A stretch of DNA of 37,717 nucleotides. Source: a virus. Of this stretch, positions 1 to 37,717 are shown piece by piece. The translations under genes and the position numbers were made by a program. Location of the stretch: positions 1-37,717 of the IMG/VR virus record IMGVR_UViG_3300044940_000178, one strand, 5' to 3'. The notes under the pieces are model-generated. The model was not told the origin of the DNA. It did not search any database and worked only from the letters and a program-made list of their open reading frames with translations. Position 1 is the first letter of the stretch; each line of letters begins with the position of its first letter.

Positions 1-15
1 CTCGCCGCCGGAAGT
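1..15. repeat. Terminal direct repeat, left copy
   Basis: CTCGCCGCCGGAAGT here is identical to the last 15 bases of the window (37703-37717). An exact 15-base match placed precisely at both ends is most simply an assembly overlap of a circular or terminally redundant molecule. A core attachment repeat is the other reading, but no integrase is present. Confidence 0.85.
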
Positions 16-87
16 CGCGTGCATGAATTTCGCGCAACCGCCCGACTTCATTGAGGAATCGGGCGACTCGATGCCTGGCCGCTGGGT

Positions 88-103
88 GTGAACGGCAGTT
101 CAC
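88..103. promoter_or_regulatory. Palindromic operator-like site, copy A
   Basis: GTGAACGGCAGTTCAC is a 6-4-6 palindrome (GTGAAC/GTTCAC). A near-identical copy lies at 182-197 and a degenerate one at 37560-37574. The size and symmetry fit a dimeric Xre-type regulator; the nearest candidate is the zinc-ribbon/Xre gene starting at 37626. The assignment of a binder is inference. Confidence 0.55.
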
Positions 104-181
104 TGTGCCAGTGTCCCGGCCGGGCGGCCGGAATGTGTGGCACAGTTTGGCACGGACAAGTTGTCAATAGCTCGTTGAGCT

Positions 182-197
182 GTGAACGGCGGTTCAC
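182..197. promoter_or_regulatory. Palindromic operator-like site, copy B
   Basis: GTGAACGGCGGTTCAC differs from the copy at 88-103 in one central base and keeps both 6-base arms. Start-to-start spacing is 94 bp, about nine helical turns, which would allow cooperative or looped binding. Confidence 0.55.
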
Positions 198-511
198 GCT
201 CCTCTGTGTGCCACCCTCAGTACAGCTAGAGTCGCCACCGAAAGACGTGTTTCCCCAGCGAGACGTGTCGCTCGTACCCGAGAGGCCCAGGTACTCCGCG
301 TTCGCCGCCCTGTAGACAGCCCCCGTGTGCCCACGCGCAGTGTCGGCGTACGTGTCGGCTTAGAGGGGGGAGCCAACGCTCATCTGTGTGATTACAGCGC
401 TGGCACGACCGCGACGGGAGTAGTCGCCGCGGCGTCACCCTTGCGCGCAAGCTCTCCACGAGCTGGGCGTGCGCGCGAGTCGCTCACCTCGCGCGGCCCT
501 CAGCCGCTAGA

Positions 512-745
512 TCAGATCCCCTCTCGCCCCACTGCGCACTCAGCCCACAGAGGACGAGGCGCAGCGCGACAGTAGCTCGGCGGCACGCACCGACGATCGA
601 TGACCCATCCCTCGGGCATGCACAGATCGACGACGTCGCCTCTGCATCGTCGCTGCCCCACCTCGCACACAGTCGACTGCGTGCACCCGAGCACCGCCGC
701 CGGCAGCACGCACGCCACTACGCACGTCAGGAGCCTCGCCGTCAT
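512..745 (-). CDS. Small Cys-rich lipoprotein
   Basis: This 77-residue protein opens with a lipoprotein signal: basic MTAR, a hydrophobic stretch and the lipobox V-L-G-C with the acylated Cys at 21. The mature part has Cys at 27, 34, 42, 53, 59 and 70, with a C-x6-C-x7-C motif around QRRCRGDVVDLC that is common in myxobacterial surface proteins. The start at 745 has GGGGGGAGGT upstream and overlaps the stop of the upstream gene by ATGA, so the pair is coupled. Threonine after the Cys is compatible with the outer membrane. It could be an outer-membrane spanin, a superinfection-exclusion lipoprotein or another host-surface modifier; the sequence does not decide. Confidence 0.7.
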   Translation of the reverse strand: MTARLLTCVVACVLPAAVLGCTQSTVCEVGQRRCRGDVVDLCMPEGWVIDRRCVPPSYCRAAPRPLWAECAVGREGI

Positions 746-984
746 GCGGACACACCTCCCCCCGACATTCCTCGTGCCGTTAACGCTTCGTTCACCGTAG
801 CCGCTCCGTACGCGCTCCATCGCAGCCTCCACGTACACCGCGTCCGTCCCGTCGACGACTCCCACCGTCGCCACTCCGCGACGCAGTGACGGCTCGCCAG
901 CGGATGTCCATCCGCTAGCTCGCCGTCCCAGCTCGCGTCCGTCTCGACGCTCGCGAGTCGCCACGACTCCCGCTCCGTGTCCAC
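742..984 (-). CDS. Unknown 80-aa protein upstream of the lipoprotein
   Basis: A GTG start at 984 follows AAGGAGGAA at a spacing of about eight bases, one of the strongest ribosome sites in the window. The protein is rich in Trp, Arg, Ala and Glu, and has no signal peptide or membrane segment. Its stop overlaps the lipoprotein start (ATGA), so the two form a small leftward operon. I do not recognise the family. An open frame on the other strand exists, but only this one has a ribosome site and coupling to a recognisable neighbour. Confidence 0.5.
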   Translation of the reverse strand: MDTERESWRLASVETDASWDGELADGHPLASRHCVAEWRRWESSTGRTRCTWRLRWSAYGAATVNEALTARGMSGGGVSA

Positions 985-1640
985 CCGTCGTTCCTCCTTA
1001 GCTGCCCTCTACTCGCCGGCTACATCAGCGCCCCACCGGCTCGTGATCATCGCCGTCTCTCAGCAGGATCGGAGACGCACCTCGCCGCCCGCCCGGCGAC
1101 CCCCTACGCGGGGACATACGCATATGCCCCAGGATGCCGTGACTCCGATGTGCAGGCCCGCTGCTCCATGGCGGTCATCCGACGTCGCGTTCTGCCGCTA
1201 GCAGTCCGTCGCTCCCCCGTCTCTGTGTGCGCAGCCCTCGGGGCTGTGCGGACTCTCTCCGCTTGTCCGTGCCACGGCATCTTCGCCGATGATCTGGCTC
1301 GCCGTCGCAGGGTCCGGGCTTGCTCCGCCGTGCCGCTATTTGCGGTCCCAGGCGGTACCGGGCTGATGGGTGGTACCGAGTCACCACCCCACAGTTTCGG
1401 GGGCTGTCGGGGCTCGGCACGGGACCCATCTGAGGGTCGGGGGACCCACCTCTCTCGAGGTATTGACACTCTACCCGCGCCGTGCGCTGCGCGCAAGTAC
1501 GAACATCGCAGTCAGTCCGCGCGTGCTATGCGACGTCCCATGCTTGCTCGCGTCGTGTCAGTCCGCGCGCGTGGTGTCAGTCCGCGTGCGCGCAGTCGCT
1601 CGTTACGCGCGGCGCGCCGCTGTCGTGGTATGCATGGGGG
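985..1640. other. Gene-poor region with hairpins and direct repeats upstream of the methyltransferase
   Basis: No credible gene is seen; the frames at 1104-1496 (-) and 1150-1644 (+) look like G+C-driven open frames. Structures include a hairpin with 9-base arms and one G-T pair (1229-1237 with 1241-1249), CCGC-tattt-GCGG (1333-1345), GGTACCG twice (1354 and 1372), GGGTGGT/ACCACCC (1368-1374 with 1383-1389), and GGGACCCAYCT twice 20 bp apart (1421 and 1441). A TTGACA hexamer sits at 1463-1468 without a good -10 at the right distance. Three GTCAGTCCGCG repeats follow. It resembles an origin or a multi-operator control region. Confidence 0.5.
1511..1590 (+). repeat. Three direct repeats of GTCAGTCCGCG
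   Basis: Copies begin at 1511, 1557 and 1576, the last 65 bp before the start of the ParB-like methyltransferase fusion. All have the same orientation and carry on as alternating GC/GT. Iterated sites next to a gene with a ParB-type domain could be its own binding or autoregulatory sites; this is inference from position. Confidence 0.6.
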
Positions 1641-2876
1641 ATGACGGACACGACAACGATCGGTGGGTACGAGGTACACGAGGCAGCGCGGATCTTCCCT
1701 TTGATGGACGACGACGACCGCGCGTCATTGCTCGAGAGCATGCGGCGTCAGGGCTTCGACGCAGCGCATCCCATCGTGCTGCTCGATGGCAAAGTGCTCG
1801 ACGGACGGAATCGCCTGCTCGCCGCGCTCGAGGTGGGCGTCGAGCCTGTCTTCCGCGACGCGACGGCGGACGAGGCCGCCGAGCCGATGGCGTTCGTGTG
1901 GCGCGAAAACGCCGCTCGCCGCCATCTGAGCAAGTCGCAGATGGCACTCGCGGCAGCAGAGGCACTGCCGCTCTTCCAGCGCGAGGCAAAGGCGCGGCAA
2001 AGGGAGCACGGTGGCACCGCGCCGGGGCGCGGAACACTGGTGGCAAATTTGCCACCAGTGAAGGAGAAGGCCCGTGACGCCGCAGCGCGCGGCACGGGCG
2101 TCTCGCCGCGCACCGTCGAGCACGCCGCCACCGTGCTCGAGTCGGCCGTGCCCGAAGTCGTCGACGCCGTGCGCCGGGGCAAGCTCGCGGTGTCTGCCGC
2201 TGCGGAGCTGGCGCGACTCGACGCCGACGCGCAGCGCGACGTCGTGGCCCGTGCCGAGGCGCGCAGTGGTGGCGAGATTCGCGGGGGCCTGGTGCGCGCG
2301 CTGGCGAAGCAAGTCGAGAAAGCGCGTGTCGCCGCGCAGCTCGACGCGGCCGCGGTGGCGATGCCGACTGGACGCTACTCCGTGATCGTCGCTGATCCGC
2401 CGTGGGCATACCAGAAGCGCGCTGGTGACGCGACGCATCGCGGTGATCTGCCATACCCGCCGATGAGCACTGACGAAATCTGCGCGCTCGATGTCGCGAG
2501 TCTCGCGGAGGACGACTGCGTGCTTTGGCTCTGGACGACGAACGCATTCATGCGCGATGCGTTCCGTGTGATCGACTCGTGGGGATTCGAAGAGCGCACG
2601 ATCTTGACGTGGGCGAAGAACCGCATCGGGCTCGGCGACTGGCTGCGTGGGCAGACGGAGCACTGCATCCTCGCTGCCCGGGGCAAGCCGACTCTCACGC
2701 TCGTCTCGCAGACTACGCTGCTGCACGGAGACGTGCGCGAGCACTCGCGCAAGCCGGACGAATTCTACTCGCTCGTGGAGAGTCTGTGTCACGGCAGCAA
2801 GCTCGAGCTGTTCTGCCGTACGCCGCGTCTGGGCTGGGCGAAGTGGGGCGCTGAGACGGAGAAGTTCTCCGTATGA
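1641..2876 (+). CDS. ParB-like domain fused to MT-A70 adenine methyltransferase
   Basis: This protein has 411 residues. The N-terminal ~110 form a ParB/Srx-like module with the signature VLDGRNRLLAAL near residue 53, followed by a helical ParB-type linker. The C-terminal ~170 are an MT-A70 family N6-adenine methyltransferase: DPPW at 252-255, then E-H-C-I-L-A-A-R-G, E-H-S-R-K-P-x-x-F-Y and a GWAKWG ending, the usual order of that family. It should methylate adenine in DNA using S-adenosylmethionine. The start at 1641 was chosen because ParB homology begins at once; the longer frame from 1482 runs through the repeat region. Its stop overlaps the next start by ATGA. Such fusions occur in phages as self-protection or regulatory methylases. 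Family assignment is firm; the target site is unknown. Confidence 0.9.
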   Translation: MTDTTTIGGYEVHEAARIFPLMDDDDRASLLESMRRQGFDAAHPIVLLDGKVLDGRNRLLAALEVGVEPVFRDATADEAAEPMAFVWRENAARRHLSKSQMALAAAEALPLFQREAKARQREHGGTAPGRGTLVANLPPVKEKARDAAARGTGVSPRTVEHAATVLESAVPEVVDAVRRGKLAVSAAAELARLDADAQRDVVARAEARSGGEIRGGLVRALAKQVEKARVAAQLDAAAVAMPTGRYSVIVADPPWAYQKRAGDATHRGDLPYPPMSTDEICALDVASLAEDDCVLWLWTTNAFMRDAFRVIDSWGFEERTILTWAKNRIGLGDWLRGQTEHCILAARGKPTLTLVSQTTLLHGDVREHSRKPDEFYSLVESLCHGSKLELFCRTPRLGWAKWGAETEKFSV

Positions 2877-3583
2877 CGGAGTTTGAGCGCGCGCTCGCCG
2901 CCGCGCGAGAGTGGGAGATCGCGCTCGCGAGATGGATGCGCTCACGCGGGTGGTACGTGCTTCCCACGTATGCGTTCGGCGGAGCGAACAACAGAAAAGC
3001 TCCTGTGCTCGAGGCTCCACCCGGGGCCCGTTCGCTCATCATGCCCGATCTACAGTGCTTCAGGGACGGACGGATACTGTGGCTCGAGGCGAAGTGGAAG
3101 TCGGAAGCCACCCTGCATCGCAAGACTGGCACTTTCGTGACTGGCATCGCGCTTCGTCATGCGCGTCACTACGAGCGCGTGCAGACAGTGACGGGATGCG
3201 GCGTGCTGCTCGCGTTCGTTCACGAGCGCGAGCGTGAGGTGCGTGGCGGCATGCTCAACGAGATATCCGACGCATGGCACCACGACTACGACGGTGGAGT
3301 CATGGGTCCAGGCGGCATGCGCTTTTGGAGGTGGGACGCTCTGCCCACGATCACGCCTCTCGACGAGATCGCGCGGTACAGATCATCGGCTCCCGACGAG
3401 CCGCTCCAGCTCCGACCACGGCACGAGTCGCGCTCGTCCCTCGCGCACGGTGCGTACGTCTCCGCGCCGCACCATCGCGCGCACGTCGTCGATCGGACGC
3501 CCGAGCACGTGCGCGACTTGTGCCACCGTGACGAGCCGCTCCTCGCGCTCCTCGAGCGGCGGGACGAGCGCGAGCACGGCTGA
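2873..3583 (+). CDS. PD-(D/E)XK nuclease coupled to the methyltransferase
   Basis: This 236-residue protein carries P58-D59 ... E72-A-K74 within IMPDLQCF...ILWLEAKWKS, the catalytic core of PD-(D/E)XK nucleases, preceded by an N-terminal helix (EWEIALARWMRSRGW) typical of VRR-NUC and Holliday-resolvase-like phage nucleases. The ATGA overlap with the methyltransferase suggests one functional unit, which could be restriction-modification-like, host-DNA degradation or recombination. After about residue 165 the product is Arg/His-rich and lies antisense to the HTH gene at 3383-3640, so the last ~65 residues may be non-conserved tail. The fold is well supported, the role less so. Confidence 0.75.
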   Translation: MTEFERALAAAREWEIALARWMRSRGWYVLPTYAFGGANNRKAPVLEAPPGARSLIMPDLQCFRDGRILWLEAKWKSEATLHRKTGTFVTGIALRHARHYERVQTVTGCGVLLAFVHEREREVRGGMLNEISDAWHHDYDGGVMGPGGMRFWRWDALPTITPLDEIARYRSSAPDEPLQLRPRHESRSSLAHGAYVSAPHHRAHVVDRTPEHVRDLCHRDEPLLALLERRDEREHG

Positions 3584-3640
3584 GAGCACCGCGCTCGCGA
3601 CAGCCTCGCTCGGGTACGCGAGCGCCCACGCGTGCCACAC
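3383..3640 (-). CDS. Small HTH DNA-binding protein (excisionase/MerR-like)
   Basis: Residues ~36-85 read LVTVAQVAHVLG followed by DDVRAMVRRGDVRTVREG, then RLVPWSELERLV. This is the pattern of the winged helix-turn-helix of excisionase/HTH_17 proteins. It is the last gene of the leftward early operon. A GTG at 3640 is the first usable start, but 16 sense codons upstream of it continue in frame to a TAG at 3689-3691 that ends the preceding gene, and these codons look coding. The gene overlaps the 3' end of the convergent nuclease gene by about 200 bp. It may be a regulator or recombination accessory factor. Confidence 0.65.
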   Translation of the reverse strand: MWHAWALAYPSEAVASAVLSAVLALVPPLEEREERLVTVAQVAHVLGRPIDDVRAMVRRGDVRTVREGRARLVPWSELERLVGSR

Positions 3641-3688
3641 TGCGTCGGCCCGCTCTATCGCGTCGGTGGCGTCCGTCGACTCCCTCGG

Positions 3689-3961
3689 CTAGCTGTAGAG
3701 CCGCTCTGCCTCGATCACGTGCGCCGGCGATCGGCACGCGCGCATCACCCACGTCCGCGCGCGCTCGAGGCCGTCGGCCGACGGCGCGACGTCGAGGTCG
3801 AGCGTGTGTCCGGCGACGGCCGGTGCGCGCAGCCGCACCTCGCGCACGAGCTCGCCGCGCCACACCTCGACACGCTCTGCGCGCAGTCCGAGCGACTGCG
3901 CTCGAGCGAGGCACGCGGCGGGACTCGTGACGTCGAGCGTGTACGCGAGGGCCTCTGTCAT
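3689..3961 (-). CDS. Unknown 90-aa protein after the helicase
   Basis: The start at 3961 overlaps the helicase stop by ATGA, so it is translationally coupled. The protein (MTEALAYTLDVTSPAACLAR...) is Ala/Arg-rich with predicted helices and strands, and has no signal or membrane segment. I do not recognise the family. It ends in LYS-TAG; the next codons in the same frame (PRESTDATDAIERADAVW) lead directly into the HTH protein. The two may therefore be one gene split by a TAG, or two genes whose boundary is hard to place. Confidence 0.6.
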   Translation of the reverse strand: MTEALAYTLDVTSPAACLARAQSLGLRAERVEVWRGELVREVRLRAPAVAGHTLDLDVAPSADGLERARTWVMRACRSPAHVIEAERLYS

Positions 3962-5580
3962 CGCGCGGCCCCGTACCGCGCACGCAGCTCGGCAGTAGGC
4001 CGCCACCCGTTTCTCGCGAGGGCATCGAGCGCAGCGCGCGCGTCCTCGAACGACAGCTCAGTAGACAGCCCGGCACGAGCGAGCACTCGCGCCTGCTTGA
4101 GCGTGCAGAGTCCCAGTTTGCGCCGCTGGAGAACGCGCGCGATCTTCGCGCTAGCGGTACGCACCGTCTCGCGACTGTCGATCTCGATCTTGAGCATCTG
4201 CATGCGGAGGATCTGATCCTCACGCACGCGCGGAGCGCTGTAGTCTCGCTCGGAGATGCCGCAGTCGGCGTCCACCGTCCACACCTGCCGTTCGCGCGCC
4301 TCGTACCGAGCGCGCACTTGCAGCCCGGCAGCCTCTCGCTCGCGCGCTCGCTTTTCTTCTCGCTCGCGCGCCAGTCTCTTCGCCTCCTCCGTTGCTTTCG
4401 CCACTGTCTCGCCGCTACGCACGAGAGCGTCGCGCTCGGCGCGCGTCGTATCGTCGAGCGGCTCGCCGTCGAAGACGTCCACGACCTTCGCGAGATCGTG
4501 ACGGGTGTTCTGCGGGTAGAAGTCGAGCACCAAGCAGTCCGTTTTGCCCGGATGAAGGCGCGTGCCACGCCCCACCATCTGCGCGTAGAGAGCGCGTGAT
4601 TTCGTGGGCCGCGCGATTGCCACGCATGATGTACGTGGCGCATCGAATCCCTCCGTGAACAGGGCGCAATTGACGAGGAACTGCACCTCTCCCGACTGAT
4701 ACGCTGCGATGGCGCGGGCGCGGTCGTCGCTGTCGCTGCCTCCGTCGAGCGAGCGCACGCGGTGCGCGCCGACGTACCCAGACAGCACTCGTGCTAGCTC
4801 GTGTGCGAGCTCTACGCTCGGCATGAATACCAGCGTCGATCGCTCGCCGGCCTCCTGTGCGAGCGGCGCAGCGATCGCATGCAGCGCCTCGTCACCTGCC
4901 ATCGCGGCCGCGAGGTCGTCTGCGCGCAGGTCGCGCCCGTGCTCTTGCCGCGATGTGCGCACGCCCTCGATCGTCACGCAGTCGAGGTCGATCGTGCGAG
5001 CGCGTATGTCGCACAGATAGCCGTCGCGGATGCCAGCTGCGATGCCGTATTCGTACACCGCCCCTGCGGTGAACACCTCGCCGACTGCGACGCCGTCTCC
5101 GCGATCCGGCGTCGCAGTGACGCCGAGCACGCGCGCGCCGTCGTACCAGTCGAGTATATCGCGGTACAGCTGCGCGGTGGAGCGGTGTGCCTCGTCGATC
5201 ACGACGAGGCCGAAGGAGTCGCGCGGCCACTGCGACAGCCGCCGGCCGCGCATCGTCTGCACCGTCGCGACTACCGCCTGTACTCCGAGCGTCGCGCCGA
5301 GTCGCGATGCTCGTCGAGCGCCGCTCTCAATCTCGCACATGACGCCGCTCGCTGTCAGTCGTGCGGCTGCTTGCTCGATCAGCTCGAGTCGGTGGGCAAG
5401 CACGAGCGAGCGTACGCCGGTGCGGGCGTAGTGACGTCGGATGATCTCGGAGAAGACTGTCGTCTTGCCCGTGCCTGTCGCCATCACGATCATCGGCGCT
5501 CGCTCGCCGCGCTCCCATGCCCTCTCGACTGCATCGATCGCTGCGAGCTGATACGGCCGCAGCGCATGCACATCTGCCAT
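3958..5580 (-). CDS. Superfamily 2 DNA helicase (DEAH box)
   Basis: This 540-residue protein has the full SF2 motif order: an LRPYQ Q-like motif at the N-terminus, Walker A ATGTGKT (34-40), DEAH (129-132), VTATP (motif III), and a second RecA domain ending in QMVGRGTRLHPGKT (motif VI). This is the layout of UvsW/RecG-type and type I restriction-like phage helicases. The C-terminus adds a charged coiled stretch (KATEEAKRLAREREEKRARE). It likely unwinds branched DNA during replication or recombination, beside the RusA-like resolvase. The start at 5580 was chosen for GAGGAGAG upstream; the in-frame ATG at 5622 has no ribosome site. Confidence 0.92.
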   Translation of the reverse strand: MADVHALRPYQLAAIDAVERAWERGERAPMIVMATGTGKTTVFSEIIRRHYARTGVRSLVLAHRLELIEQAAARLTASGVMCEIESGARRASRLGATLGVQAVVATVQTMRGRRLSQWPRDSFGLVVIDEAHRSTAQLYRDILDWYDGARVLGVTATPDRGDGVAVGEVFTAGAVYEYGIAAGIRDGYLCDIRARTIDLDCVTIEGVRTSRQEHGRDLRADDLAAAMAGDEALHAIAAPLAQEAGERSTLVFMPSVELAHELARVLSGYVGAHRVRSLDGGSDSDDRARAIAAYQSGEVQFLVNCALFTEGFDAPRTSCVAIARPTKSRALYAQMVGRGTRLHPGKTDCLVLDFYPQNTRHDLAKVVDVFDGEPLDDTTRAERDALVRSGETVAKATEEAKRLAREREEKRAREREAAGLQVRARYEARERQVWTVDADCGISERDYSAPRVREDQILRMQMLKIEIDSRETVRTASAKIARVLQRRKLGLCTLKQARVLARAGLSTELSFEDARAALDALARNGWRPTAELRARYGAAR

Positions 5581-5648
5581 GCTCCACTCTCCTCGCCGCG
5601 ACGCTACGCGGCTGTCTGTCATCGCGTGCTAGTCAGTCGCACATGCGA

Positions 5649-6092
5649 TCATCGTGTCCGCGCTCGTCGTCGACGAGCTACCGTCTGCGGCGCGTCACCG
5701 AGTCGCGTCACGCGCACGTACGTGTGTCCGCACGACAGATCGATGTGCTGCTCGTCGATGCGCCCGCACGCGATGAGCGCCCGAGCCGAGTCGCACGTGT
5801 GGCCCGCGAGATAGCGGTCCGAGTCGTCGTCGTACGCGACGCCGACGAGCGCGTCGAGCACGAGACTCGCGACGCGGTCGCAGTCGCGCCGCCGCATGTC
5901 GGGCGAGTAGTAGACGATCTCGACGCGGTACACGCCGTCCGTGCGCCACCCGTCGGGGCGTGCAGCGAGCGCGTGCAGACGGTGGCATGCGACGGCCTCG
6001 CGGTGCGCCGGAGCAGTGTAGCGACGCGCGCCGTGCGAGCGTGCGCGAGCCCAGCTCGCGACGATCGGCGCGGTGTACGTCCACGACGTCAT
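5649..6092 (-). CDS. rusA: RusA-like Holliday junction resolvase
   Basis: This 147-residue protein contains the RusA signature in order: D70 and D72 in RRRDCDRV, then D80 in LVLDALVGVAYDDD, with acidic residues at 88-90. In RusA these conserved Asp residues bind Mg2+ for cutting four-way junctions. RusA proteins are usually ~120 residues, so the length fits. The start overlaps the stop of the upstream gene (ATGA). Next to the helicase and opposite the annealing-protein cassette, it would resolve recombination intermediates before packaging. The Arg-rich C-terminus may aid DNA binding. Confidence 0.85.
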   Translation of the reverse strand: MTSWTYTAPIVASWARARSHGARRYTAPAHREAVACHRLHALAARPDGWRTDGVYRVEIVYYSPDMRRRDCDRVASLVLDALVGVAYDDDSDRYLAGHTCDSARALIACGRIDEQHIDLSCGHTYVRVTRLGDAPQTVARRRRARTR

Positions 6093-6634
6093 CGCGACGA
6101 CTCCCGCGCGCGCCTGTCGCGCTCACGCTTTGCCCTCTGGTGCCGCACCCACTCGGCTCTGCGCTCCTCGAGCGTCATCGCGGCGCGTCTCTCTCGCTGC
6201 CGCTGTGCGTCCGCCTCGCGTGCGCCGGGGCGCTCGCTACGCGCTCGCTCGCGCTCACGCCGGCGAGCGAGCACCTCCGCTGCGTGTCGCGCCGCCAGCT
6301 CGCGCATCTCTGCGATGTACTTCTCGCGCGGCCGCACGCCTCGAGCTCGACGTCGCGCCTCGTCGCGCTCGCGCTCGTGCTCGCGGTTCGCCGGATCGCT
6401 GCGCCACCGGCGCTTCCGCGCGGTGTCTGCCGCGCGCTGCTCCGGTGTGCGTGGGCTACGTGCTGTCGCTTTCGCCGCTGCCACGAGCGCGACGGAGTCG
6501 ATGCACGCATGCGCCGTCTCTCGCGCCCACGCCTCGCGCAGCCACGACGATGCACGCTCGCGCTGTCGAGCGAGCGATGCACGGAGCGCATCGCGCCAGA
6601 TGCGTCTCGCCTCTCGCAGAGTCGGGACTCTCAT
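6089..6634 (-). CDS. Basic, helical protein of unknown function
   Basis: This 181-residue, strongly basic protein has long helices and several KRRWRSDPANREHERERD-like stretches, resembling a common but uncharacterised class of phage proteins with repeated basic heptads. The start at 6634 (MRVPTLREARRIW) overlaps the 43-aa gene stop by ATGA; a longer frame begins at 6727 but runs through that small gene. A DNA- or RNA-binding role is plausible from the charge; nothing catalytic is visible. Confidence 0.65.
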   Translation of the reverse strand: MRVPTLREARRIWRDALRASLARQRERASSWLREAWARETAHACIDSVALVAAAKATARSPRTPEQRAADTARKRRWRSDPANREHERERDEARRRARGVRPREKYIAEMRELAARHAAEVLARRRERERARSERPGAREADAQRQRERRAAMTLEERRAEWVRHQRAKRERDRRARESSR

Positions 6635-6762
6635 GCGTCCCTCGTGTCGTGCATCGCGCGACGTGCCCGAGCGCGCAGACGATCGCGGCGCTCGCGCACG
6701 ACGGCCGCGATTGCGACGGCCGCGCACACGACGAGCCCGACGTAGACGGCGACGTCTGTCAT
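6631..6762 (-). CDS. 43-aa single-span membrane protein
   Basis: This short gene reads MTDVAVYVGLVVCAAVAIAA followed by a positively charged tail. Residues 4-22 form one hydrophobic helix and the Arg-rich C-terminus should lie in the cytoplasm. Its start overlaps the Xre gene stop (ATGA) and its stop overlaps the next gene start (ATGA), so it is sandwiched in a coupled operon, which strongly supports it despite its size. The function is unknown; early-phage membrane peptides can act in superinfection exclusion or host takeover. Confidence 0.75.
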   Translation of the reverse strand: MTDVAVYVGLVVCAAVAIAAVVRERRDRLRARARRAMHDTRDA

Positions 6763-6965
6763 CGCGCCGCCTCGATCAGTCGAGCCGCCTCGACGCCGAG
6801 CGTCTCCGCGAGACGGCGGACGTCAGACGCGCGCGGCTGTGTACGTCCCGCCTCCCACGATGCGATCGTCTGCGGCGTGACGCCGAGCGCCACCGCAAGC
6901 CGGTACTGTGAGAGCGACGCGCGCTCGCGCGCCGCCCGGATGAGCGAGCCAATGGTGTCAGTCAT
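6759..6965 (-). CDS. Xre/Cro-type HTH regulator
   Basis: This 68-residue protein is essentially a single Xre domain: SLIRAARERASLSQYRLAVA, then GVTPQTIASWEAGRTQPRAS, the classic helix-2/helix-3 pair and following helix. Cro-sized, it heads the leftward early operon and sits beside a divergent promoter region, so it probably represses one or both promoters. No Shine-Dalgarno precedes the start; the -10 TATACA lies only 8 bases upstream, suggesting a leaderless message. TACATGTA within the -10 area is a possible half of its own operator. Confidence 0.88.
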   Translation of the reverse strand: MTDTIGSLIRAARERASLSQYRLAVALGVTPQTIASWEAGRTQPRASDVRRLAETLGVEAARLIEAAR

Positions 6966-6973
6966 GACCTACA

Positions 6974-7002
6974 TGTATATCGTGTTGACGCGACGAGCGC
7001 AA
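6974..7002 (-). promoter_or_regulatory. Promoter of the leftward early operon, probably leaderless
   Basis: On the minus strand, TTGCGC (7002-6997), a 17-base spacer and TATACA (6979-6974) form a good sigma-70-type promoter. The expected start of transcription falls at or within a few bases of the A of the Xre ATG at 6965. The palindrome TACATGTA at 6970-6977 overlaps the -10 and could be an operator. Confidence 0.65.
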
Positions 7003-7028
7003 GGCGTTTCTCGTGTCGATGTTTTTTC

Positions 7029-7057
7029 TTGACGTCGCGACGATGACGTGCGATAGA
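7029..7057 (+). promoter_or_regulatory. Candidate promoter of the rightward early operon
   Basis: TTGACG (7029-7034), a 17-base spacer and GATAGA (7052-7057) precede the AGGAGGT ribosome site at 7064-7070. Transcription would begin very near that site, giving a short leader. A second TTGACG at 6985-6990 has no matching -10. The match is moderate. Confidence 0.45.
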
Positions 7058-7074
7058 GAGCCGAGGAGGTGTAG

Positions 7075-7110
7075 ATGCGGATGTACTGCGCCGCGCGGGT
7101 CGAGCGATGA
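7075..7110 (+). CDS. 11-codon leader peptide MRMYCAARVER
   Basis: ATG at 7075 follows AGGAGGT at ideal spacing, the best ribosome site of the operon, yet the frame ends after 11 codons at TGA 7108-7110, which overlaps the ATG of the exonuclease gene (7107). The exonuclease itself has no separate Shine-Dalgarno, so ribosomes probably arrive through this peptide. It may simply couple translation or may have a regulatory role. Confidence 0.6.
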   Translation: MRMYCAARVER

Positions 7111-7829
7111 CAGACGAGCTATCACTCGACGTCGCAACTGTCGCGCAGCAGCTCGCCGACGCGAGCGCTGCCGCAGATGCGGCACGCGATCCGTGGCTTG
7201 TGCGCCGCGAGCACGGGTGGGGCGCGAGCGAGATCGCAGCCCTGCTGCTCGCGTACGATCCGATCGACGTCGAGCTACGTACAGCGCGTCAGTATCATCT
7301 CGACGATGCGGCGATCGGCCGGCTCGGCGTGCCGCGCACCGTCGCGCGCAAGGCGCGACTCGCACGCGCCCGCCCGCAGACTGCTACGATGCGCGCCGGG
7401 CACGAGCTCGAGCGCGAGCTCGTTGCGCGGTGGGCAGCGCAGAGCGGCTACGACGACGTGCAGCACGCGGACGCCGCGCCGCGTGAGTGGTACCCGCTCG
7501 TCGATCGCGAGTGCCCGCGACTGACAGCGACGCCTGATGCGTGGTGTCGAGGGCCGTGCGGCGAGCTGATCGCCGTCGAGGCAAAGTGTACGCGCGAGCA
7601 TCCTGGGCACGCGCTGCCGTGGTACTGGCGCGTGCAGGTACAGGCGCAGATCGCGGTGATGTCGGCGGCGGCCGGGTGTCTCGTGTGCGGGCCGGGGTGG
7701 ATCGTGGGCAGTGGCGCGGAGCCGGTGTCGTGGCTCGTCGAGCGCGACGATGCCGAGATCGAGAGGATACGCCGCGTCGTAGTCGTGGCGTGGGATGCAG
7801 TCGAGCGACTGCGGGAGATGAGACAATGA
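7107..7829 (+). CDS. YqaJ-type viral recombinase exonuclease
   Basis: This 240-residue protein shows the YqaJ/lambda-exonuclease layout: GASEIAALLL near 39, GHELERE near 98, the catalytic TPDAW (D144) and AVEAKC (E158, K160), then VQVQAQIAVM near 177. These are the PD-(D/E)XK metal ligands and the QxxxQ-like helix. It should resect double-stranded DNA 5' to 3' to feed the annealing protein encoded next (ATGA overlap at 7826). The N-terminal ~30 residues are a variable extension. Confidence 0.9.
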   Translation: MTDELSLDVATVAQQLADASAAADAARDPWLVRREHGWGASEIAALLLAYDPIDVELRTARQYHLDDAAIGRLGVPRTVARKARLARARPQTATMRAGHELERELVARWAAQSGYDDVQHADAAPREWYPLVDRECPRLTATPDAWCRGPCGELIAVEAKCTREHPGHALPWYWRVQVQAQIAVMSAAAGCLVCGPGWIVGSGAEPVSWLVERDDAEIERIRRVVVVAWDAVERLREMRQ

Positions 7830-8428
7830 CGATCACAGATGAGCAGCGGAGGATGCTGGATGAGGACCTGCCTGCAAGTGCGGTGTCCCAGAGAACGCAG
7901 GCTGGCGTGACACTTTCGTACGTGCAGGGCTGGTGGGTGATCAGCGAAATGAATCGCATCTTCCCCGGCGGCTGGTCATACGAAGTGGACACCGCTGAGT
8001 GCTACCGCGCCGAGGAGCCGAGCGAGCGTGGCACTCGATGGCGCGTGACGTACCGTGCGCGGTGCGTACTGCGCGTCGGCGACGTCGTCATCGCAGACGT
8101 CGGGCACGGGCACGGCATCGATCGTCAGCTCGGGCTTGCAATCGAGTCGGCGGAGAAAGAGGCCGCGACAGACGCGCTCAAGCGCGCGGCGAAGAGCCTC
8201 GGTTGGCGGCTCGGACTGGCGCTCTACGACCGCACACAGGAGCACGTCGCCGACGACACCGCTCCTCAGCCGCAAGCTCAGCGCGCGAGCGAGGCGGACG
8301 AGCGCCGCGTACTCGAGGCGTGGGACGCGATGAGCGATCAGGAGAAGCGTGCTGTGTGGCCGACGCTGTCGGCCGGCACGAAAGACATGCTCAGGGCTGC
8401 CAAGGCAGCGAAGGGAGGAGTGCGATGA
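7826..8428 (+). CDS. Rad52/Rad22-type single-strand annealing protein
   Basis: This 200-residue protein has the Rad52-family core: SYVQGWWVISEMNRIFPGGW at about residues 31-50 and, near 110-135, AIESAEKEAATDALKRAAKS, the signature K-E-A-x-T-D-A-L-K-R helix. It would bind ssDNA made by the adjacent exonuclease and anneal homologous strands. The C-terminal ~60 residues are low-complexity, then helical (SDQEKRAVWPTL). The start overlaps the exonuclease stop and the stop overlaps the next start, so three genes form one coupled unit. Confidence 0.9.
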   Translation: MTITDEQRRMLDEDLPASAVSQRTQAGVTLSYVQGWWVISEMNRIFPGGWSYEVDTAECYRAEEPSERGTRWRVTYRARCVLRVGDVVIADVGHGHGIDRQLGLAIESAEKEAATDALKRAAKSLGWRLGLALYDRTQEHVADDTAPQPQAQRASEADERRVLEAWDAMSDQEKRAVWPTLSAGTKDMLRAAKAAKGGVR

Positions 8429-8733
8429 ATCGGCCAGCGCTGAAGGTGTATCTGAAGTCCGCGCGAGGTGAGCGTAAGTACGTCGATCTGCTCGCGTTTT
8501 GGCGCGGAGAGCGCGGGCTCACTGGCACACTCGATCGGAGTGTCGTCGAGCTCGCTGGCACGCTCGAGGACGGCACGACGGTGCGAGTGCGGCGTGACCG
8601 TGAGGGTCGGCTCGACGGCTGGTACATCAACGCCCGCGAGGACGGCGGCCGCACGCCGCAGCGCGCGCCAGCTCGAGCGCAGCGTCAGCCGGCGCTGCCC
8701 GACGTCGAGTCGGATGACGATCTGCCGTTCTGA
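8425..8733 (+). CDS. SSB-like protein with acidic DDDLPF tail
   Basis: This 102-residue protein follows the annealing protein with an ATGA overlap. The first ~75 residues are strand-rich (LKVYLKS..., VELAGTLEDGTTVRVRR, GWYINARE), compatible with a small OB-like fold. A Pro/Gln/Arg linker leads to the extreme C-terminus SDDDLPF, the acidic tip that bacterial SSBs use to recruit partner proteins. It is shorter than classical SSB (~170) and lacks recognisable SSB sequence in the core, so the call rests on the tail and the operon. Confidence 0.7.
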   Translation: MNRPALKVYLKSARGERKYVDLLAFWRGERGLTGTLDRSVVELAGTLEDGTTVRVRRDREGRLDGWYINAREDGGRTPQRAPARAQRQPALPDVESDDDLPF

Positions 8734-8822
8734 CGGATTTCGCGCGGTCGCTTGATCGCGCCTGCTCTCTAGCTGCCGCCGCGCTGGTGCGGTGTCGGTA
8801 GCGGTCCTGCATATCGCCAGCA

Positions 8823-8850
8823 CCACCGCCCTCTCGCCCGGGGGCGGTGG
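8823..8850 (+). terminator. Strong hairpin after the recombination cassette
   Basis: CCACCGCCC (8823-8831) pairs perfectly with GGGCGGTGG (8842-8850) around a 10-base loop. It lies in the 147-bp gap between the SSB-like gene and the next gene. There is no U-run, so it may attenuate transcription or stabilise the upstream message. Confidence 0.5.
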
Positions 8851-8880
8851 GTACTACTACGCAGAGCTACGAGGATGTGC

Positions 8881-9489
8881 ATGAGTGATGCGCGATTCGA
8901 TCCCCATGACCACATCACACCTGTGATCTACGACATCTGCGCTCGGTATGGAGTCACCATCAACTGGGCGCAGGAGAAGGAGACGGAGGACTGGGAGCAG
9001 CGCGTCAGGCTCAAAGCAGATTGCCCAGACTTCAGTTGGAGTGGGCTTGGAGACTGTGGGTTTTCGTTCCAGCGGCAGTACGTCTACGCTTGCGCCGCAG
9101 ATCCGGCGCACGTCTTCCACGAATTCATTCACTGCATTCTCGGCCAGGAGAGCACTGTCATCTGCGAAGGGTACTTCCTGATGCAGTTTGAGTGGGAACT
9201 GGCGAAGTGGGCGAGTCGAAGAATGAAAGCCGATCGCCGGTTCTTCATGGAGCGCGTCAACGCGTATCAAGAAGAGACGTACGTTCGGTTTTCGTCGACG
9301 GATTCCGGTATTTTCCGCGCCAGTGATCGTCGGCAATCGTGGTGGCGCAACGGACTTCGTCGCGCGCAAGCTCTCGGACTCCTCGACAACAAGCTAGCAC
9401 CCACGTTCAAACGCCCGAAATGGAAGGGATCTGGAGTGAAGAGGGCGCGAAATTGGTCGGTGGCAACCGACCACATGTGGACGGTCTAA
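8881..9489 (+). CDS. Putative metallopeptidase-like protein with HEFIH motif
   Basis: This 202-residue protein has HVFHEFIHCILG with H80-E81-x-x-H84, the zinc-binding helix of many metallopeptidases, followed by E96 in ICEGYF as a possible third ligand. Predicted globular, with no signal peptide, so it would act inside the cell. Its codon use and lower Arg/Ala content differ from neighbours, hinting at separate origin. The start at 8881 (GAGG six bases upstream) is preferred over the in-frame ATG at 8875. ImmA/IrrE-like regulators are one comparison; the exact family is not recognised. Confidence 0.6.
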   Translation: MSDARFDPHDHITPVIYDICARYGVTINWAQEKETEDWEQRVRLKADCPDFSWSGLGDCGFSFQRQYVYACAADPAHVFHEFIHCILGQESTVICEGYFLMQFEWELAKWASRRMKADRRFFMERVNAYQEETYVRFSSTDSGIFRASDRRQSWWRNGLRRAQALGLLDNKLAPTFKRPKWKGSGVKRARNWSVATDHMWTV

Positions 9490-9504
9490 GAAAAGGAGGG
9501 TGTC

Positions 9505-9687
9505 ATGGCCAAGGCCAGGATCGCAAAAGTCATCTGGGTTGCGCCAGACGTGGCAGAGGGCGACGCCAGAACGCTGTCGGAGGCACTGGAAGAGATTCGG
9601 AAAGTACGACAGCGCTTGTTGTTTAGAAGTCGAGCCTACATCGTCATTTGCCGAAAAGATGGCACGCAGAACAAAATCGAAGTGTGA
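9505..9687 (+). CDS. Small 60-aa protein of unknown function
   Basis: It starts after AAGGAGGGTGTC, a ribosome-site module identical to the one before the gene at 12631. The protein (MAKARIAKVIWVAPDVAEGD...) has a strand, an acidic helix (RTLSEALEEIRKVRQRL) and a closing hairpin (YIVICRKDGTQNKIEV). It is compact enough to be a folded anti-host or regulatory peptide. No family is recognised. Confidence 0.65.
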   Translation: MAKARIAKVIWVAPDVAEGDARTLSEALEEIRKVRQRLLFRSRAYIVICRKDGTQNKIEV

Positions 9688-9699
9688 AACGAGGCTGTG

Positions 9700-10053
9700 A
9701 TGGAGCGCGAGTACGAGATCGAGGCTGAGATCACCCACCGCGGCGAGACGAGGTCTGTGATCGCCACCGTGGTCGTCGAGGGGCGCTACCGCCCCGCGAC
9801 GTGGGGGTACGCCGGTGGCGATCCGCCGGAGTATCCAGACGCGCACATCGTCGACGTGCGTCTCATCGACTGCGAGGACGACGACGAGGACGAGTGCGTC
9901 CCGGTACATGAGCTCTCGCAGCACGACACAGATCACATCTGCGAGCTGGCGCTCGATCGACACGCGGACGAGTGCGACGACTACGATCCCGACGATGCGC
10001 TCGACGCGTGTCTCGACGCCGAGGCAGACGAGAGGGGCGAGCCGTGGCTGTGA
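9700..10053 (+). CDS. Very acidic small protein
   Basis: This 117-residue protein has a strand-rich first half (YEIEAEITHRGETRSVIATV) and a second half dominated by Asp/Glu (CEDDDEDEC, DDYDPDDALDACLDAEADE). Extreme acidity is typical of DNA-mimic or host-inhibitor phage proteins, though it proves nothing here. The start ATG 9700 has GAGG eight bases upstream. The stop overlaps the next gene. Confidence 0.6.
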   Translation: MEREYEIEAEITHRGETRSVIATVVVEGRYRPATWGYAGGDPPEYPDAHIVDVRLIDCEDDDEDECVPVHELSQHDTDHICELALDRHADECDDYDPDDALDACLDAEADERGEPWL

Positions 10054-10256
10054 TCGACGAGAGCACATCGCTGCTCGATGCAGCGCGCATCATCGCGGAT
10101 GCAGGGCTGCGTGTCCGTAGCGCATCGTACGATGGCGTGCGGTGGCATGTCCGCCTGGCGTCGGACGACTGCGACTGGACAGAGACTGCGCCCACGCTGT
10201 GGCTGGCGCTCGAGCGCGCGCGTAGCGCTCACGCGCGCCGAGGAGGTGTGCAGTGA
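10044..10256 (+). CDS. Small 70-aa protein of unknown function
   Basis: The start is either GTG 10044 (AGAGGGG upstream) or GTG 10050, the latter overlapping the previous stop as GTGA. The product (VAVIDESTSLLDAARIIADA...) has an N-terminal helix, then a strand segment (DGVRWHVRLASDDCDW) and a final helix ending Arg-rich. The family is not recognised. It is part of the coupled run of small accessory genes. Confidence 0.5.
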   Translation: MAVIDESTSLLDAARIIADAGLRVRSASYDGVRWHVRLASDDCDWTETAPTLWLALERARSAHARRGGVQ

Positions 10257-10507
10257 CTCTGGCGATCGTCGAGCGAGCCGAATACCTCGAAGCGGTCAAA
10301 AGAACGATCGCTAGGCATCGGGCACTGAAACCCGGCTGGTATGCCAGCAGCGGATCAATCGGTCTCACGCGCGGCCCGTACCGGACGAGGCGCGCAGCAG
10401 AAGAGTCCATGCGCCTGTCGCCGCGGGCGCGCGCAGACCAGACTCTCAAGACCAACGACGATTACCCGTACCCAGTCGATATGCGGGTGTGGAGGGAGTC
10501 GCGATGA
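10253..10507 (+). CDS. Small 84-aa basic protein of unknown function
   Basis: The GTG start overlaps the previous TGA (GTGA) and has GAGGAGGTG upstream. The product opens with a helix (VERAEYLEAVKRTIARHRAL) followed by Gly/Ser-rich and basic segments. No known motif is visible. Confidence 0.5.
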   Translation: MTLAIVERAEYLEAVKRTIARHRALKPGWYASSGSIGLTRGPYRTRRAAEESMRLSPRARADQTLKTNDDYPYPVDMRVWRESR

Positions 10508-10752
10508 AGATCCACCGAGAGGGCGAGGCGAATGGCATCCGCTGGCAGATCGTCAGCGACTGCGGCGTCAGCGGTGTCCGCTGGCGCGTCGAGGAGCCGA
10601 GTGATCATCTCGGAGGCATGCGCTGGCAGATGAGCCCAGGCGCATTCTATGACGACGTGGACGAGCACCCGGAGGGTGCCGTCGAGTGGGCAACGTCGGC
10701 CGTGCGCAAATACTTGAGGCGCATCTTCGGAGAAGAGGAGGAGGCAAAATGA
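10504..10752 (+). CDS. Small 82-aa protein of unknown function
   Basis: ATG 10504 overlaps the upstream stop (ATGA), with GGAGG nearby; the in-frame ATG at 10489 is inside the upstream gene. The sequence holds two similar stretches, GIRWQIVSDCG and GVRWRVEEPSD, with a third Trp-containing one, GMRWQMSPG, suggesting a repeated beta-hairpin. It ends in an acidic helix (RRIFGEEEEAK). The family is not recognised. Confidence 0.55.
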   Translation: MKIHREGEANGIRWQIVSDCGVSGVRWRVEEPSDHLGGMRWQMSPGAFYDDVDEHPEGAVEWATSAVRKYLRRIFGEEEEAK

Positions 10753-10961
10753 GGCAGAAGAAGCGGCCACCGACAACGATGGAGCAAGTCGAAGAGGTGC
10801 GTGCGCGTCTCGCTCAAGGCGAGCGCACGATGGAGATTGCGGCGGCTGTCGGCCTGTCGCCGACGATCGTCAGCAAGATCAAGGACGGATGGCGTCCCGC
10901 CGGCGGGCCGAAGCCGCCGCGGCTCATCCCGAGTCGTGCGCGTCAGCGGGGTGAGCGATGA
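10749..10961 (+). CDS. Small HTH protein
   Basis: This 70-residue protein has VRARLAQGERTMEIAAAVGL then SPTIVSKIKDGWR, the spacing of a resolvase/transposase-type helix-turn-helix (HTH_7-like), with basic ends. It is coupled to neighbours by ATGA at both ends. A transcriptional or DNA-structural role is likely; it has no catalytic domain, so it is not itself a recombinase. Confidence 0.6.
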   Translation: MRQKKRPPTTMEQVEEVRARLAQGERTMEIAAAVGLSPTIVSKIKDGWRPAGGPKPPRLIPSRARQRGER

Positions 10962-11170
10962 GCGCATATCACGAGCAACGCGCAGTACTGCGCGACTGCG
11001 ACGCGGACGTCGAGCTCGAGGTGCGCGGCGGCGTCGAGTGCGACGACGGCTCCGTCGGGTACGAGATCGCCATCCGCCCAGTCGTGCGCGTGGACGGTGA
11101 GCGGGAGCGCGTGATGCGCGTGTCGGCCGATGAGTGGCGCGCGTGGGTGCGCGCCGTGGGGAGGCTGTGA
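10958..11170 (+). CDS. Small 70-aa protein of unknown function
   Basis: It is coupled by ATGA to the HTH gene upstream and by a one-base overlap to the gene downstream. The product is strand-rich (DADVELEVRGGVECDDGSVG, YEIAIRPVVRVDGERERVMR) with a final helix (SADEWRAWVRAV). This is a plausible compact fold with no recognised family. Confidence 0.5.
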   Translation: MSAYHEQRAVLRDCDADVELEVRGGVECDDGSVGYEIAIRPVVRVDGERERVMRVSADEWRAWVRAVGRL

Positions 11171-11763
11171 TGACGACGATACCGACTCGGTGCCACCGAT
11201 GCGACCGCCAGCTCGCGACTCAGGCCGACTACGACACTCTCGGCGAGGGTGAGGGCGAGCATCTGTGCTGGAGCGAGTGGGGCTCGCAGTGTGAGCCAGT
11301 CGACTGGCGAGCGCGCGCTCAGCGCGCCGAAGCAGAGCGTGACGAGGCGCGCGGACACCTCGCGGAGATCAGCGCGATCCGCGACTCCATCGTCGGCGCT
11401 CAGACCGTCAACTGGAGCGAGCACATCTACCCGCTGGTGAACGTGCTCACGCGCGCCGGGTTCAAAGGCGTCGGCTTCGAGTCCGCACGGAAGAACGTCG
11501 GCACGCTCATTGAGCGGACCAAGAAGCTGACGACCGAGATCGAGATGCTGACGGCCGAGCGTGACGAGGCACGACGCGAACGCGATGAGGTCGCGGCGCG
11601 GGTGCTGGAGGAGGTCGTTGAGGAGATCAAGCGCGCAGCCAGCGACATCGGCGGTGATGAGCTGTCGAACCTGGAGGCGGCGCGCGCCGAAGGGCTGTAT
11701 GAAGCAGAAGAGATCGTTCGCAGGCTCCGCACTGCGCGGGCGGGGCAAGGAGGTGCGTTGTGA
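11170..11763 (+). CDS. Zinc-finger and coiled-coil protein
   Basis: This 197-residue protein begins with a CxxC knuckle (TRCHRCDRQL) and two further Cys (LCWSEWGSQC), enough for one zinc site. After that comes mostly helix: RAQRAEAERDEARGHLAEIS, a central insert with Trp, then TAERDEARRERDEVAARVLE, a long coiled coil. Such Zn-knuckle plus coiled-coil proteins are common in phages and of unknown role. Confidence 0.6.
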   Translation: MTTIPTRCHRCDRQLATQADYDTLGEGEGEHLCWSEWGSQCEPVDWRARAQRAEAERDEARGHLAEISAIRDSIVGAQTVNWSEHIYPLVNVLTRAGFKGVGFESARKNVGTLIERTKKLTTEIEMLTAERDEARRERDEVAARVLEEVVEEIKRAASDIGGDELSNLEAARAEGLYEAEEIVRRLRTARAGQGGAL

Positions 11764-12032
11764 GCAACAGTCAGTGGCATTCGGATCAGGCTTATGGCGA
11801 GCGGGTTCTGTTCGAGTTCAAGCAGAAGGCTGGCCTTGATTCGCGGCTCGGAGACGCGCTGCGGGCGAGCGGTATCAGTGTTGCCGATGCGCTTGCGGTG
11901 CAGGCGCTGTACGCCGGGCAGCCAGGATCGCATCGCATCGTCGCCGCGCTTCAGGCTGTAGAGAGTTGGCTCAGAGATGGGGGTGCGGAGTTGCCGAAGA
12001 CCCAGCAGAGCAGCCAGGATGGAGGCAAATGA
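11760..12032 (+). CDS. Small 90-aa protein of unknown function
   Basis: The GTG start overlaps the previous stop (GTGA) with AGGAGG upstream. The product (MSNSQWHSDQAYGERVLFEF...) is helical and has a Gly-Ile-Ser-Val-Ala-Asp-Ala stretch with two further helices, vaguely HTH-like but not convincing. It is the last clear gene of the coupled early cluster. Confidence 0.5.
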   Translation: MSNSQWHSDQAYGERVLFEFKQKAGLDSRLGDALRASGISVADALAVQALYAGQPGSHRIVAALQAVESWLRDGGAELPKTQQSSQDGGK

Positions 12033-12076
12033 GCGGGGTGAGCGAGCGCCTGGTTTCCTTCGAGACGTCGCGGTAG
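12029..12076 (+). CDS. Possible 15-residue peptide at the end of the early operon
   Basis: ATG 12029 overlaps the previous stop by ATGA and has GGAGG eight bases upstream; the frame MSGVSERLVSFETSR ends at TAG. The ribosome site is real but may only be a by-product of the upstream gene end. Confidence 0.25.
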   Translation: MSGVSERLVSFETSR

Positions 12077-12133
12077 GATGTGACGCACGGCGCGCGCTCG
12101 AGCGAGCTCTAGATGCCGCGCGCGCATTCATCG

Positions 12134-12155
12134 AGGCCCCGCCGGCCGGCCTTTT
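12134..12155 (+). terminator. Weak terminator-like hairpin
   Basis: AGGCC (12134-12138) pairs with GGCCT (12148-12152) around a CG-rich 9-base loop that can itself fold, followed by TTTT within the last arm and after it. It lies in the 12077-12279 gap, between the early cluster and the next promoter, where a stop of transcription is expected. That gap otherwise holds no gene. Confidence 0.35.
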
Positions 12156-12208
12156 CGCCAACAATCTCGGCCACTTGCGCGTTCCTCAAAAAAAGTGAGC
12201 GAAGGGAC

Positions 12209-12236
12209 TTGCGCGCGGAAAACGTGGTGCTACAAC
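12209..12236 (+). promoter_or_regulatory. Extended -10 promoter for the small gene at 12280
   Basis: TTGCGC (12209-12214), a 16-base spacer and TACAAC (12231-12236) preceded by TGC form an extended -10 promoter. The GTGCTACAA core is identical to that of the promoter at 35447-35455. ACTTGCGC also occurs at 12173. Unlike the two leaderless cases, a normal leader with GAGGAGG follows. Confidence 0.5.
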
Positions 12237-12279
12237 TGTCTCTGTCGGCGCACGGAGCGCCGGCGAGGAGGATGAGACG

Positions 12280-12537
12280 ATGGCGAATGACACCGCGGAC
12301 GTGATGACGGACGAGAGGATCGCCCGCCTCGCCGACGAGGCTGGCGAGGCCGGGGACCTCGTGCAGGTCGCCCTGTGCTGGGTGGTGATGGGCGAGGAGG
12401 AGTCGCTGGAGCGGCTCCTCGCGACGTACCCCGACGTCCGCCAGGGTGTCGAGCGGCTGGGCGGGCTCGAACCCGCCCGTGCGCGGCAGCTCTGTCTCCG
12501 CGCGCTCGACGACGCGCGCGTGATGGAGGGCACCTGA
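12280..12537 (+). CDS. Small acidic helical protein
   Basis: This 85-residue protein starts after GAGGAGG. It is all-helical and acidic (DERIARLADEAGEAGDLVQV, VVMGEEESLERLLATYPDV). It has its own promoter and is directly followed by a double-hairpin element. Proteins of this type, a short helical bundle ending DDARVMEGT, occur in phage genomes without known function. Confidence 0.6.
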   Translation: MANDTADVMTDERIARLADEAGEAGDLVQVALCWVVMGEEESLERLLATYPDVRQGVERLGGLEPARARQLCLRALDDARVMEGT

Positions 12538-12543
12538 TCGCCG

Positions 12544-12606
12544 CGCCGCACCCGTCGAGGTGCGGCGTAGCCCCGAGCGGCGAGCGGTGGCTCGACGCTG
12601 GGGGCT
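12544..12606 (+). repeat. Double-hairpin element, copy 1
   Basis: Hairpin I: CGCCGCACC (12544-12552) pairs with GGTGCGGCG (12559-12567) around six bases. Hairpin II (12569-12606) is one long stem: AGCCCC, AGCG and CGAGC pair with GCTCG, CGCT and GGGGCT, separated by single G.A and G.G mismatches, with tetraloop GGTG. Hairpin II is identical base for base in copy 2 (13014-13051) and hairpin I differs only around its loop. There is no U-run. It sits immediately after the gene ending at 12537. Confidence 0.8.
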
Positions 12607-12630
12607 GCGAGACGCGGCAAGGAGGGTGTC

Positions 12631-12984
12631 ATGGGATATCGGATCGCTAGGCGGCTGTTCGGCTTGATCACGCACGAAGATGGGACGCCCGTCTGGGGAG
12701 TGAGAGTGGTCGAGTACGAGAGTAGCGGGACGACAGCGGTCCAGTTTTCGGACGACAGCTCGATCCTCGTGGGGCCGAACGGCGACGTCGATCTGTCCGT
12801 CGAGGACTCTATCGCCGAGTACGTGCTCGATGCCGTCGTGGACGGCATCGAGAGCCTGCCCTCGGGAAGAGAGCTGGACGCACTCTACGAAGAGGGCGAC
12901 AGTTGGCGGCGCGAGGTCGTCGACCGCGCTCGACGCGGAGACCTCAAAGCGCGCATCGACTGCGCGTACGAGCTCCAGGACTGA
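12631..12984 (+). CDS. Unknown 117-aa protein between the two hairpin elements
   Basis: It starts at ATG 12631 after AAGGAGGGTGTC. The product (MGYRIARRLFGLITHEDGTP...) has a strand-rich first half (VWGVRVVEYESSGTTAVQFS, DLSVEDSIAEYVLDAVVDGI) and an acidic-basic helical end. No motif is recognised. It is flanked on both sides by copies of the same double-hairpin element, which may make gene plus element a repeated unit with the gene at 12280. Confidence 0.6.
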   Translation: MGYRIARRLFGLITHEDGTPVWGVRVVEYESSGTTAVQFSDDSSILVGPNGDVDLSVEDSIAEYVLDAVVDGIESLPSGRELDALYEEGDSWRREVVDRARRGDLKARIDCAYELQD

Positions 12985-12991
12985 TCGCCGA

Positions 12992-13051
12992 GCCGCACCC
13001 TCGGGTGCGGCGCAGCCCCGAGCGGCGAGCGGTGGCTCGACGCTGGGGGCT
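12992..13051 (+). repeat. Double-hairpin element, copy 2
   Basis: Hairpin I: GCCGCACC (12992-12999) and GGTGCGGC (13004-13011) close a CTCG tetraloop. Hairpin II (13014-13051) is identical to copy 1, with stem segments AGCCCC/GGGGCT, AGCG/CGCT and CGAGC/GCTCG. Here it lies between the end of the rightward genes and the convergent endolysin gene, a position that also fits a bidirectional terminator. Confidence 0.8.
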
Positions 13052-13072
13052 GCGAGGACGCGACGCGCTCGC

Positions 13073-13089
13073 GCCGTCAGACTGACGGC
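13073..13089. terminator. Inverted repeat across the endolysin stop codon
   Basis: GCCGTCA (13073-13079) and TGACGGC (13083-13089) form a perfect 7-bp stem with a 3-base loop overlapping the stop of the leftward late operon. Being symmetric it could act in both directions; no T-run is present. Confidence 0.35.
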
Positions 13090-13763
13090 CAGCCGAGACT
13101 CTCAGTCAGCAGCCCGCATGCGTCGATCTTGCGCGTGTCGGGCAGGTGCATGTGCTCGATGCACCCGCGCATCTGCGCGAGCTGAGCGAGCGTCAGTCGT
13201 CTGTCTGGCGGCGCGACACGACGCGGGATAGCGATCCTCGAGTCGCGCGCCGCGGCGAGCGTCTCCGCGAGCCAGCGCCACGACTCGAGCAGCTCGTCTG
13301 ACGGCCGCATGCACTCGATGCGCTGTCCGTCCACGCGCCGCACTACCGTCTGTCCGTGCGCGCCGAGCCGAGCTGCCTGCCGTGCGGTGCCAGGCCACAT
13401 GCACTCGACGCCGATGGAGCGCGTGATCGTGGGCCGGTGTCCGACGTGGACTGCCGCGTGCGCGAGATCGAGATGCTGCCAGATGAGTCCGTCCCATGCG
13501 ACGGAGAAATGCACTGACACCGACAGGTCGCCGCCGTCAGCTGCTCGCCGCGACTCCATCGCGCGCCACAGCCGCGGTCCCGCAGTCGGGCCCTCGCGCG
13601 TGTGCCCAGCCGTCCAGTGCCCCACCAGCAGCTCGATGGGGTAGCGGCGCGGGCGTGTCTCGCGTCCGGCAGTCCACCATGCACTCGAGTCGCGAATGAC
13701 GCGCTCGGTGCCCGGCAGTACGATTCCGTCGATGATGATGCCGCGCTCGATGATGTCAGTCAT
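13077..13763 (-). CDS. N-acetylmuramoyl-L-alanine amidase endolysin
   Basis: This 228-residue protein has the Amidase_2 layout: VGHWTAG (H49, first zinc ligand), DGLIWQHLDL (91-100), AAVHVGH (H106), GVE (E120), and near the C-terminus HMHLPDTRKIDACG, matching the third ligand and the K-x-D-P-like motif of T7-lysozyme relatives. It should cut the amide bond between muramic acid and the stem peptide at lysis. It has no signal peptide, so a holin is needed. It is the last gene of the late operon and its start overlaps the phosphoesterase stop (ATGA at 13760-13763). Confidence 0.85.
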   Translation of the reverse strand: MTDIIERGIIIDGIVLPGTERVIRDSSAWWTAGRETRPRRYPIELLVGHWTAGHTREGPTAGPRLWRAMESRRAADGGDLSVSVHFSVAWDGLIWQHLDLAHAAVHVGHRPTITRSIGVECMWPGTARQAARLGAHGQTVVRRVDGQRIECMRPSDELLESWRWLAETLAAARDSRIAIPRRVAPPDRRLTLAQLAQMRGCIEHMHLPDTRKIDACGLLTESLGWPSV

Positions 13764-15097
13764 GGCTCTCCGATCTCCCGCACGCGCGGGATGACGCTGT
13801 CGAGACTCGCGTCGTCGTCTGCCTGCGCCACCTCGACGACGCGCAGATCGCCGACTGCGTGCCGTGCAGTGCTCTCCCAGATCATCTGAGCTGGCCGCGA
13901 GCCGTGGACTCCGTACGCCCCCTGCGCGTACGCCGCGGTGCCGCACATGCTGCCATTGACGACGATGTCCGCGCCGTCCTCGAGCGCGACGCGTAGCGGG
14001 ACGTGATAGTGCCCGAGGGCAAGCGCGCGAATCGGGGGCAGCGACTGCGACGCACGCGCCGCGTTCCACTGGCGCAACTGTGCTGCGATCTGGTGTGCAT
14101 GCACCGTGCGCCCCGGCGAGCCAGCACGCACTACCGTGTCTCCGTGCGTGAGCGCGCATGTGGCGCCGCCCGGTGCTTGCCACGTCGCATACGGTGTGCG
14201 TGGGATAGTCCACGTCACACCGACGTCATGAGCGAATATCGCCTCGAGACAGCGGTAGAGCACCGTGACTGCGCCGTCCCACTTCGACGCGACGGCGCGC
14301 CCAGTCTGGTGCGGCCACCGTCCGTGATTGCCCGGCACGCAGACTACATCGACGCGCGAAAACGCGCTCCGCAGATACGCGATGGCGTGCGTCAGTATCT
14401 GCCGCGCACCGTCGAGCTGCGCCGCGAGCGCATCGTGCTCGCGCATCGGGCCGTGTATCTCGCCCTCGATGATGTCGCCGCCGAGCAGCAGACGGCACGT
14501 CGAGCTGTCGCGGTGAGCGGGCTTGTACGCTGCCGCCTCTCGCACGACATACGCAGTGCGGCGAGCCGCCTCCACCCAGCCGTACTGCGAGCCGGGCACC
14601 TCGCGTGAGTCGATGCGGAGTCCGTAGTGCATGTCCGAGAGCAGCACGACGACTTCGCGATCTCCGGTGTACCCGATATGCGCTGTGCGCGGTGCGTCGT
14701 ACTGCACCGGTGGCGTGTCTCTGATGGCCGCGACGAGCGCGCGAGACACTCTGTCTGTCCAGTGCTCCGCGTCGCCGACGAGCCGCTCGAGCCGTCGAGC
14801 ATGTAGCAAATCACGTTGCGTCGCGCGTCTCTCGCCCAGCTCCGCTGCCGTCGGAGTCTCGTCGCCAGACGGTATGTCCGTCTCAAGTGCCGCTGCGGCC
14901 CGGCACCGCGCGTACCCTCCGCACGCCTCCCAGTCTCTGGGACCGGGCCAGTGCTCGTCTTGCTCGGTGCGGTGTGCTTCGACGAGTGAGCGCGGCACGT
15001 CGCACGGACGTTTGCCCGTTCGGGCAGCGACTTCGACGATCGTCCCGATGCACCACAGCCGGTGCTCCTCAGTACCCTTGACGGGTCTACGTTGCAT
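13760..15097 (-). CDS. Calcineurin-like metallophosphoesterase
   Basis: This 445-residue protein has all five metallophosphoesterase blocks: LLSDMHYG (D155, H157), LLLGGDIIEG (D208), VPGNHGR (N257, H258), LTHGDT, and LGHYHVP. The N-terminal ~140 residues are helical and Arg/Glu-rich, perhaps DNA-contacting. Phage proteins of this class are thought to act as phosphodiesterases in DNA metabolism. Its place in the late operon beside lysis genes is unusual. The start at 15097 has GAGGAGC four bases upstream; 15109 is the alternative. Confidence 0.88.
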   Translation of the reverse strand: MQRRPVKGTEEHRLWCIGTIVEVAARTGKRPCDVPRSLVEAHRTEQDEHWPGPRDWEACGGYARCRAAAALETDIPSGDETPTAAELGERRATQRDLLHARRLERLVGDAEHWTDRVSRALVAAIRDTPPVQYDAPRTAHIGYTGDREVVVLLSDMHYGLRIDSREVPGSQYGWVEAARRTAYVVREAAAYKPAHRDSSTCRLLLGGDIIEGEIHGPMREHDALAAQLDGARQILTHAIAYLRSAFSRVDVVCVPGNHGRWPHQTGRAVASKWDGAVTVLYRCLEAIFAHDVGVTWTIPRTPYATWQAPGGATCALTHGDTVVRAGSPGRTVHAHQIAAQLRQWNAARASQSLPPIRALALGHYHVPLRVALEDGADIVVNGSMCGTAAYAQGAYGVHGSRPAQMIWESTARHAVGDLRVVEVAQADDDASLDSVIPRVREIGEP

Positions 15098-15440
15098 CCA
15101 GCTCCTCATCGAGGATGTCGTCTATCTCGCGTCTGACGCGGGACCACTCCGGCCCGTGATCTGCGATGTCGTGTCCGTATCGCCGCCACGCGATGACGTG
15201 CGCTATCTCGTGACGTATCGTGTCCTCGCGTTCGTCTGGCGTGCATCGGGCAAACACGCACTCGTCAATCACGATGACGGCGTGCGTGTCCCACGTGAAC
15301 GCGACAGCATGCACTTCGAGCGTTGGGTGCGGCAGTGGGTGACGGGACCAGGCGACTGTCAGCGAGTCCGCATCTCCGGTGAGCTGCTCCATGAGCGCGC
15401 GGGCGTGGCGCTCTACGCGCTGCCGCTCACGTGCTCTCAT
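15087..15440 (-). CDS. SprT-like zinc metallopeptidase domain protein
   Basis: This 117-residue protein has TIRHEIAHVIAW (H77, E78, H81) and downstream HGPEW (H95), the HExxH...H arrangement of SprT-like and related gluzincin-fold peptidases. The size corresponds to the catalytic domain alone. ATG 15440 overlaps the upstream stop (ATGA) and has GGGGGGAC before it. It could process virion or host proteins, or may be inactive apart from zinc binding. It has no signal peptide. Confidence 0.75.
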   Translation of the reverse strand: MRARERQRVERHARALMEQLTGDADSLTVAWSRHPLPHPTLEVHAVAFTWDTHAVIVIDECVFARCTPDEREDTIRHEIAHVIAWRRYGHDIADHGPEWSRVRREIDDILDEELDAT

Positions 15441-15625
15441 GCGTCCCCCCAGCTCCCAGTTACCCACGCCCACCCGAGCAGCACGCACTGCTCGTGTGTC
15501 AGTGCGACGGGCTCTTCATCGTCGTATGCGTCGAGCAGCATGAGCGAGACGACGACGTCTGCAACGTCGGCCGGATTGTCCCGGAGTCGTCTCGCCGCAG
15601 CTGACAGCACACGCCGCGAGATCAC
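15437..15625 (-). CDS. Small 62-aa protein of unknown function
   Basis: GTG 15625 overlaps the upstream stop (GTGA). The product (VISRRVLSAAARRLRDNPAD...) is helical: basic N-terminus, then DVADVVVSLMLLDAYDDEEP and HEQCVLLGWAWV. The hydrophobic stretches are too short or acidic for a clear membrane span. It is part of a run of coupled small genes between the tail and lysis blocks. Confidence 0.5.
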   Translation of the reverse strand: MISRRVLSAAARRLRDNPADVADVVVSLMLLDAYDDEEPVALTHEQCVLLGWAWVTGSWGDA

Positions 15626-15807
15626 TGCGTCACCCGTGCGTCGCGCAACTGCCGCTGCATGTCGCGTAGCCGAGTAGCGAGGACGTCGCGACAGTCCTCG
15701 ACTGGATGCCAGTACGACACGAGCGAGCCGGGCTCTCCATCGACGTCTGCGTCGCACACCGGACACCGCCCACGCCCGTCTGCTCCGACGTAGTGCTCGA
15801 CGCGCAT
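15622..15807 (-). CDS. Small zinc-ribbon-like protein
   Basis: This 61-residue protein is MRVEHYVGADGRGRCPVCDA followed by HPVEDCRDVL, giving a CPVC knuckle plus a His and Cys about 20 residues later, enough for one zinc site. ATG 15807 overlaps the stop of the upstream gene by one base (TGATG). Confidence 0.5.
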   Translation of the reverse strand: MRVEHYVGADGRGRCPVCDADVDGEPGSLVSYWHPVEDCRDVLATRLRDMQRQLRDARVTQ

Positions 15808-16103
15808 CACCGCTCCTCGATGCGGATCTCGATGGTGCGGTCGTCGATGTAACCAGTCGGTGCCGTAGTGACGCGACATCGGACGCGGTACGACTTGCCC
15901 ACCGTGCCTCCGTTCACTCGCACCGTTGCCACGCTGCCAGACAGCGAGCTTGCGCCGAGCGTGAGGCTCGAGTCCGGCGGACTGTCGATGGCCCACGTGG
16001 CAGTCGCAATCGACTCGCCCGCGAGGTCCTCGAGCCAAGCTGCCCATGAGATCGAGTACGGCAGTGACGCGTTCGGGTCCTTCGTTGCTCTTGCCAGTAT
16101 CAC
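15807..16103 (-). CDS. Phage fibre-tail adaptor-like protein
   Basis: The GTG start at 16103 follows GAGGAGGGCGGC. The 98-residue product matches a common phage pattern: ATKDPNASLPYSISWAAWLE, then ATWAIDSPPDSSLTL, VNGGTVGKSYRVRCRV and DDRTIEIRIEER. This is an Ig-like strand protein found beside tail-fibre genes and often named fibre-tail adaptor. The start overlaps the stop of the Ala/Ser-rich protein (GTGA). Confidence 0.7.
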   Translation of the reverse strand: MILARATKDPNASLPYSISWAAWLEDLAGESIATATWAIDSPPDSSLTLGASSLSGSVATVRVNGGTVGKSYRVRCRVTTAPTGYIDDRTIEIRIEER

Positions 16104-16879
16104 GCCGCCCTCCTCACTTGCTGTGCCGGAGGCACGACGTACACGCGCGACTCCGACTGCACACTCGATGTACGCCGAGACGGCGGGGCCGTCCACCGTC
16201 GAGCATCGGACGCCACATCGTACATGCGTGGCTCGGGAGACACGTGCCACGTCAGCGTGGGATCGGCCACCAGCTCGATGTCGATGTCGCCGGACGACAC
16301 GCAGACGACGGACACGAGCGCGCTGCCGTCAGCACGCACGTCCGCGGATGCGCTCGACGACGTGACGACTGCGACATCGCCGGCTGCGCTGCACGCGACG
16401 TCGGCAGACGTCGTGGCAGACGCAGTGACGGAGATGCTCGCGCTCGCCGTCGCGACTGCCTCGGCGAGGGCCGAGCTCGACGAGCTGACGCTGGCCGTCG
16501 CGGATGCGACTGCCTCCACATCGCTGCCCACGCCGGCCGTCGCGCTCGACGACACGCCCACGTCGGCCGATGCTGCCGCGTCCACATCCGCGCTCGCGCT
16601 CGACGCGCACGTGACAGTGAGCTGCACCGATGCGCTCGCGTCTACGTCTGCGCCCGCCGAGGCGCTCGTCGACAGAGACGCCGTCGCCGACGCGGACGCT
16701 TGCGCCTCCGCGTACGCGCTCGCCGAGCCTGTGAGCGAGACGCTCGCGCTCGCAGTCGCCGCGATGTCGGACTGCGCGCCGAGCAGCTCGACGTCGAAGA
16801 GGAGGAGGGCGTCGCCGAGATCGCCAGCCAGGCGAGCTAGTCGAGTGCGCGCGTGCTGGTCGATAGACGGCGAGCCCAT
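16100..16879 (-). CDS. Ala/Ser/Val-rich low-complexity virion protein, likely fibre
   Basis: In this 259-residue protein, residues ~40-190 consist almost entirely of Ala, Ser, Thr, Val and Asp in alternating pattern (ATASASVSLTGSASAYAEAQ and similar) with a rough period near 14 residues. Alternating small/beta-branched residues suggest a beta-helix or fibrous shaft. The ends are normal: an N-terminal helix (RTRLARLAGDLGDALLLFD) and a C-terminal region with TLTWHVSPEPRMYDV. Beside the fibre-tail adaptor and tail genes, a fibre or decoration role is likely. The G+C-rich repeats leave several frames open on the other strand; this frame has the operon context. Confidence 0.65.
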   Translation of the reverse strand: MGSPSIDQHARTRLARLAGDLGDALLLFDVELLGAQSDIAATASASVSLTGSASAYAEAQASASATASLSTSASAGADVDASASVQLTVTCASSASADVDAAASADVGVSSSATAGVGSDVEAVASATASVSSSSSALAEAVATASASISVTASATTSADVACSAAGDVAVVTSSSASADVRADGSALVSVVCVSSGDIDIELVADPTLTWHVSPEPRMYDVASDARRWTAPPSRRTSSVQSESRVYVVPPAQQVRRAA

Positions 16880-16880
16880 G

Positions 16881-17705
16881 TCACGCAGTTCCGATCGTCA
16901 CCGAGCCGGTGAGCGAGCCAGTGCTCGTCGTCGTGCAGAGCACAAGGAACGAGAGACACGCGTCGTCATGCACAGTCGGCGCGCCGAGACGAGCCCAGTC
17001 GTACAAGTCTCCGTAGTTCGCCACCGGGGGCAGTGCGAAAGGCGCAATCTCGCGCGTCGCCGTGACGCCGAAGCTGCCAGCAGTGCCAGTCGATGCGGAG
17101 AGAGTCACGCTCTGCACGCTCTTGATCGGAAGCGGCGTGGCCGTCTGGGGGATGATCTGGAAGATGCGGCTCGCCTGATTGGCTGGCGAAGCGCCGCCGA
17201 AACTGAGCGTTGTCGTACGACTCGTGTTGCCTGAGTCGGTGTACGTGACTGTAGCGGTGACGGCCGTCGTGCCAACTGACGTGTAAATCTCGAGCCACCA
17301 CGTGACGTCCGAGTAGTTCGTCGCGCATCGCGTACCGGCAAGCGTCGAGACGTCCACATCGACTGTCTGCGCCGAAGTCGATGTGCCGCTCAGTCCGCCC
17401 ATGTGCGCGAGCCGGTCGACGAGCACGACGAGCGGGCCAGCGTTAGAACTGGCGAGCGCCGCGCGCAGTACTGCATTGCGCTGGCCGCTGCCAGGAGTGG
17501 CGATCGAGCCGAGACTGCCAGCAAGCGCATCGGTGCATACGGCGGCAGCGCCTGGGACTGCGCCCTGCGTCGGCGTGCCAGTAGCGCGCCACATCGACGT
17601 CCACCCGCCGGTGGCTTGCGTCGCGATCGACGCCTTGATCACCGGATACGTCACCGCGCTCGCGAGCGCAGCGACGATCTCGTCACGCGTGACGATGCCC
17701 GCCAC
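16881..17705 (-). CDS. Phage structural protein (tail/virion)
   Basis: This 274-residue protein begins MAGIVTRDEIVAALASAVTY and continues with strand-rich, Ser/Thr/Gly-rich sequence, WWLEIYTSVGTTAVTATVTY and a late RIFQIIPQTATPLPIKSVQ. It resembles a family of conserved phage structural proteins found near the fibre-tail adaptor. GTG 17705 follows the previous stop after one base. The exact position in the particle is not evident. Confidence 0.65.
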   Translation of the reverse strand: MAGIVTRDEIVAALASAVTYPVIKASIATQATGGWTSMWRATGTPTQGAVPGAAAVCTDALAGSLGSIATPGSGQRNAVLRAALASSNAGPLVVLVDRLAHMGGLSGTSTSAQTVDVDVSTLAGTRCATNYSDVTWWLEIYTSVGTTAVTATVTYTDSGNTSRTTTLSFGGASPANQASRIFQIIPQTATPLPIKSVQSVTLSASTGTAGSFGVTATREIAPFALPPVANYGDLYDWARLGAPTVHDDACLSFLVLCTTTSTGSLTGSVTIGTA

Positions 17706-17706
17706 G

Positions 17707-18120
17707 TCACGCCCCGCCGACAGTGAGCGTCCACGACGACACGTAGACGCGCTGCCCAGACACGATGTCTGCGTTCACCTGCTGGAGCACCATGTCGCCA
17801 GTGCCAGGGTTGGTGCCGGTGACGGTGCCTTGCACGTGACACACGGTGCCGTCAGACGACATGATCTCGTAGTGCCCCGCGGTGCCAGTCGCGTCTGCCG
17901 TGAGGTCCTCCCACGTGCCCGAGAGCGAGAGCGCGCCGCCCGAGGACGAGGCCCAGTTGCTCGGCAGCGTCATCGACGCGAGCACCGTGCCTGTGCGTGA
18001 CGCGGCACAGTTGGTGGGAGGCGCACCCGTGCGGATGCGGAGAATCGGCGAAGTGCCGATGGTGTCCTCGACGGCTTGTGCCATCGCGGTGCGGACAGTG
18101 GTGCTGAGCTGAATAGCCAT
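17707..18120 (-). CDS. Small phage virion protein
   Basis: This 137-residue protein is MAIQLSTTVRTAMAQAVEDT, then LRIRTGAPPTNC, GTVLASMTLPSNW, and IVSGQRVYVSSWTLTVGGA at the end. This matches a common family of small strand-rich virion proteins (N-terminal helix followed by a jelly-roll-like domain). ATG 18120 is chosen because family homology begins there. Confidence 0.65.
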   Translation of the reverse strand: MAIQLSTTVRTAMAQAVEDTIGTSPILRIRTGAPPTNCAASRTGTVLASMTLPSNWASSSGGALSLSGTWEDLTADATGTAGHYEIMSSDGTVCHVQGTVTGTNPGTGDMVLQQVNADIVSGQRVYVSSWTLTVGGA

Positions 18121-18124
18121 GGTG

Positions 18125-18385
18125 TCAGTCCTCCGAGTGATCGAGTCCGTTGGCTCGATCGAGTGGCGGCGGCGCGCTCTGCTGCGAGAGCATCGCGCGC
18201 ATGATGGCGAGCACGACAGAGCCGACAGCACCGATGCCAGTGAGCAGATCGGCTCGCTGCTCTGGAGACGCGAGCGCCCACACTGCCGTCATCGACGCGA
18301 GCACGCCGAGCAGTACGACTGCGGTGGGCCACTCGATGCGTGGCACGCGCATCGGGCCACGGGGTGGTGAAGCGTGTATCGTCAT
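18125..18385 (-). CDS. Holin-like protein with two membrane spans
   Basis: This 86-residue protein has two hydrophobic helices, at ~21-39 and ~47-63, with a short polar turn between (SPEQRAD) and a charged C-terminus (LDRANGLDHSED). Size and topology fit a class II holin. It is coupled by ATGA to the following coiled-coil membrane protein. The endolysin lies ~4 kb downstream in the same operon, so the lysis genes are split. Confidence 0.6.
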   Translation of the reverse strand: MTIHASPPRGPMRVPRIEWPTAVVLLGVLASMTAVWALASPEQRADLLTGIGAVGSVVLAIMRAMLSQQSAPPPLDRANGLDHSED

Positions 18386-18765
18386 CGCCTGTCTCCGTCA
18401 TGCATGCGCTCTGCGAGCAGCTCTTGCGTGAGTGTCATGTGCCTCCCAGTCGTCTCCCGTCGCGGCGCTCGCGGCGGCGCGGGGATGACACCGCGCGACG
18501 ACGAGATGGCATCGCGCAGGCCCTCTGCCTCGTCGATGAGCGCGTCGCGTTGTGACTTGAGCTGCCGCACCTCGGCCTCGAGCTCGGCGACGCGCGCCTC
18601 GAGCGCACGCACGCGGTCGAGCAGCGACTGCACGAGCGAAGCGCTGGCGTCTGCGCGTCGCCTCAGCACGTATGCGACGGAGTTGATCAACGCCGCGATG
18701 GCGAGCGCCACGGCTCCCGCGTCCATCGCGCCGACGCGCGAGAGCAGCTCGAGCACCTCGCTCAC
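18382..18765 (-). CDS. Membrane-anchored coiled-coil protein, holin or spanin-like
   Basis: This 127-residue protein has one hydrophobic helix (~15-34, GAVALAIAALINSVAYVL), then a long coiled coil (~42-88, SLLDRVRALEARVAELEAEV) and a Pro/Arg-rich tail. An N-terminal anchor followed by a periplasmic coiled coil is the plan of inner-membrane spanins. The lipoprotein at 512-745 could be a remote outer-membrane partner, but that is speculative. Confidence 0.5.
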   Translation of the reverse strand: MSEVLELLSRVGAMDAGAVALAIAALINSVAYVLRRRADASASLVQSLLDRVRALEARVAELEAEVRQLKSQRDALIDEAEGLRDAISSSRGVIPAPPRAPRRETTGRHMTLTQELLAERMHDGDRR

Positions 18766-19148
18766 GGCCCCTCCGACTCGGACAGCCCGAAGCGCAGAGC
18801 GCCAGTCGTGCCCGTCGCCACGTGCGAGAAGTGAGTCCAGTCCGGCGCGAGACGGATGCGCTGCGGCAGAGCGCCAGCGCCGAGGTACAGATGCGGAGTG
18901 CCAGCCGCTGGAGTGAGCGACTCACCGGTGCGCGTGTCGCGGTCGGCGAGCGCGACAGACACCGTCGCACCGCCGAAACGGACAGCCGCATCCACAGCCG
19001 CGCCGGTGCCAGCGGTGGACTGAAACCATGCGAATCGCCCGCGCATGTCAGCGGGAATCTCGCAGCGCTCCGCAGTCGTCACTGTGCTTCGCGCATGCGG
19101 TGTGCCGCGCGACTGATCTGCTTCTCCCCTGATGAGCCGATCTGACAT
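18762..19148 (-). CDS. Small structural protein of the tail region
   Basis: This 128-residue protein starts at ATG 19148 after GGAGGAATC. It is strand-rich (RFAWFQSTAGTGAAVDAAVR, GGATVSVALADRDTRTGESL, GALRFGLSESEGP), typical of tail-tip or decoration proteins. Start and stop couple to neighbours. No specific family is recognised. Confidence 0.5.
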   Translation of the reverse strand: MSDRLIRGEADQSRGTPHARSTVTTAERCEIPADMRGRFAWFQSTAGTGAAVDAAVRFGGATVSVALADRDTRTGESLTPAAGTPHLYLGAGALPQRIRLAPDWTHFSHVATGTTGALRFGLSESEGP

Positions 19149-19157
19149 GATTCCTCC

Positions 19158-20195
19158 TCACTCCGTCTCGTACACGCACCACCCGAACACCTGGAGGGCA
19201 CCAGTCCCGGCCGTCCTCCTTGCCTCAATCTGCACCGTATCGTAGCCCGCAGTCGGAATGCCGAGCACCTGATCGGGGTCCTCGCATCGAATGTTCACAG
19301 CGGCAGTAGAGTACCACGCGGGCGTCGTGGCGGAAAGCGGAACGCTGACCCACGCGCCGGCTCCACCGCTGCCCGTCACCATCCGCCACTGGGAGCTCGT
19401 CGATGCATCACTGTTCCGCGCGTAGATGTCCATGCGGCAATGAGTCAGCGGGTTTCTGTCTCGGCGAGGTAGCACTCTCGCCGGAATACGGAGCAGCGCG
19501 ACTGGAGACGTCGATGTGATGTCGAGCCGCTGTCCGAAGCGCGACAGCAGCACGCCGCGGCGAGTCGGGTAGCTGACTGTGATGTCGTGCGCCAGCCGAG
19601 CGACACCCCCGACAGAATCCGCCTGCGCTGTGCTCGAGTCGAGAATCGGGCGGCGCGCGAAGATGGTGTCGAGCGCTATGCCGAGGTCCGGCGAAACGCG
19701 ATTGAGGTGGGAGCGTGGCAGCTCCCAGCACGCGCACGACTCGATGAACATAGTACCTACTGTCGGTGTCACCGTGATCGTCAGCTCGGTGACGTTCGTT
19801 GTGCGTGTCAGCGGCGTAGCGCCCTCGACGACGACAATCGGACGGCGTGCTCCCAGAGCACTGTCTGTGTACGCGCTGCTCACCCACGCCGGATCTGCGC
19901 CAGCAGCGACTGACACGGCTGACGCAGTGCCACCAGATGCACGAACCTCGATGGCCCACACACGCGCGATGGCGCGCCCGGACAGCGGCGCTCGGTATCT
20001 GAGCGTGACGGCATTCGACGTCTCCAGAGCCACGCGATGCGCGGGCACCACGACGCGGCCGCGCCCGGCCACCCAGTGCAGCAGCCTGGCGAGGTCGTGC
20101 CAGTCCGACGCCCGCACGGGCGCGCCTGCGAGGATGCCAGACAGACTCATCTGCGGCCTGTCGATCGGCACTGCACCGTCGCTGTACGCAGTCAC
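19158..20195 (-). CDS. Tail or fibre protein, strand-rich
   Basis: This 345-residue protein has its start at GTG 20195, which overlaps the upstream stop (GTGA) with GGAGG eight bases upstream; GTG 20201 is too near that site. It contains repeated strand segments (NAVTLRYRAPLSGRAIARVW, NVTELTITVTPTVGTMFIES, GALQVFGWCVYETE), consistent with carbohydrate-binding or virion surface domains. No specific family is recognised. Confidence 0.55.
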   Translation of the reverse strand: MTAYSDGAVPIDRPQMSLSGILAGAPVRASDWHDLARLLHWVAGRGRVVVPAHRVALETSNAVTLRYRAPLSGRAIARVWAIEVRASGGTASAVSVAAGADPAWVSSAYTDSALGARRPIVVVEGATPLTRTTNVTELTITVTPTVGTMFIESCACWELPRSHLNRVSPDLGIALDTIFARRPILDSSTAQADSVGGVARLAHDITVSYPTRRGVLLSRFGQRLDITSTSPVALLRIPARVLPRRDRNPLTHCRMDIYARNSDASTSSQWRMVTGSGGAGAWVSVPLSATTPAWYSTAAVNIRCEDPDQVLGIPTAGYDTVQIEARRTAGTGALQVFGWCVYETE

Positions 20196-20857
20196 GTCCA
20201 CACCTCCGCGATGTGCAGAGCTACTACCTCAGCGAACGCGCCAATGTCGTCGGAGCGAACGAACACCCCAATCTCCACCTGCGCCGTGATGGCGCTGGAC
20301 GCTTCGCCGCCAGGCTCCGTCAGCGTGTCAATCGTCCGCATGTACGCTTCGATAGAAGCTGGCGTGAACATGATGTACCCCGGGCCGTCTGGAGTCAGCC
20401 AGGCAGGCACGCTGCTCGTGCAAGTGTAGATGACGGCTCTGTCTCCGCTGACAATCTCGGACTCATCGAGCAAAATCGGCATCGCACCTGGGCGCGTGAC
20501 GAGCACAGCGAACTGCGCCTGGTCTTCCGCTGCACCAGCCATCGCCACTCTGAGCGTGTACGCATTCCGAGCGCCGTCCTGAATCATCGTAGACAGGCGC
20601 ACCGGGCCGAATGCAGCAATTCGTTCCCACTTCAAGTCTGCCGACACCGTGAGAATGCGATCCTCCGCGTTGCCCTGTGTCAGCGCCAAAACCGGACACG
20701 CCCACGACACAAGCACTTGAGCGCATGCCTGATCGGCTGCGTGGAGAGCGTTGTTGGCGATGCCGTCGCGCACGAGCGCCGCACCGAGCGGCTGGCCTTC
20801 GAGCGTCCAGTTGATCGACCAGTCTCGCCTACCGTCGCGCGGGTAAGAGCGCGTCAT
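20192..20857 (-). CDS. Tail-tip-region protein of unknown function
   Basis: This 221-residue protein is coupled at both ends. It contains WSINWTLEGQPLGAALVRDG, DLKWERIAAFGPVRLSTMIQ and EVGIFVRSDD-like strand segments. It lies directly after the large tail protein, so it is likely an assembly partner or tip component. The family is not recognised. Confidence 0.5.
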   Translation of the reverse strand: MTRSYPRDGRRDWSINWTLEGQPLGAALVRDGIANNALHAADQACAQVLVSWACPVLALTQGNAEDRILTVSADLKWERIAAFGPVRLSTMIQDGARNAYTLRVAMAGAAEDQAQFAVLVTRPGAMPILLDESEIVSGDRAVIYTCTSSVPAWLTPDGPGYIMFTPASIEAYMRTIDTLTEPGGEASSAITAQVEIGVFVRSDDIGAFAEVVALHIAEVWT

Positions 20858-23484
20858 GAGAACACCTTTGCAGCGATTGGAGTCGTGCTCGTAACGATCT
20901 CTCCTGCCGTTCCTGCGACGAAGGCAAACATGAGCATGCGAGCGTCATCTTCATACAAAATGCTATGGCGGGGCCCGAGAGTCCACTCGTCGTCATCTGT
21001 CCACGACGCGGTAAGCGTGACGCGCACCACCGAGGCCGACACGGACATTAATTCGCCATCTATGCTGACAGCGAATGGAGTATCCGTCTGACGGATCGTC
21101 ACCGCATCTCCGACGCGGTAGTAGCTCCGAGCGTCAGGCGTCGATGCATACGTCATGTCCAGAGTGAAGTCCCATGTCGTGCCGGACACATGCGACGCAG
21201 ACGAGATGGGCAGCTCCGGCGCGTAGCCCGCGACAGTCTGCGTACTGATCAGGACCGTGATCGTCGTGCGCCCGGTGCCGAGCTCCGTCTTGTGCGCGGT
21301 GACGATGCCGACGGCGTCGATGCCGGACTCGCCATCTTGCCCGACGACAAGCCGCGACGACAGGCGCACTCTGTCACCGATGCGAGCGTCCATGTACCGC
21401 GCATCGGTGACGAGCGTCACCGCCATGTACGGAGCGCCCCACATCCCGAACGCAGTCATGGCAATACGCGCCACGTCTGCGCGGCTCAGTCTGCTCCAGT
21501 CGTCACCACGGTGCTCATCCTCGCCGAACGCATAGTACGATCCGCTCAGCGTCGAGCGCTGAGCGATCTCGAGCGACACCGGAGTGCGCACGCTGGAAGT
21601 CGTCTGCACGTCGCGGAAAGTGAGCATGCGGTCGTCCCACTCACCGGTGCGCGGGTCGTAGCCCACGCGGTAGACGACATGGGAGAGCACTCCGCGCGAT
21701 GAGCGCTCGACGCTCGGTACGCCGATGATCGCGGAGTCGTCGATGTCCCAGTCCACACCGTCAGTGCCGAGCGCTGGAGACAGCCGCGCCCATCTCAACG
21801 CGCCAGTCAGCGAGATTCCCTGATACGCGCCTACAGCACGCAGCTCTGGCTCGACGTACTCGCGCATCTCCGCTTCGTCGAACGCAGCAAACCCGCGTCC
21901 CGACGTGATGCGCGTGTTCGCCAGTGTCGTCTCCAGATCGGCAGTCCACGTCACCTCGCCAGGCGCGATGAGTGGCATCGCGCCGGTGTTGGCAAGCGTC
22001 GGGCTGTCGTCGCGGATGTTCGCGATGAAGTTCACTACCGTCGCGCCCCGCGCGATGATGCGGCCGACGGTGATCTCGGTAGAGCCCTCAATCCTGACGA
22101 TGATGGCCGCATGCGTCAGAAGTACCGATCGAGTCGGAAGATCGACAGACTCGACGTAGTAGTTGGCACCAACGTCGGAAGATAGCCAGATGATGTCTCC
22201 GGGATTCGGCACGACAGTGCCTGCCAGATAGATGCGCCTGTTGGCTGCGGACTCCCACGCGCCACGCTCTCTGCCGCTGCGATCGAAGAACCCAATCGTC
22301 GCGCGAGACGACGGGACCGTCACGTCGGACGTGTACATGGTGTCGGATGATGGCGTCCAAGTTGCCCCCATGATCGCCAATGGAAACCCGTCTCCGTCCC
22401 GAAATTGAAGTGGACGCGGCACTCCAGGCAGCACGTACTCGCCAGGAGTATTGGCCAAAATCTCAGCGTAGATGGCCACAGGAGACGACGTTGCGGTGAC
22501 GTAGACGAGCCGATATCCAGATGGCGTTGGCTGTAGTCGCAGGCTCGCACCCGTCCCGAGACTGATCCCTGCGGCACTCAGCGCCCCGTCAATGAGTGCG
22601 TTCGCTGCGTTGCACATCTCACGATTGGACTCGAAAAACCCGACGAGACGCACGACAGCAGAGCGGCCGAGTGCGCCGCTCGGCCCGTAGACGCGAAGCT
22701 GCCACGGGCACGCAGGCGTGAAGTGGATGCCACGAATCGAGATTGGCCCCACCAAGTCGCCTCCGACGGGCTGCGACAAAAGGCGTGCGATGGAGTCGAT
22801 CTGGATCTCAGCAACGCCATCAGTCCACGCGACGTCCGTCGCGCACACGCCACGCCACCGCAGCACCCCGAGCGAGTCGAGCTGCGCGGTGGACACAGGT
22901 ACCTCGCCGAGGATATACAGGTACGCCCTGCGTCCCTCGACGCCAAGCGGGTAGTCGGTGACCATCGCGTCAGCGAGCCCCTCGCCGTCCGACACGTAGT
23001 GCGCCTGAGGGATGGTGTCCCACGCTCCGCGCGTACACCCGGTGAGCGTAGTCGCCGTCTTGCCCGTGTAGCGAATGGCCTCTGTGCCGATGTGCACAAC
23101 GCCAGACGACGGCAGCCCCGCAGTCGAGTACACATCGAGCGTCGTGGCAGTGGGCGTCGCAGTCGTACGCAGGTACGTGCGTACAGTCGGGCCGCGAAGC
23201 AGCGAGCGCGTCACTTCACCGTGACGCGCGCCGGCGAGCCTGCCCATGTCCACGATGCGAGCGGTGATGCCGTCCGCCTCGAGCGTCGCGCGCATCATGT
23301 CGGCACTCGCTCCGATCGCGATCTGCGAGACGTCGAGCCCGTGCAGACGCACGCGCCCGTCTGTCAGCGAGCGGGCCATGCGACGATCGGACACGAACTC
23401 GGCGGGCCAGCCCTCGATCACGAGGCGTGCGCTGATGCGGCCACGGCCAGTCGCACCGATGCGTGCCAGCGACGAGAGCGTCAC
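20854..23484 (-). CDS. Large tail protein, probable hub or tip
   Basis: With 876 residues this is the largest protein in the window. The N-terminal ~240 residues (LARIGATGRGRISARLVIEG, YILGEVPVSTAQLDSLGVLR, VAEIQIDSIARLLSQPVGG) resemble the N-terminal domains of phage tail-hub/baseplate-like proteins; the centre and C-terminus are strand-rich. GTG 23484 overlaps the upstream stop. It occupies the place where siphophages encode the central tip protein. No enzymatic motif is visible. Confidence 0.6.
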   Translation of the reverse strand: MTLSSLARIGATGRGRISARLVIEGWPAEFVSDRRMARSLTDGRVRLHGLDVSQIAIGASADMMRATLEADGITARIVDMGRLAGARHGEVTRSLLRGPTVRTYLRTTATPTATTLDVYSTAGLPSSGVVHIGTEAIRYTGKTATTLTGCTRGAWDTIPQAHYVSDGEGLADAMVTDYPLGVEGRRAYLYILGEVPVSTAQLDSLGVLRWRGVCATDVAWTDGVAEIQIDSIARLLSQPVGGDLVGPISIRGIHFTPACPWQLRVYGPSGALGRSAVVRLVGFFESNREMCNAANALIDGALSAAGISLGTGASLRLQPTPSGYRLVYVTATSSPVAIYAEILANTPGEYVLPGVPRPLQFRDGDGFPLAIMGATWTPSSDTMYTSDVTVPSSRATIGFFDRSGRERGAWESAANRRIYLAGTVVPNPGDIIWLSSDVGANYYVESVDLPTRSVLLTHAAIIVRIEGSTEITVGRIIARGATVVNFIANIRDDSPTLANTGAMPLIAPGEVTWTADLETTLANTRITSGRGFAAFDEAEMREYVEPELRAVGAYQGISLTGALRWARLSPALGTDGVDWDIDDSAIIGVPSVERSSRGVLSHVVYRVGYDPRTGEWDDRMLTFRDVQTTSSVRTPVSLEIAQRSTLSGSYYAFGEDEHRGDDWSRLSRADVARIAMTAFGMWGAPYMAVTLVTDARYMDARIGDRVRLSSRLVVGQDGESGIDAVGIVTAHKTELGTGRTTITVLISTQTVAGYAPELPISSASHVSGTTWDFTLDMTYASTPDARSYYRVGDAVTIRQTDTPFAVSIDGELMSVSASVVRVTLTASWTDDDEWTLGPRHSILYEDDARMLMFAFVAGTAGEIVTSTTPIAAKVFS

Positions 23485-23759
23485 CGCTCATCCTCCGTCT
23501 CAATGATCGCAATCGTCCCGTCGAGCTCGACAGGCAGCAGCACGCGCTCGCTCCACGTGCCATCAGCGCGCATCGCCTCTACCAGATCAGACTGACGCGC
23601 CCTCACCGCGGCCGTCCACTCTGCCTCGTCGCGCGAGTCGCGCGGAGCAGCATCGGGCGGCGCGATGACGGCGAGCGCTCGGCAGCCGTCAGGCGCTCTG
23701 ATCCCGCCATCGCTGACGGACCACGTCGCTCCGAGTCTACTTGCGAGCTGCTCACGCAT
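23481..23759 (-). CDS. Small tail-region protein
   Basis: This 92-residue protein starts at ATG 23759 with GAGGAAG close upstream; it overlaps the stop of the LamG-domain gene by one base. The sequence (MREQLASRLGATWSVSDGGI...) includes DEAEWTAAVRARQSDLVEAM and ends in acidic ETEDER. The function is unknown. Confidence 0.5.
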   Translation of the reverse strand: MREQLASRLGATWSVSDGGIRAPDGCRALAVIAPPDAAPRDSRDEAEWTAAVRARQSDLVEAMRADGTWSERVLLPVELDGTIAIIETEDER

Positions 23760-24355
23760 CACTTCCTCGCGTTCGTGTAGTTGTACGCGCGCACGATGTC
23801 GTCATTCGACAGCGCAGCGCCGCAGATGATCGCTTGCGAGATGCGGCCATTGGAGCCGAACTGGTATGCGTTGGAGCCGTCCGTCATGCGCCCAACCCAC
23901 CAATTGCCAGAGCGCGACGTGAGCGACGCCGGAATCGTGCCGGTGTACGAAGACACGCTCACTTCGACGCCATCGATCCAGACACGCAGCCGCTGTGCGT
24001 TGTTCGCGCCGCTGCCGTCGTACCGCCACGCAACATGCGTCCATGTCGCAGCAGCAAAGGCAGAGTTGCGCTGGCCGAAGTTCGCGCCGTTCTCGATTCC
24101 ACGTGCGACAGACGCATTCTGATCGAAGCGCCAGTGCTCTGCACCGCTCGCTCCGCGTCCGATGACGGTACCGCGGTAGCCGCTCACTGAGTCTGGGTAC
24201 ACCCACGCCATCGTCGTCAGAGCAGTGAGATTCTCCGTGCTGACACCGGTATCCCACGCAGCAGAGCGCTGGTTGTCGTCGTAGACGTAGAGCGACGGGA
24301 GCTTGCTCGGCGTCCACCGACTCACAGTGCTCATCATCATCGAGTAGTGCGGCAC
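23759..24355 (-). CDS. LamG/concanavalin-like lectin-domain tail protein
   Basis: This 198-residue protein carries the LamG-type jelly-roll pattern: LTALTTMAWVYPDSVSGYRG, RGASGAEHWRFDQN, ATWTHVAWRYDGSGANNAQR, LRVWIDGVEVSVSSYTGTIP, GNWWVGRMTDGSN, GRISQAIICGAALSNDDIVR. This fold binds sugars in phage receptor-binding and tail proteins, so host-surface recognition is likely. GTG 24355 lies just after the upstream stop. Confidence 0.8.
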   Translation of the reverse strand: MPHYSMMMSTVSRWTPSKLPSLYVYDDNQRSAAWDTGVSTENLTALTTMAWVYPDSVSGYRGTVIGRGASGAEHWRFDQNASVARGIENGANFGQRNSAFAAATWTHVAWRYDGSGANNAQRLRVWIDGVEVSVSSYTGTIPASLTSRSGNWWVGRMTDGSNAYQFGSNGRISQAIICGAALSNDDIVRAYNYTNARK

Positions 24356-24356
24356 G

Positions 24357-24911
24357 TCAGAACACCCACCAGTTCGTCCCGTCACAGCGCAACGACCAAC
24401 AGCCATATGCCGCGAGCCCGCTGTCCGGCAGCACGTAGTTGGCCCCCACGCCTTGAATCTGCTCAGAGCCCGCACGCGCGATCGTGATCGCGTTCGAGCC
24501 AGTGTGCGTCTTGACGACTTCGTACCGCCTGCCCGCGCGCGCCGCTGGGAGCGTGAGCGTCACGGTGTTGGCCGTGACGAAGACAGTCTCGTCACGCTGA
24601 TTGAACGTCGCGTTCGCTGACACGCTGCGCGTGGGCGACTGCACGTACGGAACGACAGTGCCGTCCGACAGAATGATGCTCGGCTCGGTGCGCCCTGACA
24701 CGTCGAGAGCGTAGAGCTTTGCCGTGTCCGGTGAGCTCGACGGAGCCGAGGCGCTCTCCTGCACCGTCCACACTGGCGCGCTCGTAGTAGCGAGAGCGAC
24801 GACCTGATTTGCTGTCGCTCGTCGCGTCGTGCTGCCCTGCACGACCGCGAGCAAGTCTGATGCACCGACGCTGGATGCCACCGGGAGATCGCTGATCTTC
24901 ACGCCTGCCAT
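24357..24911 (-). CDS. Tail fibre protein
   Basis: This 184-residue protein begins MAGVKISDLPVASSVGASDL then LLAVVQGSTTRRATANQV, a widely shared N-terminus of phage tail fibres (ISDLP...AVVQGGVT), which anchors them to the tail. The C-terminal half is strand-rich (TVFVTANTVTLTLPAARAGR, NAITIARAGSEQIQGV) ending CWSLRCDGTNWWVF. GAGAGG four bases before the ATG supports this start. Confidence 0.75.
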   Translation of the reverse strand: MAGVKISDLPVASSVGASDLLAVVQGSTTRRATANQVVALATTSAPVWTVQESASAPSSSPDTAKLYALDVSGRTEPSIILSDGTVVPYVQSPTRSVSANATFNQRDETVFVTANTVTLTLPAARAGRRYEVVKTHTGSNAITIARAGSEQIQGVGANYVLPDSGLAAYGCWSLRCDGTNWWVF

Positions 24912-24920
24912 GTCTGCCTC

Positions 24921-25796
24921 TCAGATGATGATGGTGTCGCCGTTCTCGGCGAGGATGTCGTCGCCGTCCTCCGTGAGCAGCGCGGCGAACGGCTTCGCAA
25001 CGCCGACGACATACATGCCGACTGGGATACTCTGATGCGCCACGTAGTCCGAGCTGGGCAGCCGAGGGCGCAGAGTAGCAGAGTCGGCGCGCAGATACCC
25101 GGCAAGCCACGTGTTGGCGGCCCGAGGATCCTCGACAGCAATCGGCTCGACGGTGCGGCACCGCGCGAACGCGCGCTCCCACGTCCACGCATTCTCGGTT
25201 GCGTCTCGGTTCCACACGGCGGACGCTGGCTCCCACGGTGCAACGAAGTCCACCATCAACGGCGCACCCACGGCGCACAGCCCGCGAGTCGTACCGTCAG
25301 ATGCAATGAGGTCCTCAGCCTCAACGTCGCGCTCGCGCTCCTGCCACTCGGACCACCCGCCGACGGACGCGCTCGTGTAGTGCCAGACGTCGTACGTCGA
25401 GGCCCACACGAGCGCAGATGACGCAGCGAGTCCGCCGAGCATACGACGCGCTCCGCGCGACGGAGACGTCAGCGAGATTGCTGTCACCCCACCACCGGCT
25501 GCGGTGATCGTGTAGCGGCGAGTCAAGGCGTTGAACGTCACGGTGTATGTCGCGTTGCCCGCCGCATCGAGCGCAGTCTTGAGCGCATCGCTCAGCACGT
25601 CGTACTCGAGATCAACCAAGTCCGGCTCGCCCGTCTCCGGGTCGCGGCCCTCGATCGTCCGCAGTGACACGGTGTGCATGTACCGCCCGGACAGCGAAAC
25701 AATCGTCGGGCCCACGCCGCCAGTCTCGGTGAGAATGAACGAGATGACGCCGCCGGCGCGCTGAGCATCGTAGCCCCACTCGATGCGTCCAGGCAT
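24921..25796 (-). CDS. Tail protein after the tape measure, possible distal-tail role
   Basis: This 291-residue protein starts at ATG 25796 with GGAGG six bases upstream, overlapping the tape-measure stop by one base. Strand-rich first half (GGVISFILTETGGVGPTIVS, NATYTVTFNALTRRYTITAA); the C-terminus LLTEDGDDILAENGDTIII has the DGDxI pattern of small phage repeat tails. Its place directly after the tape measure is where distal-tail proteins usually lie; homology itself was not recognised. Confidence 0.55.
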   Translation of the reverse strand: MPGRIEWGYDAQRAGGVISFILTETGGVGPTIVSLSGRYMHTVSLRTIEGRDPETGEPDLVDLEYDVLSDALKTALDAAGNATYTVTFNALTRRYTITAAGGGVTAISLTSPSRGARRMLGGLAASSALVWASTYDVWHYTSASVGGWSEWQERERDVEAEDLIASDGTTRGLCAVGAPLMVDFVAPWEPASAVWNRDATENAWTWERAFARCRTVEPIAVEDPRAANTWLAGYLRADSATLRPRLPSSDYVAHQSIPVGMYVVGVAKPFAALLTEDGDDILAENGDTIII

Positions 25797-27445
25797 CACG
25801 CGCCTCCATAGCGCAACTGCGCTTGTGTGACGGTGCGGCTGATAGAGCGCCCCACTTGTGCGACAGAGCCGGTGACGACGGCCGGGGCGTTCATGTTGAC
25901 GACGACACTACCGCCAACGCCCCTGTCGGAAGACTCAGGGCCAAGTCGCGGTGTGCTCGACTGCGACGGTGCAGACGCGCCGGACGGCACCGGCACGGCA
26001 GCACCGGCAGCGCCGAGCCCGATGCCGAGTGCAATCTTGCCTGCGCCCTCCAGCGCTTTCGTCGCTGCTACGTCAGGACGCAGCGCGCTTGCGCCGACGG
26101 CGGTAAGCAGCGCGCCAACGCCCTCTGCCACCATCTGCCCACCGAACTCGATGGAGATGTTCTTGAAGCTCTTCACCATCGCCGCGTCGAACTGCTCTGC
26201 CCCACTCACGGAATCGACGAAAGCTGAGTAGAGAGAGCCGCTGATCTTCTGGCCCGCTTGCTGCCATGCGGCAACTTGCTCACGGATGCGCTCCATCTGC
26301 TCTTCGTGAGCGCGCACCTGAGCTTCTTTGATCTTCTCGAGCGCCGCAATCTCGGCGTTTGCTGCTGACTCAGCCGCCTCTCTCGCGGCGCGGTCCGCTT
26401 CCTCGGCGAGGTCCTTTAGCCTCTCGATCTCCTTCCAGTTGACGCCACTGACGTCTTGCAGTTCGAGCCTGGCCGCCCATCCGACAGCATCGTTGCCGCC
26501 GACGGATCTCCGCATCAGCTCGTCGAGCGGATCCTCCCTACGTCCCCTACCGCCTCCGCGCCTCGGTTGCGAGCCAGTGTCTCCTCGCGAGCCAGGCGTC
26601 CCGCCTTCGCCGCTACCACGCGATTCAGCGAGCCGCTCGAGATTCTGCGCGTACATTTCGTACAGCGCATCAATGCCGCCCTCCCGGAGAGCCTCTTGTT
26701 CTTCTGGGCTCATCAGGAAGGAGACAGGCGCGCCCGAGCGATCTGGCTGTTGACCGGCGGCGCGCCGGAATGCAGCGCGCCGACCCTCTTCGCGATACAT
26801 CTCTGCACCGAGCAGCATGTCTCGCTCGTCGCGGTAGTCGCCCTGGCGGATGCGATTCGCCTGCTCCAACGCTTGCCTTTGCGACAATGCAGCCGACCAT
26901 CGCGCAATGTCCGCCGCTGCCTGACGTGCAGCGCGCGCCTGAGCGAAGATCGCATCCGTCATGTCGCGCAGCCGCTCCGTCGATCTGCGCGCCTGATCGT
27001 CAAGCCCATCGATGCGCGCAATCAGCGCGTTGAGCGCTGGTATGGCGGACCCAACGATCCCGCCGACTACCTGCCCCTGCGGCCCGAATACCGAGCCAAG
27101 CTGCATGCCGAGCGACGCGAATCGAGACATGCGGCCGAGTAGCGAGCCGAGCTCGGAGTCGTTGCCGAAGACATGCGAGAGCTGCCCGAGGCCTCCGGCG
27201 AGCGACTGCATCTGCTGGTGCAGCCGCTGTTGCACTTGCTCCGAGCGAGTCGCCACGTCGTTCATCGCGCGTAGTGACTGTTCGGCGCGCGTCACTTTGA
27301 ACGTCGTGTCGCCGAGCGCGTTGCCAGTCCTCGTCAGCGCTTGCTCGAGCGAGCGCTGATCAGTGACAGCGCGCTCTACGCCATCCACCTCGTAGACGAT
27401 GCGGATGACACGCTGTGCTCCGGGCGTGTCTGCTTCACCCGCCAC
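25796..27445 (-). CDS. Tape measure protein
   Basis: This 549-residue protein opens with RIVYEVDGVERAVTDQRSLE and coiled coil (RSEQVQQRLHQQMQSLAGGL), followed by a hydrophobic Gly/Ala-rich segment (GPQGQVVGGIVGSAIPALNA), a long helical core (AREAAESAANAEIAALEKIK) and a C-terminal membrane-like region (GVGALLTAVGASALRP...GLGAAGAAVPVP). This is the usual tape-measure composition. The short length suggests a tail of roughly 80 nm. The GTG start has GAGGTGA upstream. It follows the chaperone pair. Confidence 0.85.
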   Translation of the reverse strand: MAGEADTPGAQRVIRIVYEVDGVERAVTDQRSLEQALTRTGNALGDTTFKVTRAEQSLRAMNDVATRSEQVQQRLHQQMQSLAGGLGQLSHVFGNDSELGSLLGRMSRFASLGMQLGSVFGPQGQVVGGIVGSAIPALNALIARIDGLDDQARRSTERLRDMTDAIFAQARAARQAAADIARWSAALSQRQALEQANRIRQGDYRDERDMLLGAEMYREEGRRAAFRRAAGQQPDRSGAPVSFLMSPEEQEALREGGIDALYEMYAQNLERLAESRGSGEGGTPGSRGDTGSQPRRGGGRGRREDPLDELMRRSVGGNDAVGWAARLELQDVSGVNWKEIERLKDLAEEADRAAREAAESAANAEIAALEKIKEAQVRAHEEQMERIREQVAAWQQAGQKISGSLYSAFVDSVSGAEQFDAAMVKSFKNISIEFGGQMVAEGVGALLTAVGASALRPDVAATKALEGAGKIALGIGLGAAGAAVPVPSGASAPSQSSTPRLGPESSDRGVGGSVVVNMNAPAVVTGSVAQVGRSISRTVTQAQLRYGGA

Positions 27446-27814
27446 GGCTCACCTCACGCGCACGCCGCTCCTGCTCCTGCACATCGGCGCGTGCCGCCTC
27501 GAGCGCGATGGCGAACACGCGCACACCCTCGATCAGCCAGTACGGCGGATCGTCACCGAGCAGAGTCGCGAGCTGCCCCTTGTCGTACCACGCCCACGCA
27601 CTCACCACGGCGACGACCTCGGGATCCGTCCACGCGTACCAAGGGCACTCCGGCGGCTCCACGCCGCACACCGAACGCACCACAGAGAGCGCGCCGATAG
27701 CGGCGTTTCCGATCGGATGACGATGCTCGCGACCGAGCGGCCATCGCTCTCCCTCGCACGGGCAGCGATACGACCGTCGAATCTCGCGTCGCAGTGGGCG
27801 TGCATCGTGACTGC
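27435..27814 (-). CDS. Chaperone second ORF without its own start (probable -1 frameshift product)
   Basis: The frame reads through REIRRSYRCPCEGERW, HPIGNAAIGALSVVRSVCGV and WYAWTDPEVVAVVSAWAWYD to a stop that overlaps the tape-measure start. It is in the -1 frame relative to the upstream gene and stays open back through that gene to 28073, but contains no ATG, GTG or TTG between there and a GTG at 27683 that lacks a ribosome site. This is the position and relation of lambda gpG/gpGT tail assembly chaperones. The slippage site is not obvious; G GGT TCT just before the TAG is the closest candidate. Confidence 0.6.
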
Positions 27815-28327
27815 CTAAGAACCCTCTGGCTCGCTCGCAGTCGGCATTCGCTCGTCCTGGCTCGATGCCGCATGGAGGGAGGCTCGCAGAGCTGCGTCCA
27901 GAACGAGAAGCGAGGTAGGCCGCAGCGTGTAGCCTCCCTCGCAATCGGTAGGGAGGATCGATCGCTCGTACACGAGCCCTCCGATCTCGTAGTGATCTGC
28001 GATGCCGTACTGATCGGCCTCGTCCTCCGTCATCGCGACATAGCCACGCTCGCTCACACCCTGCGGCGTCCACACTCGATCGGGATGCTCGACGCGGCGC
28101 ACGCCCGCACGGAAGCAGCGAAACAGACGCTCTGGCTCGCTCGCCGACTCATGCACCCACCGCACAGCGGAGCGCGTCAGCCGCGCACAGTAGAACGCCA
28201 CCGGCGTCTTGCCCGGCTTGAGCACAAGCCGCTTGTGATCGCGGTGAACAAGCCACTCTTTCGGCGTTGCACCGTCGCTCCAGTCGATCGCCGGATCGTA
28301 CATCCTGATGTGCTTGTCGAGCTCCAT
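27815..28327 (-). CDS. Putative tail assembly chaperone (G-like)
   Basis: This 170-residue protein (MELDKHIRMYDPAIDWSDGA...) starts at ATG 28327 after GAGGG. It is globular and acidic-basic mixed, with VAMTEDEADQYGIADHYEIG and ends EPEGS-TAG. Between the tail tube and tape measure, this position is held by G-type chaperones that coat the tape measure during assembly. It is not recognisable by sequence; the call rests on order and on the second ORF in the -1 frame. Confidence 0.6.
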   Translation of the reverse strand: MELDKHIRMYDPAIDWSDGATPKEWLVHRDHKRLVLKPGKTPVAFYCARLTRSAVRWVHESASEPERLFRCFRAGVRRVEHPDRVWTPQGVSERGYVAMTEDEADQYGIADHYEIGGLVYERSILPTDCEGGYTLRPTSLLVLDAALRASLHAASSQDERMPTASEPEGS

Positions 28328-28334
28328 CGTGCCC

Positions 28335-29582
28335 TCACAGCATGTGCAGTCGGAACGCCGCGTACCGGCGCTCCGTGTTGTCCGCGGCCGCGCTCGCATC
28401 GAGTCGCGACTCCACCGTCACCGTCTGTCCGCTGATCTGCGTCTCGCTCGCCGCGCGCTGCACGTCCGTCACCTGCACAGTGGGCAAGGCGATGTAGATG
28501 CACGAGCCGCCCGCGTTGCCAATCTGAAGAAACAGCGCGCGCACCTCGCGGTCGTCGCGCGCAGTGATCCACGTCGCGTCCTCGTACGGCACGGTGAACG
28601 TCGCGCGCGCGAGCACGCCATCGCGCGGCCGCTGGCGTCGCATGCGGAGAATCGTCTCAGTGCCACCGTACGCAGTGATCGGCTCGTATGCGATGTTGAG
28701 CGTGAGCGAGAAGTCCGACGCGTACACCGGCGTGCGAGTCTGGCTGCCGACGGTGGGCACAGTGAGCGCACTGGCGACCACGGCGACGGGCGACCAGTTT
28801 GAGATCGATGGTACGTTGATGCCGGAGTGATCTGCGAGCTTCGTCGCGGCGGCTCCCTTCAAATCGAACGTTGCCTTCGCGAGCTGCCCCGGCTTCGCCT
28901 CAATCTGCACGCCTCCCTGCATGCCGCGGAACAGAAAGTTGTCCGCAGTCTCGCGGCCCTGCGCGATGAACTGAAGCGACGTGTCGGGATCCTCCGTCGG
29001 GAAGAACGTGACGCCGCCGCGCACGCTCTGTCCGACAGTCGGTGCCGCGGAGAACGCCTCCTTGACAGTCACCGCGTCGCCGGCGACAGACAACACCTCG
29101 CGCACCTCGAGCGCGCCGTTGACGATGCAGCCAATCGGGCTCGTGGGCGTCCAGCGATCGCCGTGGCCGGCGGTGACATTGACGACAGTCGCAGTCGTAC
29201 CGGCCTGCACGGTAGTCGCGGTGGCATTCGTGCCAGTGAGCGCGACGCCGCCCATGACAGCGCCGAGGATGCGGCGCAACGCCCACGTAGACGCAGTGGG
29301 CTGCGTCTCGTTGCCCACCATGTCCACGCCGTGCGACGCGAGCAGCATCTGGAGCTGGAGTGCCGCAGACCTTTTGCCCACGACTCTGGGCGCGCGCCCG
29401 TCGAGCCGCACTTGCGAGAGCATGGGATCGAGCATCTCGCGCGCAGGCGCTCCGACGGAAAAGCCCTCGGTGATCGGAACGTCGATGAATGCCGACGGCG
29501 TGCTGCTGTTGTCCACAGCGTACGAGCCAGACGGCTCGACGTAGACGCGCACGGATCGGAGTGCGTTGACTTCGTAGCTCAT
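28335..29582 (-). CDS. Major tail tube protein
   Basis: This 415-residue protein has a strand-rich tube-like pattern (NALRSVRVYVEPSGSYAV, DVPITEGFSVGAP, QLQMLLASHGVDMVGNET, DFSLTLNIAYEPITAYGGTE, ILRMRRQRPRDGVLARATFT). Position directly upstream of the chaperones and tape measure and after the tail-completion genes fits the tube protein. It is longer than lambda gpV, so an extra Ig-like or insertion domain is likely around 100-200 (ALTGTNATATTVQAGTTA). Confidence 0.7.
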   Translation of the reverse strand: MSYEVNALRSVRVYVEPSGSYAVDNSSTPSAFIDVPITEGFSVGAPAREMLDPMLSQVRLDGRAPRVVGKRSAALQLQMLLASHGVDMVGNETQPTASTWALRRILGAVMGGVALTGTNATATTVQAGTTATVVNVTAGHGDRWTPTSPIGCIVNGALEVREVLSVAGDAVTVKEAFSAAPTVGQSVRGGVTFFPTEDPDTSLQFIAQGRETADNFLFRGMQGGVQIEAKPGQLAKATFDLKGAAATKLADHSGINVPSISNWSPVAVVASALTVPTVGSQTRTPVYASDFSLTLNIAYEPITAYGGTETILRMRRQRPRDGVLARATFTVPYEDATWITARDDREVRALFLQIGNAGGSCIYIALPTVQVTDVQRAASETQISGQTVTVESRLDASAAADNTERRYAAFRLHML

Positions 29583-29585
29583 GTG

Positions 29586-30101
29586 TCACCCTGCCGTCTG
29601 TTCGATTCGGATCTGCGTCGTGTACCGACTCACGTATGACAGCCGACGGTGCTGCCAGTCCTCGCGCTCGAGCTGGTGGCCGAGACACCGATGCAGGCAC
29701 CCAGACACAATGCCAGTCTCATCTCCACCGGATGTCGTCGCGATGTTGCCCGCTCTCATGAGAGCAGCGCGACATGTCTCGAGCAGCGACAGTGCCTCTG
29801 CACGCACACGAGCGCGCTCGTCATCGAGCAGCTCGTGTGCCGTCGTCCACTCCGTCCGCACGCTCAGTTCGAGCACGTGCAGGCGATACGGTGAGTGCTC
29901 CCAGGGCCCGTCTGGCGACGGAGAGAACGAGTCCACAGACACCTCGAATCGAGGCCCTGTGAGAGCGCGCGCCGCCTCGTGCTCTGTCGTCGAAGGGTAC
30001 GCTCGCTCCACGAGCGCGCCGTCCGGCACCGTGCGCACGTCTCCGATGACGCCGAGCAGACACTCGCGGATCGCAGTCAGCGCTGGCAGCAGATCAGCCA
30101 C
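29586..30101 (-). CDS. Tail terminator-like protein
   Basis: This 171-residue protein (MADLLPALTAIRECLLGVIG...) has strand and helix order like tail terminators (RFEVSVDSFSPSPDG, YRLHVLELSVRTEWTTAHEL, RAEALSLLETCRAALMRAGN). It sits between the virion-morphogenesis gene and the tail tube, the usual place. GTG 30101 overlaps the previous gene end. Call mostly by order. Confidence 0.6.
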   Translation of the reverse strand: MADLLPALTAIRECLLGVIGDVRTVPDGALVERAYPSTTEHEAARALTGPRFEVSVDSFSPSPDGPWEHSPYRLHVLELSVRTEWTTAHELLDDERARVRAEALSLLETCRAALMRAGNIATTSGGDETGIVSGCLHRCLGHQLEREDWQHRRLSYVSRYTTQIRIEQTAG

Positions 30102-30573
30102 GGCGGAACATCCTCGCTACATCTTCCGCGAGACGGTCGGCCCACGCATCGAGCTCCCGCTGCGAGAGGCCAGTCTGGTGAGACGGGAGAATCGGACGGG
30201 CTGGCTGACGCGACGAATACCCGACGAAGTACTTCGCGTGACGCGCGCCTCCGCCAGTGCCGACACGCAGAATCGCTTTGTCGCGACTGACGGTGACGTT
30301 GATCGAGCGAATCATCTTGCCCGTCAGAATGCCGAGCGTGCCGCCATCAGGCGTACGCACACCCGCTCGCTGACCGGCTCTTCGTACAGTGGTAGTCTTG
30401 CGCGGAGCCCACGGGATGCCCTCGGGCGTCTGAGCGCTGGCGGCACTCGCACGCGTCAGCTCGTCGAGCTTCTGCGCGAGAATGAGGAGCTTCCTCTCGG
30501 AGTCAGAAATCTCCATCGTCGCACGCATGACGGCATCGCGCGTCTCGCGGATGCCAGTGACGCGCACAGCCAT
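30094..30573 (-). CDS. Phage virion morphogenesis/tail completion protein (Mu gpG-like)
   Basis: This 159-residue protein has the features of the phage virion morphogenesis family: TPEGIPWAPRK, LTGKMIRSINVTVSRDKAIL, KYFVGYSSRQPARPILP and an ending helix (DAWADRLAEDVARMFRRG). It helps join tail and head. ATG 30573 follows the upstream stop after one base; GTG 30585 is the alternative. Confidence 0.8.
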   Translation of the reverse strand: MAVRVTGIRETRDAVMRATMEISDSERKLLILAQKLDELTRASAASAQTPEGIPWAPRKTTTVRRAGQRAGVRTPDGGTLGILTGKMIRSINVTVSRDKAILRVGTGGGARHAKYFVGYSSRQPARPILPSHQTGLSQRELDAWADRLAEDVARMFRRG

Positions 30574-30574
30574 G

Positions 30575-31033
30575 TCACCACCCACTCATCCGGGCGCGCG
30601 AGAACACCTGCGGGCGAGCGCGCTCGCTCGACGACGTGATGTCAGCGTCCGACACGAGCAGTCCACCTGGCGCTCTGCCGGTGACTCTGGACACGCCACT
30701 GATCTCGACGCGCCCCTCGCGGATGTCCGCGAGCTCCACGTCGATCGCCCGCAGCTGATCTTCGGGAATCGACAGATCCTGCCGCGCGTAGGCGAGTGCT
30801 TTCCACACGCGCGCCGCGAGACTCACGATCTCGCGCGGACAGTCGCTCGCGTCGGCGGCATACACCGACTCCGGCGTCGCGGCAGAGTAGCCGCCGATCA
30901 CGAGCGCAGAGCGGACTCGCGCAGAAGCATCCTCGATGAGTCGCTGGAGCGTCGCCGACGACCCACCGACGAGAGCACTGACTTTGTCAGAACCGTGCTC
31001 TGCTTCGAGGATGCTCTGCGTGATGTAGGCCAT
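30575..31033 (-). CDS. Mu gp36-like head-tail joining protein
   Basis: This 152-residue protein begins MAYITQSILEAEHG and continues LIEDASARVRSALVIGGYSA and PREIVSLAARVWKALAYARQ, the pattern of the gp36/DUF1320 family that sits after the capsid gene in Mu-like phages and acts as head-tail connector. ATG 31033 overlaps the upstream stop. Confidence 0.8.
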   Translation of the reverse strand: MAYITQSILEAEHGSDKVSALVGGSSATLQRLIEDASARVRSALVIGGYSAATPESVYAADASDCPREIVSLAARVWKALAYARQDLSIPEDQLRAIDVELADIREGRVEISGVSRVTGRAPGGLLVSDADITSSSERARPQVFSRARMSGW

Positions 31034-31440
31034 CAGCGGCTCTTTTGCTGCTGACGGTCCTCGACGCGCTCGACGCGTCGCAGCGGGCGAATGTCGCGGC
31101 CGTGCAGCTCGCGGAAGACCGCGGGCAGGCTCAGCGGGTAGCGCGGAAGCGAAGTGTCGGGCACGTGCTCGCCGGCACGCTTGCGCCGGATCATCGCCTC
31201 GTACGCAGCGAGACGCTGCTCCGCCGCGCGCACGAGTGCGGCGTCCTCGACCTCGGCGAGGAACAGCCCGACTTCTGACTCCCACACGTCGATCACGCTC
31301 GCGCCCTCGGTGACGAGGAACGAGCCGATGACGTGATTCGACGTGATGCTCTCGACTGCGAGGCGCACCTTAGGCTCGTTGCGCGCCGCCTGCGGCGACA
31401 GCGCGCGAGCGATGGTGGCGATCTGTGCGCTGGTGTTCAT
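31033..31440 (-). CDS. Small protein between capsid and gp36-like gene
   Basis: This 135-residue protein (MNTSAQIATIARALSPQA...) is helical, with VEDAALVRAAEQRLAAYEAM and a basic C-terminus (RDIRPLRRVERVEDRQQQKSR). In Mu-like phages an uncharacterised gene often occupies this slot. ATG 31440 overlaps the capsid stop (TGATG). A role in head completion is guessed from order only. Confidence 0.55.
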   Translation of the reverse strand: MNTSAQIATIARALSPQAARNEPKVRLAVESITSNHVIGSFLVTEGASVIDVWESEVGLFLAEVEDAALVRAAEQRLAAYEAMIRRKRAGEHVPDTSLPRYPLSLPAVFRELHGRDIRPLRRVERVEDRQQQKSR

Positions 31441-32405
31441 CACAGGATCCCCGCGTACGCCACTTGCCAGACACCCGCACCGAACACGATGTCGAACTCC
31501 ACCGAGTAGCGGAACTCATCGAGATCGAAGCGAGCAGGGCTGTCCATCGAGTCGAGCGTGACGGCCTCGGGCGCGCGGAACTCGTAGCCGACGATCGGGC
31601 TCGCGCCACGACTCGTGTCCACGAGATACCAGTAGTCGTCCTGCACGCTTCCGAGCGGCATGCGCGGATCGACGACGACGTTGACCGAGCCGCCGGAGAA
31701 CACCTGCACGCCGCGGAAGTTGGGCAGCGACGTCGCAGCGATGCGAGTGCCGCTCTCCTCACCGCTGCTGTTGACCGCGGCGACACGCTCAGTCGAGCCC
31801 GTGATCTCTCGCGCCACTGCGGCGAGCTTCGGCCCGACGATCAGCGTGTCGTACGAGATCATGAGCGGCTGACCGTTCGCATCACGCAGCGACGCGCCAG
31901 TCTGCATCGCAGACTCGAACGTCGCGAGCGAGAGAGCAGACGTCGTCGTGTTGCTCTGGTTGCCGCCGCCCGGCCCGCGCGGATGCGCCGAAGAGAACAG
32001 CGGCACACCGTCGTACCCAGTCGGGTTCGAGAAGAGCACGCTGTGCGCCTCGGCGTCGTACATGTACGCAGTGTCGCTGAGGAACGACGCGATGCGACGG
32101 CCGACGATGCCAGTGCGGTCCGTCTGTAGATCGAGGCGCTTGATGCGGAACGACGCCTCGAAGCTCTTGAGCGTGAGCGTGTGAGCCGCCGCCTGCACGT
32201 CGTTGTACTGCTTCGCTCCGACCCACTCGCGCGCGACGGGCATCGCCTCAAGCACGTCGTGCTCGACGATCTTGGAGTCAGTCGGGAAGACGCTGGTGAA
32301 CGTCTGGTACACGCCGGGAGGGCGTCCAGCGCCGAAGATTTCCGCGGCGAGCTCGCGGAAAGTCGTGGACGCGTTTTCGATGATGCTGCGATCGGTGACT
32401 GCCAT
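31440..32405 (-). CDS. Mu gpT-like major capsid protein
   Basis: This 321-residue protein (MAVTDRSIIENASTTFRELA...) matches the Mu gpT family of HK97-fold capsid proteins: YQTFTSVFPTDSKIVEHDVL, KSFEASFRIKRLDLQTDRTG, PLFSSAHPRGPGGGNQSN, PLMISYDTLIVGPKLAAVAR, DDYWYLVDTSRGASPIVGYE. The length fits. AAAGGAAG precedes the ATG at good spacing. It lies after the protease/scaffold and decoration genes, the Mu order. Confidence 0.9.
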   Translation of the reverse strand: MAVTDRSIIENASTTFRELAAEIFGAGRPPGVYQTFTSVFPTDSKIVEHDVLEAMPVAREWVGAKQYNDVQAAAHTLTLKSFEASFRIKRLDLQTDRTGIVGRRIASFLSDTAYMYDAEAHSVLFSNPTGYDGVPLFSSAHPRGPGGGNQSNTTTSALSLATFESAMQTGASLRDANGQPLMISYDTLIVGPKLAAVAREITGSTERVAAVNSSGEESGTRIAATSLPNFRGVQVFSGGSVNVVVDPRMPLGSVQDDYWYLVDTSRGASPIVGYEFRAPEAVTLDSMDSPARFDLDEFRYSVEFDIVFGAGVWQVAYAGIL

Positions 32406-32441
32406 GTTCAGCTTCCTTTCAAGTGATCAGCGATCAGCAGA

Positions 32442-32870
32442 TCACACGAACTCACAGATGCGGACCCAGCCGCCAGCGACACCGTCGATCGTCTCGAGCT
32501 GCACGAGGATGCCGATGGGAATGTCGTTAACCGCGACGGCCGCAGTGGCGATCGTCTCGTCGTCGAAGATGCACACGTTCGTGCCAATCGACGCCTTCGT
32601 AAAGGCACCATGAGAACGGAACCACTCCTCGTGGCCGTACTCGATCTTCACGAACTTTGTGGTGTTCGACGCGCCCGAAGTGACAGCCTCCGTCGCGACG
32701 CCCATCGCGGCGCTCGACGCGACGTCAGCTCCGACCACCGGATCACCAGCCGCGTTGCGCATGATGATCGCGCCCTCGTAGACAGTCTGCGAGTCAGCGA
32801 GGAGCACAGTGGCAGTCTTCATGCCGCCGAGGTTGCGCGTCCGACGACGCTTGTCTGCTGAGAGTGCCAT
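32442..32870 (-). CDS. Capsid decoration-like protein
   Basis: This 142-residue protein (MALSADKRRRTRNLGGMKTA...) with strand-rich sequence VYEGAIIMRNAAGDPVVGAD and IATAAVAVNDIPIGILVQLE resembles the small decoration/DUF2190-type proteins located before the capsid gene in Mu-like phages. Start supported by GGAAGGTGG upstream. Confidence 0.65.
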   Translation of the reverse strand: MALSADKRRRTRNLGGMKTATVLLADSQTVYEGAIIMRNAAGDPVVGADVASSAAMGVATEAVTSGASNTTKFVKIEYGHEEWFRSHGAFTKASIGTNVCIFDDETIATAAVAVNDIPIGILVQLETIDGVAGGWVRICEFV

Positions 32871-32873
32871 GCT

Positions 32874-33368
32874 TCACACCACCTTCCTCACGCGGCGCGC
32901 CGCGATCTTCTGCTTGATCTTTGCTTCGCTCATCCCACCAGCGCGGAGCTGCATCGCGAGATGCGCCTCGGCCTCGTCCATCACCATCTCGGCACGAGCA
33001 TCGACACGCTCCGGGCTCTCGCCAGGCTGCACAACACGGCGAGTGCGCGCAGGGATGCTCGCCAGCGCAGTCTGCGCTGCCTCGAGCGAGCCGCGAGCGA
33101 CAGCGAGCCACCGCTCGCGACTCGACGGTGCGATGCGCCCCTCCGCGATGGCGGCATCCACGACACGAGCGCACGCAGCCTCGCGCTTCGCCTCGAGCTT
33201 CTCCTCGTCTTCGCTCTCTGCGATTCGTGCGCTCATCTCTTCCGCCGCAGCCTCGGCCGCGGCGAGCTTTGCGCGCACCTCCTCGAGCTGCTGCTCGAGC
33301 TCCGCGATGCGCGCGAGCGCCTGCTCCAAAGTCATGCCCTCGCCATCGTTCGGCGTTTCTTCGTCCAT
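32874..33368 (-). CDS. Internal-start scaffold protein within the protease gene
   Basis: At residue 181 of the protease an in-frame ATG (33368) is preceded by AGGAGAGAGAC, a strong ribosome site inside a coding region. Translation from it gives 164 residues (MDEETPNDGEGMTLEQALAR...), exactly the helical scaffold domain. Mu makes its scaffold Z from the 3' part of gene I in the same way, so this is very likely real. Confidence 0.75.
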   Translation of the reverse strand: MDEETPNDGEGMTLEQALARIAELEQQLEEVRAKLAAAEAAAEEMSARIAESEDEEKLEAKREAACARVVDAAIAEGRIAPSSRERWLAVARGSLEAAQTALASIPARTRRVVQPGESPERVDARAEMVMDEAEAHLAMQLRAGGMSEAKIKQKIAARRVRKVV

Positions 33369-33908
33369 GTCTCTCTCCTGCGCGAGCCTCGCCCGCGTGT
33401 ACCCACGACACACACGCCTCCGCGAGACGGTGGCAACCGCCTGCATCGGCAACATCCCTCGAATCTTCGGCGTGTTCGTCAGTGCGTGCGTGATGAGATG
33501 CGCACTGCCGGCGACGTACTCGCCACTCTCTGCGTCCACCTCGTAGTCGGCGTCGATCGACGAGTACGCCAGTGTCCCATCCTCAATTGCCTGCGCGACA
33601 GCGGGGAGCACCTCGGCCTCGAGGAACAAATGGCCGTCAACGACTGCCGCTCTGTGCGCCCAACCGACTGCGCGATCCGCAGCCGTCTCGTGAGCGACAG
33701 AGCCTGGCAGCCCACCGTCGATCGGGATGCTCACAGCCTCGCTGTTGAGGTTCGCCGCGAGATCACGAATGAACTGCTCCGACACCGGCGAGCCGTCGTC
33801 CATCTGCGGCACGGCAGCGGGAATCCACCGGCGCACACCGTCGCGCATGATGCGCGGCTTCGGCGGTACATCCGCGACAGCGGCATCGAGAGTCGCAGTG
33901 CTGATCAT
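32874..33908 (-). CDS. Mu gpI-like capsid protease with scaffold domain
   Basis: This 344-residue protein has an N-terminal protease region with VPIDGG-like strand (VSIPIDGGLPGSVAHETAAD), GWAHRAAVVDGHLFLEAEVL, GTLAYSSIDADYEV and AGSAHLITHALTNTPKIRG, as in the Mu I family. The C-terminal ~165 residues are a helical scaffold (LEQALARIAELEQQLEEVRA...). It should guide capsid assembly then cut the scaffold and itself. The start overlaps the portal stop (ATGA). Confidence 0.88.
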   Translation of the reverse strand: MISTATLDAAVADVPPKPRIMRDGVRRWIPAAVPQMDDGSPVSEQFIRDLAANLNSEAVSIPIDGGLPGSVAHETAADRAVGWAHRAAVVDGHLFLEAEVLPAVAQAIEDGTLAYSSIDADYEVDAESGEYVAGSAHLITHALTNTPKIRGMLPMQAVATVSRRRVCRGYTRARLAQERDMDEETPNDGEGMTLEQALARIAELEQQLEEVRAKLAAAEAAAEEMSARIAESEDEEKLEAKREAACARVVDAAIAEGRIAPSSRERWLAVARGSLEAAQTALASIPARTRRVVQPGESPERVDARAEMVMDEAEAHLAMQLRAGGMSEAKIKQKIAARRVRKVV

Positions 33909-35395
33909 GGAGTCGCCTCTACTGCACGCTGCACGAACGACTTGCCCACCTCACCCATGATCGAATCAGCTTGCGACGCGATCGTGGGGAACGATGCAGC
34001 GATGATCTGCACGCCAGTCTCGCGAGGCAGTCGGCCAGCCGCCACCTCGCCGATGATCTGAATGAGGCTCGCAATCTGCGCGCCGTTAAGCGCGGTGTCG
34101 GCGACTGGCTGCTCGCTGCCAACGGCCTCAGGATCGACAGGACTCTTGCCCGCGACGTAGTCTCGCCACGACTGCGCGCCGAGGATGCCACCGACGGGCT
34201 CACGTCCCATCGACGAGCGCACTTCGTCGACCGTCATCGAGAGCACGCCCACAGGATCGAGCGCCTGTCTGCGCGCGGCGATCGACCATCGCAGTCGCGG
34301 GATCGGCGGGATGATGCCACCCCACCTATCAGCATTGAGCCGAACCGCTGGGCCGATGAGATCACGCTCCCACGTCATCGCGAGAGCGCGCTCGTCCTTG
34401 AGCACGCGCGCATCGACAGTCGCACCCTTGCGTGTCTCGACTGCCGCATACGCGCCGACACGCGTTGGCTCGGCGAGATCCGTCATGCCGAGCAGCGCTT
34501 TCGCGATCCCGCGATTGCATTCGTTGACGAGATTCGACCAGACGTTGCCGTCTTTAGCCGTCGTCTCGAGCAGCTGGAGCTGCATGCCCTCGTCGAGCAC
34601 GCCAGCGTGATCTTGCGACAAGTCCTCGAGGAACTGACGCGCAGTCGCGCGCGCAGTCGCATCTGACGAGCGCGGAACAGTCGCGACACGCAGAGGCCAA
34701 GCGAACGACTCAGCGCCAGCGACCCAGAACTGCATCGCCCAGCTCTTGATCAAGAAGAGCCACATCACGGCACGGAACACGCCGCCAGTCGGATAGCCTG
34801 GCAGCGCGCGCGGCTCGTGACAAACGAAGCGATCGGGCTCGAGCTCGTAGCCGGACGACAACACTGGCAGATCGCCGCCCATGTCCATGATGCGCGGCCG
34901 CCAGTCCGCCGAGTAGCAGAATCGGCGCAGATGAAGCCACTGGAGCGCAGTCGGCACAAGTCCCGCGTCGGTCACGGACCAGATGATCTCGTGCACGGCG
35001 AGGCCGCGACCGATGCCGTCGAGACTCTCGTGCGCGTACTGCGCGACAGGCATCGCACGCAGCCACGAGTCCACCCACCGCGCGCACTCGTCCGCGAGAG
35101 CATCGCGGGCAGGATCGCCAGTCGGCACGCCTGGCTCAACGACCACCTCCGCGCCAGAGATCACCGACAGTCGAGACTCGTACGTCGCGAGGATGTCGGG
35201 ATCACGCTGGATCATCCGATCGACGAGATCGGCCCAATTTGTGAGCTGTCCGCGCTCGAGCTCAGCCTGAATTTGCGCGAGCTGCTCCGGCTGAATCTGC
35301 GCGTAGCGCGTGGCCATCGGCCCGCGATCGCGGCGAGACGACGAGATGGCTCGGCCACTCGTACTCTGCACGACGCGCAGTCCGACTGACGACAC
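33905..35395 (-). CDS. Portal protein, Mu gp29-like
   Basis: This DUF935/gp29-family portal contains DLVDRMIQRDPDILATYESR, YAHESLDGIGRGLAVHEIIW, DRFVCHEPRALPGYPTGGVF, RAVMWLFLIKSWAMQFWVAG and KALLGMTDLAEPTRVGAYAA. It forms the dodecameric ring at the capsid vertex for DNA entry. The start is uncertain: GTG 35395 gives 496 residues and leaves the family-typical region intact, GTG 35371 and ATG 35317 are shorter options, and the longest frame begins with TTG at 35431. No ribosome site precedes any of them clearly. Confidence 0.88.
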   Translation of the reverse strand: MSSVGLRVVQSTSGRAISSSRRDRGPMATRYAQIQPEQLAQIQAELERGQLTNWADLVDRMIQRDPDILATYESRLSVISGAEVVVEPGVPTGDPARDALADECARWVDSWLRAMPVAQYAHESLDGIGRGLAVHEIIWSVTDAGLVPTALQWLHLRRFCYSADWRPRIMDMGGDLPVLSSGYELEPDRFVCHEPRALPGYPTGGVFRAVMWLFLIKSWAMQFWVAGAESFAWPLRVATVPRSSDATARATARQFLEDLSQDHAGVLDEGMQLQLLETTAKDGNVWSNLVNECNRGIAKALLGMTDLAEPTRVGAYAAVETRKGATVDARVLKDERALAMTWERDLIGPAVRLNADRWGGIIPPIPRLRWSIAARRQALDPVGVLSMTVDEVRSSMGREPVGGILGAQSWRDYVAGKSPVDPEAVGSEQPVADTALNGAQIASLIQIIGEVAAGRLPRETGVQIIAASFPTIASQADSIMGEVGKSFVQRAVEATP

Positions 35396-35401
35396 GCGGA
35401 A

Positions 35402-35431
35402 AGTAGAGCACGCAAAAATCGAGTGCGGCAA
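35402..35431 (-). promoter_or_regulatory. Weak candidate promoter before the portal gene
   Basis: On the minus strand TTGCCG (35431-35426), an 18-base spacer and TCTACT (35407-35402) lie so that transcription would begin almost at GTG 35395, again leaderless. The match is weak, but a promoter here would let the portal and later genes be transcribed separately from terminase. Confidence 0.3.
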
Positions 35432-35437
35432 TGCGAC

Positions 35438-35463
35438 GCTACAGCGTGCTACAATGCGCTACA
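35438..35463 (+). repeat. Three GCTACA repeats at 10-bp intervals
   Basis: GCTACA begins at 35438, 35448 and 35458, exactly one helical turn apart, covering the -10 region and start of the HTH gene. Same-face spacing is expected of an operator array bound by a small HTH protein. Confidence 0.7.
35447..35455 (+). promoter_or_regulatory. Extended -10 promoter of the embedded HTH gene, probably leaderless
   Basis: TGCTACAAT is a TGN-TACAAT extended -10 with no recognisable -35. The ATG at 35463 lies seven bases after it, where transcription should begin. GTGCTACAA recurs in the promoter at 12228-12236. Confidence 0.6.
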
Positions 35464-35654
35464 TGCGGGGCAAGTACCTCACGATCAAGCAACTCGCGGC
35501 GGAGCTCGACGTGCATCGAGTGACGGTGTCGCGGTGGATCTCGCGCGGCGAGCTCCGCGTCGTACGCATCGGCGGAATCGTGCGCATCCCCGAAAGCGAG
35601 AGAGTGCGACTCACGACGCCACACGCGGCGCGGCGAGGGCGTGACTACGTGTAG
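35463..35654 (+). CDS. HTH regulator embedded between terminase and portal
   Basis: This 63-residue protein is KYLTIKQLAAELDVHRVTVS then RWISRGELRVVRIGGIVRIP, a textbook excisionase/HTH_17 winged helix. It is the only rightward gene inside the 24-kb leftward late operon: its 3' end overlaps the terminase stop by ten bases and its 5' end diverges from the portal. ATG 35463 is preferred as the leaderless start; an upstream ATG at 35454 adds three residues. It could autoregulate at the GCTACA array and control late transcription. Confidence 0.85.
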   Translation: MRGKYLTIKQLAAELDVHRVTVSRWISRGELRVVRIGGIVRIPESERVRLTTPHAARRGRDYV

Positions 35655-37150
35655 AGCCCACGACGTCCGGCTCGGTAGAGCGACGCGACGGGGCGGATCT
35701 CTCTGCGCTGCTCCGGTGTGTGCTGCGCTTGCGCGTACACGGGACCCGCGGATATCTCGTCATACGCGGCGGCGAGAGCATCGACGAGATCGTCCGAGTC
35801 ACCGTCGAGGCCAGTGAATCGCGCGAGCTGACGGGCCAGCTCGTCTGCGTGGCGCAACGTGCGCAGGATACGCAGTCTGCCGCTGTTCACCGCGGCGGCT
35901 AGCGGCTGGGCGCGTCCCCACTTGTCGTCTGTCGCCTTGTGCTGCGTGATGTACGCTGGAAACGTGTGATGCGTCGCGAGCAGATCGACGAGAGCGCTCT
36001 CCGCGCCGCCGGCGTACATGCGAAGTGGTGCGCCGTGCCACCGACGTTGCAGCGAGTGCAGACGGCGCGCAAAACCCAGCTCGAGCTGCCCGTCTTCGCC
36101 CGTGCGGTCGGTGAGCAGCTCGCGCGCGTACTCGATGTCCACGACATAGATGATGCCGTTCGGGTCACGAGCGAGCATGACGGCCGCCTGGCGATCGGAG
36201 CGCGACTTCGCCGTGCGCGCGAGATCGACGCCGCCCGCGTACACTGCATCCGTCGGCGCATCACTCGCCCACGTGATCGCTCCGAATAGAGCGCCTCCCT
36301 TGGGCCGCGGAGAGCCCTGATAGAGCGACGCCCACGCGTACGGCCCGAGCCTCGACTCGATGGTGCGCAGTCTCTCGAGGCTCCACATGCGCGGCGCGAG
36401 CGCGCTCCCGTCGGGCCGTATGGCAGGTAGGTTGATCAGCTGGAACGGGCGCGGGCCGTCTTCAGTGCGCCTTGTCATGACGCCGATCAGATCGTCCTCG
36501 TGCCATCGCGTGTGCACGATGACGTGAGACGTGCCACGCGGCAGCTGCCGAGTGTAGATGTCGTCGCGATATCCGGTGTTGACAGTGTCGCGCTCGAGCG
36601 GAGACTCGGCGCTTTTGCGCGATCGGTGTGGATCGTCAACGATGATGACGTCGAACCCATCACCCGTCGGCGGGCCGGTAATGCCGCACGCTTTCACCGA
36701 ACCGCCGCCCGCAGTCGTCCACTCGCTCGACGTCTGCACCTCGCCCATCGCGATTCCGACCTTGCGCGCGAGCGCGCGCATCGCTCGCGTCTGCTTGATC
36801 GCCATGCGCGAGCCGAAGGAGCAATAGAGCACCTTCAGATCGGGCCGCTGGGCGAGCAGCCACACGATCCAGTGCACGATCGTCGTCGTCTTGCCGTGAC
36901 GCGGCGGGACTGACACGCACACCTCGATCGACTCGCCGCGTGCCACGCGCTCGAGCTCGCGGATGAGAGGCTCGAGGTGGGCGGGATCCTCGAGGTGCCT
37001 AGAGACTGTCGGGATCCACTCCCTCAGTGGAGGCAGCCTGCGAGCCAGTGCCTCCGGTCGTCCCGCCCTCGCTGCGCGATCGCGCTGCTGACGAGCGCCG
37101 TCTGCCTGACGACGAATCCGCTGCACTCTGCTGATCGTCGCCAGCGTCAT
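35645..37150 (-). CDS. terL: Terminase large subunit
   Basis: This 501-residue protein has the ATPase Walker A PPRHGKTT (82-89), Walker B VIIVDD (168-173), the coupling motif region near HTRWHEDD (213-220), and an RNase H-like nuclease with GGVDLART (D309) and a late DDLVDALAAAYDE acidic motif. It drives DNA into the procapsid and cuts concatemers. ATG 37150 overlaps the stop of the zinc-ribbon/Xre frame (ATGA), but the first ~42 residues overlap another gene and are not conserved-looking; GTG 37126 is possible. Confidence 0.95.
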   Translation of the reverse strand: MTLATISRVQRIRRQADGARQQRDRAARAGRPEALARRLPPLREWIPTVSRHLEDPAHLEPLIRELERVARGESIEVCVSVPPRHGKTTTIVHWIVWLLAQRPDLKVLYCSFGSRMAIKQTRAMRALARKVGIAMGEVQTSSEWTTAGGGSVKACGITGPPTGDGFDVIIVDDPHRSRKSAESPLERDTVNTGYRDDIYTRQLPRGTSHVIVHTRWHEDDLIGVMTRRTEDGPRPFQLINLPAIRPDGSALAPRMWSLERLRTIESRLGPYAWASLYQGSPRPKGGALFGAITWASDAPTDAVYAGGVDLARTAKSRSDRQAAVMLARDPNGIIYVVDIEYARELLTDRTGEDGQLELGFARRLHSLQRRWHGAPLRMYAGGAESALVDLLATHHTFPAYITQHKATDDKWGRAQPLAAAVNSGRLRILRTLRHADELARQLARFTGLDGDSDDLVDALAAAYDEISAGPVYAQAQHTPEQRREIRPVASLYRAGRRGLYT

Positions 37151-37343
37151 GCGGGATCAGCGCTCGGTGACTCGTGATCTCCCCGCCCGCAATCCCCATG
37201 ATCGACGCAATCGTCTCTGCCGGCAGCTCCGACAGCCTCGACCTCAGCTCCTCCGCACACGCCTCCACCAGCAGCTCGAGCTTCGCCACCCACTTTCGAG
37301 ACACCACTCTTCGCCCGATTCGCACTCTGCCGTCTGCCCTCAT
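36999..37343 (-). CDS. Small gene overlapping the terminase start, possible small terminase
   Basis: This 114-residue protein starts at ATG 37343 with GAGGAG eight bases upstream. The N-terminal ~70 residues are helical and basic (RIGRRVVSRKWVAKLELLVE, RSRLSELPAETIASIMGIAG); the rest is Ser/Gly-rich and disordered. Codon third positions are G/C-rich, supporting a real gene. It overlaps the terminase frame by about 150 bp and the Xre gene by about 200 bp. Its position suggests the small terminase subunit; sequence does not confirm it. Confidence 0.6.
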   Translation of the reverse strand: MRADGRVRIGRRVVSRKWVAKLELLVEACAEELRSRLSELPAETIASIMGIAGGEITSHRALIPHDAGDDQQSAADSSSGRRRSSAARSRSEGGTTGGTGSQAASTEGVDPDSL

Positions 37344-37626
37344 CGTTGCATCTCCTCGCGCTCTCCGCGCCACGCGCGCCCTCGAGCAGAGCGCGCAGTG
37401 GAATGCCAGTCTCGCGGTGCACGCGCAGCGCATTGCGCCCGGCGAGCGGCTCGCCCATCACCGCGCGCTGCACAGTCCGTCGCCCGATGCCCGCCCGCGC
37501 GGCGAGCTGCTCCTGCGTGACACCTCGCGACGACAGCCACGCTTGCAGTTCAGTGGGGCGTAACCGTGGTTCACACCCTCGGCACACGGCGGTTTTTGAC
37601 CGTCGACGGCAGTACACACAGTGCAT
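37147..37626 (-). CDS. Zinc-ribbon plus Xre-type HTH regulator
   Basis: The N-terminus MHCVYCRRRSKTAVCRGCEP holds two CxxC knuckles, enough for one zinc ribbon. An Xre HTH follows (LQAWLSSRGVTQEQLAARAG, IGRRTVQRAVMGEPLAGRNA) and then GIPLRALLEGARG. After about residue 96 the frame is antisense-free but lies over the small gene at 36999-37343 and looks non-conserved. Its stop overlaps the terminase ATG (ATGA). It lies beside the palindromes at 37560, 37656, 88 and 182 and may bind them as a late or lysogeny regulator. Confidence 0.75.
   Translation of the reverse strand: MHCVYCRRRSKTAVCRGCEPRLRPTELQAWLSSRGVTQEQLAARAGIGRRTVQRAVMGEPLAGRNALRVHRETGIPLRALLEGARGAESARRCNDEGRRQSANRAKSGVSKVGGEARAAGGGVCGGAEVEAVGAAGRDDCVDHGDCGRGDHESPSADPA
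37560..37574. promoter_or_regulatory. Degenerate operator-like site within the regulator gene
   Basis: GTAACCGTGGTTCAC keeps one full arm (GTTCAC) of the palindrome found at 88-103 and 182-197 and a changed second arm. It lies early in the coding region of the zinc-ribbon/Xre gene. Confidence 0.35.
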
Positions 37627-37655
37627 GCGACAGGCTAGCACACTTGTGCCACGGT

Positions 37656-37671
37656 GCGCCAGTCGTGGCGC
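37656..37671. promoter_or_regulatory. Palindrome upstream of the zinc-ribbon/Xre gene
   Basis: GCGCCAGTCGTGGCGC is a perfect 6-4-6 palindrome about 30 bp before the regulator start, with the same architecture as the GTGAAC/GTTCAC sites but different arms. TGTGCCA at 37645-37651 repeats the heptamer of 104-110. Probably a control site for leftward late transcription. Confidence 0.45.
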
Positions 37672-37702
37672 AGGATCGCCAAATTTCCCGGAGGAGGGCG
37701 CC

Positions 37703-37717
37703 CTCGCCGCCGGAAGT
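37703..37717. repeat. Terminal direct repeat, right copy
   Basis: CTCGCCGCCGGAAGT, identical to bases 1-15. Joining at this repeat gives a 37702-base circle with an uninterrupted control region between the regulator at 37626 and the lipoprotein operon. Confidence 0.85.

Follow-up and report, generated by a model that had tools for sequence, protein, structure and literature searches.

In this study, we analyzed a 37,717-base window of viral DNA (GC content 66.5%), which is the whole of the virus record IMGVR_UViG_3300044940_000178. It belongs to a tailed phage, whose minus strand encodes a large terminase together with a portal of the Mu type and a Mu-like major head protein (Pfam and PHROGs). 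The nearest terminase among the genomes searched was 38% identical and came from an uncultured deltaproteobacterium, which is too distant for host assignment. A rightward operon starts at 7107; its first genes are recombination genes of the YqaJ/RecE-like and Rad52/Erf-like types, after which come an SSB-like gene (so labelled only because of its collinear position and its weak resemblance to the counterpart in relatives) and approximately 4 kb of small genes. The element described here forms the far end of this operon. The endolysin gene is the final gene of the leftward late operon and is convergent with gene 2 (Table 1). Other genes in the window encode an HTH protein (6759-6965) and a ParB-like N-terminal part fused to an MT-A70 DNA methyltransferase domain (1647-2873).

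The element occurs twice. Copy 1 separates the co-directional genes 1 and 2, which are 93 nt apart, and copy 2 occupies the gap where the rightward operon ends and meets the convergent endolysin gene. Gene 1 showed a strong codon-position bias (GC1/2/3 of 0.80/0.45/0.92), and had no match in Pfam, PHROGs, NCBIfam or PADLOC, nor in phage, viral or relative records; only weak matches (best E-value 7e-4) were obtained among 284 genomes belonging to the same phylum as a GC-rich genome, G008. Similarly, no homologue of gene 2 was found in Pfam, PHROGs, NCBIfam, PADLOC, viral contigs or phages, and the two genes are unrelated to each other. A candidate promoter in the leader of gene 1 (TTGCGC-16 nt-TACAAC, 12209-12236) has 8 of 12 consensus bases and was not reported by the consensus scan. 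Because of this long non-coding leader and its weak promoter-like sequence, genes 1 and 2 may form a transcription unit of their own. In addition, the ribosome-binding context AAGGAGGGTGTCATG was identical at 9493-9507 and 12619-12633, in front of two unrelated accessory genes (starting at 9505 and 12631), and none of 100 shuffles held two matches.

Table 1. Genes, copies of the repeated element and predicted structures between the small-gene region and the endolysin gene.
Feature	Position	Strand	Remark
Non-coding leader of gene 1, 247 nt	12033..12279	+	Sequence
Gene 1, 85 aa, function unknown	12280..12537	+	Ends at the TGA opening copy 1
Copy 1 of the element, stop codon included	12534..12616	+	94% identical to copy 2 over 84 alignment columns
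Possible closing helix GCCGCG/CGCGGC, copy 1 only	12541..12618	+	Fold of 12480-12700
Copy 1 hairpin 1	12545..12566	+	GCCGCACC (CGTCGA) GGTGCGGC; fold and model R1 alignment
Copy 1 hairpin 2	12567..12608	+	GTAGCCCC-G-AGCG-G-CGAGC (GGTG) GCTCG-A-CGCT-G-GGGGCTGC; fold
Gene 2, 117 aa, function unknown	12631..12984	+	Between the copies; ends at the TGA opening copy 2; codon-position bias
Copy 2 of the element, stop codon included	12981..13062	+	94% identical to copy 1
Copy 2 hairpin 1	12992..13011	+	GCCGCACC (CTCG) GGTGCGGC; fold and model R1 alignment
Copy 2 hairpin 2	13012..13053	+	8+4+5 pairs, two 1x1 mismatches, GGTG loop; fold and model R1 alignment
Endolysin (N-acetylmuramoyl-L-alanine amidase)	13077..13763	-	Pfam Amidase_2, E-value 2.8e-11; PHROG endolysin

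The duplicated two-hairpin sequence is real and beyond chance. An earlier note on this DNA had described two elements of about 60 bases at 12544-12606 and 12992-13051; the sequences are indeed found there and the duplication was confirmed, but the size was underestimated, since the repeated unit covers approximately 83 nt and includes the stop codon. The 38-nt core that the note had reported as identical, AGCCCCGAGCGGCGAGCGGTGGCTCGACGCTGGGGGCT, is present without a difference at 12569-12606 and 13014-13051, and no such match appeared in any dinucleotide shuffle of the window. Similarity between the copies begins one base before the TGA (C-TGA), the stop codon of each gene being the first codon of the element, and the first stem begins 7-10 nt past the TGA in both cases. 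The two copies share not only their orientation but also their register relative to the stop codon. Both edges of the repeat are sharp, flank identity falling at once to chance level (20% over 10 nt upstream and 30% over 60 nt downstream).

The copies differ at five places in total. The loop of hairpin 1 is CGTCGA in copy 1 and CTCG in copy 2 (two single-base deletions), so that the previous statement that hairpin 1 varies only around its loop was nearly right; it had missed, however, a C/A change at 12544/12991 on the 5' side of hairpin 1, a T/C change at 12568/13013 that turns a G-U pair at the base of hairpin 2 into G-C and keeps the pairing, and one indel on the 3' side of hairpin 2. One of the five differences falls in a stem, compared with 50 of 78 positions that are paired (P = 0.06, which is not significant and suggestive only). 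Coding function was rejected as the cause of the identity because the net 2-nt difference in the loop does not keep the reading frames, and a tandem gene duplication was rejected because genes 1 and 2 are unrelated.

Both copies are predicted to fold into a pair of adjoining hairpins, in agreement with the double-hairpin, RNA-like structure proposed before. The predicted free energy of hairpins 1 and 2 together was -55.2 kcal/mol for copy 1 (z -5.05) and -57.3 kcal/mol for copy 2 (z -6.27), and none of 200 shuffles was as stable as either. Among all 75-nt windows of the contig, the copies ranked first and second in stability on the plus strand and also on the minus strand. The reported lack of a U-run held for both strands: the 21 nt after the hairpins contain 2 and 1 T on the plus strand, and 3 and 5 on the minus strand. 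The possible closing helix of copy 1 would give this copy a predicted three-way junction just 5' of the Shine-Dalgarno sequence AAGGAGG (12619), whereas copy 2 is devoid of the partner bases and cannot form it. The predicted unpaired probability of the gene 2 Shine-Dalgarno sequence was 0.56-0.73 with copy 1 and 0.78 without it. Such a fairly accessible site argues against an on/off translation switch, and a translational switch for gene 2 was thought unlikely because copy 1 barely alters this accessibility.

To the extent of our searches, the element is specific to this phage, as the earlier note had supposed, since it was found in no other sequence. Rfam covariance models gave 0 matches to the element, blastn against phages and plasmids returned only short matches at chance level, and exact element patterns were present in none of 2.9 million viral contigs and none of 84,980 genomes. 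A covariance model built from the two copies (model R1), which scores them 94 and 88 bits, gave no convincing match among the relatives, among 284 genomes from the phylum to which the host of the nearest terminase belongs, or among approximately 1,190 genomes of three further phyla (approximately 1,475 genomes altogether). Because these scans used strict filters and the true host perhaps lies outside the genomes searched, absence elsewhere is not proof. Several candidate matches were discarded. The best other match in the contig (33104-33140, 78%) is inside a coding gene and has a background score with model R1; a 24-nt, 92% match in three related contigs (G001, G002 and G005) lies within their SSB-like coding gene and reflects a coincidence of composition; and the pattern CTGATCGCCGNGCCGCACCC in one viral contig (L017) falls in apparent coding sequence where the hairpin is absent. 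Short matches in G008 were scattered and background-like, model R1 finding none there, and the single match of model R1 in one of the 284 genomes (G215; 33.5 bits, E-value 0.05 per genome) was treated as chance.

A handful of related contigs were gathered by endolysin, exonuclease and terminase searches. The nearest relatives showed 67-75% protein identity and were largely collinear with this phage, the endolysin being 67-69% identical in two of them (L005 and L007). Genes 1 and 2, the small genes at 8875-12984 and the element itself were all absent from these genus-level relatives. The stretch from 8734 to 12984, in which approximately 4.1 kb of small genes separate the SSB-like gene from the endolysin gene, is a hypervariable accessory site, the flanks of which adjoin each other or enclose other small genes in the relatives. 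In L005, the SSB-like gene and the endolysin gene directly face each other in convergent orientation, and their junction, which is the syntenic place of copy 2, has a different, single hairpin (4690-4720); with T-rich DNA on one side, it looks like an ordinary terminator.

Some further features of the accessory region were observed. Two genes at 8875-9687 have a clearly lower GC content than the rest of the phage (third position 0.62-0.69) and are probably recent arrivals, judging from their composition. Another strong U-poor hairpin (CCACCGCCC...GGGGCGGTGG, 8820-8852, z -2.5) separates the SSB-like gene from the gene at 8875. The accessory region of L007 contains a long array of approximately 12-nt repeats (6611-6941) that gives an Ala-rich repetitive open frame. 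In addition, direct repeats at the contig ends of two relatives, G001 (1-583 and 36813-37401, 95%) and G003 (1-127 and 38788-38914, 100%), suggest that these genomes are complete or circularly closing, though they are classed as linear.

With respect to function, we propose, with about an even chance of being right, that the element works as a transcript-end module, either a U-less terminator or a 3'-end protector or both, and that its second copy arose by recombination. The position at the stop codon, the stability whichever strand is folded and the placement of copy 2 between convergent genes suggest such a role: both copies start exactly at a stop codon and are the most stable windows of the contig, and copy 2 is placed exactly in the convergent junction of two operons. 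Moreover, since L005 has a terminator-like hairpin at the same junction, a strong hairpin would be expected there. Among the three roles suggested previously (a phage-specific RNA motif, a protein-binding RNA and an mRNA 3'-end protector), an mRNA 3'-end element fits best, and a protein-binding RNA is possible but unsupported. The view that these are not standard terminators holds in a strict sense, since a U-tract is missing on either strand, for which reason textbook intrinsic termination is not expected; the element may nevertheless have a role in termination, as U-less two-hairpin ends are reported to be common in GC-rich bacteria (PMC8355165) and strong U-poor hairpins also occur at gene ends of GC-rich control phages. 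In 13 bacteria, hairpin clusters with most often two members, located no more than 80 nt from the stop codon, were found to match transcript ends from RNA-seq; they usually have no poly-U and are favored in GC-rich genomes, although this computational and RNA-seq study cannot separate termination from processing (PMC8355165).

According to this proposal, the two GC-rich hairpins would form once the ribosome leaves the stop codon. Copy 2 would form a boundary between the early/accessory operon, which runs rightward, and the convergent late operon, which runs leftward and includes the endolysin gene. Being stable as RNA from either strand, this copy could serve as a two-way end point. RNA polymerase may pause or terminate there in spite of the missing U-tract, alone or with the help of a factor (Rho, for example); in addition or instead, the hairpins may block 3'-to-5' exonucleases and thereby define and protect the 3' ends of mRNAs. 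The situation of copy 1 speaks against a full terminator, because it lies inside an apparent two-gene unit in which gene 2 would be silenced. The end of its second hairpin is approximately 20 nt from the start of gene 2, which is too short for a promoter; thus, if gene 2 is expressed, copy 1 must be leaky. As an attenuator, it might lower or uncouple the expression of gene 2 and protect the message of gene 1. The second copy may have been acquired by recombination in the variable region between the SSB-like and endolysin genes, either when a unit of gene plus 3' element was added at an existing element or when gene 2 was inserted between copies, the element being copied along with the gene or serving as homology for its acquisition, and the Rad52/Erf-like and YqaJ/RecE-like recombination genes of the phage are in line with this route. 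As a control, four annotated phages were folded. GC-rich control phages also had strong U-poor hairpins at gene ends (such as Microbacterium phage Blett at 8411-8485, 21161-21235 and 32066-32140), so that this kind of hairpin is not exceptional. What is distinctive is that one and the same element is exactly reused behind two adjacent genes.

The repeat may have no task as RNA at all. It could be a REP- or MITE-like mobile or recombinogenic palindrome, or the boundary of a cassette swap, with the stop codon at its edge by chance. We consider this somewhat unlikely, although it is the most probable of the alternatives. The sharp edges of homology between unrelated flanks and around an unrelated intervening gene speak for it, the surrounding 4.1-kb accessory region is missing from genus-level relatives, the phage has its own recombination genes, and a control mycobacteriophage, DarthP, carries several gene-end repeats of approximately 40-90 nt, two of which include a TAA stop. 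However, a mobile element would be expected more often than in the two copies seen here, with none elsewhere in the contig, in the relatives or in the collections searched by exact pattern. No target duplication was seen either, and a shared orientation and stop-codon register are not expected from unselected insertion.

It is less probable, and on the whole doubtful, that a phage or host protein binds hairpin 2 and thereby co-regulates both genes at the level of translation, antitermination or RNA decay. The second hairpin has stayed 100% identical between the copies, including its loop and mismatches, while the loop of hairpin 1 has drifted; a recent duplication would explain this identity equally well. 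The predicted three-way junction of copy 1, located immediately before the Shine-Dalgarno sequence of gene 2, would suit a regulatory RNA, but its closing helix is lost in copy 2, behind which there is no co-directional gene to regulate. Rfam matches, homologues and a candidate binding protein were likewise not found.

A more ambitious version of the transcript-end proposal, which we put forward as a long shot, is that of a cis-acting phage RNA cassette combining a stop codon, a 3'-end shield and a recombination handle, and marking exchangeable accessory genes. Genes would then arrive with their own insulated 3' ends and be swapped through the element by the Rad52/Erf-like recombinase. It is at least as improbable that the imperfect palindromes are double-stranded DNA sites for a dimeric regulator rather than RNA structures: although the 44 nt of hairpin 2 are nearly palindromic (self-complementarity of 80% between copies) and the phage encodes the HTH protein mentioned above, the copies follow stop codons instead of lying at promoters, and no similar palindrome occurs elsewhere in the contig. 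Finally, a second copy created by a mis-joined repeat is hardly credible, because the copies differ at five positions and are flanked by unique sequences and gene 2 has its own coding bias, even though no second record containing the locus was present besides this IMG/VR record.

If the element indeed acts at transcript ends, it would offer a clean natural test of transcript ending without a U-tract in GC-rich phages, with one sequence placed in two contexts of the same genome, between co-directional genes and between convergent operons. That the duplication starts precisely at the stop codon would then illustrate, on a small scale, how phages gain accessory genes along with their 3' ends. If this reading fails, the element would be a local curiosity of one uncultured phage.

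Among the known systems that come close are the U-less two-hairpin cluster ends (Gupta and Pal, 2021; PMC8355165). Shared features are hairpins less than 15 nt apart (adjoining here), a first stem no more than 10 nt from the stop codon and hence inside the 80-nt limit, a GC-rich genome, no poly-U, and a location between operons in the case of copy 2. Different from these ends, the sequence is present twice here and copy 1 is inside an apparent operon; with regard to the location between transcription units that is a criterion of that study (PMC8355165), copy 2 lies between convergent genes and copy 1 between co-directional ones. A canonical Rho-independent terminator has a GC-rich hairpin in common with the element, which is without the U-rich tract on either strand. 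The terminator-like hairpin of L005 is likewise strong and sits where the SSB-side operon converges with the endolysin gene; however, it is single (9 bp plus an inner helix) and T-rich on one side, whereas two hairpins without a T-run and with dissimilar sequence are found here.

REP/BIME sequences are extragenic GC-rich palindromes located after stop codons in bacterial chromosomes, which can stabilize mRNA or attenuate transcription and which number tens to hundreds per genome. The element shares their extragenic position after stop codons and their GC-rich palindromic nature. It differs from REP/BIME or MITE-like sequences in having two copies, with none in 84,980 genomes (exact patterns) or in approximately 1,475 genomes (model R1), among which the true host is perhaps not included. 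As to integron attC sites, sequence inspection for the core-site triplets found neither AAC nor GTT in either copy.

Within phages, cluster K mycobacteriophages contain start-associated (SAS) and extended start-associated (ESAS) repeats in 11-19 copies, whose function is unknown (PMC3203893). Like the element, they are phage-specific repeated intergenic sequences with inverted repeats beside small genes, but SAS is a 13-bp repeat at translation starts (PMC3203893), whereas the element is found at stop codons, in two copies and with unrelated sequence; moreover, no co-directional gene starts after copy 2, unlike the placement of SAS/ESAS. Mycobacterium phage DarthP (L118) has repeats of the form CTAACGCCGGC...CTCGAGCACC at 10377, 24689, 30019 and 48907, the first three at the 3' ends of different genes (two of them including the TAA stop codon, as the element includes its stop) and the fourth inverted. 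These are more diverged, of far weaker structure and of other sequence. Because of the DarthP gene-end repeats and SAS (PMC3203893), phage-specific repeated intergenic elements have precedent.
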